In this document: one piece after another, positions 1 to 55,160 of the stretch | How positions within the stretch are numbered: position 1 is the stretch's first letter | How the letters are laid out: the number at the start of each line of letters is the position of its first letter | DNA from: Candidatus Omnitrophota bacterium | GTDB lineage: Bacteria > Omnitrophota > Omnitrophia > Omnitrophales > Aquincolibacteriaceae | DNA length: 55,160 nucleotides | Reading direction: 5' to 3' | Assembly (NCBI GenBank): GCA_003140935.1 | Contig: PLLJ01000035.1 | Coordinates: 1 to 55,160 of the forward strand | Position numbers and translations under genes: made by a program | The notes under the pieces: model-generated | What the model was told of the DNA's origin: nothing | Databases searched by the model: none | What the model saw: the letters and a program-made list of their open reading frames with translations, nothing else

Positions 1-110
1 TTTGAGGACGGGACGCATATTACGCCGCGGCCGTCGGGAACGGAGAACAAGATCCGGTTTTATGTTCAGGTGAAGGCGAATCATGTGACGGAGGCAACGC
101 TGGGGAACAT
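1..110 (+). other. C-terminal end of a phosphohexomutase module
   Basis: The translation begins FEDGTHITPRPSGTENKIRF. RPSGTE(P/N)K(I/L)R is the phosphate-binding loop of the last domain of the phosphoglucomutase/phosphomannomutase superfamily. The rest of the enzyme lies upstream of the window. Which sugar it uses cannot be told from this tail. Confidence 0.75.
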
Positions 111-3100
111 CCTGGCGGACGGGAATGTGGAGGCCTATCGCCAGATCATGGACCTCCAGGCCCAGGTCCAGCGCTCGGAGGCGAGGGAGGAGACGATTGA
201 GACATTGAGGGCGCAGGGGGTCACGATCGAGGCCTATCATGATGATTGGGAACTCACGAGGGAGTCTGTGGAGTCTTCGCTCTCAACAAAGCCAGAAGGC
301 TTTTATGCGGCTACGGGGGGGAGGTCCGTGGGATATCAACCTATTATCATTACAGCGCGCAAAGATGGTGAGTCTAACGCAGCCGTCCTTTCTGTAGACC
401 TTCGCGGCTCGATCGGATTTTTGCCATTGGTTTTGATCCAGTTGCCGCTAGGGATAAATTTAAATAAGCAAATTCTTAAAAAAATGGAGACACCCGACGT
501 TAGCCAGAGAGTTGGGAAGTTGCTTTTGGAAAGTGCTGGGAAATTCAGCCCGGCATTGGCTGATTATTTGACCAGCGTTGTGGCCAGTGTGGCTGCGGCA
601 AAATTCCTTCCCGGTGACAGCCGTTCTGAGGTGAGGCTGGATACGATCGTGGCATTAGCAGCGAAAGGGGTCACGATCGAACCCTATCAAGGCGGTTGGA
701 AACTCGGCGGGTCTTCGAGACCTGCGCTCGTGAATCGCCCGCAAGGTTTTCAAGCAGCCACAGGGTCTTTGGGCTACCGGCACGTCATTTATTCTGCGTA
801 TCGTGATAACGATCGTGCGGATGTTCTTTCCTTAGATCTAGGTAATGAAGCTCTGCCGCTGATCTTAATTCAAACGCCGGCCGGGCAATATATTAACTCA
901 CAGATCTCCGATAAAATGAAGATTCCTGAAGTCGACCAGCGCATTACGCGGTTGTTAATAGCAAGCAAGGGGCAGGCCAGTCCGGAATTGGTTGATTATT
1001 TGACCGGCGTTGTCCGCGAGGTTGCTGTTTCAGTATTCCTTTCCAGTTCCACCCGTTCCGAGGCACGTCTACTGGCGGAAACGGATATCGCACAGGTGAA
1101 ATGGAACAAGCAGTCGCGCGTTCTGGAGAATACCGCGGCGCGGGAACTGGCTGGCCGCATTTTAACGGAGGGATATACGAAGATCTTCGCGCCAACCACC
1201 GTTGAAGAACAGGCGGCGTTGCCGGCCAGCACAGCGGTAGCCCTGGTTCCAGGAAACATCCCTTTGTCGAAGGGCGATCTTTTATTCATTCCTTGGTACA
1301 CCTCGGAAGTTCTGCTTGTGAGGCAAGGGACGCCTTTGCGCCAAGTCGTGGATGGATTGATCAGAGGGGGATACGCGACGAGGGTTGAAAGCAGCAGCGT
1401 TGAGGTCGCCGCTCGTTCGGAAGCACGCGAGGGAGTTTTGCCGCGCGTCAATCCATCAAGAACGTGGGAATGGGTAGCGCTCAAGATTCTCTCTCCCTTC
1501 GTGAAAAGAATGAACATTGCGAAAGCGTTCGAAAATGATCCGACGAGACGCGAATGGCTTTCGGTGGATGCCGGAGATATTTATTTCGACGGTTCCAAGA
1601 ACCTCATCACAAAAGGGGTCCTTAACCTTCTGTTAGGGCTTGCCCGAAAAACGAAACTTCACGAATCGATCGAACTGATGTTCACAGGAGCGAAGATCAA
1701 CGAGACGGAAAACCGCGCCGTGCTGCATACAGCCTTGCGCAATATCCGGATTGATGAAGCCACCGGCCAGTTGGTTTCGGCGGGGCCGGTCATCGTGGAC
1801 GGCCAGGACGTGATGCCGGAAGTCCTCAAAGAGCTTAACAACATGGCCGATTTTGTCCGGGAAATTTATTCCGGAGTACGGAAAGGATATACCGGCAAAC
1901 CATTCAAGAATGTCGTCAGTATCGGGATCGGCGGTTCTTATCTTGGTCCCGAAATGGCTGCGTTAGCTCTATTGGCGTCGCGGGTGACGGGCATGAATTT
2001 CTATTTTGTCGCCAATGTCGATGGCGCGGATGCCGCAAGCAAGGTGACAGGACAGATACCGGGCATTCCGGAAGGGCTGAATCCCGAGGAAACGCTTGTG
2101 ATCGTCGAGTCCAAAACCTTTACGACGGCGGAAACGATCAAGAATGCCGAAACGGTTAAAGACTGGATTCTGAAACATTATAACGGTGACAAACAAGCGA
2201 TTGACAGCCACTTCGTGGCGGTTTCAACGGCAACGGATTTGGTTAAAGCATTCGGAATTACCCCTGACAAAAAGCACATGTTCGGGTTCTGGGATTGGGT
2301 CGGCGGCCGTTACTCCATGTGGTCCGCCATCGGGCTTCCGATCATGCTCGCCATCGGGCCGGAGAATTTCTACCAGATGCTTGCCGGCGCTCATGCGATG
2401 GATGTGCATTTCCGGACCGCTCCGTTCGCGAAGAACATTCCGGTCCTTAAGGCCCTCCTGAATATCTGGAACCGTATTTTCCTGGGAATGTCGTCCCTTA
2501 TTATAGCGCCTTATTCCCAGCTTTTAGGCCGCCTTGGGGCCTATCTTGAGCAGCTGTTCATGGAATCGAACGGCAAGAGTATTGACCGTAACGGCAAAAG
2601 GGTGACTTACAACACAAGCTCCGAAATTTACGGAGAATCCATGACGAACGGTCAACACGCCTACCAGCAGCAACCGCATCAGGGACACCTGCTGATTCCG
2701 GAGGACTTCATCGGAATAGTTCGCGCTTCACATACCGTACCGGGACATCAGACGGAACTCTTGGCGAATCTCTTCGGTCAAACCGAAGCTCTTGCAGTCG
2801 GGAAGTCTACGGCGGAAGCTTTGCGGGAGATCAAGGCCGATCAGGTGAAAAATCCGGGAAAATATACGGGCTGGACCGAAAAGGATTTCCTGTGGTTTGC
2901 GAAACAAAAAACATTTGAAGGCAATAAACCTACAAACCTGATCTTGATCGATGAATTGACCCCGTATACGTTCGGGGAAATGATCGCTATGTACGAGCAT
3001 CAGGTCGCCACAGAAGGGTTCATTCTCAATATCTTCAGCTTCGATCAATGGGGTGTGGAATTGGGGAAGGCCCTGGCGAAAATCATCAGCCCACTTCTAC

Positions 3101-3963
3101 GCGGCGTGAAAGAAATAGCAACGGCAGGGCTGACCGCTTCCACCGCTTTCGCGATCAAGCGAGTGCTTGAACGTCAAAAACCGGCGGACGTGAGTCCTAT
3201 GGCTTCTGTCGTGCGAGTCGAGACTCCTGCAGCGCAGAAGACCGACGAAACGTCCCGTTCGGAAGTACGCCAAGAGATGATCATGGGGGACTTGAGCATT
3301 TCGATGGGGTTGATCTCTCTTGAGCGGAATCCCACCCTTGAAGCCGCGTTGATCACAGCCGAAAAAGTGACCGCTGGGATCCTTTCACGTTTGGATGCGG
3401 CGAAGGTGTTTGTTAGCGGGGTTGTGATCAAGGTCGCTCAAGAACTTTTCCCCGGGCATTTCGGCATGGTGCCGACTGGAACCATGGCCGTCGAGGCCCG
3501 GGAAAAAGCAAGTGCGCTTCTCGGAATACGCACTCCAACGGCTTCGGACGTCTTTGTTCTGGGCCACGGCTTTTTCTCACAGGATCATCGTGTGGCGGCC
3601 GGTTTGCGTGAAGTTTATCCTGCTACGACTATTGTGGCGATCGTTAATACAGCCGGGGAGCGAGCCTTCCTTGAAGAGCTCAATCTTCGTCTTGCGAAGG
3701 AAGGCCTGCTGCCGGTCCTTGCAACAGGTCCCGAAAGTCCTGCTGAGCTCAGGGCGCATCTTGCCAAGGTGCAGGGCACTGTTCGTGCGACGGCCTTGCT
3801 GTATAGCGCTGAGAGCATTCCTTCTGCGTTGAAACAACAGCTTCCGAATACAGTCATCGTCACATCAAGAATGCTCAAGGGCTTTCTGAATGCTATCGAC
3901 ATGCTCGTGAGCGGTCTTGTCAAGGATCTCAAAGCGCAGTTCGCGATGGCTCGAAGCGCGTAA
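1..3963 (+). CDS. Giant multi-module protein A (phosphohexomutase tail, duplicated domain, phosphoglucose isomerase, unknown domain); 5' end outside window
   Basis: The frame is open to the left edge. A GTG at 70 is only an internal codon, because in-frame codons before it encode the phosphohexomutase C-terminal signature RPSGTENKIRFYV. Visible modules are the phosphohexomutase tail (1-~110), two copies of an unknown ~145-residue domain (172-1053), an unknown module (1054-1413), a complete phosphoglucose isomerase (1414-3255) and an unknown C-terminal domain (3256-3960). RSExR pentapeptides at 172, 622, 1054, 1414 and 3256 sit exactly at the module boundaries. The two recognisable enzymes act on neighbouring sugar-phosphate steps (hexose 1-P/6-P and glucose-6-P/fructose-6-P). 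A strong hairpin terminator follows the stop. Whether this protein is exported cannot be seen because its N terminus lies outside the window. The reading frame is certain; polyprotein processing is inference. Confidence 0.9.
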   Translation, partial: FEDGTHITPRPSGTENKIRFYVQVKANHVTEATLGNILADGNVEAYRQIMDLQAQVQRSEAREETIETLRAQGVTIEAYHDDWELTRESVESSLSTKPEGFYAATGGRSVGYQPIIITARKDGESNAAVLSVDLRGSIGFLPLVLIQLPLGINLNKQILKKMETPDVSQRVGKLLLESAGKFSPALADYLTSVVASVAAAKFLPGDSRSEVRLDTIVALAAKGVTIEPYQGGWKLGGSSRPALVNRPQGFQAATGSLGYRHVIYSAYRDNDRADVLSLDLGNEALPLILIQTPAGQYINSQISDKMKIPEVDQRITRLLIASKGQASPELVDYLTGVVREVAVSVFLSSSTRSEARLLAETDIAQVKWNKQSRVLENTAARELAGRILTEGYTKIFAPTTVEEQAALPASTAVALVPGNIPLSKGDLLFIPWYTSEVLLVRQGTPLRQVVDGLIRGGYATRVESSSVEVAARSEAREGVLPRVNPSRTWEWVALKILSPFVKRMNIAKAFENDPTRREWLSVDAGDIYFDGSKNLITKGVLNLLLGLARKTKLHESIELMFTGAKINETENRAVLHTALRNIRIDEATGQLVSAGPVIVDGQDVMPEVLKELNNMADFVREIYSGVRKGYTGKPFKNVVSIGIGGSYLGPEMAALALLASRVTGMNFYFVANVDGADAASKVTGQIPGIPEGLNPEETLVIVESKTFTTAETIKNAETVKDWILKHYNGDKQAIDSHFVAVSTATDLVKAFGITPDKKHMFGFWDWVGGRYSMWSAIGLPIMLAIGPENFYQMLAGAHAMDVHFRTAPFAKNIPVLKALLNIWNRIFLGMSSLIIAPYSQLLGRLGAYLEQLFMESNGKSIDRNGKRVTYNTSSEIYGESMTNGQHAYQQQPHQGHLLIPEDFIGIVRASHTVPGHQTELLANLFGQTEALAVGKSTAEALREIKADQVKNPGKYTGWTEKDFLWFAKQKTFEGNKPTNLILIDELTPYTFGEMIAMYEHQVATEGFILNIFSFDQWGVELGKALAKIISPLLRGVKEIATAGLTASTAFAIKRVLERQKPADVSPMASVVRVETPAAQKTDETSRSEVRQEMIMGDLSISMGLISLERNPTLEAALITAEKVTAGILSRLDAAKVFVSGVVIKVAQELFPGHFGMVPTGTMAVEAREKASALLGIRTPTASDVFVLGHGFFSQDHRVAAGLREVYPATTIVAIVNTAGERAFLEELNLRLAKEGLLPVLATGPESPAELRAHLAKVQGTVRATALLYSAESIPSALKQQLPNTVIVTSRMLKGFLNAIDMLVSGLVKDLKAQFAMARSA
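172..1053 (+). repeat. Tandem duplication of an unknown ~145-residue domain
   Basis: Two consecutive modules, 172-621 and 622-1053, each start with an RSExR motif. Both carry the same ordered landmarks: GVTIE(A/P)Y near the start, GF(Y/Q)AATG in the middle, L(V/I)LIQ(L/T)P, then (A/V)DYLT(S/G)VV near the end. I recognise no family. Divergence between the copies is substantial, so the duplication is not recent. Confidence 0.8.
1414..3255 (+). other. Phosphoglucose isomerase module (pgi-like) inside protein A
   Basis: Interconverts glucose-6-phosphate and fructose-6-phosphate. The PGI signatures appear in order: the sugar-phosphate loop SIGIGGSYLGPE near 1918-1953, ESKTFTTAET near 2107, MESNGKS at 2560-2580 (catalytic Glu), GQHA at 2650-2661 (catalytic His) and WGVELGK ending at 3069 (catalytic Lys). 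The Glu-His spacing of 31 residues equals that in E. coli PGI. The Gln-rich stretch after GQHAY differs from the usual sequence. The module is full length and looks active, but it is fused on both sides. Confidence 0.9.
3256..3963 (+). other. C-terminal module of protein A, unknown
   Basis: About 235 residues starting at RSEVR. It contains alternating hydrophobic strand and helix-like segments, such as a V-F-V-L-G-H-G-F stretch near 3550 and an L-P-N-T-V-I-V-T-S stretch near 3840. This suggests an alpha/beta fold, possibly receiver-like. It ends in ARSA, one residue from the motif core. No family is recognised. Confidence 0.4.
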
Positions 3964-3968
3964 TTACC

Positions 3969-4017
3969 AAAAAGGGGCAGGCGTCGTATTCTACGGAATC
4001 GTCGTCTGCTCCTTTTT
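3969..4017. terminator. Rho-independent hairpin terminator, probably bidirectional
   Basis: The A-tract and GGGGCAGGCGTCG at 3969-3986 pair with CGTCGTCTGCTCC and a T-tract at 4000-4017, with two G-U pairs and one mismatch, around a 13-base loop. It begins five bases after the stop of protein A. The opening bases resemble those of the hairpin at 52847, so it may also belong to a small palindromic repeat family. Confidence 0.8.
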
Positions 4018-4266
4018 CAATCCTGCCTTTTTCCGCAGTGTCATTCCTCAAGTTCATTCTCTGAAAATCCAGGAGCGGCTAAGTTTGCATTATTGATATT
4101 AGCAATAGATAGCAAATATAGCTTTTTATAGCATATTATAGCCAATAACATCTAAATAAATACTTTAAAGCTCTTGAAATATCTTAGTTATCATGGCAAA
4201 GTTTCTGTAGAGACAAGAATAGGAGATTGCAGCCTAACTTTTGGAGCATAAAAAGTCACATAACCT
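4018..4266 (+). promoter_or_regulatory. AT-rich upstream region with five helically phased TAGC repeats
   Basis: The region before the 3700-residue gene is much richer in A+T than its surroundings. TAGC occurs at 4100, 4110, 4119, 4129 and 4139, that is every 9-10 bases, embedded in A/T. No convincing -35/-10 pair was found, although TATCAT-like hexamers occur near 4190. No Shine-Dalgarno sequence is obvious directly before 4267. Confidence 0.5.
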
Positions 4267-7200
4267 ATGACCATAAAAAGTAGACAAAACTACGGCGCTG
4301 CTTTGCGAGCCATCGTTTGGGGAGTGGTCTTTGTATTCACACTCACGAGTGTGACATGGACGATGCCGACTGCCCACGCGAATACGACGCCTTCTGTCCG
4401 CCCGGGTCCTGTTGTGCCGTTGAAGGATCTGGCGGATGTCTCACTCCCCGCTGAGATCGGAAAGATCCGGGAAACCTACCGCGGGACAAGCGACAAGACG
4501 GTGATCCTGATCCAGGACGCCCATTCCATTCCTGACGCCCAACGCAGCATCCAATCCGCGATCGATCATTTCCAGAAAGAATACGGAGTCACTCTCATCG
4601 GGCTTGAAGGAGCTTCGGAGAGGCTGGACCCGCAGATCTTCCGGAGCTTTCCAGATAAGGAATTGCTCCGCAAGACATTTGATGATTATTCCGGAAAAGG
4701 GGAGCTCACCGGCGGGACAGCGGCCGCCTTATTCAATAGCTCCCAAACCGCGGTTTATCAGGGCATCGAAGATTGGGAGCTTTACGAGAAGGGGATTGCC
4801 GGCTTCTTGGGAGCCATGAAAACAGAAAGCGAAGTCACGGCATCGCTCGAGCAACGGATCATAGACCTGGAACGGGAAAAAGGGACGAGTTACCCCAAAG
4901 ATCTTCTTGAGGTCGACCGTCTTCTTACGCAGTTCGGCGAAAATAAAACCAACCTCGCGCAAGTCTTGAGCGGGCTAAGTCCATACCTGCCGCCCCCCGA
5001 AAGTTCAGAACTCGCCGTATTGCTTAAAGAAATTCAAACAAGCCAAAGACCTGAAACTGGAGACCTGAGATTTGAAAATGAGATCAAAAAGATCGCGGCG
5101 CAAGTCGAGTCGGTTCTCAAGAGCCGGTCCTCCTCACCGGAGCTCAAGCAGGACCTTCAAGCATTCTACGAGAAACGGCAGGAATACCAGACATCGCAAA
5201 TGACGTCACAGGCCTTTGCTTTGTTTTTGAGGGACCTCGCAAAGCAACACAAAGTGAGGGTTAAAGTCTCCCGCGAGCTCGCCTCCCTAGTAGAAGATCA
5301 AAAAAAATTGCGGGACATCGAAGGAACCCATCTTTTTGAAGGCTTTAAGCGCTATGCGGATGCCGTAAAAGAAAAACTGATCGGGAAGTCGGAGCCCGCG
5401 GTCCAGGACTTGATCAAACAATTAAATATTCGAACCCAAGAACTGGCGCTTCTCAAACGCCTCGCTAAGTTGGAACTCAGTTTCGAGGATTGGACGATCC
5501 TAAAGAAGACTATGGTGAAGCCATGGACTCTTGATCCTGAATTGCGGACGAAACTTGAGTCTCATCTCCGGTTCTACCGCATTGCCGAACAGCGCGACGA
5601 AGTTTTTTATAATAATTTGACTGATCTGATGAAGAGAAACGAATCCCGAGGTATGAATTCCGAGCCTCGTGCCGCGAATGCAGCGATCCTTGTGGCTGGC
5701 GGCTTCCACACCGGAGGGCTGACGCAGGCGTTTAAAGAAAAGGGGATTTCTTACATTCTCGTAATGCCCCGGATCGATCGTCTTCCCGAACAATCACTTT
5801 ACCGCGAGCACATGCAAGGTGACGTATCCTGGAAGAACTATTTCGAGGTCAAGAACGGCAAAGTGAATCTCTACGATGCTTTTGTCCGTGCTACTCGCGA
5901 TAAGCTTCTGAATACGAAGAGCTTAACGGGTCCCGAGTCCCGAATCCCGAGTCCCGTGTGCAAACAATGGCGCGATCAGATCATCCGCGACCTGGCGGAG
6001 CAGGGACGGATTGCTGAGGCCTCTGCCTACACCCGGTTCATGGATGAACTGGGTGGCCCAGGTGCAACGAATGACACGCAGCGGCTCAAAGAGACATGGC
6101 TCGCTAACATCGACCGCTTTGGGAATGGCCTCAAGAAACTCCAGGCCGCAGGCAAACTTAGCGCATCCGGTATTGCCCAACTCCTTAAATCCTTCACTAC
6201 TGCCGAACCTGTTCTTGCCAATGTTCTCGCGCCCGGAACCGAGATCCAATGGCCTCTGTCGGCACAACGTTCTGAAACGAGAGAGGCAGACAGTTTCAAA
6301 GCCTTCTGGACGGCTGAAAATTTTCTGAAACAAGAGCCGTTGATTTGGGAACGATTCAAAGAGATGGGGCTGAAGAACGAACCGGTGATCGTCAACCTTG
6401 AAGTGGATCGTCCGGAAATGGTCTGGCGGAGTATTCGGGACAAAATAGAAGCCCTGGATGATGATCAATTGGTCGCGTTGTCTCTTGTCGTTCATGATCC
6501 TCAAAAGGATTGGACGCATTATGTGATGATTGTTGATAGCGTCGGCAATATCGCAAGCGGGGCCCTTCCGCTCGGTCTTCTCAGCCTGCTCCCATTCGGA
6601 GATCAGGAATTCATTCTCTATGTCATCCAAGATAATAAAAATACCAATATCCATTTCAGGAACATTATCTTCGGACGAAGAGGCGTCGGGGACATCAATC
6701 CCTTGCGCGGTAAAAAAATAATGAAACCTGTTTTTGAGCGTCTGGAAGGCTTTTTAAGGAAAAGTTTCGAGGGATGGACAGTCAGCAGCTATTCGGTCAC
6801 AAGAAGCACGCGCCGGTTTATGGACCGATTTAATGCGGTACAGCCTCCGAACAACATTTTTATGGACTATCGGGCACGCGACTATGAACCTCTCATGCTT
6901 CCAACGGATGTTGTCGTCGGCCCCGATGCGAGGATGGATTTTGTGGTCGGACGTATCGAGAGTACTCCGCCTGCCACTCCCGAAGTGAACGCGGCTGGTC
7001 GGTCCGAAATGCGTGAGAAGGCAGCGACGGAATACGCCAAGCTGTTCCTTCGATGGCAAGATCAGGAAGCTTTTGTGGATCTTGTCGTTCGCGGGGAATT
7101 GGATAAGGCGGCTGCTTTGATTCAAGAAGCGCAAAAAGCCGGACGGACGCATTACGCGGATTTTCAGCTGAAGCCGCAGCGCGCAGTCTATCCCGGCGGG

Positions 7201-10200
7201 CTGGACCTCAGGATTTTAGAGCTCTTTCCGGACCTGGAAGTGGTGCATTTCATCAATCTACAGCCGTTCCGGGTTGATCATAAAGTTAATAAATTGACCT
7301 ACAAGGACCCTGAGGGGCACTCTTTCAAGGGTCGTCCGGCCCTCCAGAAAATGCTCGACCGGTATTTGTGGATGGCCTCTGTGAAACCTTACATCAGTGA
7401 TGAGACACAGCGGGGGATCCTCTATCCCACCGCCGAAAGAGCGAGTAGCAGGGACCCGCAGATCGGCGTGGAGCCGTTCATGAGGGCCGATCTTGAGAGG
7501 ATCGGTGCCTCGAACATCCAGGTCAACCCAGTAGCCGACGAACATCCGGGAATCAAGGTGTTCGAGATCCGGTTTAGTGATATTTTAGGGCGGATACGCA
7601 CAATCTATTATCACGAAATGGACTTTTTCGGGAAAGCCTACGCGCAAGTCTTGCAGGATGACCTGAAGGATAAAAAGATCGGCCTGTTATTTGTGAAAGG
7701 ATTTAACCCGGGCCGTGAGGCGGCTGAACGAGGCTACCCGCGGGTATTTTTTGACGGGCTTACGCCGGACGGGTTGCTGGCCAGGGACCATCCGTCCCTT
7801 TCGCATCTCAAGGGATTAGAGGTGGGAACGGATGTGGCATTGCTGTCGGATGCACGGACGAAGGTGTATTTCGAGCTTATCGGTTCTTTGGGCGGCATCG
7901 GAAGTGTTTGGGGCGATATCGGACACAGTGACAACACCGGGATCCCGCCGGGCATGGACGTTTTCCAACTGTCTGCCGATCCTCTCTTTGCTCAAAGGCT
8001 TTTCGATGATGCAAGGGAGATGGTTCGGAGGAATGACAGCTTGTCACTCGCTTCGGCAATGGCGATTGTGCGGCGGCAGATGACCGATGCCGCAATTAAA
8101 GCGGAAGATGCTGCAAGAGGTTCCCGTTCTGAAATGCGGCCGCTTCCGGAGCTGAATAATAAGATCCTTCTGGACGAGGCCACGGGGCGGATCGCGTTCG
8201 GGGACGAGCCGGTTGTCCGGTTGGATCTGGAGCTTTGGGGTGTCCGGCATGGGATAACACCCGCCAATGAAGTTAATGAAAGACTTCTCCCTTCCGAGCG
8301 GGACAAAAAAGGGAACTTTCAAGGCCAGGTCGACGAGGGAATCGGTGAACCCGAAGGATTTAATCAACTGACACCCAAAGGAAAGGAGCAGGCAGAAACC
8401 GCTGCGGATGCGTTGGTCGCTCAGTTCAAAGACAAGATCGAAGCCGGTGAAGAGATCGTCGTTGTGATGAGTCCGAGGAACCGCGCTGTGGAGACTGCGA
8501 AGGCGTTTATCCGAAAGTTTACGGCTGCGGGCGGCAAGGTCAAAATAGTCACTAATCGTGAGATCAGGGCCGGTGCCGATGAAATGGATTTCGGTTTCTG
8601 CGATAACAAAGCCACGAATGATATCACCATCCCCGCGAGCAGGGAGTTTGTTCATCGGTACCGCGACGGGCTTGATGTTACCGCCCATCCCGGTCCGCTG
8701 ATGGAAGGAACTCGGGTGCTGAAAAAAGGGGAGAGATATTTGGACCTTTTGGTCCGGGAAAAGAAATTCGCGGAACGGCTTAACAGCATGTTCCGGGGCC
8801 GGACCGTGGTTGTTTTCGGTCACGGAACACAGTTGGGCGCTCTCCGGGTCATTTTGAGAGAAAAAAAGTTAACGGATGAGTCCGGCCGCATTAATTGGCG
8901 GCGAAGCCGGCTTCCCAATGCCGCGCCCGTCCTTTTATCGAAGCCTTTGTCCCAGGGCCGTTCCGAAGTGCGGGAGCCTTTGATGCGGAGACATTGGGTT
9001 CAATTGGCTTTGGGTTTGGTGGCCGCTCCTGCGGCTACGATCGGAGAGGCACTGGCCCAGCCGGGATCTTCGTTATTCTCGAAAGCGTCATCTTTTTTCT
9101 CATCTTTTGCAGCTCAACGGTCCGAATCACGGGAGGAAAAACCGGTCGTGGGGTCCTTAGGTGAAAAAGAGTTGCAAGACAAGATCGCGGAGATTGGGAC
9201 ATATAATGTGCCCGGCCGGTATGCCCCGATCATCCGTTGGATCAAAGGGGAGAGCAATCTTTATCTTCCCGAAAGTGAGTTGACGGAAGAGACCGCCATC
9301 GTGGATCTCGGAACGAGCACCGGTTACGGTGCCCTGGACCTTCATGAGGCGTTTCCGGCGCCGTATATTTATGCGGTTGACCCGAAAGAAGGCGGGGTGG
9401 CGCTCGAGCTCCATCCTTCCGACAAGATCATTACGAAGAGAAAAATAGACCACCGTCTTCAGGGCATTGATTTTGTGAACAAAGAGGGAAAGCTTTTGAA
9501 GGTTAAGGTCATCATTTTATTTAATGTCATGCAATTTTACAGCCCCGATGAAGTCGCGGATATTGTCAAGCAGTCTGCCCAAAAACTGGATGAAGGAGGC
9601 CTTTATATCCTGGGGGTCAGGTACCCCGTTGGAAGGATCAAGAGCTTTTCTGTTCTGAAGTTCATGATCCTGCAGAAAGTCAACGGGGCCATGGTCCCGC
9701 GGGAATTGATCTTACGGCAATTCACCGATAATAAGGGCATGGGTCTGGCTGATTGGGCACGTTTCATGTCGGATGATTCGGCCCGGGTTTTCGGCCCCCG
9801 GTTGGCTAAGATCGACAGAAAGATCAACACTGTCCGGACAGCGATGTTTCCGCCCGGCACAGCCAACATTTTATTTCAAGAAAATGCGCCGCCGATCGAA
9901 CACAAGATATTCCAGGCGCAACAGAAGACTTTACTTGAGGAGGGTGTGCAGTTCCGCCCATTCAATTTCCCCAATGACCTTTCCAGCAATGGATCACAAA
10001 ATGAAAGCATTCCAATCGCCATTTCCTTTGACCAGCCCGCGTTGCGGGGAAGCTCTCCGCAGTTTCCAAGCCGTTCCGAAATGCGAATTGGGGATACCCC
10101 CCGGCCTGTGGCGATGGACCCATTTCAGGATATACAGTTTAGGATGGGTGCAAAAGTAGAAATCGAGTTTCGGGGGACAGGTCTGGCCAGAAGTTTTACC

Positions 10201-13200
10201 CTGGAGCGTGATCGTAGCGGGAACCTCGTGGTAAGTTCTACGCAGGATGAAGAAATGCTGCTTCGGTTACTCGATATGAAACCTGTCGTGGTGAAGAAAA
10301 ATCCTTCCAACGGGATTTACTTGTTAACCTCTGATGAGAGTTTTGGCCCGGAGGGACTGCTGTTCTACCTGGCAAAGAATAGCAACGGCTCGGTCTCTCT
10401 TGTCAACATGGGCGAAGGTAAACTGACGCTCTCCGGCGACTTTACGCCTGAAGCGGAAGAGCAACGCTCCGAGGTGCGGGAAGACCAAGAGGGACCTCGT
10501 CTCATCAAACCCGAGCTTAAAGTCTATGACCATCACGATCAGGCCTACTACCAGATCAAGGATGCAGTCGATGCCAAAAGGATCCCGTCCGGGCTTCCGC
10601 TCATTCTTTTTGACCACCACAGCGATAATGGCGCCAAAGAAGAAAAGATCGGCATTGAAAATTGGGTCACTTATTTGAAAGATGAACGTGTGATCGGCGA
10701 TGCCTTTTGGGTCTATCCTGACGAGGAAATCCATCCCCATTTCGGAGCTTACGAAATTAGCCATCAGCGGACATTCAAGATGAAAGGATATAATCTCGAA
10801 AGTATCGTTCGGAAAAATGCTGCAGCGCTCCAAGCGGGTGTGGTCCTATCGTTTGACCTGGACTATTTTGCCGCGAATTATGCCCATGGGGGGCCTCTCT
10901 ATCATCCTCCGACAGGAGAGATCGCAAGAAAGATTGCCGCAGTTTTTATGATTCTTCGAAGAAACCACATTCCGGTTTATCTGATCAACGGCTCTTATTC
11001 CGTTCCGCACTATGCCCCGGCGAATTATAAAGGGGAGTTCCACCAAGCCCTTTCCCACGCCGCGGAAAATTATGAAATGCCGTCTGTCCGTTCCGAGGTG
11101 CGGGATGAAAGGAAAATGATCGCGGGTGCCGAGGAAGAAATGAAAACGATCGACCGGTCGGTCTCAACGGCCTACCGGAATACTTACGGCAAGGCATTCC
11201 GCAATTATTTCGAGGATCTGGGACCTCAGGCCGAGTTCCTTTTTGCCGATGCCGCGATGCATTTTTATTTTAGTCTTAGAGTAAATCAAAATAACACTCT
11301 CCAGGGAGCCGTTGGCGATCTTTTTGATCTGATACCTGATCTGGAGATCTATTTAAGAAGCCAGTGGATCCGTGTTCTGCTGGCTGGCTCCAAAGGGCCG
11401 GCGGTGTTCTCAGGAGATCTCACGAAAGCCATGATGGACCTTTTCGGGACTGTTCTTAGTTTGGCGGAAAAAAATCCGCAATTCGCGGAACAACTGATCC
11501 GCCGCAGGGCTTTGTGGATGGGGCTCAACCTATTAAAGATGAAGACCGCTGTGCAGCCGTTGCCCTTCCGGATCGATTCCGACCCGGTCGTAAACCGTGC
11601 GCCCTATGTGGATATTGCCACAGGGCTGAACGGGATGTATGCCTTGCCGGGTCTCGTGGAGCCGGGGCGGGAAGTGATCTTCGTGGATCCTTCCAAAGAG
11701 ATCGGTATTTATCTGAGCAAAGCCATCCAGTTGTTTGGCGTCCAAGGCCATGTCAGGCGTTTGCGTGCGGATGCTCTAACATTGGCCAGCCATTTCAAAC
11801 CGGAAAGCATCGGGACGATCCGTTTACGGTACATAGGACATTTTGTGGAAGGGATCACCCCGGAGTGGATCGAGGGACTTGGCAAGCTTCTGGTTCCGGG
11901 GGGCCGTCTTATTATTTCTACCTATCCGAAGAAAGGGGAACCAAGGGCCTTGGATCAGGACGCTTTTCTTGCGACTTTTGACGGTTCCAAGAATCAAAAA
12001 ATGGTCCAGGATGCTAAACAAATTTTTTCCGCTCAGAAGGGTTGGCGCTTGGAGTACGGGCATATCGGAAGGGACGGGAAACTTGTTCCCGGTGTTCTGG
12101 GCTATGAAACAGAGGGCCATGACAATTATTTTTTTGCAGAGCCCTTGTTTGTTTTTACAAAGCCGAACAGATCCCGCTCCGAAGCCCATCAACAAACTGA
12201 GACCGTGACAAAAAAACGATCCGAAACGCGGGCAGTAAATGAAGAACCGGATTTTGTTTATCCGAAAAGATCTTTAACCTTACCGCCTCGATTTGCAGCG
12301 GATCAGCAGGTCCGTGTTGCTCTATGGATTTCCGATATTGATCAAACGATCGCGCCGGGGGATTCTCTGCTGGAAGGTGAGAATTTGGAGAGTCTCATCG
12401 CCTTGCTGGAGCAAGAGAAGCCGGTGATTCTCATCAGCGGCAGCCCCTATTCCCGAATATACGCGGGGATCGATTTTACCAACGCATCGATTGAAAGACG
12501 CGTTGTTGAAGTTCTGTATAAATATTTTGAAGCCAAGCATACCCTGCAAAAAATGAAAAATCTTCGGATACGGTTCATGTCTGGCCGGGGGACCGTCACT
12601 TTTGATGAAAACGCACGAGCGACCATTACGGAAGATGAAAGCAAGAATATCCCCTTGAAGATACAAGTTGAGGTTGCAAAAAGCTTAGCAGTGGCTTTTG
12701 CAGCGAACCATAAAAAACAAACCCTCGAAGATTTCTTGAAGGACCCTGTAGCTGCGGACATATTTCAGGCTGCTTCGCTCGCGGAGATCGAAATTATTTT
12801 GCGTGAGAAGACCCCTTTTAAGGATGTTCTGTTCTGGCCTTTTGAAAGCGAACTGGCCCTGATCTTCTTTGACCCTCAAGCTCCTGAGGGCGACCCGGTT
12901 CAACAAGGGGCGCAGCAACTATTGGCAAGGAGAGGTATCGAATTGCCAAAAGAAAAGTATGAATTCACCGGAGGGCATGCCTTTGCGAAGGTTTCCTTGA
13001 TCCGTAAACGTGATGTCATTGAGGAAGAGATCCGTCGCATTAATCCCCGCGGGGCCGTTCTCGGAACGGGGGACTCAAAAACAGACAATTTTTTAACGCT
13101 TCAAGGCGAAGACATTCCTTCGGAGGCAGTCTACCTTCCTGTGTATTTCGGGAAAGAAGGCGATTTTCCGGATCATCCCGGTGTTATTGTTGCGCGAGAC

Positions 13201-15369
13201 AGGCAAGGCAAGGATGGAGTGAGATTGCGCGGATTTTCCCGCATCGTTCAGAATATGCTGGTGGCTGAAAACGAAGGGCTGAGTTATCGAGACTTAAGAA
13301 TATTTTGTGGTGGCTGGTTTACACTAAGAGAATTAGAAGCGAAGGGCGTTCAAATAGATTTTTCCCGTTTCGAGAAACGTTCCGAAATGCGGACGATACC
13401 CGTCGGCGTGACGAATGGCACGCATGTTATGATCCAGGCGCCGAACCCCACCGAAGTGGGCATCAAGCAGCGATACGATAGTCCCAAGCCACAGAGCAGG
13501 ATCTCGACGGGTTTTCATTATGAGACTTTTGTTCTTAAGGCGGCGGACAGGCAAAAAGTTCCGGGGAGTGTTTCGTTGCCTGTCCGCGTCGTGCTGCCGG
13601 GGGCGTGGAAGATAATGACGCCGGACCTGATGGTCGTGGACCGCTTGTTCTTTGTTTATATGCGTCTTCTTCAAAAGATCGCCGCAGATCGGGATCTTCG
13701 GGATGTTGTTTTGAATTTTGGCGATCCGATCAAAGCGAATGATGGCAAAGAACGGAATATTGTCCGCCTGTTCCAAACGGGACGGGACGGTGGGACTTTA
13801 GCAATGTTTTGGCACGCCAAGGATGAGGAAGAAAGCAATCTGGAAACCGGTGTGCAAGGCCAATCCATTTTATTTTACAGGTTAGGGAAATTGTTATTGG
13901 CAAAATTATCGCGCGAGGAGGCTGAGCAACTTAAGGATGGGTTGGGACGGTGGACTAAAGAAAGAGAGCCGTCCACGCCTGACGGTCTGTTGAAAGAATA
14001 TGTCACGACAACCGCTGTGCAGGTTTCCGACGATACGGTGCTCCGGCCGGAATTGGAGTGGGTTCTCCGCCATGAGAGAGCCCATTGGGCGTTACGTGTT
14101 AAGGCCACTACGGCGGATAGGGTGACGTTGAGAAAAGGCTATGTTGCGTTTCTCAGATCGGCGAACGGACCGAAGGTATTGGAGGAATTTTTTCTCGAAA
14201 ACAAATCTCCGTATCACGATCGGGTCAACGAAGATGTTGAACGGGTCAAGACGGGCCGGGAGAAACAGGTCAAGTTTACGGATGAATTCTGGGCTCAATT
14301 GGCTTATCCGGAGGAGGTTTTTTACGAGTCGTCTCCCCTGGTACAGGTCATTGAGGATTTGCGGAGGACTGATCCGGTGTTCGAAGAGGCGTCAGTGCTT
14401 TTTGAGAGGTTAGTCAGGCAGGAGGGGGACGTCAAAGCCGGGGAAGATCTTCGGGCTATTGTAGCCGATTTCGGACTTCATCAAATGTATCCCGAGGCTG
14501 GACTTGATGCAGCCCGCTCCGAAGTGCGGCTTGTTCCGCCAGTGGTCGGAAAACTTGCAAACATGCTGGAGCCGTCACGGAAGGGTGCCGCCTTGGACGC
14601 AACGGAAATGATTGCTGTCTATGAATTAGCGCAAAAGGACTTACCGGCGTTAGTCCAGGCATTGAAAACCGCGGCGGAAGAGCAGATGGCTCAAAGATCC
14701 ATCCAGGCCGGAAAGCTTTATGACAGTATCAAAGCGCACCAAATCAAGATTTTCCAAAAATGGACCGCCGAGCCGGCGGATTCTCCAGAAACGGGTATTT
14801 CAGTGGCCCTGATGATGGATGAAAAGACCAACCAACCGTTTCTTTCCCGGTTCGCGCAAGTTTTGAAAACTTATGCAGGCCGGAGAAAAGTGGAATTGAT
14901 CGCGGATCCCGCGCTTTTGAATACCCCGGAACTCAGGGCCTCGGCCGGTTTTTATAAAGAACACCCGATTGATCCGAAGTCCGTGAAAGGCGCCTTAACG
15001 GTTCTGGGTTCCAATGCACAGGTTCCGCTGGGATTTGATGCGGCGGCGGAGAAGGCGGCCATTTCCATGGTCGATTTCGGGTTCCGTCCTCTTTCCGTGG
15101 CTTATAAAGCGGGCAACACTCCTGATGACGTTCTGATGCAGGATCACCTGGAACTTATTTTTGCCGTTACGCTCCTTCATATGGCTGAACTGATCGCGGA
15201 GCGCAAAAAAGAAGACGGTCCGATGACGGCGGCAATGTTGAAGACACAACTCGAAGCCTTTTTCGGGATCGGGGGAATGTTCCAAGCCAATGCAGACGGT
15301 TCACTTTCCATTCTCGGAGCCGTCGTCCAGCAATATCTCGCCCAGTCTGCGGTCGGCAAAGCCGCATAG
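4267..15369 (+). CDS. Giant exported multi-module protein B (3700 residues) punctuated by RSExR motifs
   Basis: A classical Sec signal peptide opens the protein: basic start, hydrophobic core at residues 15-30, and a probable cut after the AHA at residues 36-38. Twelve RSExR-type motifs at residues 668, 912, 1287, 1565, 1618, 1936, 2067, 2275, 2637, 2651, 3038 and 3417 divide it into modules. In order these are TIKI/TraB-ChaN-like, two unknown, histidine phosphatase, a signal-like segment, methyltransferase, a small unknown, UPF0489-like, a second methyltransferase, HAD phosphatase, HExxH domain and an unknown C-terminal domain. Several are normally free-standing enzymes. The codons of the motif vary synonymously, so selection is on the protein. 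The gene stands alone between an AT-rich upstream region and the tyrS promoter. Whether the chain is cut into separate proteins is inference. Confidence 0.93.
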   Translation: MTIKSRQNYGAALRAIVWGVVFVFTLTSVTWTMPTAHANTTPSVRPGPVVPLKDLADVSLPAEIGKIRETYRGTSDKTVILIQDAHSIPDAQRSIQSAIDHFQKEYGVTLIGLEGASERLDPQIFRSFPDKELLRKTFDDYSGKGELTGGTAAALFNSSQTAVYQGIEDWELYEKGIAGFLGAMKTESEVTASLEQRIIDLEREKGTSYPKDLLEVDRLLTQFGENKTNLAQVLSGLSPYLPPPESSELAVLLKEIQTSQRPETGDLRFENEIKKIAAQVESVLKSRSSSPELKQDLQAFYEKRQEYQTSQMTSQAFALFLRDLAKQHKVRVKVSRELASLVEDQKKLRDIEGTHLFEGFKRYADAVKEKLIGKSEPAVQDLIKQLNIRTQELALLKRLAKLELSFEDWTILKKTMVKPWTLDPELRTKLESHLRFYRIAEQRDEVFYNNLTDLMKRNESRGMNSEPRAANAAILVAGGFHTGGLTQAFKEKGISYILVMPRIDRLPEQSLYREHMQGDVSWKNYFEVKNGKVNLYDAFVRATRDKLLNTKSLTGPESRIPSPVCKQWRDQIIRDLAEQGRIAEASAYTRFMDELGGPGATNDTQRLKETWLANIDRFGNGLKKLQAAGKLSASGIAQLLKSFTTAEPVLANVLAPGTEIQWPLSAQRSETREADSFKAFWTAENFLKQEPLIWERFKEMGLKNEPVIVNLEVDRPEMVWRSIRDKIEALDDDQLVALSLVVHDPQKDWTHYVMIVDSVGNIASGALPLGLLSLLPFGDQEFILYVIQDNKNTNIHFRNIIFGRRGVGDINPLRGKKIMKPVFERLEGFLRKSFEGWTVSSYSVTRSTRRFMDRFNAVQPPNNIFMDYRARDYEPLMLPTDVVVGPDARMDFVVGRIESTPPATPEVNAAGRSEMREKAATEYAKLFLRWQDQEAFVDLVVRGELDKAAALIQEAQKAGRTHYADFQLKPQRAVYPGGLDLRILELFPDLEVVHFINLQPFRVDHKVNKLTYKDPEGHSFKGRPALQKMLDRYLWMASVKPYISDETQRGILYPTAERASSRDPQIGVEPFMRADLERIGASNIQVNPVADEHPGIKVFEIRFSDILGRIRTIYYHEMDFFGKAYAQVLQDDLKDKKIGLLFVKGFNPGREAAERGYPRVFFDGLTPDGLLARDHPSLSHLKGLEVGTDVALLSDARTKVYFELIGSLGGIGSVWGDIGHSDNTGIPPGMDVFQLSADPLFAQRLFDDAREMVRRNDSLSLASAMAIVRRQMTDAAIKAEDAARGSRSEMRPLPELNNKILLDEATGRIAFGDEPVVRLDLELWGVRHGITPANEVNERLLPSERDKKGNFQGQVDEGIGEPEGFNQLTPKGKEQAETAADALVAQFKDKIEAGEEIVVVMSPRNRAVETAKAFIRKFTAAGGKVKIVTNREIRAGADEMDFGFCDNKATNDITIPASREFVHRYRDGLDVTAHPGPLMEGTRVLKKGERYLDLLVREKKFAERLNSMFRGRTVVVFGHGTQLGALRVILREKKLTDESGRINWRRSRLPNAAPVLLSKPLSQGRSEVREPLMRRHWVQLALGLVAAPAATIGEALAQPGSSLFSKASSFFSSFAAQRSESREEKPVVGSLGEKELQDKIAEIGTYNVPGRYAPIIRWIKGESNLYLPESELTEETAIVDLGTSTGYGALDLHEAFPAPYIYAVDPKEGGVALELHPSDKIITKRKIDHRLQGIDFVNKEGKLLKVKVIILFNVMQFYSPDEVADIVKQSAQKLDEGGLYILGVRYPVGRIKSFSVLKFMILQKVNGAMVPRELILRQFTDNKGMGLADWARFMSDDSARVFGPRLAKIDRKINTVRTAMFPPGTANILFQENAPPIEHKIFQAQQKTLLEEGVQFRPFNFPNDLSSNGSQNESIPIAISFDQPALRGSSPQFPSRSEMRIGDTPRPVAMDPFQDIQFRMGAKVEIEFRGTGLARSFTLERDRSGNLVVSSTQDEEMLLRLLDMKPVVVKKNPSNGIYLLTSDESFGPEGLLFYLAKNSNGSVSLVNMGEGKLTLSGDFTPEAEEQRSEVREDQEGPRLIKPELKVYDHHDQAYYQIKDAVDAKRIPSGLPLILFDHHSDNGAKEEKIGIENWVTYLKDERVIGDAFWVYPDEEIHPHFGAYEISHQRTFKMKGYNLESIVRKNAAALQAGVVLSFDLDYFAANYAHGGPLYHPPTGEIARKIAAVFMILRRNHIPVYLINGSYSVPHYAPANYKGEFHQALSHAAENYEMPSVRSEVRDERKMIAGAEEEMKTIDRSVSTAYRNTYGKAFRNYFEDLGPQAEFLFADAAMHFYFSLRVNQNNTLQGAVGDLFDLIPDLEIYLRSQWIRVLLAGSKGPAVFSGDLTKAMMDLFGTVLSLAEKNPQFAEQLIRRRALWMGLNLLKMKTAVQPLPFRIDSDPVVNRAPYVDIATGLNGMYALPGLVEPGREVIFVDPSKEIGIYLSKAIQLFGVQGHVRRLRADALTLASHFKPESIGTIRLRYIGHFVEGITPEWIEGLGKLLVPGGRLIISTYPKKGEPRALDQDAFLATFDGSKNQKMVQDAKQIFSAQKGWRLEYGHIGRDGKLVPGVLGYETEGHDNYFFAEPLFVFTKPNRSRSEAHQQTETVTKKRSETRAVNEEPDFVYPKRSLTLPPRFAADQQVRVALWISDIDQTIAPGDSLLEGENLESLIALLEQEKPVILISGSPYSRIYAGIDFTNASIERRVVEVLYKYFEAKHTLQKMKNLRIRFMSGRGTVTFDENARATITEDESKNIPLKIQVEVAKSLAVAFAANHKKQTLEDFLKDPVAADIFQAASLAEIEIILREKTPFKDVLFWPFESELALIFFDPQAPEGDPVQQGAQQLLARRGIELPKEKYEFTGGHAFAKVSLIRKRDVIEEEIRRINPRGAVLGTGDSKTDNFLTLQGEDIPSEAVYLPVYFGKEGDFPDHPGVIVARDRQGKDGVRLRGFSRIVQNMLVAENEGLSYRDLRIFCGGWFTLRELEAKGVQIDFSRFEKRSEMRTIPVGVTNGTHVMIQAPNPTEVGIKQRYDSPKPQSRISTGFHYETFVLKAADRQKVPGSVSLPVRVVLPGAWKIMTPDLMVVDRLFFVYMRLLQKIAADRDLRDVVLNFGDPIKANDGKERNIVRLFQTGRDGGTLAMFWHAKDEEESNLETGVQGQSILFYRLGKLLLAKLSREEAEQLKDGLGRWTKEREPSTPDGLLKEYVTTTAVQVSDDTVLRPELEWVLRHERAHWALRVKATTADRVTLRKGYVAFLRSANGPKVLEEFFLENKSPYHDRVNEDVERVKTGREKQVKFTDEFWAQLAYPEEVFYESSPLVQVIEDLRRTDPVFEEASVLFERLVRQEGDVKAGEDLRAIVADFGLHQMYPEAGLDAARSEVRLVPPVVGKLANMLEPSRKGAALDATEMIAVYELAQKDLPALVQALKTAAEEQMAQRSIQAGKLYDSIKAHQIKIFQKWTAEPADSPETGISVALMMDEKTNQPFLSRFAQVLKTYAGRRKVELIADPALLNTPELRASAGFYKEHPIDPKSVKGALTVLGSNAQVPLGFDAAAEKAAISMVDFGFRPLSVAYKAGNTPDDVLMQDHLELIFAVTLLHMAELIAERKKEDGPMTAAMLKTQLEAFFGIGGMFQANADGSLSILGAVVQQYLAQSAVGKAA
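4381..6267 (+). other. Module 1 of protein B: TIKI/TraB-ChaN-like domain with helical insert
   Basis: Residues 79-86 read VILIQDAH, and later residues carry LIGLEGAS. Near residues 475-500 comes a LVAGGFHTGGL stretch followed by a strand. A His-containing loop at the start, Glu after the next strand and a G-x-H-x-x-G loop at the end is the layout of the TIKI/TraB/ChaN/GumN superfamily. The middle is charged and helical. At 5928-5962 the coding sequence includes a GGGACTCG-family repeat, translated in frame. Superfamily assignment is moderate. Confidence 0.5.
6268..8124 (+). other. Modules 2 and 3 of protein B, unknown
   Basis: Two modules, 6268-6999 (about 244 residues) and 7000-8124 (about 375 residues), each begin with RSE(T/M)RE. 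The first has a hydrophobic sheet-like core around A-L-S-L-V-V-H-D and I-L-Y-V-I-Q-D. The second contains I-L-E-L-F-P-D-L-E-V-V-H-F, which could be a Rossmann-like strand, and a glycine-rich G-S-L-G-G-I-G-S stretch. No family is recognised for either. Confidence 0.4.
8125..8958 (+). other. Module 4 of protein B: histidine phosphatase (phosphoglycerate-mutase superfamily)
   Basis: The VRHG motif puts the catalytic Arg-His at residues 1327-1328. SPRNRAVETA supplies the second Arg, and VVVFGHGTQLGAL the second His at residue 1519. This is the full branch-2-like catalytic set, so the module looks active as a phosphatase or mutase. The substrate cannot be inferred. Confidence 0.8.
8959..9117 (+). 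other. Module 5 of protein B: internal signal-peptide-like segment
   Basis: Right after RSEVREPL comes MRRHWVQLALGL, then an alanine-rich stretch ending A-L-A-Q (residues 1573-1598). This has a Met start, twin arginine, a hydrophobic core and a small-residue cut-like end, exactly as in a free-standing signal peptide. A Ser/Phe-rich tail leads to the next RSExR. It may be a fossil start of an ancestral separate gene or a real membrane segment. Confidence 0.5.
9118..10071 (+). other. Module 6 of protein B: SAM-dependent methyltransferase-like
   Basis: VDLGTSTGYG at residues 1679-1688 is a SAM-binding motif I. It is followed by an acidic strand end (Y-A-V-D-P), and later by I-I-L-F-N-V-M-Q-F-Y-S-P-D-E and a G-G-L-Y-I-L strand, as in class I methyltransferases. 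The substrate is unknown. Confidence 0.65.
10072..10464 (+). other. Module 7 of protein B: small beta-rich domain, unknown
   Basis: About 130 residues between two RSExR motifs, with alternating short hydrophobic strands and turns (V-E-I-E-F-R-G-T-G, G-N-L-V-V-S-S, S-V-S-L-V-N). It is probably a small beta-sandwich or barrel. No family is recognised. Confidence 0.35.
10465..11088 (+). other. Module 8 of protein B: UPF0489/arginase-like domain
   Basis: LILFDHHSDNG (Asp-His-His at residues 2116-2118) and LSFDLDYFAAN (Asp-x-Asp at 2197-2199) match the two metal-binding loops of UPF0489 (C5orf22-type) proteins, which resemble the arginase/deacetylase fold. The metal-ligand residues are present. 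The biochemical role of the family is not established. Confidence 0.6.
11089..12174 (+). other. Module 9 of protein B: second methyltransferase-like domain
   Basis: A helical N-terminal part leads to YVDIATGLNG near residues 2447-2456, then EVIFVDPSKE. Further on come an RADAL stretch and a L-L-V-P-G-G-R-L-I-I-S strand. This order is that of a class I SAM methyltransferase. Motif I is degenerate, with T-G-L-N-G where G-x-G-x-G is usual, so activity is uncertain. Confidence 0.55.
12217..13377 (+). other. Module 10 of protein B: HAD-superfamily phosphatase
   Basis: ISDIDQT places the catalytic Asp pair at residues 2690 and 2692. ILISGSP is motif II and GDSKTD (Asp 2936) is motif IV. A large cap lies between. 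The set matches a Cof-type HAD hydrolase and appears complete. A 14-residue spacer with its own RSEAH and RSETR precedes the module. Confidence 0.75.
13378..14514 (+). other. Module 11 of protein B: HExxH-containing domain, possible metallopeptidase
   Basis: WVLRHERAHWALR carries HExxH at residues 3269-3273 within a predicted helix flanked by hydrophobic residues, the usual zincin arrangement. Acidic residues 40-50 positions later (N-E-D-V-E) could give a third metal ligand. If active it could process the giant proteins themselves. The family is not recognised, and one short motif is weak evidence. Confidence 0.4.
14515..15369 (+). other. Module 12 of protein B: C-terminal domain, unknown
   Basis: About 284 residues after RSEVR, mostly helical with strand-like V-A-L-M-M-D and K-V-E-L-I-A-D segments. 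It contains a P-E-L-R-A stretch also seen, as A-E-L-R-A, in the last module of protein A, so the two C-terminal domains may be distant relatives. It ends in a hydrophobic helix and G-K-A-A. Confidence 0.35.
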
Positions 15370-15389
15370 ACAATTCCGAGTTCATTAAA

Positions 15390-15418
15390 TTGACGGCTCT
15401 CGATCACCCTGTTAGAAT
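15390..15418 (+). promoter_or_regulatory. Sigma70-type promoter for tyrS
   Basis: TTGACG and TAGAAT are separated by 17 bases. Transcription would begin near 15425, leaving a short leader before the start at 15460. Confidence 0.6.
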
Positions 15419-15459
15419 GCTTCCCATCTCTAACTCTTTTCCAACTTGGGACTTAGGAA

Positions 15460-16677
15460 ATGTTCTTACCCGTTAAGGAACAGCTGGAAGTTTTCAAAGA
15501 AAATCTCGTCGAACTTATTTCCGAACGTGAGCTTACAGCCAAGCTCGAATCTTCTTTAAAGAATAAACGTCCTCTTCGTATCAAATACGGGGCCGATCCC
15601 TCGGCGCCGGACCTTCACCTCGGTCATACAGTCCCACTTCGCAAGCTTCGTTCGCTTCAGGACTTGGGGCATACCGTTGTTTTCATCATCGGCGATTTTA
15701 CGGCGCGGATCGGCGATCCTTCCGGGAGGTCCGAGACGCGGCCTCTGCTTACCGAAGAACAGGTCCGGGCGAACGCTAAGACCTACCAGGAGCAGGTGTT
15801 CCGCATTCTTGATAAGAAAAAAACCGAGGTCCGCTACAATTCAGAATGGCTGGGGACCATGCGGCCTGAGGATTTTCTCAAGCTCACGGCACAGTACACC
15901 GTGGCGCGCATCCTTGAGCGCGATGACTTCTCGAAGCGCTACAAGGCGGGGGAACCCATTTCGGTGGTGGAGCTTCTCTATCCTTTGATGCAGGGGCATG
16001 ATTCCGTGGAGATCAAGTCCGATATTGAGATCGGCGGGACGGATCAAAAGTTCAATCTGCTGGTCGGGCGCGAACTTCAAAAGATCGACGGCCAGGAGTC
16101 CCAGGTCGTGATGACGTTACCGCTGATCGAAGGTTTGGATGGCGTGCAGAAGATGTCCAAAAGCCTGGGCAATCATATCGCGCTCAAAGACAGCCCCCGG
16201 GAAATGTTCGGCAAGGTGATGTCGATCCCGGATAAGATGATGGAACGGTATTACCGCTACGCGGCCGCGCTTTCCTCCCAAGAGGTCGCGGAAGTTTTGG
16301 GAAAACTGAAGAGCGGTGAACTTCATCCCCGCGACGCCAAAGCGCAGCTCGCGGAACGGATCGTGTCCCTTTTTCATTCCGAGGAGGATGGAAAAAACGC
16401 GCGCGTCGAATTCGATGAGATCTTCAAGAACAAAGGGATGCCGGATGAGATCCCGACCGTCAAGATCAGCCAGAAGACGATCGATATCGTGAGCCTTTTG
16501 GTCGAAGCAAAGCTCGCGGCAAGCAAATCCGAGGCCCGCCGTCTCATGGAACAGGGCGGCGTGAAGATCGGCCACGAGAAGATCACGGACCCGAAGGCGG
16601 TCATCACCATCGGAACGCCCATTGTCCTGCAGTGCGGCAAGCGCAAATTTGCGAAAATCCAAAGCAGTATGTCGTAA
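15460..16677 (+). CDS. tyrS: Tyrosyl-tRNA synthetase
   Basis: Charges tRNA-Tyr in the cytoplasm. The 405-residue protein has the class I signatures HLGH (near residue 51) and KMSKS (near residue 230), the GDFTARIGDPSGRSETRP loop typical of TyrRS, and a C-terminal S4 RNA-binding domain (about residues 345-400). It follows its own promoter and precedes an ABC exporter by only 24 bases. The RSETR inside the active-site loop is a normal TyrRS feature and is unrelated to the giant-protein motif. Confidence 0.95.
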   Translation: MFLPVKEQLEVFKENLVELISERELTAKLESSLKNKRPLRIKYGADPSAPDLHLGHTVPLRKLRSLQDLGHTVVFIIGDFTARIGDPSGRSETRPLLTEEQVRANAKTYQEQVFRILDKKKTEVRYNSEWLGTMRPEDFLKLTAQYTVARILERDDFSKRYKAGEPISVVELLYPLMQGHDSVEIKSDIEIGGTDQKFNLLVGRELQKIDGQESQVVMTLPLIEGLDGVQKMSKSLGNHIALKDSPREMFGKVMSIPDKMMERYYRYAAALSSQEVAEVLGKLKSGELHPRDAKAQLAERIVSLFHSEEDGKNARVEFDEIFKNKGMPDEIPTVKISQKTIDIVSLLVEAKLAASKSEARRLMEQGGVKIGHEKITDPKAVITIGTPIVLQCGKRKFAKIQSSMS

Positions 16678-16701
16678 ACAGTATGTCGCCTGACGATCTT
16701 C

Positions 16702-17685
16702 ATGAATAATCCCGATCCCTCCAGTCTTATCCAGTTCGAAAATGTTTCCAAGAAATACGGCTCCTTCTACGCGCTTCGCGATGTTTCCTTCGAAATCAAA
16801 GAGGGGGAGATCGTCGGATTCTTGGGGCCGAACGGCGCGGGCAAGACGACGGCCATGCGCATCCTTTCCGGATTTTTTCCTCCCACGAGCGGGCATGTGT
16901 TTATCCGCGGCGTCGATATGTTCAAACATCCCCATGAGGCAAAACAGGCCATCGGCTATCTCCCGGAGACCGTGAGTCTCTACCCGGATATGAAAGTGAT
17001 CGAATATTTGCGGTTCGTCGCAAAGCTCAAAGGCGTGCCGGCGTATGAACTTCAGGGGCACATCCGGAGCAGAATGTCGTTTTGCGGTCTGCAAGATTCG
17101 GGGCATCGTTTGATCGGACGGCTTTCCAAAGGCTACCGGCAGCGTGTCGGGCTCGCCCAAGCCCTCGTGGCCGATCCGCCGGTCCTGGTCCTGGATGAAC
17201 CGACGACGGGACTTGATCCGTCGCAGATCAAAGAGATCCGTGAACTGATCCGCGCGCTGGGACAGAACCGCGCCGTGATCCTTTCAACGCATATTTTGCC
17301 TGAGGTCTCGATGCTTTGTGATCGTGTCATCATGATCAATCAAGGGCAGATCCTGGCGAGCGGGACTGTTCCGGAACTCGCCTCATGTTTGAAAGATCGC
17401 GAGGCGATCCACATCCGGATCCTAGATAATCAGGACCGAAACCTCGCGCTTAAGCTCCTGGGTTCGATCCCTGAGGTCGAGGCACTGAAGGCCGAGGAGG
17501 AAGTCAGCGGTGAAACTTTTATTTCTTTCGAAACTTCACCGGAGTTGGACCTCCGGCCCCGTATCATGAAGCTTTTTGTAGAACAGGGTATTTCGCTTGC
17601 GGAGATCCAGCGCCAGCAGCTCACACTGGAGGATATTTTTCTCGGCCTTTTGAAAACCGGAAAACTCGGGGGACGGTTCTCATGA
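16702..17685 (+). CDS. ABC transporter ATP-binding protein, GldA-like
   Basis: Hydrolyses ATP to drive the membrane partner encoded next. It has Walker A GPNGAGKTT (about residues 46-54), signature LSKGYRQR, Walker B VLVLDEPTTGLD and the H-loop STHILPE. The C-terminal ~90 residues are the extension common in GldA/NatA-type exporters. The stop overlaps the permease start by four bases (ATGA), and two auxiliary envelope genes follow. In Bacteroidota the same gene set (gldA-gldF-gldG) is linked to gliding. Elsewhere, including here, the substrate is unknown. Confidence 0.88.
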   Translation: MNNPDPSSLIQFENVSKKYGSFYALRDVSFEIKEGEIVGFLGPNGAGKTTAMRILSGFFPPTSGHVFIRGVDMFKHPHEAKQAIGYLPETVSLYPDMKVIEYLRFVAKLKGVPAYELQGHIRSRMSFCGLQDSGHRLIGRLSKGYRQRVGLAQALVADPPVLVLDEPTTGLDPSQIKEIRELIRALGQNRAVILSTHILPEVSMLCDRVIMINQGQILASGTVPELASCLKDREAIHIRILDNQDRNLALKLLGSIPEVEALKAEEEVSGETFISFETSPELDLRPRIMKLFVEQGISLAEIQRQQLTLEDIFLGLLKTGKLGGRFS

Positions 17686-18458
17686 GAAAAGTCCTGACGA
17701 TCGCGCGGAAAGAGTTCAGCAGCTGTTTTCATTCCTGGGTGGGGGTGTTGATGGCGACGTTCTTCTTTTTGGCCTCCGGCGTCTTTTTTGTAATCCTCGT
17801 GTTAAGCTATGCAAAGATCTCCACGAATCCACAGCAGTACGGGCTCTCGAATTTTTCCGGGATCAATCAAACGCAATATATCTTTGGCTCTTTTTTCTCG
17901 AACCTGAGCATTATGCTTCTTTTTCTGGCGCCGATCCTTACGATGCGTTCTTTTTCGGAAGAAAGACGGCAGGAAACGCTGGAACTTCTATTCACCTACC
18001 CCCTGTCCGATTTTGAAATCGTCGCCGGTAAACAACTGGGGATCCTCTGTTTCTTTGCGACACTTCTCTTGCCTCTTTCGGGGTATTTGGCGGTATTCCG
18101 TTCGACCGGCGGGGAATTCGAATGGATCCCGGTACTCCTCGGATTCCTCGGTTTCTGGCTTTTGGGGTCGGCGTATCTGGCGGCGGGGGTTTTTATTTCA
18201 AGCCTGACCAAAAGTCCGGTCGTCAGCGCGCTCGGGACTTTCAGCGTCCTGCTCGTGTTCTGGATATTCGATTGGGTGAAGGATATCGCGACGGGGCCCT
18301 GGACGCATATCTTTTCCGAACTATCACCGCTAGCTCATTACAAAAATTTTACATTAGGGATCCTGGACGTCCAGGATATGGTTTTTTTCTGCTTCTTTTT
18401 CTTTTATTTTCTTTTTTTGACACTTCGCTCGATCGAAACAAGGAACTGGAAGAGCTGA
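17682..18458 (+). CDS. ABC-2 family permease, GldF-like
   Basis: A 258-residue membrane protein with about six hydrophobic segments: a first helix near residues 20-45, others near 75-95, 115-135, 145-170, 180-200 and a last one near 235-250. The E-E-R-R-Q-E-T-L-E-L-L motif after the second segment is typical of ABC-2 exporters of the NosY/GldF group. It is translationally coupled to the ATPase gene and precedes the GldG-like protein. Confidence 0.85.
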   Translation: MRKVLTIARKEFSSCFHSWVGVLMATFFFLASGVFFVILVLSYAKISTNPQQYGLSNFSGINQTQYIFGSFFSNLSIMLLFLAPILTMRSFSEERRQETLELLFTYPLSDFEIVAGKQLGILCFFATLLLPLSGYLAVFRSTGGEFEWIPVLLGFLGFWLLGSAYLAAGVFISSLTKSPVVSALGTFSVLLVFWIFDWVKDIATGPWTHIFSELSPLAHYKNFTLGILDVQDMVFFCFFFFYFLFLTLRSIETRNWKS

Positions 18459-18508
18459 GCGGATGACCCGGACCATAAGACGCTCCGAACCCATGATGCT
18501 GAACTAAC

Positions 18509-19909
18509 ATGAAACAATTCTTTTTGAAATTCCAACTTTTGTTCGAGGCCGCGATCCTTTTGGCGACGCTCACGCTGGTCTATGTGGTGATCCAGCCTTT
18601 CCATGAGCGGTGGGACTTGACCCAGGACAAAGTCTATTCGCTTCCGCCGGCGACTACCGGAGTTCTGTCGGACCTGCGGGGCCGCAGGATCAACCTGCTT
18701 CTCTTTTTTGCGCAGGACGATCCCGCACGTCAAGGACTGGAGGTTTTCCTCAAGGAATGCAGCCGCCACCATCCGGATTTCCATTACGATTTCTATGATC
18801 CGAACCGTCGGCCGCAGCTTGCGCGCAAGTTCAATGTCTCGGCCGCCAAGACGGTGATCTTCCGCTCCGGAGACCGGGAAGAGCGTCTGGTGGGACCGAC
18901 TGAGGAAGCTTTTACGAACGCATTCCTTAGGCTTCTTCATCCCAAGGACCTGGATGTCTGTTTTGTGACGGGGCACGGGGAGGTTGATCTCGATGATGAT
19001 GCGACGGGCGGGTACCGGCATTTCAGGGACTCCCTTCAAGGGTATAACGCCAGGGTCCATGGGATCGTGCTCACTCGCGATCATGTGCCGGATGCTTGCC
19101 AGGTTGTGGCCGTGGGCGGTCCGCGGTGGGATCTGACAGCCGAAGAGTTTGCGGACCTGGATCAGGCTTTCCAAAAAGGAAAAGGCGTTCTTCTTTTGAT
19201 CGATCCGATGGACCCGGGCCAGGGAGGCGCATTCGTAGAGTTCGCCAAAAAGCACGGCGTGGCGCTCGGACAAAACGTGGTCGTGGATAAGGTCAGTCGC
19301 ATGGTGGGAGGAGATTTTTTAATGCCACTCGTCAGCCGGTATTTAGTGACGCATCCGGTCACAAAGTCCATGAAACAAGCGACCTTTTTTCCGCTGGTGC
19401 GTACCGTTCAGCCGTCCGCGGACGTAGTTCCGGGGCTTGATGTGATGCCGCTCGCTATGACCGGAGAAGGGAGTTGGGGAGAAACGGATCTTGCGGCGTT
19501 GGAGAACGGGATTGCGGACTTTGACATGAAAACGGACGTTGCGGGTCCCTTGCCGGTCGCAGTAGCTATTGAAAGATCAGGAGACTCGAAAAGCGAAAAT
19601 CCCAAACGAGTTCCGAGTTCCAAGTCCCGGGTTTCGCGAGGAAGGATGATCATCGTGGGGGACGGGGATTTTTTGACGAACGGATATCTGGATCTTTCCG
19701 GGAACAAGGAGCTGGGGCTGAATATGGTCCGATGGCTTGCCAGTGATGACCGTTTTATGGATGTGAAACGTCCCGAGCTTCGCTTTAAGCCTCTCTTGCT
19801 CGATGTGCCGCACCAGACTCAGCTGATGATCTTTATGCTTGGCGTTTATCCGCTGACGGTCCTCATACTCGGCGGGATCTATCTCGGAATCCGATCTAAA
19901 ACGTCATGA
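18509..19909 (+). CDS. GldG-like ABC transporter auxiliary protein
   Basis: One membrane helix near residues 14-31, a large extracytoplasmic domain with the W-D-L-T-x-D-K-x-Y-S-L motif of the GldG/ABC_transp_aux family, and a closing helix near residues 441-461. It probably works with the preceding ATPase and permease. An in-frame insertion rich in Ser, Lys and Arg (around residues 355-378) is encoded by a GGGACTCG-type intergenic repeat. The stop codon overlaps the start of a tiny reading frame (ATGA), which begins an 86-bp tandem repeat. Confidence 0.82.
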   Translation: MKQFFLKFQLLFEAAILLATLTLVYVVIQPFHERWDLTQDKVYSLPPATTGVLSDLRGRRINLLLFFAQDDPARQGLEVFLKECSRHHPDFHYDFYDPNRRPQLARKFNVSAAKTVIFRSGDREERLVGPTEEAFTNAFLRLLHPKDLDVCFVTGHGEVDLDDDATGGYRHFRDSLQGYNARVHGIVLTRDHVPDACQVVAVGGPRWDLTAEEFADLDQAFQKGKGVLLLIDPMDPGQGGAFVEFAKKHGVALGQNVVVDKVSRMVGGDFLMPLVSRYLVTHPVTKSMKQATFFPLVRTVQPSADVVPGLDVMPLAMTGEGSWGETDLAALENGIADFDMKTDVAGPLPVAVAIERSGDSKSENPKRVPSSKSRVSRGRMIIVGDGDFLTNGYLDLSGNKELGLNMVRWLASDDRFMDVKRPELRFKPLLLDVPHQTQLMIFMLGVYPLTVLILGGIYLGIRSKTS

Positions 19910-20073
19910 TTATCCTTTTTGAAGAAAATAATCGGGTGATCATGACAGTCCAAGTCGCCATTCCGGAAAAGAAGACAGAGACTTGGGCGTCATGATCCTC
20001 CTTCTTGAAGAAAACAAACGGGTGATCATGGCAGTCCAAGTCACCATTTTGGAAAAGAAAATAGAGACTTGGG
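19902..20073 (+). repeat. Two tandem 86-bp units carrying a hairpin and ATGA-coupled 29-codon frames
   Basis: Units 19902-19987 and 19988-20073 differ by point substitutions only. Each contains CCAAGTC and GACTTGG arms, identical in both units, around a loop that varies. The units keep open 29-codon frames at 19906-19995 and 19992-20081. All three junctions (GldG-like gene to first, first to second, second to DUF4340 gene) are ATGA overlaps. Substitutions are mostly non-synonymous, which argues for an RNA or DNA element rather than a conserved peptide. Confidence 0.75.
19906..19995 (+). CDS. Possible 29-residue peptide, first copy
   Basis: The frame starts MIILFEENNR and ends ETWAS. It overlaps the GldG-like stop and the next small frame through ATGA. 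There is no recognisable family. It may serve only to carry ribosomes across the repeat and keep translation coupled. Confidence 0.25.
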   Translation: MIILFEENNRVIMTVQVAIPEKKTETWAS

Positions 20074-20081
20074 CGTCATGA
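19992..20081 (+). CDS. Possible 29-residue peptide, second copy
   Basis: The frame starts MILLLEENKR and ends ETWAS. It is a tandem copy of the preceding frame, and its stop overlaps the DUF4340 start through ATGA. Expression is not demonstrable from sequence. Confidence 0.25.
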   Translation: MILLLEENKRVIMAVQVTILEKKIETWAS

Positions 20082-21073
20082 AACTCGTCCGGACGATCGT
20101 TTTCATCCTTCTCTTTGCCATAGCGGGGGCGGTCTATCTCTTTCAGCTGCACGTGACCCAACAGGCTCTCAAGATTGTTCCTGACGAAGTGAACCGGACC
20201 GTCCTGATCTCAAAGACCGATCCGGTGACCCGAATAGAATTGCACGATCCTGTCCAAAAGACAAAGATCGCGCTTCAAAAAACGAACGGTGCATGGATGA
20301 TCGAGGTGCCCGTTCACTATCCGGCGGAGGGTCTGATCGCGGAGGGGTTTGTGACCGCGGCCCGGATGGCGTCCCAACAACCCCGTTTGCGGGCTGAGAA
20401 AGAATGGGAAGAGTACGGGCTCGCGAAGCCGGAGTTCGAGGTCCTGTTCGATCTCCAGGGCAAAAAGACGGCAACACTTTTGATAGGCTCTCAGACGCCC
20501 GTTGGGAAAGCGGTTTTTGCCCGCTGGGCGGAGGAACGCGGTTTTTTTCTTCTGCCTGTGGAGATGAAGGCTATGTTCCGCCAGAGCGTCTACGGGCTTC
20601 GCCAAAAGCGTTTGTTCCGCACTCCGGTTGACAGGATCCGGAAGATTTACGTGGAAATGGGAAAATATAGTTGTCAGTGGAAAAAAGACGGCGACGCGTG
20701 GTATTGGATCGAGCCCGTGGAAAAATTTGGCCAGAAGATCACAAAAGAGCATATGGATCTTCTGCTGGAAGGGCTTCAGAGCTTTCACGCAAGGGAATTT
20801 CTTGACACCAATAAAAAATCCAAGGCCGAGCTCGGGTTTTTCATGATTCATGACTGCATCTGGATCGAGTCCGAAGACGGAAAGAGAGAAGCGTTTTATT
20901 TCGGCAATGAAGTTCCGGAGCGGAATGCCTATTATGGATTGCTTGAAGGCGAGAATGTTGTTTTTTTTGTGGATCGTGTGAACGTGGTGGGTTTTTTTGA
21001 CTTCGTACGGAAAATCCAGGCAACAAATCTAAAACTTGAAACGAAAGATCTGAATCTAAAGGCCCAAGTCTGA
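20078..21073 (+). CDS. DUF4340-type membrane-anchored protein
   Basis: The chosen ATG overlaps the preceding small frame and directly precedes a hydrophobic helix (residues 5-24). A TTG three codons upstream is a weaker alternative. The extracytoplasmic part has the repeated beta pattern of DUF4340 proteins: V-T-R-I-E-L followed by a W-M-I-E-V-P strand, then K-T-A-T-L-L-I-G-S-Q-T-P and R-I-R-K-I-Y-V-E. DUF4340 proteins are regularly encoded after gldG-like genes, and the same is seen here, so it probably belongs to the exporter complex. Its biochemical role is unknown. Confidence 0.75.
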   Translation: MKLVRTIVFILLFAIAGAVYLFQLHVTQQALKIVPDEVNRTVLISKTDPVTRIELHDPVQKTKIALQKTNGAWMIEVPVHYPAEGLIAEGFVTAARMASQQPRLRAEKEWEEYGLAKPEFEVLFDLQGKKTATLLIGSQTPVGKAVFARWAEERGFFLLPVEMKAMFRQSVYGLRQKRLFRTPVDRIRKIYVEMGKYSCQWKKDGDAWYWIEPVEKFGQKITKEHMDLLLEGLQSFHAREFLDTNKKSKAELGFFMIHDCIWIESEDGKREAFYFGNEVPERNAYYGLLEGENVVFFVDRVNVVGFFDFVRKIQATNLKLETKDLNLKAQV

Positions 21074-21112
21074 AGTCCATGATGTTGTGAGCCGAACTGA
21101 ACGAGGGAATCG

Positions 21113-21820
21113 ATGACGATAGAATCGGCCATCCAAGATCTGAGGCGGTCGATCCATGAGACTGCGGTCAAGGCGGACCGGGAGCCGGGATCGATCCGGC
21201 TTGTGATCGTCACCAAGACGATCTTACAGGAAAGGATCTTGGAGGCTTATCAAACGGGAGCAAAGGACTTCGGGGAAAACCGTGTCCAGGAGTGGCGGGA
21301 GAAAAGGGACGCGCTCCCGAGGGATATCCGCTGGCATCTGATCGGGCATCTGCAAACGAACAAAGTGAAGCATGTGATCGGTCAGATCGCGCTCCTCCAT
21401 TCGCTCGACCGGCTCGAGCTTGCCGACGAGATCGAAAAGCAGGCGAGATCCAAAGGGATCACCGAAGTGCCGTGTCTCGTTCAGGTGAATATGTCCGGAG
21501 AAGAAAGTAAGTCTGGTCTTGATCCCGCCCGCGTCGCGGATTTTGTAAGGCAAATGCCCTTAAGGTCCTCGATCAGGATCCGCGGACTTATGAGCATTGG
21601 GCCCTTGACGGAAGATGAGGGAAAGATCCGCGAGTGTTTCAGGAAAACACGAGAGCTCCGGGAGGATTTGAAGAAGGAATTTTCTCATTATGATTGGGAC
21701 GTTCTTTCTATGGGAATGTCGGCCGACTACAGAATAGCTATTGAAGAAGGCGCAAATATGCTTAGAATTGGCTCCTTAGTCTTTCCGAGGGTGTCAAAAA
21801 ATGAAGACATTAGGGAATAA
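21113..21820 (+). CDS. yggS: YggS-type PLP homeostasis protein
   Basis: Binds pyridoxal 5'-phosphate and helps balance vitamin B6 pools; no enzymatic activity is established for the family. The PLP-binding lysine lies in VIVTKT near residue 37. FGENRVQEW, WHLIGHLQTNK, the phosphate-site SMGMSADY and the closing RIGSLVF are YggS signatures. At 235 residues it has the usual length. It overlaps proC by 20 bases, a pairing found in many bacteria. Confidence 0.95.
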   Translation: MTIESAIQDLRRSIHETAVKADREPGSIRLVIVTKTILQERILEAYQTGAKDFGENRVQEWREKRDALPRDIRWHLIGHLQTNKVKHVIGQIALLHSLDRLELADEIEKQARSKGITEVPCLVQVNMSGEESKSGLDPARVADFVRQMPLRSSIRIRGLMSIGPLTEDEGKIRECFRKTRELREDLKKEFSHYDWDVLSMGMSADYRIAIEEGANMLRIGSLVFPRVSKNEDIRE

Positions 21821-22610
21821 GAAGATCGGTGTTGTCGGCGTGGGAAATATGGGCGCCTCGATCCTGGAAGGCGTTCTCACCCGGAGGATTGCAACTCCTT
21901 CCAGTGTATGGGTTTATGATAAAGTTATGAATAAGGCCGAGTCTTTTGCCCGTCGGCTTCACGTTTGCCGGGCATCTTCGGTTTCGGAATTATTGAATAA
22001 AACGGATATGGTGCTGCTGGCCATGAAACCTCAGGATTTCGCAAGCTTTGCTCTGGAGCACCGGTCTTCCTTCAGACCGGGGCAAGGTGTCATCTCGATC
22101 CTTGCCGGGATGACGACGGAAAAGATCGCGCGGGCTCTCGGCAAAAACATGACGATCGTCCGGGCGATGCCCAACCTGGGAGCCAAGGTAGGTCAGTCCA
22201 TGACCGTGGTCTGCGGAAAAAACAAAAGGGCGCTTTCTTTTGCAAAAAAACTTTTCGATGGATGCGGAAAGGTCGTAACGCTTCCGGAAAAGATGCTGGA
22301 CCTTGTGACCGCGATAAGCGGTAGCGGGCCGGCCTATTTTTTCAATCTGATGGAACTCTTGGCGGATTTCGGCGTGAAACAGGGACTTCGGCCCGAGGTC
22401 GCCGAGATTTTGGCCGTTCAGACCGGATTGGGAGCCGCACTTTTGGCCGAGAGCTCCCAGGAATCTTGCGCGGAATTGCGACAGAGGGTGACTTCAAAAA
22501 AGGGAACGACAGAAGCTGCGCTCAGGACTTTACAGCGCGGGAAATTCAAAAAAGTTTTTCAACAAGCGCTTCGAGCGGCCATGAACCGGAGCAGGGAACT
22601 AAGAAAATGA
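21801..22610 (+). CDS. proC: Pyrroline-5-carboxylate reductase
   Basis: Last step of proline synthesis: NAD(P)H reduces pyrroline-5-carboxylate. There is an N-terminal Rossmann motif VGVGNMGASI, a middle R-A-M-P-N-L motif, and the C-terminal dimer-domain signature SGSGPAYFF with T-S-K-K-G-T-T-E-A-A-L. The 269 residues are normal for the family. Its start lies inside the end of yggS, and its stop overlaps an ATG (ATGA) that opens a 16-codon frame containing the Shine-Dalgarno sequence of yggT. Confidence 0.95.
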   Translation: MKTLGNKKIGVVGVGNMGASILEGVLTRRIATPSSVWVYDKVMNKAESFARRLHVCRASSVSELLNKTDMVLLAMKPQDFASFALEHRSSFRPGQGVISILAGMTTEKIARALGKNMTIVRAMPNLGAKVGQSMTVVCGKNKRALSFAKKLFDGCGKVVTLPEKMLDLVTAISGSGPAYFFNLMELLADFGVKQGLRPEVAEILAVQTGLGAALLAESSQESCAELRQRVTSKKGTTEAALRTLQRGKFKKVFQQALRAAMNRSRELRK

Positions 22611-22657
22611 ATGATTACAAAGCCATCCTAAACGCCTTGCATTCGAGGAGGAGATAA
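22607..22657 (+). CDS. Possible 16-residue coupling peptide
   Basis: An ATGA overlap with proC opens a frame starting MNDYKAI and ending R-R-R. Its last codons are the GAGGAGGA ribosome-binding site of yggT. It may be only a by-product of that site, or a device to couple proC and yggT translation. Confidence 0.2.
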   Translation: MNDYKAILNALHSRRR

Positions 22658-22659
22658 AA

Positions 22660-22956
22660 ATGTTTATCATTGGGACTGTGCTTCAAGGTTTGGCCATGCT
22701 TGTGAACGGGGTCTGCACGATCCTCTATTGGCTGATCTTCGCGAGGATTATTATTTCATGGTTGCCTGTGGATCCTTTTTCCAGCATAGTGCAATTTTTG
22801 AACCAGGTAACAGACCCGATCCTGGAGCCTTTAAGACGGTTGCCACTCCGTATCGGGATATTGGATCTTACACCGATGCTCGCATTTTTCATTATCTACC
22901 TCACGAACCAGATCCTCGTCGCCATTCTTTTAAGGCTCGCTTATCGATTCCAATAA
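22660..22956 (+). CDS. yggT: YggT-family membrane protein
   Basis: A small (98-residue) membrane protein with two hydrophobic segments (about residues 5-30 and 66-92). Between them lies the family signature SWLPVDPFSS with a NQVTDPILEPLRR loop. It is usually encoded beside yggS and proC, as here. Roles in osmotic stress or envelope and division processes have been suggested for relatives. A strong GAGGAGGA site lies seven bases before the start. Confidence 0.9.
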   Translation: MFIIGTVLQGLAMLVNGVCTILYWLIFARIIISWLPVDPFSSIVQFLNQVTDPILEPLRRLPLRIGILDLTPMLAFFIIYLTNQILVAILLRLAYRFQ

Positions 22957-22975
22957 TAATAGGAGAAAAACAGCA

Positions 22976-23824
22976 ATGCCGATGAAACCTATTCGCAAGA
23001 ACAAAAATTCGCTCATAGAACATATCGAAAAATGTCTGGCCCATATCCGCAAGGAGACTTCCTTTAAGCCCGAGATCGCGTTGATCCTTGGGACAGGGCT
23101 CGGAGATCTTGCAAAACGCATCAAGGCCGAAAAGGTCTTCAACTACGAAGAACTTCCTTTTTTCCCGAGGACCACGGTCCAGTCGCATAGCGGCAAGCTG
23201 ATCCTTGGCGAATTGGGGGGCAAGAAAGTTGCGGCTATGGAGGGACGGTTCCATTTCTACGAAGGTTATTCACTCGAGGAAGTGACGTTCCCGGTCAGGG
23301 TGCTCCGGCAGTTAGGGGCGAAGATCCTGGTCGTCTCGAACGCTGCGGGAGGCTTGAACCTAGGCTATAAAAAAGGCGAGATCGTGACGATCGCGGATCA
23401 TATTAATTTTATGGGGGTGAATCCCCTGGTAGGACCGAATGAAGAGAAACTCGGGCCTCGGTTCCCGGACATGTGTGAACCGTATTCAAAGCGGCTGCTC
23501 GAACTGGCCGTGCTCGCGGCGAAGGAAGCGAAAGTCCTGATCAACCGGGGTGTTTATATCGGTGTAACGGGCCCTTGCCTTGAAACGCGCGCGGAGTATC
23601 GCATGATGCGCCAATGGGGCGCCGACCTTGTCGGCATGTCGACGGTGCCGGAAGTGATCGTGGCCGCACATATGGGCATGGAAGTGTTGGGAGTGAGCGT
23701 GGTGACGGATACTTGTGACCCCGACCATTTGGAACCTTGCGATATCCGAGAGATCATCAAGACCGCGAATGAAGCCGGCCCGAAGCTCGATAAATTCATC
23801 ACGGCCGCCATCCAGAAATTCTAA
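22976..23824 (+). CDS. punA: Purine nucleoside phosphorylase, trimeric family
   Basis: Splits purine nucleosides with phosphate in salvage. ILGTGLG holds the phosphate-binding loop. PRTTVQSHSG, M-E-G-R-F-H-F-Y-E-G, VSNAAGGLN and the purine-site TGPCLETRAEY follow. The 282 residues match the PNP/MTAP trimeric family. At the specificity position the sequence reads V-V-T-D-T, with Asp where 6-oxopurine-specific PNPs have Asn. Asp there is seen in MTAP-type enzymes, so adenosine-type substrates cannot be excluded. AGGAG lies about ten bases before the start. A GGGACTCG repeat hairpin follows the stop. Confidence 0.88.
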   Translation: MPMKPIRKNKNSLIEHIEKCLAHIRKETSFKPEIALILGTGLGDLAKRIKAEKVFNYEELPFFPRTTVQSHSGKLILGELGGKKVAAMEGRFHFYEGYSLEEVTFPVRVLRQLGAKILVVSNAAGGLNLGYKKGEIVTIADHINFMGVNPLVGPNEEKLGPRFPDMCEPYSKRLLELAVLAAKEAKVLINRGVYIGVTGPCLETRAEYRMMRQWGADLVGMSTVPEVIVAAHMGMEVLGVSVVTDTCDPDHLEPCDIREIIKTANEAGPKLDKFITAAIQKF

Positions 23825-23830
23825 TGAAAA

Positions 23831-23905
23831 AGATCGGGACTTGCACCTCGGGACTGGCACCTCGTAAAAATCAGAACGAGTCCCGAGTCCCGAGTCCCGT
23901 TTTTA
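23831..23905. repeat. GGGACTCG-family palindromic repeat, copy between punA and ileS
   Basis: Left arm ATCGGGACTTGCACCTCGG and relatives, a loop around TAAAAATCAGAAC, then right arm CGAGTCCC repeated three times with offset, ending in a T-run. It may also terminate punA transcription. Related copies lie at 35355 and 54092. Confidence 0.7.
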
Positions 23906-23917
23906 AGGTCACGGATT

Positions 23918-26746
23918 ATGACTGAACCCAAAAATTATAAAGACACTTTAAATCTTCCGCGGACTTCCTTCTCCATGAAGGCGAATCTGGCTCAGCGCGA
24001 GCCGGAGATGCTCAAGGCGTGGGAATCGGAAGGCGTGTATCCTGCGATCCGCGCAAAGTCCGCGGGCAAGCCCAAGTACATTCTTCACGACGGGCCGCCT
24101 TATGCGAACGGCCATATCCATATCGGGCACGCGCTGAATAAAGTCCTCAAAGACCTCATCGTGAAGTACCAGACCATGCGCGGCCATGACGCACTCTATG
24201 TCCCGGGATGGGACTGCCACGGATTGCCGATCGAACACGCCTGTTTGAAAGAAATGGGCAAGCGTAAAGAAGAAGTGGACCGGGTCGAATTCCGCCAACA
24301 AGCGCGAAAGTACGCGGAAAAATTCGTCGAGATCCAGCGCGAAGAGTTCAAACGGCTCGGCATTTTCGGGGAATGGGATGATCCCTATCTGACCATGAAT
24401 TACGGGTACCAGACCTCGATCGCGGCATCTTTTCTTAAACTCTATGAAGAGGGTTTCATCGAGCAGCGCCTGAAACCCGTTCCGTGGTGCTATGACTGCG
24501 ATACGGCGCTGGCTGAAGCCGAACTGGAGTACGAGGATAAGGTCTCGAAATCTATTTTTGTAAAATTTCCCGCGGAAGATCCTCTGGATGTTCTGCAGCT
24601 TCCCTCTGGGGCGGAGGCTTTCTTTCTGGTGTGGACCACTACGCCGTGGACGTTACCGGCGAATGTCGGGGTCGCCGTGCATCCGGAACTCGAGTACGCA
24701 GTCTTTCTGAAGGGCAACGAAGCTTTTATTTTTGCCGAAGCGCTTAAGGCAAAACTAAAAGACAAGATCGATCTTGGTGGCTTTCGCAACATCCGGTCCA
24801 TGGCGGGGCGGGAACTCAAGGGCCTGCGATATCGGCATCCTTTTCTAGAACGAAAAGGGGAAGTGATCCTGGCGGATTACGTTTCCAGCGAAGACGGAAC
24901 GGGGATCGTGCATATTGCGCCGGGACACGGTGAGGACGACTACCAGTACGGGCATCTGGACAACAGCCTGCCGATCTTTTCGCCCGTGGATTCCAGGGGA
25001 AGATTCACCGAGGAATTCCATCATTGTCACGGAGAGCACGTCTTTAAAGCCAACCCGAAGATCGTAGCACTTTTGTCCGAAAAAGGATTGCTCCTTAAAG
25101 AAGAGGATCACCCCCACAGTTATCCGCATTGCTGGCGGTGCAAAAAGCCGATTATCTTCCGCGCGACCACGCAGTGGTTCATGAAGATCGACCATAAAGA
25201 CCTTCGCAAGCGCATGCTTGGGGTCATCGAAAAGGACATTCAGTTCATTCCGGATTGGGGCAAAAACCGCATCAAGGCCATGGTGGAGACACGGCCGGAG
25301 TGGTGTCTCTCCCGTCAGCGCTATTGGGGTGTGCCGATCCCGGTGATCCGCTGCCGGCACTGCGCCGGTGTTCACTTTGTCAAGGAATCCAAGGCAAAGA
25401 TCCTGGAACTTTTTGCAAAAGAAGGGGCGGATGCGTGGTTTGCGCATCCGGCTATCGAATTCATGCCGCGCGGCATGAATTGCCCAAAATGCGGGAAAAA
25501 TGAATTCGAAAAAGAAACCGACATCATCGATGTTTGGTTTGATTCGGGCGTGAGCCATCAGGCCGTGCTTCACCGGCATCCGGGGCTCCGATATCCCGCG
25601 GATCTTTATCTTGAAGGTTCCGACCAGCACCGGGGATGGTTCCAAAGCGCGCTTACCACGGCGATGGCGCTTGAAAATAAAAGTTCATTCAAGAGCGTTC
25701 TGACCCATGGGTTCGTGATGGATGGGCAGGGCAAAAAGATGTCGAAATCCGCAGGCAATGTCGTAACACCGCAGGACGTGATGAAGGAATTTGGCGCGGA
25801 TGTGCTTCGCCTCTGGGTCACCTCCTGCGACTACCAGTTCGATGTCCGGCTTTCCAACGAGATCTTAAAACAGCTCGTGGACACCTACCGCAAGATCCGC
25901 AATACGTTCCGTTATTTTCTTTCGAACCTTTATGATTTTGATCCCGCAAAACATACCGTCCCTTATGAAAAATTGCATTCCCTCGACCGGTGGGCAATGG
26001 TCAAAACGGATCAACTGGTCGCGTCGGTGACGGAACTCTACGAACGTTTTGAATTTCATGAGATCTATCGCGAAGTCTACGATTTCTGTGTGGTCGATTT
26101 GAGCGCTTATTACCTGGACGCTCTGAAAGATACGCTTTACACCGCGGCTCAGGACTCCTGGCTCCGCCGCTCCGCCCAGACAGCGTTTTTTTATATCCTG
26201 TCGCGCATGGTGAAGATCGTGGCGCCCATTTTACCGTTCACGGCGGACGAAGTTTGGAGATCCTACAAGCTCGAAGAACGCGTGACGACGGTCCATGCGA
26301 GCGCCTGGCCCGTTCCTCAAGGCGTAAAGCCGGGGACGGAATTCCGGGATTGGGAACATCTCCGTGAGGTCCGTAATGCGATCACGCCCTTCCTTGAAAA
26401 AAAGCGCGAAGCCAAGGAGATCGGGGCGGGACTCGAGGCGAGGGTAATTTTTACTTCGGAAGATCCGGAATCGGTCGAAATACTACGTAGATATGAAAAA
26501 GAACTCGCTCGCGTTTTTGTCGTCTCCCAGGTCGTTTTGGAAACAAAGATCGTGGAGGGTATGGAGGCCGCAGAAGGTGTTTCCGCGGTGCTCCAGAAAA
26601 AATTCGGACTGAAGGTTCTCGTCACTCGGGCGGACGGCGCGAAATGCGCTCGTTGCTGGAATTATTCATCCTCCCTCGGCCGGGATCCCGATTACGAGTC
26701 CCTCTGTCCCAAATGTGTTGAAGCGCTCCGGGGAACAAAATTATGA
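23918..26746 (+). CDS. ileS: Isoleucyl-tRNA synthetase
   Basis: Charges tRNA-Ile. The 942-residue class I synthetase has HIGH (G-H-I-H-I-G-H-A) near residue 69, an editing domain with TTPWTLPAN around residue 240, WCLSRQRYWG, KMSKSAGN near residue 610, and a C-terminal four-cysteine zinc site (C-A-R-C-W-N, then C-P-K-C). All key parts are intact. The stop overlaps the start of the histidine kinase gene by ATGA, so the two are probably co-translated. The pairing with a sensor kinase is unusual. Confidence 0.96.
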   Translation: MTEPKNYKDTLNLPRTSFSMKANLAQREPEMLKAWESEGVYPAIRAKSAGKPKYILHDGPPYANGHIHIGHALNKVLKDLIVKYQTMRGHDALYVPGWDCHGLPIEHACLKEMGKRKEEVDRVEFRQQARKYAEKFVEIQREEFKRLGIFGEWDDPYLTMNYGYQTSIAASFLKLYEEGFIEQRLKPVPWCYDCDTALAEAELEYEDKVSKSIFVKFPAEDPLDVLQLPSGAEAFFLVWTTTPWTLPANVGVAVHPELEYAVFLKGNEAFIFAEALKAKLKDKIDLGGFRNIRSMAGRELKGLRYRHPFLERKGEVILADYVSSEDGTGIVHIAPGHGEDDYQYGHLDNSLPIFSPVDSRGRFTEEFHHCHGEHVFKANPKIVALLSEKGLLLKEEDHPHSYPHCWRCKKPIIFRATTQWFMKIDHKDLRKRMLGVIEKDIQFIPDWGKNRIKAMVETRPEWCLSRQRYWGVPIPVIRCRHCAGVHFVKESKAKILELFAKEGADAWFAHPAIEFMPRGMNCPKCGKNEFEKETDIIDVWFDSGVSHQAVLHRHPGLRYPADLYLEGSDQHRGWFQSALTTAMALENKSSFKSVLTHGFVMDGQGKKMSKSAGNVVTPQDVMKEFGADVLRLWVTSCDYQFDVRLSNEILKQLVDTYRKIRNTFRYFLSNLYDFDPAKHTVPYEKLHSLDRWAMVKTDQLVASVTELYERFEFHEIYREVYDFCVVDLSAYYLDALKDTLYTAAQDSWLRRSAQTAFFYILSRMVKIVAPILPFTADEVWRSYKLEERVTTVHASAWPVPQGVKPGTEFRDWEHLREVRNAITPFLEKKREAKEIGAGLEARVIFTSEDPESVEILRRYEKELARVFVVSQVVLETKIVEGMEAAEGVSAVLQKKFGLKVLVTRADGAKCARCWNYSSSLGRDPDYESLCPKCVEALRGTKL

Positions 26747-28314
26747 AACAAAAGGGATGGACCTCTCTCAAAAGAGACGCGCCATTTCACGTGAGAACTC
26801 CGAAGACGGTCCTGAAAAAAGTGCTGGTAGGTCTCGTCCTTTTTTCTTTCGGAGCTTTCGTCGCTTACCTGCTTCCTTTTCTGATGTCTTTTTCCGGGGC
26901 TTCAGGTCCGTGGGTCCATCACCCGTTGCTCCCGATCCTCGTGATGACCGCGATCTTTGTGTCCGCCTATAAGTCCACGGAACACCGGATTAAAAAATTC
27001 CTCGAAAAATATTTTTTTCATAAAAAAACATTTGCTCAAATGACCTTGATGGATCTGACAGGCGAGCTGGCCGTGAATTTGGATATTCAGGAGATCGCGA
27101 ACCTGGTGGTGAACACATTCGGCGAAGTGCTGCAGTTGAAGACCGTAGCCCTGCTCGTTCCGGACCCGCTTGAGGATCATTTCGAGATCGCCTCGGCTTT
27201 CGGATGGACGATCTCGGCTTCCAAAAAGGTCCGTCTTGCGGCCGATACGCCGCTTTTAAAAATGATCCATCAAACGGGGCCGCATGTCTTGATGCGCGGG
27301 CCGGTGCTCCAGAGCCTTTCCTGGCAGGAGGCGAATGCATTGGCGCGTGACCTTGATTCTCTGCAGGCCGCCTGGATCATCCCGCTTTTCGTAAAAGGGG
27401 AGTTGACAGGGCTTCTCGCGTTCGGGGCGCTTGTGCCGGACACCGTGTTTGACCAAGGGGACTTCCATTTTTTCCGGGAATTTGCAGCGGCGATCGCTCC
27501 TTGTGTGCATAACGCCATGGTCGTGAAGCGGCTGAGGCAGCTTAATTTCGAACTCCAGGATTCCCAGTCCCAGTGGGTTCAGAAAACTAAATTGAACGCG
27601 ATCGAAAAATTGGCCGCCGGTATTGCCCATGAGATCCATAATCCATTGGCCATTATTTCCGGAAAGGCCCAGGTCCTGCTCATGCAGAGGGGACCCAAGC
27701 AGCTTGAACCGAACGTTCAGGAAGCGCTCAATGCGATAGTGAAGCAAACGCATCGGGCAGCCGATATTACGAGGAAGCTTTTGATGTATTCTCAGGGTTC
27801 CCGGGGACCGCAGGAGAGGATCTCTTTGGAAAAAGTGCTGGACGAGACGCTTTCGTTGCTTGCGTACCAGGCTTCGACCGATAAGATCGAGATCGTGAGA
27901 AATCTGGATCGGGAACTGCCGCTTTTTTTTGCAAATATGCAGGAAATCCGGGAGATCTTCCTCAATCTGCTTTTGAATGCCGTGGAGGCAGTAGGGGCGG
28001 AAGGGAAGATCGTTGTGGAACTGAAGTATCGCCGGGATGAGGAGCTGATTGAGATCGTATGTTCGGACACGGGGAAGGGGATCCCGGTTGAGCATCTTGA
28101 CAAGGTGTTTAACCCGTTTTACACCACGCGTCACGAAGCGGTGGGACTCGGACTTTTCGTGACTAAGCAGATCGTGCACCGGTACGGCGGCTCCATTCGT
28201 GTGGAAAGCCAGGTGGGGATCGGCAGTATGTTCACTCTTCAACTGCCGTACGTGGCGGAAGCGATGCGGGAAAAAGAACCGGTAAAGACCGGCGCGGCGG
28301 TTTTAAACCGCTGA
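26743..28314 (+). CDS. Membrane sensor histidine kinase with GAF domain
   Basis: Two hydrophobic segments near residues 26-48 and 58-72, then a GAF-like sensor (about residues 105-260). The dimerisation and phosphoacceptor helix has AAGIAHEIHNPLA (His near residue 298). The ATPase domain has N-box NLLLNAVEA, G1 DTGKGIP and G2 GLGLF. It phosphorylates itself and then probably the CheY-like regulator encoded 113 bases downstream. The signal is unknown. Confidence 0.93.
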   Translation: MKQKGWTSLKRDAPFHVRTPKTVLKKVLVGLVLFSFGAFVAYLLPFLMSFSGASGPWVHHPLLPILVMTAIFVSAYKSTEHRIKKFLEKYFFHKKTFAQMTLMDLTGELAVNLDIQEIANLVVNTFGEVLQLKTVALLVPDPLEDHFEIASAFGWTISASKKVRLAADTPLLKMIHQTGPHVLMRGPVLQSLSWQEANALARDLDSLQAAWIIPLFVKGELTGLLAFGALVPDTVFDQGDFHFFREFAAAIAPCVHNAMVVKRLRQLNFELQDSQSQWVQKTKLNAIEKLAAGIAHEIHNPLAIISGKAQVLLMQRGPKQLEPNVQEALNAIVKQTHRAADITRKLLMYSQGSRGPQERISLEKVLDETLSLLAYQASTDKIEIVRNLDRELPLFFANMQEIREIFLNLLLNAVEAVGAEGKIVVELKYRRDEELIEIVCSDTGKGIPVEHLDKVFNPFYTTRHEAVGLGLFVTKQIVHRYGGSIRVESQVGIGSMFTLQLPYVAEAMREKEPVKTGAAVLNR

Positions 28315-28335
28315 TTTTTCATTAAGCAAAGAACC

Positions 28336-28431
28336 ATGAAAACGATTTTCGAATATCTCGGGTCAGAAGATTCTCAGACGGTTTTCATCAATGGTGAGGG
28401 GTGCTCACTTAAAGGAGGAATGCCAGGATGA
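28336..28431 (+). CDS. Possible 31-residue coupling peptide before the response regulator
   Basis: The frame starts MKTIFEYLGS and stops in an ATGA overlap with the regulator start. The strong AAAGGAGGA ribosome-binding site of the regulator lies inside its 3' end. ATGAAAAC near its start and GTTTTCAT at 28381 form an inverted repeat. There is no family match; it could be a real small protein or a leader. Confidence 0.3.
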   Translation: MKTIFEYLGSEDSQTVFINGEGCSLKGGMPG

Positions 28432-28802
28432 GTAAATTATTGATCGTGGATGACGAGGTCGAGATCTGTGAATTTCTAAAATCCTTCTTTGAGGATCGCG
28501 ATTTTGAGGTTGCGGTTGCCAATGGCGGGTCCCAAGCCCTTGAGAAGGTGGCCGCTTTTCATCCTGAGGTTGTTCTTTTGGATATTCAAATGCCGGGGAT
28601 GGACGGTCTCCAGGTCTTGAAAAAGATCAAAGAAACGTATCCCAAGGTGAAGGTGATTATGGTGACCGCTGTGGAGACACAAGAAAAAATCGAAGAAGCG
28701 ATGCGGTTCGGAGCGGATAATTACATCACCAAGCCCCTGAGCCTTGAATACCTCGAGAAAGATGTCCAGGACAAGATTGATATCCTTGCCAAGGGTTTTT
28801 AG
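28428..28802 (+). CDS. Single-domain response regulator (CheY-like)
   Basis: A 124-residue receiver domain with no output domain. The acidic pair is in LLIVDDE, the phosphoacceptor Asp in VVLLDIQMPGMDG (near residue 53), then V-T-A and the K of ITKPL. It is probably the partner of the upstream kinase and relays phosphate to another protein. The next gene is an HD-GYP protein, which may link the pair to cyclic-di-GMP turnover. Confidence 0.93.
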   Translation: MSKLLIVDDEVEICEFLKSFFEDRDFEVAVANGGSQALEKVAAFHPEVVLLDIQMPGMDGLQVLKKIKETYPKVKVIMVTAVETQEKIEEAMRFGADNYITKPLSLEYLEKDVQDKIDILAKGF

Positions 28803-28804
28803 TG

Positions 28805-28839
28805 GCCGACAGACCCAAGCTGTTGACGGCTCTTTTTTT
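28805..28839 (+). terminator. Rho-independent terminator after the response regulator gene
   Basis: GCCG-ACAG pairs with CTGT-(TGA)-CGGC with a three-base bulge and is followed by TC and seven T. It starts directly after the regulator stop codon. The structured leader of the next gene therefore belongs to a separate transcript or to read-through. Confidence 0.65.
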
Positions 28840-28981
28840 GCTGGATCCCAGGTGATGCCCGCGGGTCCAGCCAGCGCCATAGATTATCCGGAATCTTTAT
28901 GACAGGGACAGTAAAAACGGAGTTCTTGCCGCCAACGCGGTAAGGCCCAGGAAGAAGCCCCGCGCACCGGGGAAGGTTTCT
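28840..28981 (+). promoter_or_regulatory. Structured leader upstream of the HD-GYP gene (candidate regulatory RNA)
   Basis: Four hairpins follow in order. GCTGGATCC (28840) pairs with GGGTCCAGC (28863-28871). AGATT pairs with AATCT (28881-28896). TTGCCGC pairs with GCGGTAA around CAAC (28926-28943). CCCCG pairs with CGGGG around CGCAC (28958-28972). The last stem runs into GGGGAAGG, the only ribosome-binding site for the start at 28982, so folding could control translation. It resembles parts of the cobalamin riboswitch core only loosely, and does not match the cyclic-di-GMP classes. Confidence 0.5.
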
Positions 28982-30256
28982 ATGCCGACGAAAGCGGATT
29001 CTCAAGACATTCCAAAATTCGATTATCAAGAAGTCCTGCGGGACGTGGCCCGCAGCATGGTGCGTCTCAAGCGGCCCGAGCGCCTGCTGAAGCTCATCAC
29101 CCGTTTTATTGACCGTCAGTTCGGCCTCACGCATACCTCCCTTCTTGTTCTCGACCCCAAAAAAGGTCGCTATGTCTTTGTGAACTCCAAAGGAGCCAAA
29201 CGGCTTCCCGTCGGCCTTGTGAAATTCGACATAGACCACCCGCTCATGCAATGGTTCTCGGGATCCAAGAAAAAGCTTCCGGTCCAGAAGGATTTTCTTT
29301 TCCTTTCGGATGTTAAAAAAATGCTTTCCCGCGCGGAATTCCGAATGGCGGCGAATTCCAGGGGCGACCTGCTCGCAGGGATCCAGAAAACGATGCAGAA
29401 TCTGAACATCGAGCTGCTTGTTCCCGGTTATTTCAAGGACACGCTTGTGGGACTGCTGATGTTGGGGCGGCGCGTGAACGGCCGCAGCTTTACCACGCAA
29501 GAGGTCACTTTCTTCCAGACACTGGCCCATGATTGTTCGATGGCCGTCAAGACCACGGAATACAATCAAAATCTTATCGAGCAGAACCAGGAACTCGCGA
29601 ACCGTCTTGAAGAAATCGAAAGAATGCGTGCTAAGGAACAACGGACCTACTATGAGATCATGCGTTCGCTTGCCGAAGAAGTCCACGCCAAGGAGCCCTA
29701 TATTTTCAGTCATGTCTCGGAAGTGGAGCGCCTCGGGATCATGACCGCCCGGGAAATGGGGATCGGTCTTTCGGGGAAGACCAAGGACTTGCTTTCCGCC
29801 GCGTTGGTCCTGCACGATGTCGGAAAGATCGGGATCCCGGATAGCATCCTTTGCAAACCGGGGCAGCTGACCCCGGAGGAATGGCAGATCATGAAGACCC
29901 ATGTGGAAAAAGGGGCCAGGATCCTGGAGCCGCTTACGGATTTCAAAAAAGTCCGCGAGATCATCATGGCGCATCACGAGCGTTTCGACGGGAACGGTTA
30001 TCCGCGCGGTCTTAAGGGGGATGAGATCTTGATCGAAGCCCGGATTATTTGCGTGGTGGACAGTTTTCATGCCATCGTTTCGTCCCGGTGTTACCGGGAA
30101 GGGCATTCGATCGATTATGCCATCCACGAGATCCAAAAATGTGCGGGGGCTCAGTTCGATCCGGTCGTGGTCGATGCCTTCCTGAGGGCTCTGAAGATAG
30201 AACTTCAGAAAAAAGGCGAGGTTCCGAGTTCCTTGGCCGAATACATTTCGAAATGA
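28982..30256 (+). CDS. GAF/HD-GYP protein, probable cyclic-di-GMP phosphodiesterase
   Basis: Residues 1-200 form a GAF-like sensor. A coiled-coil linker near 185-220 follows, and the HD-GYP domain starts near 225. Metal and catalytic motifs are present: VLHDVGKIGIPD, MKTHVEKG and HHERFDGNGYPRGL. The later V-V-D-S-F-H-A motif keeps the metal Asp but has His where Asp usually precedes Ala. The family hydrolyses cyclic-di-GMP. It lies behind a structured leader and a kinase/regulator pair. Confidence 0.9.
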   Translation: MPTKADSQDIPKFDYQEVLRDVARSMVRLKRPERLLKLITRFIDRQFGLTHTSLLVLDPKKGRYVFVNSKGAKRLPVGLVKFDIDHPLMQWFSGSKKKLPVQKDFLFLSDVKKMLSRAEFRMAANSRGDLLAGIQKTMQNLNIELLVPGYFKDTLVGLLMLGRRVNGRSFTTQEVTFFQTLAHDCSMAVKTTEYNQNLIEQNQELANRLEEIERMRAKEQRTYYEIMRSLAEEVHAKEPYIFSHVSEVERLGIMTAREMGIGLSGKTKDLLSAALVLHDVGKIGIPDSILCKPGQLTPEEWQIMKTHVEKGARILEPLTDFKKVREIIMAHHERFDGNGYPRGLKGDEILIEARIICVVDSFHAIVSSRCYREGHSIDYAIHEIQKCAGAQFDPVVVDAFLRALKIELQKKGEVPSSLAEYISK

Positions 30257-30285
30257 TTCCCGCCTTATTTTAGTCGACTTAGCAC

Positions 30286-30314
30286 TTGCGTCCCCAGAGG
30301 AGCATCAGTATAAT
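30286..30314 (+). promoter_or_regulatory. Sigma70-type promoter for the DksA-like/lspA/lgt run
   Basis: TTGCGT and a perfect TATAAT are separated by 17 bases, 82 bases before the DksA-like start. Confidence 0.65.
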
Positions 30315-30395
30315 GCCGCCTCGTTTCTAGCACTCATGAAGGCGAGCCTCGTTTGAACGGACGCCTCAATCTTTAAGGAAAGCGAGTTAAATTTT

Positions 30396-30872
30396 ATGGC
30401 AAAAGCTAAGAAAACTACCAAGAAATCAGCCAAAAAATCGTCCAAAAGGTCCGTGAAAAAATCTTCCAGGAAACCAGTCAAAACGTTGAAGATCAGACGG
30501 CTTCCCAAGAAAGAGCTTGATGTTTACAAGAAAATGCTTCTCCAGCTGCGTTCGAAGATTGCCGGAGACCTTCAACAAATCGAAGGGGATTCACTGAGCG
30601 GAAATCAACCCAGCCACACGGGGGAGCTTTCGGACGTGGCCGATTTGGCGACCGATAATTATGACCGGGAACTCAATATAGGTTTAGCGTCTAACGAACA
30701 GCAGCTCTTGAACGATATTGATGTTGCCCTCAAAAGGATCGAGGAAGGCACCTACGGTCTCTGCGAGATCTACGGAACGGCGATCCCCAAGAAACGTCTC
30801 TTGGCGATGCCTTATACCCGTCTTTCAATGAAGGCCCAGGAAGAAGAGGAGAAGAACAAACGTCTTCAGTGA
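30396..30872 (+). CDS. TraR/DksA-family protein with Lys-rich tail and degenerate zinc finger
   Basis: The 158-residue protein opens with about 35 Lys/Ser/Arg-rich residues resembling histone H1 tails. A coiled-coil (about residues 40-75) follows, then D-V-A-D-L-A-T-D-N-Y, the acidic tip region of DksA. The C-terminal finger normally has four Cys. Here it reads YGLCEIYGTAIP and later YTRLSMKAQ, so only one Cys remains. The fold may be held without zinc. DksA relatives bind RNA polymerase; DNA binding through the basic tail is inference. The stop overlaps the GTG start of lspA. Confidence 0.85.
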   Translation: MAKAKKTTKKSAKKSSKRSVKKSSRKPVKTLKIRRLPKKELDVYKKMLLQLRSKIAGDLQQIEGDSLSGNQPSHTGELSDVADLATDNYDRELNIGLASNEQQLLNDIDVALKRIEEGTYGLCEIYGTAIPKKRLLAMPYTRLSMKAQEEEEKNKRLQ

Positions 30873-31375
30873 TCTTCTTCTACGCCCTTGTGGGGGCCGT
30901 AGTCCTCATCGACCAGCTGTCCAAATTTCTCGCTCTCCAATACCTTTCTCCTTATACATCGGTCCTTCTTATTCCACGCGTCCTGGACCTGACGCTCGTC
31001 AAGAACTCCGGCGTCGCGTTCGGACTTTTTAGCGGCTACGCGCCTGCGCTTTTTACGGTGATCACGGTCAGTCTTGTATTTCTCTTTCTGATTGCGAACC
31101 GTTCGCACGGCAAGACGGCCCGCCCGCGGCGAGGCTCGCCTTCTTCACTGCAAGAAACAGAGGCGGTTCATGGAACTTCGATCGCGGACCGTTGGGCGCT
31201 TAGCTTGATTCTGGGCGGTGCGATCGGGAACTGGATCGACCGGTTACGTTTCGGGACCGTGATCGATTTCATCGACTTCCGGATCTTTCCGGTCTTTAAC
31301 ATTGCGGACACTGCGATCACGATCGGTGTCGGCCTTTATTTCATTCACGTTTTCACGTCCAAGGACAAAACATGA
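30869..31375 (+). CDS. lspA: Lipoprotein signal peptidase (signal peptidase II)
   Basis: Cleaves lipoprotein signal peptides in the inner membrane after lipid attachment by Lgt, encoded next. A GTG start overlaps the previous stop. Membrane segments lie near residues 3-22, 45-75, 105-125 and 140-162. The aspartates in NWIDRLRFGTVIDFIDF and FNIADTAI are the catalytic pair region, and V-K-N-S-G-V-A-F-G is conserved. A hydrophilic insert near residues 73-105 lengthens the loop between the second and third helices. It contains an inverted copy of a sequence found upstream at 30330-30351. Confidence 0.93.
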   Translation: MIFFYALVGAVVLIDQLSKFLALQYLSPYTSVLLIPRVLDLTLVKNSGVAFGLFSGYAPALFTVITVSLVFLFLIANRSHGKTARPRRGSPSSLQETEAVHGTSIADRWALSLILGGAIGNWIDRLRFGTVIDFIDFRIFPVFNIADTAITIGVGLYFIHVFTSKDKT

Positions 31376-32115
31376 AACCGATCTTGTTTTCTTTCGGAGG
31401 GATCCACCTCTATTCCTACGGTCTTTGTATTGCTCTTGGCGTTCTGCTTTCTATTTTTCTTATGAAACGCCGTGCCGCGAAAGAAGGGTTCCCCGGGACC
31501 GAAGAAGTGCTCGATCTGTCCTTTATGGTCCTGGTGTGGGGATTTCTCGGGGCCCGGCTCTTCTACGTGGTCCAGAATTTCTCGTATTACGCGGCTAAGC
31601 CGTTCAAGTTTTTCGCCGTTTGGGAAGGGGGGCTGATCTTCTATGGCGGAGCGATCTCGGCTTTTCTGGGTCTTTGGCTGATGGCCCGGAAGAAAAAGTG
31701 GCCCTTTTGGAAAACCCTGGATTTCCTCGCGCCGTACGGCGCATTGACCCACGCCTTTGGCCGGATCGGATGTTTTATGAACGGATGCTGTTTCGGCAAG
31801 GCTTGTGACCTGCCTTGGGCCGTCCGGTTTCCGGAAATTCCGTATGCGGTGCATCCCACCCAGCTTTATGAGGCTTTTTATGACATCCTGCTTTTCGCAT
31901 TTCTTATCGCACGCAGAAAACGAATCCGGTTCGAAGGCGAGATCAGCCTTCTTTATCTTCTTCTGTATGGGATAGGCCGGTACCTGATCGAATTCGTACG
32001 CGAGCCGGGCTGGATGTGGATGGGGCTCACCTCGAACCAGTGGCTGAGCATCGCTATCATGATTGCCGCTTTCATTGTTTTTCAATTCCGCCGGCGCAAA
32101 GGCTCGTCCCGATGA
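31372..32115 (+). CDS. lgt: Prolipoprotein diacylglyceryl transferase
   Basis: Moves diacylglycerol from phosphatidylglycerol onto the Cys of lipoprotein precursors, the step before LspA. The 247-residue polytopic protein has the Lgt signature GRIGCFMNGCCFG with the essential Arg, HPTQLYEA and a GRYLIEFVRE near the end. It overlaps lspA by ATGA. Its stop overlaps another ATG that opens the first unit of an 83-bp tandem repeat. Confidence 0.95.
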   Translation: MKPILFSFGGIHLYSYGLCIALGVLLSIFLMKRRAAKEGFPGTEEVLDLSFMVLVWGFLGARLFYVVQNFSYYAAKPFKFFAVWEGGLIFYGGAISAFLGLWLMARKKKWPFWKTLDFLAPYGALTHAFGRIGCFMNGCCFGKACDLPWAVRFPEIPYAVHPTQLYEAFYDILLFAFLIARRKRIRFEGEISLLYLLLYGIGRYLIEFVREPGWMWMGLTSNQWLSIAIMIAAFIVFQFRRRKGSSR

Positions 32116-32195
32116 TGCTATTTATTTTCAAGATGGTTCATCGGGACTGCACTGATTTCCCGAGTTATTTTTTAATAGAAAATCAGGCGTCCTGA
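32112..32195 (+). CDS. Possible 27-residue peptide, first copy
   Basis: Starts MMLFIFKMVHRD and ends ENQAS. It is coupled to the lgt stop by ATGA and to the next unit by TGATG. No family is recognised; it may be only a translated spacer. Confidence 0.2.
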   Translation: MMLFIFKMVHRDCTDFPSYFLIENQAS

Positions 32196-32275
32196 TGATG
32201 TCATTCATTTTCAAGATGGTTCATCGGGACTGCACTGATTTCTCGATTCATTCTTTAATGGAAAATCAGGCGTAG
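32195..32275 (+). CDS. Possible 26-residue peptide, second copy
   Basis: Starts MMSFIFKMVHRD and ends ENQA. Its first half is nearly identical to the first copy. It stops one base before the RluD-like start. Confidence 0.2.
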   Translation: MMSFIFKMVHRDCTDFSIHSLMENQA

Positions 32276-32276
32276 C

Positions 32277-33200
32277 ATGCCCAAGAACCGTTTTACGGAA
32301 TTCGTGGTGGGGCCGATGGAGGCCGAACAACGTCTCGACGTGTTTCTTGCCCAAAAGATGTCCGACCAGCACTCCCGGTCGCATCTCCAGAAAATGATCA
32401 AGAACGGCGGTGTGCTCGCGGACGGGAAAAATGTGACGTCTCACTATCCGGTCAAGGAAGGCGAACGGATCCGCGTTGAAAAGCTCGACATGCCGGAGGA
32501 GGATCTTCCCGCCGAAGCGATCCATCTTGATATTGTCTATGAAGATGACGACTGCCTGGTCGTGAATAAACCGGCGGGCATGGTCGTTCACCCGGCGCAC
32601 GGAAATCCGCGTCATACGCTGGTGAACGCGCTTCTTTTTCATGTGCAAAGCCTTGGAAACGCCAAAGACAAGGTCCGGCCCGGGATCGTGCACCGTCTCG
32701 ACAAAGACACCTCAGGACTTCTGGTCGTGGCCAAAAACGACTACGCCCACGCCAAACTTGCGCTCCAGTTCAAAGAGCACACGATCGATCGCGTCTACAA
32801 CGCCATGGTTCGCGGTGTGGTTCAACATGACGAAGGCGTGTGTGAAGAGCCCGTCGGGCGCGCCTTTCTTAACCGGAAAAAAGTGGTCGTTCGTCCCTCA
32901 GGCGGCAAGGATGCCGTCACTTATTTCCGCGTGCTGAAACGGTTCCCCAGCGCGACTTTTGTGGAGATCCGTCCGAAAACAGGCCGCACCCATCAGATCC
33001 GTGTGCATTTCGCGCATATGGGACATCCGGTACTGGGGGACGCCCTGTATGGGGTCCAGTTCCCGCCGATCAAACGGCAAGCACTTCACGCCGTGTCGAT
33101 CGGTTTTGAACAACCGCGTACGAAGAAATGGATCCACCTGACGAGTGAGTTACCCGAAGACATGCAAGGCCTCCTACGCTTTCTTGAATCACGGGTCTGA
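32277..33200 (+). CDS. RluD-like 23S rRNA pseudouridine synthase
   Basis: Converts uridines in RNA to pseudouridine. An N-terminal S4 domain (about residues 15-75) is followed by the catalytic domain. The active-site motif IVHRLDKDTSGLLVVAKN contains the essential Asp, and RTHQIRVHFAHMGHPVLGD is the second RluA/C/D signature. At 307 residues it has RluD-type length. RluC versus RluD specificity cannot be settled. A tandem hairpin repeat fills the space before it. Confidence 0.92.
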   Translation: MPKNRFTEFVVGPMEAEQRLDVFLAQKMSDQHSRSHLQKMIKNGGVLADGKNVTSHYPVKEGERIRVEKLDMPEEDLPAEAIHLDIVYEDDDCLVVNKPAGMVVHPAHGNPRHTLVNALLFHVQSLGNAKDKVRPGIVHRLDKDTSGLLVVAKNDYAHAKLALQFKEHTIDRVYNAMVRGVVQHDEGVCEEPVGRAFLNRKKVVVRPSGGKDAVTYFRVLKRFPSATFVEIRPKTGRTHQIRVHFAHMGHPVLGDALYGVQFPPIKRQALHAVSIGFEQPRTKKWIHLTSELPEDMQGLLRFLESRV

Positions 33201-33220
33201 TTGCCTTATAATTGAAGCTC

Positions 33221-33898
33221 ATGAACCCTGGCCATTGGTTTTTCTTCATCGGAACCGTCGTCGTCTCGCTGGGTTTTGCGCTCTACGGGCGTTGGGTGTT
33301 TTGGAAATATAAAAAGCCTTCCTACAGGACGACCGTAACCGGCTGCGAGATCGCACGCTTTGTCCTGGACAAGGCCGGTTTTGTTCAAGTGCCGGTGACT
33401 CCTGTTGAGCCTTCGGAGGAATATCCGTCCACGGAAGGTCTTTTTCTGGAACCCAAGATCTATGAAGGGCGCGATTTCCTTTCCATCCTCCGGGCGGCAC
33501 GCCAAGCGTTCCTTAAAAGCCAGCTTTCCAATATGACTTTTTGGGTGCGCCTCAAAAAACGGATGGCTTTTGTGATCCGTTTCACCGTCTTGGCGGGATG
33601 GATCCTGCTGGTTCTTGGGAATAGTTCTCCCGGCTTCCGGTTCCTGGTGAATCTCGGGCTCGGATGCTTTGTCGTGGTCATGTCCCTCGTGATCTTCGAC
33701 CTACCGTTCGAATTGGAGGTAGAGGAAAAAACATCCAAGCTCCTCGGGCATTCCGGGTATTTTCAGCCTAATGAAATGGCCCATCTCAAGAAACTGGGCC
33801 GGGCCGCGGCGCTTTCGGGGCTTGCGGCGATCGTTCACGCGCCCTTCGATAAATGTCTCTGCCTCGTGGGAAAAAAGGGAGTGGATTATGGGCTTTAA
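33221..33898 (+). CDS. YugP-like membrane protein lacking the HExxH zinc site
   Basis: A first membrane helix near residues 7-25 is followed by the T-G-x-E-I-A-R-x-V-L-D-K-A-G-F segment typical of YugP (Zn_peptidase_2). Two further membrane helices near residues 125-165 and a C-terminal L-P-F-E-L-E-V-E-x-K-T-S-K-L-L/Y-F-Q-P-N-E part also match that family. Where YugP proteins have HEVGHA, this one reads I-L-R-A-A-R-Q-A-F, so zinc binding is lost. It is probably a pseudo-protease. The ATG at 33221 is preferred to an upstream TTG at 33212. It overlaps the UbiD-like start by 11 bases. Confidence 0.7.
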   Translation: MNPGHWFFFIGTVVVSLGFALYGRWVFWKYKKPSYRTTVTGCEIARFVLDKAGFVQVPVTPVEPSEEYPSTEGLFLEPKIYEGRDFLSILRAARQAFLKSQLSNMTFWVRLKKRMAFVIRFTVLAGWILLVLGNSSPGFRFLVNLGLGCFVVVMSLVIFDLPFELEVEEKTSKLLGHSGYFQPNEMAHLKKLGRAAALSGLAAIVHAPFDKCLCLVGKKGVDYGL

Positions 33899-35354
33899 GA
33901 ATCTCGGGGAATTTCTGAAAGCCCTTCGCGAAGAAGGAGAGCTTGCGGAAGTGAAGGCGCCGGTCGATCCGGAGCTGGAGGTGACGGAGATCTATGATCG
34001 TGTAGTGAAAAAGGAAGGACCGGCGCTTCTTTTCACGAATGTCCGAGGTTCTTCCATGCCTCTTGCGATCAATCTCTTCGGTTCACAGAAACGCATGGCC
34101 ATGGCGCTCGGCGTCAACTCCATTTCCGAGATCACAGAGCGCATCCATTCTTTTCTGGATCTCAGGCCGCCGCTAAATCTTTTCGAAAAGCTCGCGATGA
34201 TCCCCAAGCTTTCGGAGCTGAACTCCGTGCTTCCCAAGTTCGTCCATCATGCGCCTTGCCAGGAGAAGATCATTCTCCCGGGCGAAGGCAAGATGTTGGA
34301 TGGCGTTCCCTCGATCCAGTGCTGGCCCAAGGACGGAGGCAAATTCATCACGTTTCCGCTCGTGATCACCAAGGATCCGGAGACGAACGAACGGAATGTG
34401 GGACTCTATCGCATGCATGTCTATGACGACCGGACGACCGGCATGCATTGGCAGATCCACAAGGACGGTGCCGAACATTTCCGGAAGCTGGAGAAGGGGA
34501 GTAAAAAAAGAATGCCTGTTGCGTGTGTGATCGGTGCGGATCCGGCCACGATGTTTGCCGCCGCGTGTCCGCTCCCGGGTGGTTTGGATGAGCTGATGCT
34601 CGCGGGATTTTTGCGGAAAAAGTCCGTGGAACTTGTGAAATGCAAAACAATCGATCTGGAGGTCCCGGCCGAGGCTGAGATCGTCCTGGAGGGTTATGTG
34701 GAGGAGGGAGAGATGCGTCTCGAGGGACCGTTCGGGGACCATACGGGTTTTTATTCCCGGGCGAAAGATTTCCCCGTGTTCCATATCACCTGCATGACGC
34801 ATCGCAGGGACCCGGTCTACGTGACGACTGTCGTGGGCCGGGCACCGATGGAAGATTGCTACATGGGAAAGGCTATTGAGAGGATCTTTCTTCCCATGAT
34901 CCAGAAACAATTTCCCGAGATCACCGATATCTGTCTTCCGTGGGAAGGCGCGTTCCATAATTGTCTCATCGTTTCGATCAAGAAAAGTTATCCCGAACAG
35001 GGAAAGAAGATCATTTATGCCCTTTGGGGCCTCGGGCAAATGATGTTTTCCAAAATGATCGTGGTGATGGACCACGACACGAATATCCAGGATCTGAGGG
35101 AAGTCTCGTGGCGTGTCTTGAACAACATGGACCCCCAACGTGATATCGTGTTCGGCGAAGGACCTCTGGATGAACTCGATCACGCCGCCGCCAGGGATTT
35201 CGGAGGGTCCAAGATCGGCATCGATGCTACGCGTAAAAGCAGCGCGGAAGGAATGGAACGTCCCTGGCCCGAAGACATCGTGATGACGGAAGCGATCCGT
35301 AAAAAGGTCGCAGAGCGCTGGCGCGAGTACGGGCTGGATGAAAAATACTTATAA
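33888..35354 (+). CDS. UbiD-family decarboxylase, probably menaquinone (futalosine pathway)
   Basis: A prenylated-FMN-dependent decarboxylase of 488 residues. The start is taken as ATG 33888 because MGFKNLGEFLKAL matches the normal N terminus; the longer in-frame extension overlaps the previous gene. The EGPFGDHTGFYS motif, the internal C-V-I-G-A-D-P and the D-H-D-T-N-I stretch are UbiD signatures. The cofactor maker UbiX, a UbiA-like prenyltransferase, MqnA, MqnC and MenG are all encoded within 7 kb. It therefore probably decarboxylates the prenylated naphthoate intermediate. Confidence 0.9.
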   Translation: MGFKNLGEFLKALREEGELAEVKAPVDPELEVTEIYDRVVKKEGPALLFTNVRGSSMPLAINLFGSQKRMAMALGVNSISEITERIHSFLDLRPPLNLFEKLAMIPKLSELNSVLPKFVHHAPCQEKIILPGEGKMLDGVPSIQCWPKDGGKFITFPLVITKDPETNERNVGLYRMHVYDDRTTGMHWQIHKDGAEHFRKLEKGSKKRMPVACVIGADPATMFAAACPLPGGLDELMLAGFLRKKSVELVKCKTIDLEVPAEAEIVLEGYVEEGEMRLEGPFGDHTGFYSRAKDFPVFHITCMTHRRDPVYVTTVVGRAPMEDCYMGKAIERIFLPMIQKQFPEITDICLPWEGAFHNCLIVSIKKSYPEQGKKIIYALWGLGQMMFSKMIVVMDHDTNIQDLREVSWRVLNNMDPQRDIVFGEGPLDELDHAAARDFGGSKIGIDATRKSSAEGMERPWPEDIVMTEAIRKKVAERWREYGLDEKYL

Positions 35355-35455
35355 GACCGGGACTCGGGTCTCGTACATCGGGACTCGTTCTTCGATCCGG
35401 TCCTTCGTTTTTGCGAGTCCCAAGTCCCGAGGGACGAGTCCCAATCAGTAAGCTA
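35355..35455. repeat. GGGACTCG-family palindromic repeat, copy between ubiD-like and ubiA-like genes
   Basis: CCGGGACTCGGGTCTCGTACATCGGG-type left part with two GGGACTCG units, a T-rich centre, then GCGAGTCCC, AAGTCCCGAGGG and ACGAGTCCC on the right. The arms can pair in more than one register. It starts directly at the UbiD-like stop. Confidence 0.7.
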
Positions 35456-35507
35456 GTCCCTGGCAATCTCACAAAAGTTCTATTTTTTTATAATAACCGG
35501 GTGAACC

Positions 35508-36362
35508 ATGCTAAAAAAAATCACTGTTTTCCTAGAGACGATCAAGTTCGAACACTCGGTCTTCGCCCTTCCGTTCGCTTACCTCGGTCTTTTCTTTGCA
35601 GAAAAAAAAATCCCAAGCCTTTTCCTTTTTCTGTGGATCTCGGTGGCGATGGTGAGTTTCCGCACTCTGGCGATGGGCTTGAACCGGCTGCTGGACCTCC
35701 ACATTGATGCCGAAAATCCGAGGACCCGGGATCGGGCGTTGCCGCAAAAGAAGATACGGGAAGGTTTTGTTTGGCTGGCGGTGCTTGTCTCGCTCCTTAT
35801 TTTTGAATGGAGTTCTTTTACTCTCAGACCCCTGTGTCTTTGGCTTTCACCCATTCCCGTGGCGCTGGCGTGGATCTATCCTTTGACCAAGCGTTTTACA
35901 TGGCTCTCACATTTTGTATTGGGGCTCGTGCTCGGCATTGCCCCGTTCGGGGCGTGGATCGCGGCCACCGGAAAGTTCGCGTGGGCACCGGCTTTCCTGA
36001 CAGCGGGCGTGGCCTGTTGGGTGGCGGGATTTGACATGATCTATGCGCTTCAGGATATGGATTTTGACCGCTCGCACGGACTTTTCTCAATCCCCGCAAA
36101 GTTTGGTGAGACACGGACGCTTCTGCTCACGCGAGGGCTTCATGTGCTGGCCGTTTTTTGTTGGGCCGTGGCGGGATCTTTGAACGGGGCAGGATGGACC
36201 TACGGTCTCGGGCTGCTTCTGGTCGCTTATTTTCTCGTCCGCGAACATCGGCTTATCCGTTCTTTCGGAGTCCGAAAAATGAACGAGGCCTTTTTTATCA
36301 TGAACGCCGTCGTGAGCGTTACGCTTCTCATCGCCGTTGTGCTGGATGTGGTGATCCCCTAG
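35508..36362 (+). CDS. UbiA-family prenyltransferase, probably for menaquinone
   Basis: A 284-residue protein with about eight membrane helices. NRLLDLHIDAENPRTRDRALP is close to the first Asp-rich motif of the family, and DMIYALQDMDFDRSHGLFSIP carries the second. It attaches a polyprenyl chain to an aromatic acid. Between ubiD-like and mqn genes the acceptor is most likely 1,4-dihydroxy-6-naphthoate rather than 4-hydroxybenzoate. A TATAAT lies at 35489, but no good -35 accompanies it. Confidence 0.9.
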   Translation: MLKKITVFLETIKFEHSVFALPFAYLGLFFAEKKIPSLFLFLWISVAMVSFRTLAMGLNRLLDLHIDAENPRTRDRALPQKKIREGFVWLAVLVSLLIFEWSSFTLRPLCLWLSPIPVALAWIYPLTKRFTWLSHFVLGLVLGIAPFGAWIAATGKFAWAPAFLTAGVACWVAGFDMIYALQDMDFDRSHGLFSIPAKFGETRTLLLTRGLHVLAVFCWAVAGSLNGAGWTYGLGLLLVAYFLVREHRLIRSFGVRKMNEAFFIMNAVVSVTLLIAVVLDVVIP

Positions 36363-36566
36363 CGTCATAAAGACCTTCCGGGTGAGCACCTGCACCGGGC
36401 TCAGAAAGAAAATCCAGAAAGCGCTCGTCTTGAGGCAACAAACCTTTGTCCGGTTTTCCCGGTCAGTAAAAGGATCGAAGAAAGAGGCAGGCATCAGAAT
36501 TCCGTGGTAAAATCCCCATGCGGTGTCTAGCGCCTGGTATCTTTCAAAAAAACAGGAGGAATGGCC

Positions 36567-36818
36567 ATGCAAAAAATCGCATTGAATGTGGCGGGGATCG
36601 TTTTTATCGTGGCTGCCGAAATTCATCTTGTGCGGTGGGTGTTGAAAATTCCCCTGATCGTGGGGGACAAGTCGATCTCTCCAGAGGCAAGCGCCATAGG
36701 CGCTATGATCGTTTTGCTGCTGGCTGTCTGGATGCTCATCGCAGCGAGAAAGGCGGCACCTGGAAACCAGGGAGCGGCTGCTTCCAAAGCGAAAGTCGCG
36801 ATCAAGTTGGAAGATTGA
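36567..36818 (+). CDS. Small membrane protein, unknown
   Basis: An 83-residue protein with two hydrophobic segments (about residues 5-28 and 43-62) and an Ala/Lys-rich tail. ATG 36567 is preferred over 36561 because the AGGAGG at 36553 lies eight bases before it. Not recognised. It sits with another small envelope gene inside the menaquinone cluster. The 200 bases before it hold no gene I can support. Confidence 0.65.
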   Translation: MQKIALNVAGIVFIVAAEIHLVRWVLKIPLIVGDKSISPEASAIGAMIVLLLAVWMLIAARKAAPGNQGAAASKAKVAIKLED

Positions 36819-36887
36819 TCCTCGCTGATACGCATCCACAGTATCGGATAGGCGGAGATGCGTGTCGGGAAAACAGGAGAAATAAAA

Positions 36888-37205
36888 ATGAAAAGTTTGT
36901 CAGTGACGGTCTGTTTTATGGCGCTGTGCCTTGCAGGAGGAAGTGCGTTCGCGGATAACAACCAAGATATCCTGGCCGTAGCGAAAAAAATAGTTGCGGA
37001 AGACAAGGCCCGGTTCGGGATCGATGTTAAAAAATGCCGGCTTGAATGTGAAAGGGTTTATTCCAAAGAGCATTGCATCAACAAGTGCGCGGAGATCTCC
37101 AATCAGTTGAGGGCTGAAACCTTTCAGCGAGAGGCTGAGGAAAAAATAAGGACGGAAGAGGAAAAGCCTTTGAAATACAAAGAAGTCGCAGAGAAATATC
37201 GATGA
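36888..37205 (+). CDS. Small exported protein with twin CX3C motif
   Basis: A 105-residue protein with a signal peptide (hydrophobic core about residues 3-18, likely cut after A-F-A near residue 22). The mature part has C-R-L-E-C, eight residues, then C-I-N-K-C, the pattern of a two-disulphide helical hairpin, followed by a highly charged helix. ATG 36888 follows AGGAGA at proper distance. No bacterial family is recognised. Export would allow disulphide formation. Confidence 0.65.
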   Translation: MKSLSVTVCFMALCLAGGSAFADNNQDILAVAKKIVAEDKARFGIDVKKCRLECERVYSKEHCINKCAEISNQLRAETFQREAEEKIRTEEEKPLKYKEVAEKYR

Positions 37206-37270
37206 TCGGACATTCCGGTCCCTGCCTTGCAGAAAGCGCTACTTTTCCATTCGGAGTTTAAAAAGGAAAA

Positions 37271-37849
37271 ATGAAACCTTATATTGTGGCGATCACAGGG
37301 GCGAGTGGGGTTATTTATGGGGTGCGGCTCGTCCAAGTGTTGGCGGAGCAATCGGTCCCTGTAGAGCTGGTTCTTTCGGATACAGCCAAGATCGTGGCCC
37401 GGGAAGAAATGGGGATCGATCTGGCGGAGACCGTCCCCCAAAAATTCGTCCACCTTCATGATTTCAAGGATTTCACGGCGCCGATCGCGAGCGGTTCTTA
37501 CCCCACGGAAGGCATGGTCGTGATCCCGTGCAGCATGGGAACGCTTGGGGCGATCGCCTCAGGTCTGAGCCAGAATCTCATCCACCGGGCCGCGGATTGC
37601 ACGATCAAAGAAGGACGAAAGCTCGTGCTCGTGCCGCGCGAAACGCCTCTGAGCGCCATTCATCTTGAAAATATGCTAAAGCTTTCGCGGCTCGGTGTCC
37701 GGATCGTTCCTGCCATGCCCGCATTCTACTCCGGCCAACAAAGCGTGGAAGAGATCGTTGATTTCATGGTGGGGAAGGTACTCGATCAAATGGGCATCCC
37801 GCACGCGCTTTTTCCCCGATGGGTTGGTAAAATAGCCCACGGCCTGTAG
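37271..37849 (+). CDS. ubiX: UbiX-type flavin prenyltransferase
   Basis: Makes prenylated FMN, the cofactor of UbiD decarboxylases. The 192-residue protein has the FMN-binding ITGASGVIYGVRL, PCSMGTLGAIASG and R-E-T-P-L-S-A-I-H-L-E-N-M motifs of the family. It supplies the UbiD-like enzyme encoded 2 kb upstream. Its stop lies in a strong hairpin shared with the mqnA leader. Confidence 0.94.
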   Translation: MKPYIVAITGASGVIYGVRLVQVLAEQSVPVELVLSDTAKIVAREEMGIDLAETVPQKFVHLHDFKDFTAPIASGSYPTEGMVVIPCSMGTLGAIASGLSQNLIHRAADCTIKEGRKLVLVPRETPLSAIHLENMLKLSRLGVRIVPAMPAFYSGQQSVEEIVDFMVGKVLDQMGIPHALFPRWVGKIAHGL

Positions 37850-37894
37850 CCTAAAGCAATAGCGTTTGGACAAGGGCCGTGAGCTACGGGCTAT
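37832..37894. repeat. Hairpin spanning the ubiX stop and mqnA leader
   Basis: ATAGCC-CACGGCC (37832-37844) pairs with GGCCGTG (37875-37881) and GGCTAT (37889-37894), leaving a seven-base bulge on the right side. It lies 20 bases before the mqnA start and could influence coupling between the two genes, or be a REP-like element. Confidence 0.55.
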
Positions 37895-37914
37895 CGCCCA
37901 ATATAAAGGATCTT

Positions 37915-38796
37915 ATGACGACTCAGGCAAAGCTTCGGATCGGAAAGATCCGCTATCTCAACTGCCTCCCGTTCTTCTTCGGTCTTGTAGAAACGCTCCG
38001 GGGAAAGGGTGTGGAGCCGGAGGTGAGTTTTTTTGAATCTTATCCGTCTGAGATCAACCAGGCCCTGGAGAGGGGGGAGATCGACGCGGCGCCGGTGTCT
38101 TCGCTGGAATATCTCCAGCATCAGGATGATTATCTTCTCCTTCCGGATCTCGCGATCGGGACGCGGCTTTTCGCGCGAAGCGTGCTGCTTTTTTCCAAAA
38201 AAAAGATCGAACAACTCAACGGCGCGGTGATTGCCCTTTCTCGGGAAAGCCTCAGCTCCGCCGTTCTGGTGCGAATTCTTCTCGCAAAAAAATATCACCA
38301 TCGCAATACCTTTGAACTTACGGAGCAGGACCCCGAGGCCATGCTCCAAAAATATCCGGCCGCGCTCGTCATCGGAGATCAGGCGCTATTTTGCCAACCT
38401 AAAGAATTGATCTATAAATACGATCTGGGAGAACTGTGGCATTCCTGGACGGGAAAGCCTTTTGTGTTCGCGTTGTGGACGGTGCGCAAAAGTTTCGCGG
38501 TCCGGGAACCGGAACTGCTTAAGACTTTTCTCGAAGGCCTCAGAAAAAATCTTTCGCAGAATTTGTCGGATCCGGAAGGACTTCTGAAACGGGCGCTTGG
38601 GATCGCGCCGTCAGACAAACGGTTTTGTCAAATGCTCGGTTACCTTGTGAACCTTCAGTACACGCTCGAGGCGGACATGAAAGAAGGCGTGCTCCGTTTC
38701 TTCGAATTAGCTTATGAAGAAGGCCTCGCGCCCGCCCCCAAGCCATTGGAATTTTTCCCTCACCCCAGTCCTCTTGCGGTGGGAGAAGGCGGATGA
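37915..38796 (+). CDS. mqnA: Chorismate dehydratase (futalosine pathway)
   Basis: First step of the futalosine route: chorismate to 3-enolpyruvylbenzoate. The 293-residue protein is a periplasmic-binding-protein-like fold used as an enzyme. GKIRYLNCLPFF near residue 10, P-S-E-I-N-Q-A-L-E-R-G-E-I-D-A-A-P-V and L-L-P-D-L-A-I-G are MqnA signatures. ATG 37915 follows AAAGGA; an upstream GTG at 37879 is unlikely. mqnC follows within about ten bases. Confidence 0.9.
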   Translation: MTTQAKLRIGKIRYLNCLPFFFGLVETLRGKGVEPEVSFFESYPSEINQALERGEIDAAPVSSLEYLQHQDDYLLLPDLAIGTRLFARSVLLFSKKKIEQLNGAVIALSRESLSSAVLVRILLAKKYHHRNTFELTEQDPEAMLQKYPAALVIGDQALFCQPKELIYKYDLGELWHSWTGKPFVFALWTVRKSFAVREPELLKTFLEGLRKNLSQNLSDPEGLLKRALGIAPSDKRFCQMLGYLVNLQYTLEADMKEGVLRFFELAYEEGLAPAPKPLEFFPHPSPLAVGEGG

Positions 38797-38806
38797 AGTG
38801 GCATTC

Positions 38807-39901
38807 ATGAAGGGTCACGCCGAGATCCTCGAAAAACGTCTGAAGGGCGAACGGTTGACACTCGATGACGGGGCGGCACTCTATGACTGCGATCTTTTGA
38901 GCCTGGGTGAAGCCGCCCAAAGACTGACGCCGAGGCTTCTGCCTGATGCCGTGACTTTCGTGGTGGACCGGAATATCAGCTACACGAATGTTTGCACGAT
39001 CGGTTGTGATTTTTGCGCGTTCCATTGCGCACCCGGGGCGCCCGGAGCGTATGTGCTTTCCCAGGAAGAGATCCTCGGCAAAGTGGCGGAACTCGAGGCC
39101 TTGGGCGGGACGCAGGTGCTCATTCAGGGAGGCATTCACCCGGATCTCAAACTCGATTACTATCTCGATATGGTTCGCGCCATCCACGGGAAGTTCCCCA
39201 AGATCCACATGCATTCCTTTTCGGCGATCGAAATGGATGTGCTCTCTCAAAAAAGCGGGATACCTTTGCCTGAGCTTTTCCGGAAATTCAAAGAAGCCGG
39301 GCTCAATTCGCTTCCGGGAGGCGGGGCCGAGATCCTCGTGGAGCGTGTCCGGCAGCTGATCAGCCCACGGAAGATCTCATCCGGGCGGTGGCTTGAAGTG
39401 ATGCGGGCGGCTCACGAAAGCGGATTGAAAACGACGGGCACTATGGTGTTCGGCCATGTCGAGACGAAGGAAGAACGGATCATGCATCTCCTCCGTCTCC
39501 GCGAGTTGCAAGATCAGACGAACGGTTTTCGGGCTTTCATTCCGTGGAGTTTTGTTTCGAAGAACACTCCCGGTATGGGAGACCTAAAACCCGCGGGCGG
39601 AGATGATTATCTGAAAACCGTGGCGATCTCACGCCTCATGCTCGATAATTTTGAACACATTCAAAGCGGATGGCTTACCGAAGGGATGAGGCTCGGGCAG
39701 ATCGCGCTGGCCTTCGGGTGTGATGATATGGGTGGCACGTTAATCGAGGACAAGGTTTTGGAACCCACGGGTATCAGGGTCCGGACGCGGCGCGAGGATC
39801 TTGTCCGTCTTATCAGGGACGCTGGTTTTATTCCCGTTCAGCGCGACACAAATTATCAAATTCTGAAGGTTTTTGAGGAGGTGGGCCATGCCTGTACCTG
39901 A
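38807..39901 (+). CDS. mqnC: Radical SAM cyclic dehypoxanthinyl futalosine synthase
   Basis: Cyclises dehypoxanthine futalosine in menaquinone synthesis. The cluster-binding CTIGCDFC (CxxxCxxC) follows YTNVC. I-Q-G-G-I-H-P-D-L, PGGGAEILVERVR, TTGTMVFGHVET and FIPWSF then match MqnC rather than MqnE. A GTG at 38798 is an alternative start better spaced from GGAGAAGG. The 3' end overlaps menG by 14 bases. mqnB, mqnD and mqnE are not in the window. Confidence 0.9.
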   Translation: MKGHAEILEKRLKGERLTLDDGAALYDCDLLSLGEAAQRLTPRLLPDAVTFVVDRNISYTNVCTIGCDFCAFHCAPGAPGAYVLSQEEILGKVAELEALGGTQVLIQGGIHPDLKLDYYLDMVRAIHGKFPKIHMHSFSAIEMDVLSQKSGIPLPELFRKFKEAGLNSLPGGGAEILVERVRQLISPRKISSGRWLEVMRAAHESGLKTTGTMVFGHVETKEERIMHLLRLRELQDQTNGFRAFIPWSFVSKNTPGMGDLKPAGGDDYLKTVAISRLMLDNFEHIQSGWLTEGMRLGQIALAFGCDDMGGTLIEDKVLEPTGIRVRTRREDLVRLIRDAGFIPVQRDTNYQILKVFEEVGHACT

Positions 39902-40583
39902 CAAGGAATTTATCCGCGATGCCTTTGATTCAATCACGCCATGTTATGACTTGCTGAATCAGGTCTTAAGCTTGGGGATGGCAGGATCCTGGCGCGAGCG
40001 TTCGGCGAAGATCCTCCTGAGCGATCCCCGTTTTTCCCCCAAGACCCTTCTGGATATTGGCTGCGGTACGGGGAAATTCCTGGAGTGCTTTTTAAAAGCG
40101 AGGTCCTGGGAAAGCGTGACCGGAGTGGATTTTTCGGTTGCCATGCTTAAAAAGGCGCGTAAGACGATCCCGGGGAATGTGATGTGGCTCCAGGAGGATT
40201 TTGATGCTTTACCTTTTCTCGAATCAAGTTTCGATCTCGTGATCTCGGGGTTTACGCTCCGGAGCGTTCAGAAACTCACGGAATTTTTAAGCAACGTTCA
40301 TCGCATCCTGACCCCGGGCGGGAAAGCTGCTTTTTTGGATCTGACGCGGCCCCGGAATTTTTGGGTCCGGCTGTTCTTCTTTCCGTACGTAAGATTTATG
40401 TTGCCGCTTCTGGGGTGGCTTTTCTCGGGCCGTCGGAAGGCTTACGATTTTTTGTCCCATTCGGTCCGGAGCTTTCAATCTCCGGAAGACACGATACAGC
40501 TCATGAAGGCCGTCGGATACCGCGACCTGACGAGTAAAAGCTTTTCTTTTGGTGCCGCTACGCTTATCATAGGCACGAAGTAA
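39888..40583 (+). CDS. menG: Demethylmenaquinone methyltransferase (MenG/UbiE type)
   Basis: Final methylation of the quinone ring with SAM. LLDIGCGTGKFLE is motif I, then GVDFS, and FDLVISGFTLRSVQ matches the family's post-motif region. The D-x-I-T-P-x-Y-D-L-L-N start is the UbiE N-terminal signature. The 231 residues are normal. The AGGAGG used lies within the mqnC coding end, so the two are translated together. Confidence 0.9.
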   Translation: MPVPDKEFIRDAFDSITPCYDLLNQVLSLGMAGSWRERSAKILLSDPRFSPKTLLDIGCGTGKFLECFLKARSWESVTGVDFSVAMLKKARKTIPGNVMWLQEDFDALPFLESSFDLVISGFTLRSVQKLTEFLSNVHRILTPGGKAAFLDLTRPRNFWVRLFFFPYVRFMLPLLGWLFSGRRKAYDFLSHSVRSFQSPEDTIQLMKAVGYRDLTSKSFSFGAATLIIGTK

Positions 40584-40590
40584 CCTCAAA

Positions 40591-41052
40591 ATGATGACTC
40601 CTGAAGAAAAAATCATACAACTAGGTTTGTCTCTGCCGCCGGCGCCCAAGCCTGCGGGGCTTTACCAGCCGTGTGTGGTATCCGGAAATCTTGTATTTTT
40701 GAGCGGACAGATCTCCAGGGATATTGCGGGAAAGATCCTGGAAGGGAAGGTCGGCGACGGCCTCTCTTTGGCGCAGGGACAGGAAGCCGCAAAGCTTGCG
40801 GCACTGAACGCCCTGAGCATCATGAAGAACACGATCGGTTTCTCGAAAATTGCCCGTATCGTGAAAATGACCGGGTTTGTCCAGACGGCGCCGGATTTTC
40901 ATGAGATCCCGGCGGTCTTGAACAAGGCCTCGGAGCTTTTTGCCGAAGTGATGGGGGAGCCGGGGGCCCATGCCCGCTCTGCCGTGGGTGTGACCAGTCT
41001 GCCGCTTAATGCTGCAGTGGAAATCGAACTTGTCCTTGAATTGAAATCCTAG
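40591..41052 (+). CDS. RidA/YjgF-family protein
   Basis: A 153-residue Rid-family protein. Rid proteins form trimers, and the best-known member hydrolyses reactive enamine/imine intermediates. LSGQI, the helical A-A-K-L-A-A-L-N-A-L and G-A-H-A-R-S-A-V-G-V (with the conserved Arg) are present. It matches the longer YjgF-like subgroup rather than canonical RidA, so deaminase activity is uncertain. It starts eight bases after menG. Confidence 0.85.
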   Translation: MMTPEEKIIQLGLSLPPAPKPAGLYQPCVVSGNLVFLSGQISRDIAGKILEGKVGDGLSLAQGQEAAKLAALNALSIMKNTIGFSKIARIVKMTGFVQTAPDFHEIPAVLNKASELFAEVMGEPGAHARSAVGVTSLPLNAAVEIELVLELKS

Positions 41053-41064
41053 GAGTTTTTAGTT

Positions 41065-41967
41065 ATGAAAGGTTTTTTGAAATTTATCGGCGTGTTGGCA
41101 GTGATCCTTCTACTGAGCGCAGTACTTACGCCGCTTTTTTACAATTTTTTCCAAACGTTCCATCCCTTTAAATTCGAGCGGATCTTCAATCGCATTGTAA
41201 TGATCCTTTCGCTTGTTGTGGTCGCGTGCTTTGTCCGTATCAAAAAAGAGACGCTCATGGCTTACGGTCTTGCCTGGAAGCCTCAAAGTCCTGGACTTCT
41301 GGTGAAGGGGTTTATGGTCGGCGTTCTTGTCTTGGGGGTGGTGGGGGGGCTGCGGGTCCTTTTTGGCCAAGCGGTCTTCGCGCCGGATCCCCATTCTTGG
41401 GGAGGATGGATCGTTAAATTTTCTTTAGCGCTAGCCACGGCCCTGTTGATCGGGACCATGGAAGAATTCTTTTTCCGGGGATTCATCTTCCGGTCGCTGA
41501 TGCATTTTTTGAAGAACCGGGTGTTCTTGAGCGTCGTGATCACGACTTCGTTCTATGCGATCATCCATTTCGTCGGGATGAAAAAAATCTTTGTCGATTC
41601 GTCCCCGGATATTATTGACGGATTACGGTTGATCGGGGCACCTTTTCTTTCGCTTGCCCAGTGGCCGAAGTTCTGGCCGGAGGCGGCGGGTCTCTTCCTT
41701 TTCGGTCTGGCCCTTAACGGCGTGGCCTACCGGAGCGGGTCCCTTTATCCTGCGATCGGATTCCACGCAGGCTGCATTTTTTTTGTAAAACTGGACGATT
41801 CTTTCTTGCAATACCCAACGGGCAGGACTTTATTCTGGGGATCCAAGATCCTCTACGACGGTCTCGTGGGATGGTTCTTTCTGGCGGTGATGGTATGGTT
41901 TTTTTGGAGGATCCTGGAGCCGGTGGCCGCGGGCTCCGCAAGCTCATCGAAGGACTCCAGAGTTTAG
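41065..41967 (+). CDS. CPBP-family intramembrane protease
   Basis: A 300-residue membrane protein with about seven hydrophobic segments. The CPBP (CAAX protease/Abi) motifs are seen: EEFFFRGFIF (EExxxR) near residue 133, F-Y-A-I-I-H-F for the second His motif near residue 172, and a late A-I-G-F-H-A-G-C. The glutamate and histidine ligands are retained, so it may be active. Bacterial substrates of the family are mostly unknown. AGGAG precedes the start, and mrp follows two bases after the stop. Confidence 0.88.
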   Translation: MKGFLKFIGVLAVILLLSAVLTPLFYNFFQTFHPFKFERIFNRIVMILSLVVVACFVRIKKETLMAYGLAWKPQSPGLLVKGFMVGVLVLGVVGGLRVLFGQAVFAPDPHSWGGWIVKFSLALATALLIGTMEEFFFRGFIFRSLMHFLKNRVFLSVVITTSFYAIIHFVGMKKIFVDSSPDIIDGLRLIGAPFLSLAQWPKFWPEAAGLFLFGLALNGVAYRSGSLYPAIGFHAGCIFFVKLDDSFLQYPTGRTLFWGSKILYDGLVGWFFLAVMVWFFWRILEPVAAGSASSSKDSRV

Positions 41968-41969
41968 GC

Positions 41970-42989
41970 ATGACCACGTTCAATAAGATCACCCGCGAGA
42001 AAGTCCTCGAATGCCTCAAACAGGTCCGGGAGCCTGTCGTGGGTGAGGACATTATTTCGCTCGGACTTGTGCGAGAGATCGAGATTAATAAGAACCATGC
42101 TTTTCTTCATCTGGAATCTTCCGTCGAAGATCCGTCCCTTCAGGAAAAATTGCGTTTGACAATTGTTCAGGCAGTACGGGGGGCGGGCGCGAGCGGGTGT
42201 GAAGTTCATTTTTCAGGAAAACCGAAATCGGGGGTTAACGTCCAGGTTCTCCGGTCTATTCCCGGCGTAAAGCATGTGATCGCAGTCGCGAGCGGCAAAG
42301 GCGGCGTCGGCAAATCTACGGTGGCAGTCAATCTGGCGCTTGCTCTGAAACAACACGGCGCCAAAGTGGGTTTGTTGGACGCGGATATCTACGGGCCGAA
42401 TATCCCGATCATGCTCGGTATTCCGACCGAAAAACGTCCTGAGGGAAATTTTGAAACCAAGATCCTTCCGCTCGAAGCGCACGGCGTGAAGGCGATCTCG
42501 ATCGGATTTTTCGCGAATCCCGAGCAACCGGTGATCTGGCGCGGGCCGCTTCTGCATAAGATCCTGGAACAGTTTTTGCACCGTGTGGATTGGGGCGGAC
42601 TTGATTATCTGGTGGTGGACCTGCCGCCGGGAACGGGGGATGTTCAGTTGTCCCTGTCGCAGTGGGTGAGTTTGTCGGGAGCGGTCGTGGTGACGACGCC
42701 ACAAGAAGTGGCCCTGAGCGACGTCCGGAAAGCGGTGGCTATGTTCCGTCAGATCGAAGTCCCGATCCTGGGCGTGGTTGAGAACATGACCGGAGCGATC
42801 TTCGGAAAAGGCGGCGGCGAAAAAATGGCCGGGGTGTTCCAGATCCCTTTTCTCGGGGACATTCCGCTTGAGGCTCAGGTCCGGGAATGCGGGGATTCCG
42901 GATTGCCGATCGTGGCGGGGTATCCGAAGAGCCCCCTCAGTGAGCGTTTTTTGAAGATCGCGGAAGCGGTCCGTAAAGTCTTGAAATAA
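41970..42989 (+). CDS. mrp: Mrp/ApbC iron-sulphur cluster carrier ATPase
   Basis: Carries Fe-S clusters to target proteins, using ATP. An N-terminal MIP18/DUF59 domain (about residues 1-85) is followed by the P-loop ASGKGGVGKSTVAVN (near residue 110), switch D-A-D-I-Y-G-P-N-I-P and V-V-D-L-P-P-G-T-G-D. The usual C-terminal CxxC is not seen: the V-V-E-N-M-T-G-A-I-F-G-K-G-G-G stretch lacks it. This is a recurring variant in some lineages, but it leaves the bridging-cluster site in doubt. The start at 41970 is chosen from the domain boundary. Confidence 0.9.
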   Translation: MTTFNKITREKVLECLKQVREPVVGEDIISLGLVREIEINKNHAFLHLESSVEDPSLQEKLRLTIVQAVRGAGASGCEVHFSGKPKSGVNVQVLRSIPGVKHVIAVASGKGGVGKSTVAVNLALALKQHGAKVGLLDADIYGPNIPIMLGIPTEKRPEGNFETKILPLEAHGVKAISIGFFANPEQPVIWRGPLLHKILEQFLHRVDWGGLDYLVVDLPPGTGDVQLSLSQWVSLSGAVVVTTPQEVALSDVRKAVAMFRQIEVPILGVVENMTGAIFGKGGGEKMAGVFQIPFLGDIPLEAQVRECGDSGLPIVAGYPKSPLSERFLKIAEAVRKVLK

Positions 42990-43007
42990 AATAGGATCGG
43001 GGGAAAA

Positions 43008-43598
43008 ATGGAAAAGAAAAAAATAGAGCCGAAAGAAGAAAAATTCGAAGGGCTGGTCAAGGAGATGCTCATGCTTTTGGGGGAGAACCCCAAGCGCGAA
43101 GGCCTTGAAAGAACACCGGCGCGTGTGGCGAAGTCCCTCCGGTATCTGACGCAAGGGTATCAAATGGACCCCCGGGAGATCCTGAATCATGCGATCTTCA
43201 AGGAACCTTACGACGAAATGGTTATCGTCAAGGACATCGAGATCTTTTCGCTTTGCGAGCATCATCTTTTGCCGTTCTATGGCAAGGCCCATATCGCTTA
43301 TATCCCGAACGGGAAGATCATCGGGCTATCCAAGATGCCGCGCCTTGTGGAGGTCTTCTCCAAACGACTCCAAGTCCAGGAGCGGCTCACGACGCAGATC
43401 GCCGAATGCCTGATGAACGCGCTGAATCCCAAAGGGGTTGCGGTCGTGATCGAGGCCCTTCATCTCTGCATGTCCATGCGCGGCGTCCGGAAATCCGATG
43501 CCTACACGATCACCAGCTCGATGCTCGGCGCCTTCCGAAAAGACGCCCGCTCCCGCAGTGAATTCCTGAGTTTGATAAGGCTCAAAAAAGAAGCGTAG
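43008..43598 (+). CDS. folE: GTP cyclohydrolase I
   Basis: Converts GTP to dihydroneopterin triphosphate, the first step of folate synthesis. The zinc ligands are in LCEHHLLPF (Cys and His) and HLCMSMRG (Cys). [23 protein letters not shown] is the family signature region. The 196 residues are normal. A short charged N-terminal extension is Lys/Glu-rich. It faces a gene on the opposite strand 49 bases on. Confidence 0.95.
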
Positions 43599-43647
43599 TC
43601 TTACCTGCTGTTCGGGAAAAGGAAGACGGGGGAGGGCGAGGTTCCGA

Positions 43648-44799
43648 TTATTTCTCTGTCTGCTCTTCGGGTGAAAACAGCAATCCCATCATGATCCACC
43701 AGATAAGACCGACTGCCGGAAGAAAAAAAGTAAAGTCCACGAGGTTGTGGATAAGAAAGACGCAGGCCCCGGCGAACAAACCCACTTGCCGCTTTTTTTC
43801 CGGCGATCTCTGAAGGTCTTTCCAGCCATTTCTCAAGATTACGGCGATCAGCCAAAAAAAGAAAAAGACGGTGGCGATCCCTGCCTCGGCCCAAAATTGA
43901 AGGAAAATGTTGTGGGCATAATAGGCACGGCCCGGAAGATCAAAACTTCCGAGCCCCGTACCGATCCAGGGATGCGCCCGGATGATCCCCCATGCGCCTT
44001 TCCAGTATCCCAGACGTTCCCCTATGGAGAAAGTAGGCAGGAGGTGGAGTGCAGGGTTGTTCATCCTAATATAAAAAACGAATCCGAGGATCGCTCCCAG
44101 AATGAGAGGGATCAGGACCTTCTTTTTCTTGGAATGATCCCCTAAGGTAAAAATGACCGTGGAAACAAGAGCAAGACTTACAAGAGCGCCAAGGGACCTC
44201 GTGAGCAAGAGGGCCAAAGCCAAAGGGATCACAAAAAACTTTCTCCGTTTCAAATTGAATGCGAGAGGAAGCACCATGGCCAAATATCCGCCCAGGATGG
44301 TCGGCTCCGGGAAAGGGAAGAAAACTCTTCGTTGAGCGATCTTTTCCATGACATAAAGGTCGTTGATGTTCGCTTCCTTGAGATAATCCGTCAGAAGATG
44401 AAAACCAAAAAAATATTGAAATAAAGCCATGAGACTTATGCAAAAAGCGCTCAAAACAATCGCGGAGGTAAGCTGCTCCTTTTCTTCCTGGGATAAGGAG
44501 GCGGCGATCACGAACAAAAGCAAACCGATGAAATACTTGCCGATCTCTTCCGGGCTTTTTAATTGTACGGCCGGGCAGCAGGCGACAGCGATCATCAGGA
44601 AAAGAAGGGTCAGGAGGAGGGGGTACTTGACCGAACGGAATTTTTTTATGGGGAGTCCCCGGAGCATGATCCAAAGGACTGAAAATGCCAATAACACAAC
44701 GAGACAGAAGAAGCCTGAAAGCGAGTAGGGCTCAGCCGCTGATGCGGACGAAAGACAGAAGGGAAGCAAGAAGATCAGTAGACTCAGTATCGTGAACAT
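43648..44799 (-). CDS. O-antigen ligase/polymerase family membrane protein
   Basis: A 383-residue protein with ten or more hydrophobic segments. The Wzy_C/WaaL region reads H-P-W-I-G-T-G-L-G-S-F, followed by Y-A-H-N-I-F-L-Q-F-W-A-E-A-G, with the conserved periplasmic His. Members join O-antigen or other glycans to lipid A-core or to proteins, or polymerise them. It lies downstream of lpxD on the same strand, which supports a lipopolysaccharide role; other glycan acceptors remain possible. Confidence 0.87.
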   Translation of the reverse strand: MFTILSLLIFLLPFCLSSASAAEPYSLSGFFCLVVLLAFSVLWIMLRGLPIKKFRSVKYPLLLTLLFLMIAVACCPAVQLKSPEEIGKYFIGLLLFVIAASLSQEEKEQLTSAIVLSAFCISLMALFQYFFGFHLLTDYLKEANINDLYVMEKIAQRRVFFPFPEPTILGGYLAMVLPLAFNLKRRKFFVIPLALALLLTRSLGALVSLALVSTVIFTLGDHSKKKKVLIPLILGAILGFVFYIRMNNPALHLLPTFSIGERLGYWKGAWGIIRAHPWIGTGLGSFDLPGRAYYAHNIFLQFWAEAGIATVFFFFWLIAVILRNGWKDLQRSPEKKRQVGLFAGACVFLIHNLVDFTFFLPAVGLIWWIMMGLLFSPEEQTEK

Positions 44800-44864
44800 A
44801 GTGGCGACATTCTATGTAAAGTTGTAAGAAAGTAAATCCTTTAGTAAAGGCAGGGTGGCGGGGA

Positions 44865-45914
44865 TTATTTTTTCGAAGCGTCTTCCAGCTTTTTCTCCAG
44901 CTCGGCCACTTTTTTCTTTAACATCCTGACGTCGTCCAGGGTTTCGGCCGCGCGAAGCTGCGCGCCGATCTGACGCCGGGCTTCCGCGTAGGGGCGGGCA
45001 GGTTGTCCGAATACGATCTGTTTTCCCGGGACTTTCTTATTGGAGGGAAACCCCGCGCCGGCGCCCACCATCGTCCAGTCGCCGATCTCCACATGGTCTC
45101 CTACTCCGACGCTTCCACCCATCGTAACATGAGAACCGATCTTGCAGCTTCCGGAGATGCCGGTTTGGGCAGAAATAACCGTGTGCGGGCCGACCACGAC
45201 ATTGTGGGCGATCTGAACAAGGTTGTCGATCTTGCAGCCTTTTCCGATGCGTGTGGAGCCTATGGCCGCGCGGTCGACCGTCGAACAAGCCCCGATCTCC
45301 ACGTCATCTTCGATCACCACGTTGCCGATCTGCGGAAGTTTTTCATGGGCCGCCGGCGTCGCGACATACCCGAAGCCGTCAGCGCCGATCACGGTTCCGG
45401 CATGGATCACCACATGGGCGCCCACTTCGCAATTCTCATAAAGGGTCACATTCGGATGGATCACCGAGTGCGTGCCGATCTTGACGTTCTCGCCGACAAA
45501 AACATGGGAACAAAGAACGGCATCATCACCGATGATGGCACGGTCCGAGATCGTCACATACGCCTCGATCGTGACATTTTTTCCGATCCGGGCGGTCGGG
45601 GCGATCGAAGCATGAGGAGAGATCGTTCCCGGGAATTTTTTGGCGGGAAAAAGTTCCCGGAGGATCTGCGCCCACGCCCGTTTAGGATATTCGACCTGGA
45701 TCAGGACTTTAGAGGACTGAGAGATCTGTTTCGGGACGATGATGCAACTGATCTCGGAAGCCTCAAGCGTCCTGAAGCTTTTTTCATCTTGCGCGAACGA
45801 GATATGCCCTTTGAGCGGGCTCTCAAAATTCGTGATACCTTCGATCAATGTAGCACCGTCGCCGATGACGACGCCGCCGGCAAGTTTTGCGAACTCTTGA
45901 ACGGTTTTTTTCAC
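44865..45914 (-). CDS. lpxD: UDP-3-O-acylglucosamine N-acyltransferase
   Basis: Adds the second acyl chain in lipid A synthesis from acyl-ACP. An N-terminal uridine-binding domain (about residues 1-100) leads to a long left-handed beta helix of hexapeptide repeats. The catalytic His lies in [12 protein letters not shown]-terminal helix (about residues 310-349) closes the protein. The start is GTG. Presence of lpxD indicates an outer membrane with lipid A. Confidence 0.95.
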
Positions 45915-46151
45915 CCGTGAGATCTCCCAGTCAGGTTCAGTGTTCCAGGATAAAAATTCTCTCTTGTTGTTTTTCGCATGTCCCGACCCATTCCTTGCAT
46001 TGGCAGCGCAAGAGATCTAGTGGGGTTCATAGGGCCGCAAGTATAACAAGAACAAGAGAGCTCTTCAAAAAGAATTTTGTATGAAGGCTTTCAACTTTAA
46101 TCTACAATATTGATTGTCTCGGATACTACTTAACCTGGGAGGGAATAAACT

Positions 46152-46463
46152 ATGTCAAAGGAACAGATCAATTATCTCTTGGCGCTAGCCACTCTTATTG
46201 TTGTTTGGCTCTATTTCAACACTTTCTTTGTTGCGGCGAAAAGAAATTATGTAGCGATGCCGACGGGAGCAATGATGTCCGCTTCCGCCCAAAGATTCCC
46301 GAATCCTATAGGGATGCAACCTGGGGGGGTGATGAATGTTCAGCAGCCTCCCAACATAGCCGAGCTTTTGAGGAACCAGAGTCGGGCCATGCAAGCTTCC
46401 GTCAAGCCAGTGCCGCCCGCGCCTTCTGTGATCCCTCAAAAGGACAAGAACGCTAAGTCTTAA
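46152..46463 (+). CDS. Small single-pass membrane protein, unknown
   Basis: A 103-residue protein with one hydrophobic helix (about residues 7-27), then a Met/Pro/Gln-rich, probably disordered tail with two proline-rich stretches. GGGAGG lies about nine bases before the start. No family is recognised. The upstream 237 bases form a divergent promoter region shared with lpxD, in which I see no confident promoter. Confidence 0.6.
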   Translation: MSKEQINYLLALATLIVVWLYFNTFFVAAKRNYVAMPTGAMMSASAQRFPNPIGMQPGGVMNVQQPPNIAELLRNQSRAMQASVKPVPPAPSVIPQKDKNAKS

Positions 46464-46539
46464 GCGCCGGTATCCTGAGAAAAGCCGTAGATCCATGGCG
46501 AGTTGGAGAAAAAGCGAATATTAAAGAAGATTCCCGCGA

Positions 46540-47187
46540 CTACTTTTTCTGTTCGAGTGGCGCGGGTTCTTCCTGCTGGGGTTCCGGAGCGAGGTAGTCT
46601 TTAAGGGCAGCGCGCTTATTGACCTCGTTTGTCCATATCATAAAATCCGTCTTCTGCTTCGTCGTAGCTTCTTCCTTCGCCTTCGGATCCGTCAGTTTGT
46701 CGGCCCCGGCCGGAACAAAACGTGCGATCTGCACACGCAAGAGCTTTTGGATGCGTATGAACTCCCTGAGTCCTTCCTCGAATTCACGAGGGGAGAGATG
46801 AAGTGAACGGGTGAGCCACATCTTGTATTGTTCTTCCGTCGGGCTGACCAGACCCTGCTGCTTGAGGATATTCGAGATCTCCCCACGGACCTCTTCATCC
46901 GTGATCTTGATCCCTTTGAGTTTAGCCTCGCGGGCATAAATAATGTTCTGCCAGGTGTAATCGCGCAAGAGTTTCGGGTCTTCGACCGGTTTTTCGGACG
47001 GCATGAAAAGCTGGGTGGCGCGAAAGAACTGGTTGTATTCCTGAAAGCTCACGGATTTGCCGAAGGCTTCGCCCGCAAAGCGGCCTTCTTTTTTGAGAGC
47101 GCTGACCGAATAGCCGCCCCATAGGATAAAAGAACCCACGACGAACCAAATAACAACCTTAGTGTAACGACGAAGAACCTTTAGCAT
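46540..47187 (-). CDS. SurA/PpiD N-terminal-like protein without a rotamase domain
   Basis: The start at 47187 puts a membrane anchor at residues 10-30, with L-R-R-Y-T-K before it, as in PpiD-type proteins. The soluble part has the SurA_N helices: V-S-F-Q-E-Y-N-Q-F-F, then W-Q-N-I-I-Y-A-R-E-A-K-L-K-G-I-K-I-T-D-E-E-V and L-H-L-S-P-R-E-F-E-E-G-L-R. No parvulin domain follows; a Pro/Glu-rich tail ends the 215 residues. It is probably a membrane-tethered periplasmic chaperone. No clear ribosome-binding site precedes the chosen start. Confidence 0.7.
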   Translation of the reverse strand: MLKVLRRYTKVVIWFVVGSFILWGGYSVSALKKEGRFAGEAFGKSVSFQEYNQFFRATQLFMPSEKPVEDPKLLRDYTWQNIIYAREAKLKGIKITDEEVRGEISNILKQQGLVSPTEEQYKMWLTRSLHLSPREFEEGLREFIRIQKLLRVQIARFVPAGADKLTDPKAKEEATTKQKTDFMIWTNEVNKRAALKDYLAPEPQQEEPAPLEQKK

Positions 47188-47298
47188 AATGGCGGACAAT
47201 GTAGCACGGAGTGAAAAATAGTGAAAGGAGAAAAGTCGGATCGTCTTAAAATAAAAACAGAAAACGTATGACAAATATAAGCATTTCATAAAAAAACG

Positions 47299-47327
47299 TT
47301 GATAAGCTCATGGGAGGGATATATCAT
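47299..47327 (+). promoter_or_regulatory. Sigma70-type promoter of the pilin operon, possibly giving a leaderless mRNA
   Basis: TTGATA and TATCAT are 17 bases apart. A start of transcription seven bases after the -10 box would fall on the A of the ATG at 47334, and no ribosome-binding site lies between. Confidence 0.5.
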
Positions 47328-47333
47328 AACATC

Positions 47334-47720
47334 ATGAATCACAAAGGGATGACGTTGGCTGAGATCGTGCTGGGCATGCTTGTCTTGGCGGCTGCCGCTT
47401 TGGCGGCCACTTCGGTGATCGCCGTTGTCAACAGCGGCAAGATGAGAAACGCTCGCAGCGATACTCAGGGCGGCAGTCTGGATCTTCAGGCCCTGAGCCA
47501 TGCCAGGGCAACTCTCGAGCTGTTGAAGGATGCGGTGAGCACGGATGCTACACGTAGCGCGCCGCTCGTGGTTTCCGTAAATTCCTACGATACGACCAGT
47601 AGCCTGCCCGCCGCTTTTAAAAATGCTCCTATCAACGGTACACGGACCTATTTAGTTTCAAGCGTTGCCGGAACCGATCTTAAAAAAGTGAAAGTGGCCG
47701 TTGCATGGACCGATCCCTGA
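47334..47720 (+). CDS. Type IV pilin-like minor pseudopilin (PilV/GspI-like)
   Basis: A five-residue leader MNHKG is followed by M-T-L-A-E, the prepilin peptidase site with Glu at +5, and a hydrophobic helix of about 20 residues. The C-terminal part is a small globular domain. ATG 47334 gives the standard short leader; ATG 47310 would lie between the promoter boxes. It overlaps the next pilin gene by 16 bases and begins a six-gene run of pilins. Confidence 0.8.
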   Translation: MNHKGMTLAEIVLGMLVLAAAALAATSVIAVVNSGKMRNARSDTQGGSLDLQALSHARATLELLKDAVSTDATRSAPLVVSVNSYDTTSSLPAAFKNAPINGTRTYLVSSVAGTDLKKVKVAVAWTDP

Positions 47721-48328
47721 ATACGAGCGAAGGGTTTACTCTTCTCGAGCTTCTTATTGCCTTAGCGCTCGGCTCTGTTATTTTGCTCACGGCGTCCAAT
47801 TTTCTGGTCAATTACGCAAAATTTTCTTCGAATGTCATCAAATCTGAAGCCTCGCTCATGCAGACATCATTGGCCGTTTTTGAGGAGATCGTTGACAAGC
47901 TCAGCGCCTCGAGTAAGGCGGTCTGCGGAGCTGAGGCAGCCATGGATGTGCCCGCCACGGCTCGTCCCGGCGGTTGTTTAACCGACGGGACTTGCGTCCA
48001 AATAAGATGCGATACGATTTCGTCGATCAACTTATATCAGAATACCCCTTCAGTTTTCAGCGATGATACGGTCTACACCTATTGGTTGAATGGAACCGAT
48101 TTACATAAAAAAGTAGATGGGGCGGTCACAATCGGGGATACCGTCATCGCGCAGAACATTAATACTTTTTCGGTTTACCGGGTCGACAATACTAACTCTG
48201 CTTCACCGGCCTATTTAAATACGATCCGGGTTGTGCTTGGAGTCCAAGCTTCCAGCGGGACGACCAGCGGCGTGCTAAAGGAATATCTGGACACCACCGT
48301 TGAGATGCGGGAGAAGAGTTTGAATTAA
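47705..48328 (+). CDS. Minor pilin, PilW/GspJ-like
   Basis: The leader ends S-E-G before F-T-L-L-E-L-L-I-A-L-A-L-G, a clear prepilin site with Glu at +5. The 207-residue length and S-V-I-L-L-T-A-S-N-F-L-V helix resemble PilW/GspJ. Two Cys pairs in the globular part may form disulphides. It is two bases from the next gene. Confidence 0.82.
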   Translation: MDRSLNTSEGFTLLELLIALALGSVILLTASNFLVNYAKFSSNVIKSEASLMQTSLAVFEEIVDKLSASSKAVCGAEAAMDVPATARPGGCLTDGTCVQIRCDTISSINLYQNTPSVFSDDTVYTYWLNGTDLHKKVDGAVTIGDTVIAQNINTFSVYRVDNTNSASPAYLNTIRVVLGVQASSGTTSGVLKEYLDTTVEMREKSLN

Positions 48329-48330
48329 CT

Positions 48331-48639
48331 ATGAAAAACGGATTCGCGCTCATTACTTGTCTGGCGGTCGTGATCGTGATCGCTATTGCCACAGCGGGAA
48401 TTTTACAAGCCGTGGGCAGTCACGCCAACATGAAGGCGAATACTCTACAAGAGGTTCAGGCGAAATATCTTGCAGAAGCCGGTACGGAATATGCCCTTTG
48501 GAAATGCAGGGCAGTCAACGGGGGTTGCTCAAATGCGACTTACAGTATTGAGGGAACAAATAATGTCACTGTTACGGCTACCTCATTAGGAGGCGGCCTT
48601 TACACTCTTGTAACGGGAGTCGATTTCGTCAACCAATGA
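48331..48639 (+). CDS. Minor pilin, PilX/GspK-like, short
   Basis: The leader M-K-N-G precedes F-A-L-I-T, so the usual Glu at +5 is absent, as in PilX/GspK-type tip pilins. A-E-A-G-T-E-Y-A-L after the helix is typical of PilX N-terminal regions. At 102 residues it is shorter than most relatives, with two Cys possibly forming a disulphide. It probably sits at the tip of the fibre with the two preceding pilins. Confidence 0.75.
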   Translation: MKNGFALITCLAVVIVIAIATAGILQAVGSHANMKANTLQEVQAKYLAEAGTEYALWKCRAVNGGCSNATYSIEGTNNVTVTATSLGGGLYTLVTGVDFVNQ

Positions 48640-48683
48640 TCAGTTCAAGGAAGCTTGACACGGAATTTTTCCGAGGAGGGGTT

Positions 48684-49070
48684 ATGAATGGAAAAAACGG
48701 ATTTACGATGATTGAAATTCTGGTGACGATCTTGATCCTGGGTGTTCTTGCTGCGGTCACCATTCCCGGTTTCACCAAGGCAAAGAGTAAAGCCGAAAAA
48801 GACCAGGCGATCGCTTATCTGAGGACCGTCCGGACCTCGATGAGAATGTATTACGGAAAGTGGAAAACTTATTTACCTCTCGCGAATACAGCGGCGATCA
48901 AAAGCACCCTGGGTGCCGAGACTCAAACGGGGAATTATACCTTTCAGGTAACGGCCCCGACAACGTCGACATTTACGGCGTTTGCTACTCGATCTTCCGA
49001 TGGCAAAGTGATCACCTTGAATCAAGATGGGACGTGGGGCGGGGACTCGGGCATGCCGCCTCCAAGCTGA
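48684..49070 (+). CDS. Type IV pilin/GspG-like pseudopilin, paralogue 1
   Basis: The leader M-N-G-K-N-G precedes FTMIEILVTILILG, a canonical cleavage site. The mature chain has the GspG-like A-I-A-Y-L-R-x-x-R-T helix, a W-K-T-Y loop and a terminal L-N-Q-D-G-T-W motif shared with the next two genes. GAGGAGGGG precedes the ATG. It is the first of three tandem paralogues. Confidence 0.88.
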   Translation: MNGKNGFTMIEILVTILILGVLAAVTIPGFTKAKSKAEKDQAIAYLRTVRTSMRMYYGKWKTYLPLANTAAIKSTLGAETQTGNYTFQVTAPTTSTFTAFATRSSDGKVITLNQDGTWGGDSGMPPPS

Positions 49071-49111
49071 GCGGGTCTTTTTTTATAACAAGTTAAAGAG
49101 AAAAAAGCACT

Positions 49112-49498
49112 ATGAAGAAAAGGGGTTTTGCTCTCGTCGAGATCTTGGTAGTGATCACGATTTTGGCCGCTCTTGCGATCATCACATTCACCGCTTTTGA
49201 CAAAACAAAAGTTAAAAGCGATCAAAATCGAGCGATCGCTTATCTGAGAGCGATCCGGACTGCGGAGAAACTGTATTGGCCAAGGTGGAAAACTTATGCG
49301 GCGTGTGCCGATATCTCGGCGATCAACACGACACTGGGCGTTGAAATTCAATTGCCGAATTATACCTTTTCTGTGGCATCCGGGACATCGACGACATTTA
49401 CGGCGACGGCGGATACGACAGGCACTACGAACGATCTCACCATTGACCAGGACGGCGCTTTCACGAAGGGCGGCGCTGCCTTTGCACCGTCTTACTGA
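49112..49498 (+). CDS. Type IV pilin/GspG-like pseudopilin, paralogue 2
   Basis: The leader M-K-K-R-G precedes F-A-L-V-E-I-L-V-V-I. The globular part repeats the pattern of paralogue 1: A-I-A-Y-L-R-A-I-R-T, a W-K-T-Y loop and I-D-Q-D-G-A-F-T-K-G-G at the end. It is 128 residues. Divergence is highest in the middle, which may be surface exposed. Confidence 0.88.
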   Translation: MKKRGFALVEILVVITILAALAIITFTAFDKTKVKSDQNRAIAYLRAIRTAEKLYWPRWKTYAACADISAINTTLGVEIQLPNYTFSVASGTSTTFTATADTTGTTNDLTIDQDGAFTKGGAAFAPSY

Positions 49499-49567
49499 CC
49501 GGAAAAAGCCATTGATGAATGTACAACGAGTGGGTTGGAGCGGGGATCTCAAAAGAAGGGGCATGAG

Positions 49568-49963
49568 ATGAAAAAAGGATTTACGATGTTAGAGGTTTTA
49601 ACATGCCTGGTCATTATCGGTGCTTTGGCCGGGATTTTGTTGCCCCGTTTTACAACCACAACGGCAAAAACCAACCAGCGCCTGGCGGAGTCTAACCTCC
49701 GGGCCATCAGGATGGCACAGAAGATGTTTTACGCAAGGAACGGATTATATGCGTGCTCGTCAGCCTGTGCCAACGCGGCTGCGATCCAAACCGGGCTCGG
49801 CGGAGGCGATTCGATCAACCTTAAGGACGGAACTTATGTTTATTCCATGTTATCCTCGGACGCAACGCATTTTACGGCAACGGCTACGGGAGGGAGTGCG
49901 AATCTTACCGTGAACCAGGACAATGCCTGGACGAAGGGGGGGGTTGCCTACACGCCGTCTTGA
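49568..49963 (+). CDS. Type IV pilin/GspG-like pseudopilin, paralogue 3
   Basis: The leader M-K-K-G precedes FTMLEVLTCLVIIG. The L-R-A-I-R-M-A-Q-K-M-F-Y helix and the closing V-N-Q-D-N-A-W-T-K-G-G match the other paralogues. A Cys pair in the variable loop (A-C-S-S-A-C) is unique to this copy. ATG 49568 is chosen because it gives a four-residue leader. No pilus assembly ATPase or prepilin peptidase gene is in the window. Confidence 0.87.
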   Translation: MKKGFTMLEVLTCLVIIGALAGILLPRFTTTTAKTNQRLAESNLRAIRMAQKMFYARNGLYACSSACANAAAIQTGLGGGDSINLKDGTYVYSMLSSDATHFTATATGGSANLTVNQDNAWTKGGVAYTPS

Positions 49964-50029
49964 GTATTTTTTATAATGTTCCCAGGTTTTATCTGTTAAA
50001 ATTTTAGAGATCTTCAAGTGAGGTGTAAA

Positions 50030-50797
50030 GTGTTTCAAAAAAACCTGCTTGCCGGTATGTTAGCTTTGATGTCCACTCTCGCGCCCTCCGCTTACGCCGG
50101 GAAAGTGGAATATCCCACGCTCTATCCCGCCCCGAATGGTGATTATCAGAATTTATATAGCACGAAGGCTTCTTACTTTGCCACGAACGCGGGAGGAGAG
50201 AACGTCGGCATTGGGACGACGACCCCAGACGCCCGCGCGAGATTGGATGTTAATGGTAATATTTTTAATACGGGAGGTTCTCTTATTTTTTCCACCGCAA
50301 CGGGTGACCATACCGGTATTGGCAATACCGCCGGCTGGGCAGCCATTGAAGATTCCATATCTTATAACACCTTGATGCTTTTGGGCCGCTCCGGCGGTGT
50401 CGGGGGCAACCGTTCTGTGAGTATCTGGGACCGCTTGGATGTTAATGGGACCGCCTATGTTACTGGCGGTGCGTGGAGCGGTTCTGACATAAGAAGGAAA
50501 AAGAACATTGTGCCGTTATCCGGAAATACCTTGGATAAGGTCTTAAAATTAAGAGGCGTGAAATTTGACTGGAAACAGGAAGAAAGTAAAGAGATTAAGT
50601 TTCCCAAAGAAAGGCAAATAGGACTCATTGCTCAGGAAGTAGAGAAAGAATTTCCGGAGTTGGTCTCTACGGATGGTCTGGGATATAAGGCTGTTGCCTA
50701 TGATCGATTTACCGCGGTGTTGTTAGAAGCCATTAAGGCTCAGCGAAAAGAGATCGAACTTTTAGGAAAAGAAATCGCAGATCTGAAAAAAACTTAA
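50030..50797 (+). CDS. Exported peptidase-S74 (intramolecular chaperone) domain protein, paralogue 1
   Basis: A GTG start after GAGGTG gives V-F-Q-K-N, matching the starts of its two paralogues. A signal peptide ends near S-A-Y-A. The mature start reads G-K-V-E-Y-P-T-L-Y-P, a variant of the T-T-Y-Y-P-S-P-Y pattern of copy 3. Then come an N-V-G-I-G-T-T-T-P fibre-like motif and the S74 domain. S-D-I-R-R-K at residues 152-157 supplies the Ser-Lys pair that cuts such proteins autocatalytically. I-G-L-I-A-Q-E-V-E and Y-D-R-F-T-A-V-L-L-E-A-I-K-A-Q close the domain. Relative to copy 3, one extra A in a poly-A run shortens its C terminus. Confidence 0.85.
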   Translation: MFQKNLLAGMLALMSTLAPSAYAGKVEYPTLYPAPNGDYQNLYSTKASYFATNAGGENVGIGTTTPDARARLDVNGNIFNTGGSLIFSTATGDHTGIGNTAGWAAIEDSISYNTLMLLGRSGGVGGNRSVSIWDRLDVNGTAYVTGGAWSGSDIRRKKNIVPLSGNTLDKVLKLRGVKFDWKQEESKEIKFPKERQIGLIAQEVEKEFPELVSTDGLGYKAVAYDRFTAVLLEAIKAQRKEIELLGKEIADLKKT

Positions 50798-50883
50798 GAA
50801 TTTGAAGGCGAAGACCGGAAAAGTTTAACAAGAAAAAATCCGGGTTGATCAACAGTTCAACGCATCGAGAAGATGGAGATAAA

Positions 50884-51657
50884 GTGATTCAAAAAAATAT
50901 TTTGACCGGCTTATTTATTTTGATACTGGGGCTTGTGCCCTCTGCTTACGCCGGAAGAGCGGAGTTAACCACGTATTTTCCCATCCCGTATAGCGAGTAC
51001 ACGAATTTAAAGAGCACGAAGTCTTCTTGCTTCGCCACGGACTCGGGAGAGAGAGTCGGCATCGGGACGGCGGCCCCAAACCCAAGCGCGACTTTGGATG
51101 TTAATGGCAATATTTTTGATACGGGAGGTTCTTTTATTTTTTCCACCGCAGCGGGTGTCTATACTACGATTGGCAATGCCGCTGGCTGGGCAGCCATTGA
51201 AAATTCCGCAGCGGATAACACCTTGATGATTTTGGGCCGTTCCGGCGGCTTAGGGGGCTTGCGTTCTGTGAGTGTCTGGGACCGCTTGGATGTTAATGGG
51301 ACCGCCTATGTTACTAGCGGTGCGTGGAGCGGTTCTGACATAAGAAGGAAAAAGAACATTGTTCCGCTATCCGGAAATACCTTGGATGAGATATTAAAAT
51401 TAAGAGGCGTGGAATTTGACTGGAAACAGGAAGAAAGTGAAGATATTAAGTTTCCCAAAGAAAGGCAAATAGGACTCATTGCTCAGGAAGTAGAGAAAGA
51501 ATTTCCGGAGTTGGTCTCTACGGATGGCCTGGGATATAAGGCTGTTGCCTATGATCGATTTACCGCGGTGTTGTTAGAAGCCATTAAGGCTCAGCAGAGG
51601 GATATCGAAAGTTTAAAAGCAGAACTTGATCAATTGAAGAGATCAGAATCCAAGTAA
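50884..51657 (+). CDS. Exported peptidase-S74 domain protein, paralogue 2
   Basis: The GTG start (V-I-Q-K-N) follows GGAG. A signal peptide ends at Y-A-G, then E-L-T-T-Y-F-P-I-P-Y-S-E-Y. Ser 151 and Lys 156 form the S74 pair. The last ~100 residues are nearly identical in DNA to the other copies, while the middle differs. It may form trimeric surface fibres, with the S74 part removed after folding. The neighbouring pilin operon suggests cell-surface structures. Confidence 0.85.
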   Translation: MIQKNILTGLFILILGLVPSAYAGRAELTTYFPIPYSEYTNLKSTKSSCFATDSGERVGIGTAAPNPSATLDVNGNIFDTGGSFIFSTAAGVYTTIGNAAGWAAIENSAADNTLMILGRSGGLGGLRSVSVWDRLDVNGTAYVTSGAWSGSDIRRKKNIVPLSGNTLDEILKLRGVEFDWKQEESEDIKFPKERQIGLIAQEVEKEFPELVSTDGLGYKAVAYDRFTAVLLEAIKAQQRDIESLKAELDQLKRSESK

Positions 51658-51669
51658 TCAACGTATTCA

Positions 51670-51795
51670 GGCGGAATTTTTGAATGGGGGGCATTCACAG
51701 GCGAATATTTTTGTGGTGTGCAGTCCGCGGTGTTCCTGGAAGGCCTTAAGGCTCAGCAATCGGAAAAGGAGATCAGGGAGCTGAAAAAGCGATAA
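51670..51795 (+). pseudogene. Fragment of a fourth S74-domain gene
   Basis: Codons from 51727 to the TAA at 51793 read A-V-F-L-E-G-L-K-A-Q-Q and then E-I-R-E-L, matching the C-terminal coiled part of the three neighbours (A-V-L-L-E-A-I-K-A-Q-Q). No start or upstream domain remains. A small hairpin with arms CGCCTG and CAGGCG follows near 51842-51870. Confidence 0.6.
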
Positions 51796-51891
51796 GCGGG
51801 TTCGCGGATACAAGAATTTCGCGTAATTCCGGGGACCGCCGCCTGTCATGCAGTGAGGCAGGCGCATTACTTAATTCAAATAAGGTGAAAA

Positions 51892-52692
51892 ATGTTCCTA
51901 AAAAATGTTTTCCGAGTCGTGTTTTTTTCGGCATTCGTGTTTACATCCGTTGCTTATGCCGGGAAAGTGGAATTGACCACTTATTATCCCAGCCCGTATG
52001 GCGAGTATATGACTTTAAAGAGCACGAAGGCTTCTTATTTTGCCACGAACGCGGGAGGAGAGAACGTCGGCATCGGGACGAGGACGCCAGACGCCCGCGC
52101 GACATTGGATGTTAATGGTAAATTTTTTAATACAGGAGGGTCTCTTATTTTTTCCACCGCAACGGGTGTCCATACCGGTATTGGCAATACCGCGGGTTGG
52201 GCAGCCATTGAAAATGCCTCAACAACTTATAACACCTTGATGATTTTGGGCCGTACCGGCGGCATAGGGGGCGTGCGTTCTGTGAGTATCTGGGACCGCT
52301 TGGATGTTAATGGGACAGCCTATTGCTCTGGCGGCGCGTGGAGCGGTTCTGACATAAGAAGGAAAAAGAACATTGTTCCGTTATCCGGAAATACCTTGGA
52401 TAAGGTCTTAAAATTAAGAGGCGTGAAATTTGACTGGAAACAGGAAGAAAGTAAAGAGATTAAGTTTCCCAAAGAAAGGCAAATAGGACTCATTGCTCAG
52501 GAAGTAGAGAAAGAATTTCCGGAGTTGGTCTCTACGGATGGTCTGGGATATAAGGCTGTTGCCTATGATCGATTTACCGCAGTATTGTTAGAAGCCATTA
52601 AGGCTCAGCAAAAAGAGATCGAACTTTTAGGAAAAGAAATCGCGGATCGGAAAAAGCTTAAGAGTCTGAAGGCGAAGACCGGGAAAGCCTGA
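51892..52692 (+). CDS. Exported peptidase-S74 domain protein, paralogue 3
   Basis: ATG start (M-F-L-K-N), signal peptide ending Y-A-G, then V-E-L-T-T-Y-Y-P-S-P-Y-G-E-Y, the clearest form of the shared mature N terminus. Ser 153 and Lys 158 form the S74 pair. The C terminus is about 12 residues longer than copy 1 because it lacks the extra A. Homology with copy 1 continues past the stop to about 52715, showing the size of the duplicated unit. Codon use is more AT-rich than in guaB next door. Confidence 0.86.
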   Translation: MFLKNVFRVVFFSAFVFTSVAYAGKVELTTYYPSPYGEYMTLKSTKASYFATNAGGENVGIGTRTPDARATLDVNGKFFNTGGSLIFSTATGVHTGIGNTAGWAAIENASTTYNTLMILGRTGGIGGVRSVSIWDRLDVNGTAYCSGGAWSGSDIRRKKNIVPLSGNTLDKVLKLRGVKFDWKQEESKEIKFPKERQIGLIAQEVEKEFPELVSTDGLGYKAVAYDRFTAVLLEAIKAQQKEIELLGKEIADRKKLKSLKAKTGKA

Positions 52693-52712
52693 CGGAAAAA
52701 ATTCCGGGTTTA

Positions 52713-52741
52713 TTGACATTCCCCGCGCGGTTTTGTATGAT
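52713..52741 (+). promoter_or_regulatory. Sigma70-type promoter for guaB
   Basis: A perfect TTGACA and TATGAT are separated by 17 bases. The start of transcription would be near 52748, leaving a leader of about 170 bases. Confidence 0.75.
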
Positions 52742-52846
52742 ACCGCAAATGGGACACCTAATAGTTCAACTTACACATCCGTTTAAGAAAAACCCTCTCA
52801 GTTCTCTTCTTGCCCACACACCGAGTACAACAAATAATACTTATCT

Positions 52847-52895
52847 AAAAGGGGACAGGCGCGTGATTTCCGCGATAGCCTGTTCTCTTTTTTTT
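52847..52895 (+). terminator. Intrinsic terminator hairpin inside the guaB leader (candidate attenuator)
   Basis: GGGGACAGGC (52851-52860) pairs over ten positions with GCCTGTTCTC (52878-52887) and is followed by eight T. The hairpin ends only 25 bases before the guaB start, leaving no room for another promoter. Transcripts from 52748 must pass it. The leader shows no purine riboswitch consensus. Confidence 0.75.
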
Positions 52896-52919
52896 CAAGG
52901 TTAACCGGAGGAATCTACT

Positions 52920-54080
52920 ATGTCAGTTTTTATCGGTCGCGACCGTAAGGCGCGCAGAGCTTATGGTTTTGACGAGATCGCTTTAGTACCCGGAGACAAG
53001 ACCATCAATCCGGATGAAGTCGATATCAAGATGCCTTTGGGAAAGATGACGCTCGATATTCCTTTCCTGGCATCGGCCATGGACGGGGTCGTGGACCCTG
53101 CCTTCGCTAAGGCCATGGGGAAGCTTGGCGGTCTGGCCGTGCTGAACCTCGAGGGGATCTACACCCGCTATGAGGATTACAAGTCGATCCTTGAGGAGAT
53201 CGCCAAGGCATCGCCCGAAAAGGCGACCCAGCTTGTGCAAAAACTTTATGTCAAACCCATCAGCGAAAAGTTGATCGCCAAGCGCGTCAAAGAGATCAAG
53301 AAAGGCGGCGTGCTCTGCGCCGTGAGCGCTATCCCTCAGCGCGCCGAAAAATTCGGCAAGATCGCCGAAGACGCGGGCGCGGATGTTTTCGTGGTGCAGT
53401 CGACCGTGACCACGGTGCGTCATATCGCGAAAGCCTATCAGGTCGTGGATTTCGGAAAACTCTGCAAAAAGATGAAGATCCCCGTGATCCTCGGGAATTG
53501 CGTGACCTACAAGGTCGCCTTGGAGCTGGCCGAGACCGGCTGCGCGGGACTGCTTGTGGGGATCGGTCCCGGTTCGGCTTGCACGACCCGCGGCGTTCTC
53601 GGGATCGGTGTGCCCCAGGTGACCGCGATCGCGGATTGCGCCGCGGCGCGCGAATTTTATCACAAGAAAACAGGCAAATACGTTTCGATCATCGCGGACG
53701 GCGGCATGTCGACGGGCGGCGATATCTGCAAGTCGATCGCAAGCGGCGCCGATGGCGTGATGGTGGGCTCGGCCTTTGCCCGCTCGAAAGAAGCCCCCGG
53801 CCGCGGATTCCATTGGGGCATGGCCACGCCTCACGCGAATCTTCCGCGGGGCACGAGAATTCATGTCGGCACGACGGGGACCCTGGAAGAGATCCTTTTT
53901 GGTCCCGCGCATCTGGATGACGGAACGCAGAACCTCGTCGGGGCGCTTCGCACTTCCATGGGGAATGTCGGCGCGGCCAATATCCGTGAGATGCAGATGA
54001 CCGAGATCGTGATCGCTCCGGCCATCAAGACCGAAGGAAAGCTCTTTCAAACCGCGCAAAAGCTCGGGATGTGTAAATAG
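52920..54080 (+). CDS. guaB: IMP dehydrogenase family protein, GuaB3 type
   Basis: Oxidises IMP to XMP (or acts as a related purine nucleotide oxidoreductase) before GuaA. The 386-residue TIM barrel has the catalytic loop GIGPGSACTTRGVLGIG with the active Cys, IIADGGMSTGGDICK and G-A-D-G-V-M-V-G-S. It lacks the CBS pair found in most IMP dehydrogenases and matches the shorter GuaB3 group. AGGAGG lies eight bases upstream. guaA follows after a repeat hairpin, so the two probably form the GMP branch. Confidence 0.9.
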   Translation: MSVFIGRDRKARRAYGFDEIALVPGDKTINPDEVDIKMPLGKMTLDIPFLASAMDGVVDPAFAKAMGKLGGLAVLNLEGIYTRYEDYKSILEEIAKASPEKATQLVQKLYVKPISEKLIAKRVKEIKKGGVLCAVSAIPQRAEKFGKIAEDAGADVFVVQSTVTTVRHIAKAYQVVDFGKLCKKMKIPVILGNCVTYKVALELAETGCAGLLVGIGPGSACTTRGVLGIGVPQVTAIADCAAAREFYHKKTGKYVSIIADGGMSTGGDICKSIASGADGVMVGSAFARSKEAPGRGFHWGMATPHANLPRGTRIHVGTTGTLEEILFGPAHLDDGTQNLVGALRTSMGNVGAANIREMQMTEIVIAPAIKTEGKLFQTAQKLGMCK

Positions 54081-54091
54081 CTAAAACCAAA

Positions 54092-54158
54092 TGAGGGGAC
54101 TCGTACTTCGGGACTCGTGCCTCATAAAAATTTAAACGAGTCCCTAATCACGGTCTTT
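54092..54158. repeat. GGGACTCG-family palindromic repeat between guaB and guaA
   Basis: GGGGACTCGTACTTCGGGACTCG on the left and ACGAGTCCC on the right flank an AT-rich centre (TAAAAATTTAA). The layout matches the copy at 23831. Confidence 0.7.
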
Positions 54159-54171
54159 AGACTAGGGTTTT

Positions 54172-55160
54172 ATGGACGAAAACATTGTCGTGCTTGATTT
54201 CGGATCGCAGTACACGCAGCTAATCGCCCGCCGTGTACGCGAAAACAAAGTCTTCTCCAAAGTCCTTCCCTTTAACGCGCCGCTTGAAAAGATCCTTGAG
54301 GGAAAACCCGCGGGGATCATTCTTTCCGGGTCTCCCGCCAATGTTTATGCCAAGGGCTCGCCGATCCCGGATGAGCGGCTTCTGCTTTGCGGGGTCCCGG
54401 TCCTCGGTATTTGTTACGGCATGCAGGTGACCGCGCATCTTTTTGGCGGCCGCGTTCACAAGTCCAGTAAGCGGGAATACGGATTTTCCGAACTCCATAT
54501 CGACAAATCCGATAGCCCGCTTTTCAAAGGCCTCCCGAAACGTTTGACATGCTGGATGAGCCACGGGGATAAGCTGGAGCGTCTCCCCAAAGGATTCGAA
54601 CGCCTCGCGCATACGGAGAACGCGCCGTTCGCGGCCATGGGCGACGCCCGGCGTAAGATCTATTGCATCCAGTTCCATGCCGAGGTCGCACATACGCCGC
54701 TCGGTTCCAAGATCCTCAAGAATTTCCTGTCCCGGATCTGCGGTTGCCGCATGACCTGGACGCCGGAATCCTTCGTTACCGAAAGTATCCGGGCTATCCG
54801 CCGGCAAGCGGGGAACCAGCGCGTGGTGCTCGGTCTTTCTGGAGGCGTTGATTCTTCGGTAGCGGCCGTGCTTCTTCACCGGGCCATCGGCAAAAAACTC
54901 AACTGTATCTTTGTGGACAACGGGCTTTTGCGGCTCGGCGAAGCCGAAAAAGTCGAAAAAACTTTCCGCGGCCACTTCAAGATGAACCTCAAGGTGGTGG
55001 ATGCCGAAAAGATCTTCTTGTCGCGCTTGAAGGGCGTGATCGATCCCGAAAAAAAACGCAAGATCATCGGGAAGGCCTTTATCGATGTGTTCAGCACCGA
55101 GGCCCGCAGGCTCGGGAAGGTGCCGTTCCTCGCGCAGGGGACGCTTTATCCGGACGTGAT
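54172..55160 (+). CDS. guaA: GMP synthase (glutamine-hydrolysing), 3' end outside window
   Basis: Turns XMP into GMP with glutamine and ATP. The N-terminal class I amidotransferase has LDFGSQYTQLIARR, the nucleophile Cys in GICYGMQ and the catalytic H-x-E in Q-F-H-A-E-V. The ATP pyrophosphatase domain starts near residue 205 with the P-loop LGLSGGVDSSVAA. The visible 329 residues are intact, and the frame is open to the window edge. Confidence 0.96.
   Translation, partial: MDENIVVLDFGSQYTQLIARRVRENKVFSKVLPFNAPLEKILEGKPAGIILSGSPANVYAKGSPIPDERLLLCGVPVLGICYGMQVTAHLFGGRVHKSSKREYGFSELHIDKSDSPLFKGLPKRLTCWMSHGDKLERLPKGFERLAHTENAPFAAMGDARRKIYCIQFHAEVAHTPLGSKILKNFLSRICGCRMTWTPESFVTESIRAIRRQAGNQRVVLGLSGGVDSSVAAVLLHRAIGKKLNCIFVDNGLLRLGEAEKVEKTFRGHFKMNLKVVDAEKIFLSRLKGVIDPEKKRKIIGKAFIDVFSTEARRLGKVPFLAQGTLYPDV

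Follow-up and report, generated by a model that had tools for sequence, protein, structure and literature searches.

Punctuated, polyprotein-like giant proteins with export features in an order of Omnitrophota

Giant proteins of an order of Omnitrophota contain several complete proteins in one reading frame, and a short linker motif, RSExR or in sister families [A/G]xSLG, marks the boundaries between them. Together with the terminal modules and the cysteine content described below, this makes a polyprotein-like, exported and punctuated architecture well supported. Cutting at the linkers is likely, and we lean, if only slightly, towards the view that the chains are exported 'cargo-train' polyproteins whose linkers are read, and most probably cut, by a cognate extracytoplasmic protease.

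Two giant frames at the start of a contig

The window, by which we mean the whole stretch of 55,160 nucleotides that was analysed, is a contig start (its first base is contig base 1) from the 2.4-Mb genome of a Candidatus Omnitrophota bacterium, here called G000; the named relatives that were matched are Omnitrophota MAGs almost without exception. A reading made from the letters only (the sequence-only reading) had reported two consecutive giant frames with 17 copies of RSEx[R/H], one of them ending in H. We found the same: all copies lie in frame +1, from 172 to 14515, and they comprise 16 RSExR and the RSEAH at 12175. The first frame, W1, opens inside a phosphoglucomutase-like C-terminus (RPSGTENKIRFYV) and closes with a C-terminal cap. 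The features of W1 and of the second frame, W2, are as follows.

1..3963, + strand: giant frame W1, 1320 aa, 0 Cys; 5' end missing at the contig start
172..186, + strand: motif RSEAR (W1)
172..621, + strand: 150-aa module homologous to the next one (49% identity), no assigned function
622..636, + strand: motif RSEVR (W1)
622..1053, + strand: 144-aa module, duplicate of module 172..621
1054..1068, + strand: motif RSEAR (W1)
1054..1413, + strand: module, 33% identity to a module of giant C17, also of G000
1414..1428, + strand: motif RSEAR, at the natural N-terminus of phosphoglucose isomerase (PGI)
1414..3255, + strand: complete glucose-6-phosphate isomerase module, no Cys; MESNGK, GQH and WGVELGK segments retained
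3256..3270, + strand: motif RSEVR, after PGI
3256..3960, + strand: C-terminal cap module, ends ARSA; Rossmann-like alpha/beta model
4267..15369, + strand: giant frame W2, complete, 3700 aa, 12 motifs, 3 Cys
4267..4380, + strand: predicted Sec-type signal peptide (...TWTMPTAHA), from sequence and a hydrophobic peak
4381..5970, + strand: conserved N-module (IQDAH...LEGA...GGFHT) of W2
6268..6282, + strand: motif RSETR (W2)
7000..7014, + strand: motif RSEMR (W2)
8125..8139, + strand: motif RSEMR (W2)
8125..8958, + strand: histidine phosphatase module, RHG motif retained
8959..8973, + strand: motif RSEVR (W2)
8959..9117, + strand: 53-aa module, only a twin-arginine-like signal/transmembrane segment (MRRHWVQLALGLVAAPAATIGEALAQ)
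9118..9132, + strand: motif RSESR (W2)
9118..10071, + strand: methyltransferase-like module (weak, E 3e-4)
10072..10086, + strand: motif RSEMR (W2)
10465..10479, + strand: motif RSEVR; next module with a very weak UPF0489 match
11089..11103, + strand: motif RSEVR; next module with BezA as best PDB match, non-significant (E 0.77)
12175..12231, + strand: double motif with a 14-aa unit, RSEAH 12175-12189 and RSETR 12217-12231
12217..13377, + strand: module with a HAD-like DxDxT (SDIDQT), by eye only (W2)
13378..13392, + strand: motif RSEMR; next module holds HERAH (HExxH)
14515..14529, + strand: motif RSEVR (W2)
14515..15366, + strand: C-terminal module ending GKAA, 28% identity to the end of giant G002_C58

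Looking at the domains that had been named from the letters, PGI proved complete, with a Pfam E of 4e-169 and coverage of positions 5-541 in the NCBIfam model of 544, and the histidine phosphatase was recovered with an E of 7.5e-11. The methyltransferase-like module obtained weak support (3e-4), and for the HAD phosphatase we observed no match in Pfam or against PDB sequences, its DxDxT-like motif being visible by eye only. The modules had further been described as unrelated to their neighbours; this description needs correction for modules 172-621 and 622-1053, which are homologous duplicates. The motifs at 12175 and 12217 enclose only a spacer unit. The module that follows the motif at 7000 has a relative placed straight after a motif in another locus (L040; 46% identity over ~150 aa).

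Longer frames exist in the lineage, with 7365 aa (22 kb) in G000, 11,858 aa in the relative G038 and 15,709 aa in the largest frame. If membership of the phylum and a length above 20 kb are taken as the marks of Omnitrophota giant ORFs, the lineage has such ORFs, W1 (4 kb, cut) and W2 (11 kb) being shorter. Two further observations were made in the window. An 18th RSETR (15727-15741) lies in the next gene (15460-16677), which is tyrosyl-tRNA-synthetase-like, and is probably a coincidence with the synthetase motif (GDPSGRSETRP). At 50000-52689 there are two secreted proteins, nearly free of Cys, whose starts are related (AGKVEYPTLYPAPNGDY, AGKVELTTYYPSPYGEY).

The linker motif, its placement and its descent

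In 51 giants from G000 and its relatives (191,640 aa) RSExR occurs 325 times, when 4.3 copies are expected from composition; this excludes a chance origin. Other ORFs of the window and of the genome stretches hold 3 copies (0.8 expected). Ten giants of G000 carry 73 of them, and over this whole genome the motif pattern is about 14-fold more frequent than its reversed control (compare 47+62 with 5+3). Enrichment of the pattern was found in nearly all genomes of family f1 and, within the same order, also in f3 and f8; across the phylum 285 genomes were sampled, and apart from a few exceptions most of them show it at control level. The motif is present family- and order-wide and sits at boundaries rather than at random positions in these relatives, as the sequence-only reading had proposed to check.

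The same reading had placed the motif between domains, and a depletion inside them is indeed observed: 27 recognised domains of seven giants contain 2 copies as compared with 17.9 expected, the two overlaps being one edge contact and one weak domain match. Blocks of BLAST homology start and end within 15 aa of a motif in 36% and 24% of cases, respectively (7% and 5% by chance; the blocks are not all independent), and motif density within such blocks is about 9-fold lower than overall (compare 0.25 with 2.19 per 1000 aa). The flanks of the motif are rich in P, S, Q and A and poor in aromatic residues, as in flexible linkers. Some motifs lie ~30 aa apart with no module between them, tandem linker copies exist, and in G038 the neighbouring GDH and PALP domains have no motif between them.

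The case of PGI is the most precise. The enzyme is a free 560-aa gene in the congener G002 and is embedded in giants of G000 (the window), G038 (the 11,858-aa frame) and G032, with R[SA]ExR at both natural termini; in a fragment from G003, PGI is seen with its upstream motif only. In G038 the motif RAEAR stands where the free enzyme stops (compare ...WIRNKRAGS-RAEAR with ...RYRKMRAAV-stop), and the natural N-terminus is also preceded by a motif. In the window the alignment runs from module residue 9 onward, which corresponds to residue 11 of a solved PGI. The transketolase of the G038 giant likewise spans the interval from motif 1374 to motif 2097. A polyprotein-like architecture, with several complete and separable proteins per frame and a motif at their boundaries, is strongly supported.

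Three observations touch on these modules. In L021 (G000:C45:38582-39268) a partial PGI domain is carried by a separate frame of ~950-1020 aa, as it is in most of the family's genomes; this frame is the usual PGI of the family, full-length PGI being sporadic, and NCBIfam has a transaldolase/PGI fusion. Residues 1663-1824 of giant C17 (L015) are tandem 81-aa modules, each led by RSEIR and 98.8% identical, which is a recent module duplication. Finally, a short N-module gene (L030, 9893-11887) closes in SRAELRQD-stop, with the punctuation motif just before the stop codon.

Among the 73 copies of G000 the residues R, S, E and R are almost never replaced: variants with K in place of R, D in place of E, or A or T in place of S are at background, and the sole one-letter variant above it is RSExD (3 vs 0.4). 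RAExR is tolerated in some relatives. At the x position V, A, L, M, T, I and S predominate, and one RSExR genome (G019, JAUYMS) uses RSELR almost exclusively. The third codon positions of the motif vary and are much less conserved, and the flanking DNA is near background; therefore the peptide is the conserved entity. A DNA or RNA element as the present function was rejected on these grounds, and so was a DNA repeat or mobile palindromic element within the genes, conservation being neither equal across codon positions nor extended beyond the motif. The codon of the motif serine is TCN in 70 of the 73 copies of G000 and in 137 of 152 in relatives, with a background of about one third AGY. In the second dialect, described below, it is AGY (23/27 in JACROU and 37/40 in G036). 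TCN and AGY codons cannot be interchanged by one silent change, thus the copies in one dialect share one DNA ancestor. The earlier statement that the motif is 'not a DNA repeat' holds for the conserved amino acids and varying third positions, and it missed this common DNA descent; judged from the codons, DNA copying is a supported origin of the motif copies.

Families f7 and f4, of the same order, contain no RSExR. Their giants have the same N-module, layout and Cys purge and are punctuated by [A/G]xSLG. Four giants of G036 together have 40 copies and L037 has 13, while Omnitrophus fodinae (G035) and L065 have 9 each. Their Pfam domains (HAD, PEPCK-N, DUF488, TPR, SecA-like, GNAT and ACT) lie between the motifs, with one edge overlap. 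The G036 giants (L182-L185) repeat an extended linker, EWLRxEAQSLGA, round the SLG motif, have 0.03% Cys and end in AA; the O. fodinae giant (L038, 4400-15946) holds SecA-like DEAD, P-loop and preprotein-binding domains at residues 1288-1869.

Terminal modules, cysteine depletion and cargo

In almost all N-terminally complete giants the chain opens with a signal peptide of Sec type and then a module of ~500 aa characterized by IQDAH, LEGA and GGFHT. Signal peptides, called by eye and from hydrophobicity, are visible at the N-termini of W2, C2, C4a, C4b, C5a, C5b, C24, C29 and G038_C42. The N-module is present in 46 of 46 genomes of the order, in 1-47 copies each and in frames of 562 to 15,709 aa. 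Its AlphaFold model is confident (pLDDT 82). Pfam gave nothing at E<=1, PDB sequences gave nothing significant, and the fold comparison gave 3b55 at rank 50 (E 2.6). A TraB/ChaN/EreA-like identity is a guess from motifs, for which no significant sequence or fold match was obtained.

As to the C-termini, [S/A/K]-A closes 22 of the 23 complete giants; SA, AA, KA or TA ends are found in 7.2% of control ORFs (n=376). Of 46 genomes, 18 have relatives of the W1 cap (3256-3960); these stand almost without exception at the very C-terminus, and their last residue is Ala in 26 of 26 aligned rows, mostly as [R/K]SA. The cap gave no significant sequence or fold match in the PDB; it was not retained as a known fold, the similarity being generic Rossmann-like only.

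The giants contain 0.13% Cys. Other ORFs of the same loci have 1.13% when cytosolic-type (~8-fold depletion in the giants) and 0.55% when they carry a signal peptide. Relative to cytosolic-type genes the Cys ratio is 0.12 in giants and 0.49 in exported controls, and that of His is 0.64 in both. Trp, Phe, Tyr and Met are nearly unchanged, which eliminates an economy of costly amino acids as the cause. The purge is similar in enzyme modules (0.116%) and in the N-module (0.098%) and is independent of the number of upstream transmembrane segments; PGI has no Cys when embedded and two when free, and the whole 11,858-aa chain of G038 has six. As the purge extends across the whole chain, it is most simply explained by export of the entire chain from the cytoplasm. 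The sequence-only reading had overlooked the signal peptide, N-module, C-cap, Cys purge and second dialect as well as the DNA ancestry of the motif.

Many of the cargo modules are enzymes. The G038 giant (G038_C42) carries transketolase, PfkB kinase, glutamate dehydrogenase, a PLP-dependent dehydratase-like enzyme, hexokinase, phosphoglucomutase (PGM), a UDP-glucose pyrophosphorylase-like module, KDPG aldolase, transaldolase and PGI, so that a sugar-metabolism set of hexokinase, PGM, PGI, transaldolase, transketolase and KDPG aldolase stands on one 11,858-aa chain. By eye, key residues are retained in PGI, PGM, hexokinase, PfkB, KDPG aldolase and the histidine phosphatase; one active-site segment of the G038 transketolase is altered. 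Further modules of the giants are histidine-kinase ATPase, HPr-like, protein kinase, methyltransferase, ADP-ribosylglycohydrolase and membrane HExxH. Hexokinase (Pfam Hexokinase_1) was seen in L179, L180 and L181 (G038, G007 and G002, respectively), in giant frames in two genomes and in a 690-aa frame in G007; it is absent from 14 of 14 control genomes.

Transmembrane or signal segments start 5-40 aa past the motif in 27 of 413 cases (6.5% vs 1.9% by chance), with no excess before it. Such a pattern would arise if proteins were fused with their leaders retained, or if modules were sorted one by one, and we favour leader retention because of the Cys data. Residues 4561-5560 of giant C5a (L012/L013) contain two post-motif transmembrane modules with HEMGH and HELGH, which look site-2-protease-like by eye.

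Reading of the linkers and its alternatives

We propose that each chain would consist of a Sec signal peptide, the conserved N-module, variable complete modules, many of them metabolic enzymes whose key residues suggest intact catalysis, and an end or cap that closes the C-terminus with Ala. The whole chain would be exported, which would account for the purge of Cys from every module. RSExR, or [A/G]xSLG in f7 and f4, would be a short linear motif recognised outside the cytoplasm by a factor specific to the lineage. Because the linker motif is strict, lies at natural ends and was switched wholesale in sister lineages, we suggest a cognate reader that changed together with the dialect. The likeliest reader would be an endopeptidase; by cutting the linker it would release the modules in the periplasm, at the surface or in a partner cell, in each case outside the cytoplasm. 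Modules would be gained by gene capture, a copied linker replacing stop and start.

Several points weigh against this scheme. Neighbours without an intervening motif exist, such as GDH-PALP in G038, and no reader protease was identified in a search over clostripain, caspase-like, trypsin-like and, with no positive control, gingipain-type (C25) families: among 46 genomes, clostripain C11 is found in none, caspase-like C14 in 3 and trypsin-like proteases in 26, uncorrelated with the motif, a distribution that fits none of them as the reader, and within the giants no protease module recurs, HExxH or trypsin motifs being only scattered. Internal transmembrane segments would complicate the export of a single chain, and enzymes that use ATP, SAM or sugar phosphates would be odd outside the cell unless they act inside a partner cell. 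The chains may instead stay intact, with the motif as a docking or assembly tag by which each bead on an exported strand of enzymes is anchored to a surface layer or a partner protein; strict conservation, a tag in each flexible linker and the failure to find a protease also fit this, and in the part of the literature consulted an adhesin or coat role has been proposed for giant Omnitrophota proteins (PMC10066038). We consider docking unlikely, since independent soluble enzymes with natural termini are not needed for it and several motifs stand ~30 aa apart with no module between.

Cleavage could also be intracellular and operon-like, the N-module leaving via Sec, modules led by Tat or transmembrane segments going to the membrane and the enzymes staying in the cytoplasm. 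Twin-arginine or signal-like segments right after motifs (RRGFLKAGF in C4b, SRRVAIQRGLLAFAG in G005_C49) and cytosolic-looking modules (PGI, transketolase, hexokinase, kinases, SecA-like) speak for it, but the enzyme modules are purged of Cys like the N-module whatever the upstream transmembrane count, PGI has no Cys when embedded and two when free, and cytosolic-type proteins show no such purge, which makes this reading improbable. That the motif has no reader and is a by-product of module addition, i.e. linker DNA copied at a recombination or duplication junction, agrees with the serine codon memory in both dialects and the tandem linker copies; scrambled third positions with R/S/E/R near-invariant in 73 copies indicate purifying selection on the peptide, the flanking DNA is unconserved, and we give this idea little credit. 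An action in translation or folding, for instance as a ribosome-skipping (2A-like) or pausing peptide, would separate modules without a protease and suits a motif at the would-be stop/start position, but synonymous codons vary, two unrelated sequences serve sister families and we know of no skipping peptide that resembles the motif; it is very improbable. Export followed by cutting at the linkers is the reading that we retain.

Polyprotein cutting at a strict motif is familiar from viruses and from eukaryotic secretion. Viral polyproteins (picornavirus, potyvirus) share with the giants complete proteins in one frame, a strict linker motif and natural termini; unlike them, the giants are bacterial and chromosomal, apparently exported, numerous in each genome and loaded with metabolic enzymes, encode no recognised protease and have processing only as a proposal. 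Secreted eukaryotic polyproteins (prohormones, nematode polyprotein allergens) are likewise secreted precursors with repeated basic sites between modules, but prohormone-type sites are di- or tetrabasic and served by general proprotein convertases, whereas here a specific R-[S/A]-E-x-R separates diverse enzymes. AROM, FAS I and PKS/NRPS also join several enzymes in one chain, in that case intracellular, uncleaved, in fixed order and for one pathway; in the giants module order varies by genome, one linker tag is used and the chain is exported-like and nearly Cys-free. The C-terminal domains of type IX secretion resemble the C-cap as a family that marks the cargo of one export route, but belong to other organisms, and the W1 cap has no significant PDB match. 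To our knowledge, genome-wide building of enzymes into polyproteins for export is not familiar in bacteria.

Also close, in the literature, are the giant ORFs of Omnitrophota, which include a 39,678-aa ORF in Velamenicoccus archaeovorus (PMC10066038) and share the phylum, very large ORFs, signal or transmembrane segments and few annotated domains. The passages found in that paper present them as adhesin- or coat-like and do not mention punctuation, module boundaries, N- or C-caps or a Cys purge. In a survey of huge proteins, the question of cleavage of bacterial giants, and of the motifs at which it would occur, is left open (PMC11573180). In the library searched we found no description of an RSExR punctuation motif, and nothing closer on giant or secreted bacterial polyproteins and their processing.

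Going further, and tentatively, there may be an order-wide secretion system in which enzymes, up to much of sugar metabolism, are exported as cleavable, nearly Cys-free polyproteins with standard caps, lineage-specific punctuation peptides and co-evolving proteases, perhaps supplying a partner or prey cell. The system offers a concrete, testable motif in two dialects, module ends that are exactly placed and, within one genus, PGI in both free and embedded form as a natural pair. If the linkers are cut, gene counts and pathway predictions for such genomes would change and two new protease specificities would be added; if they are not, intact, exported, Cys-free multi-enzyme strands would be equally strange.
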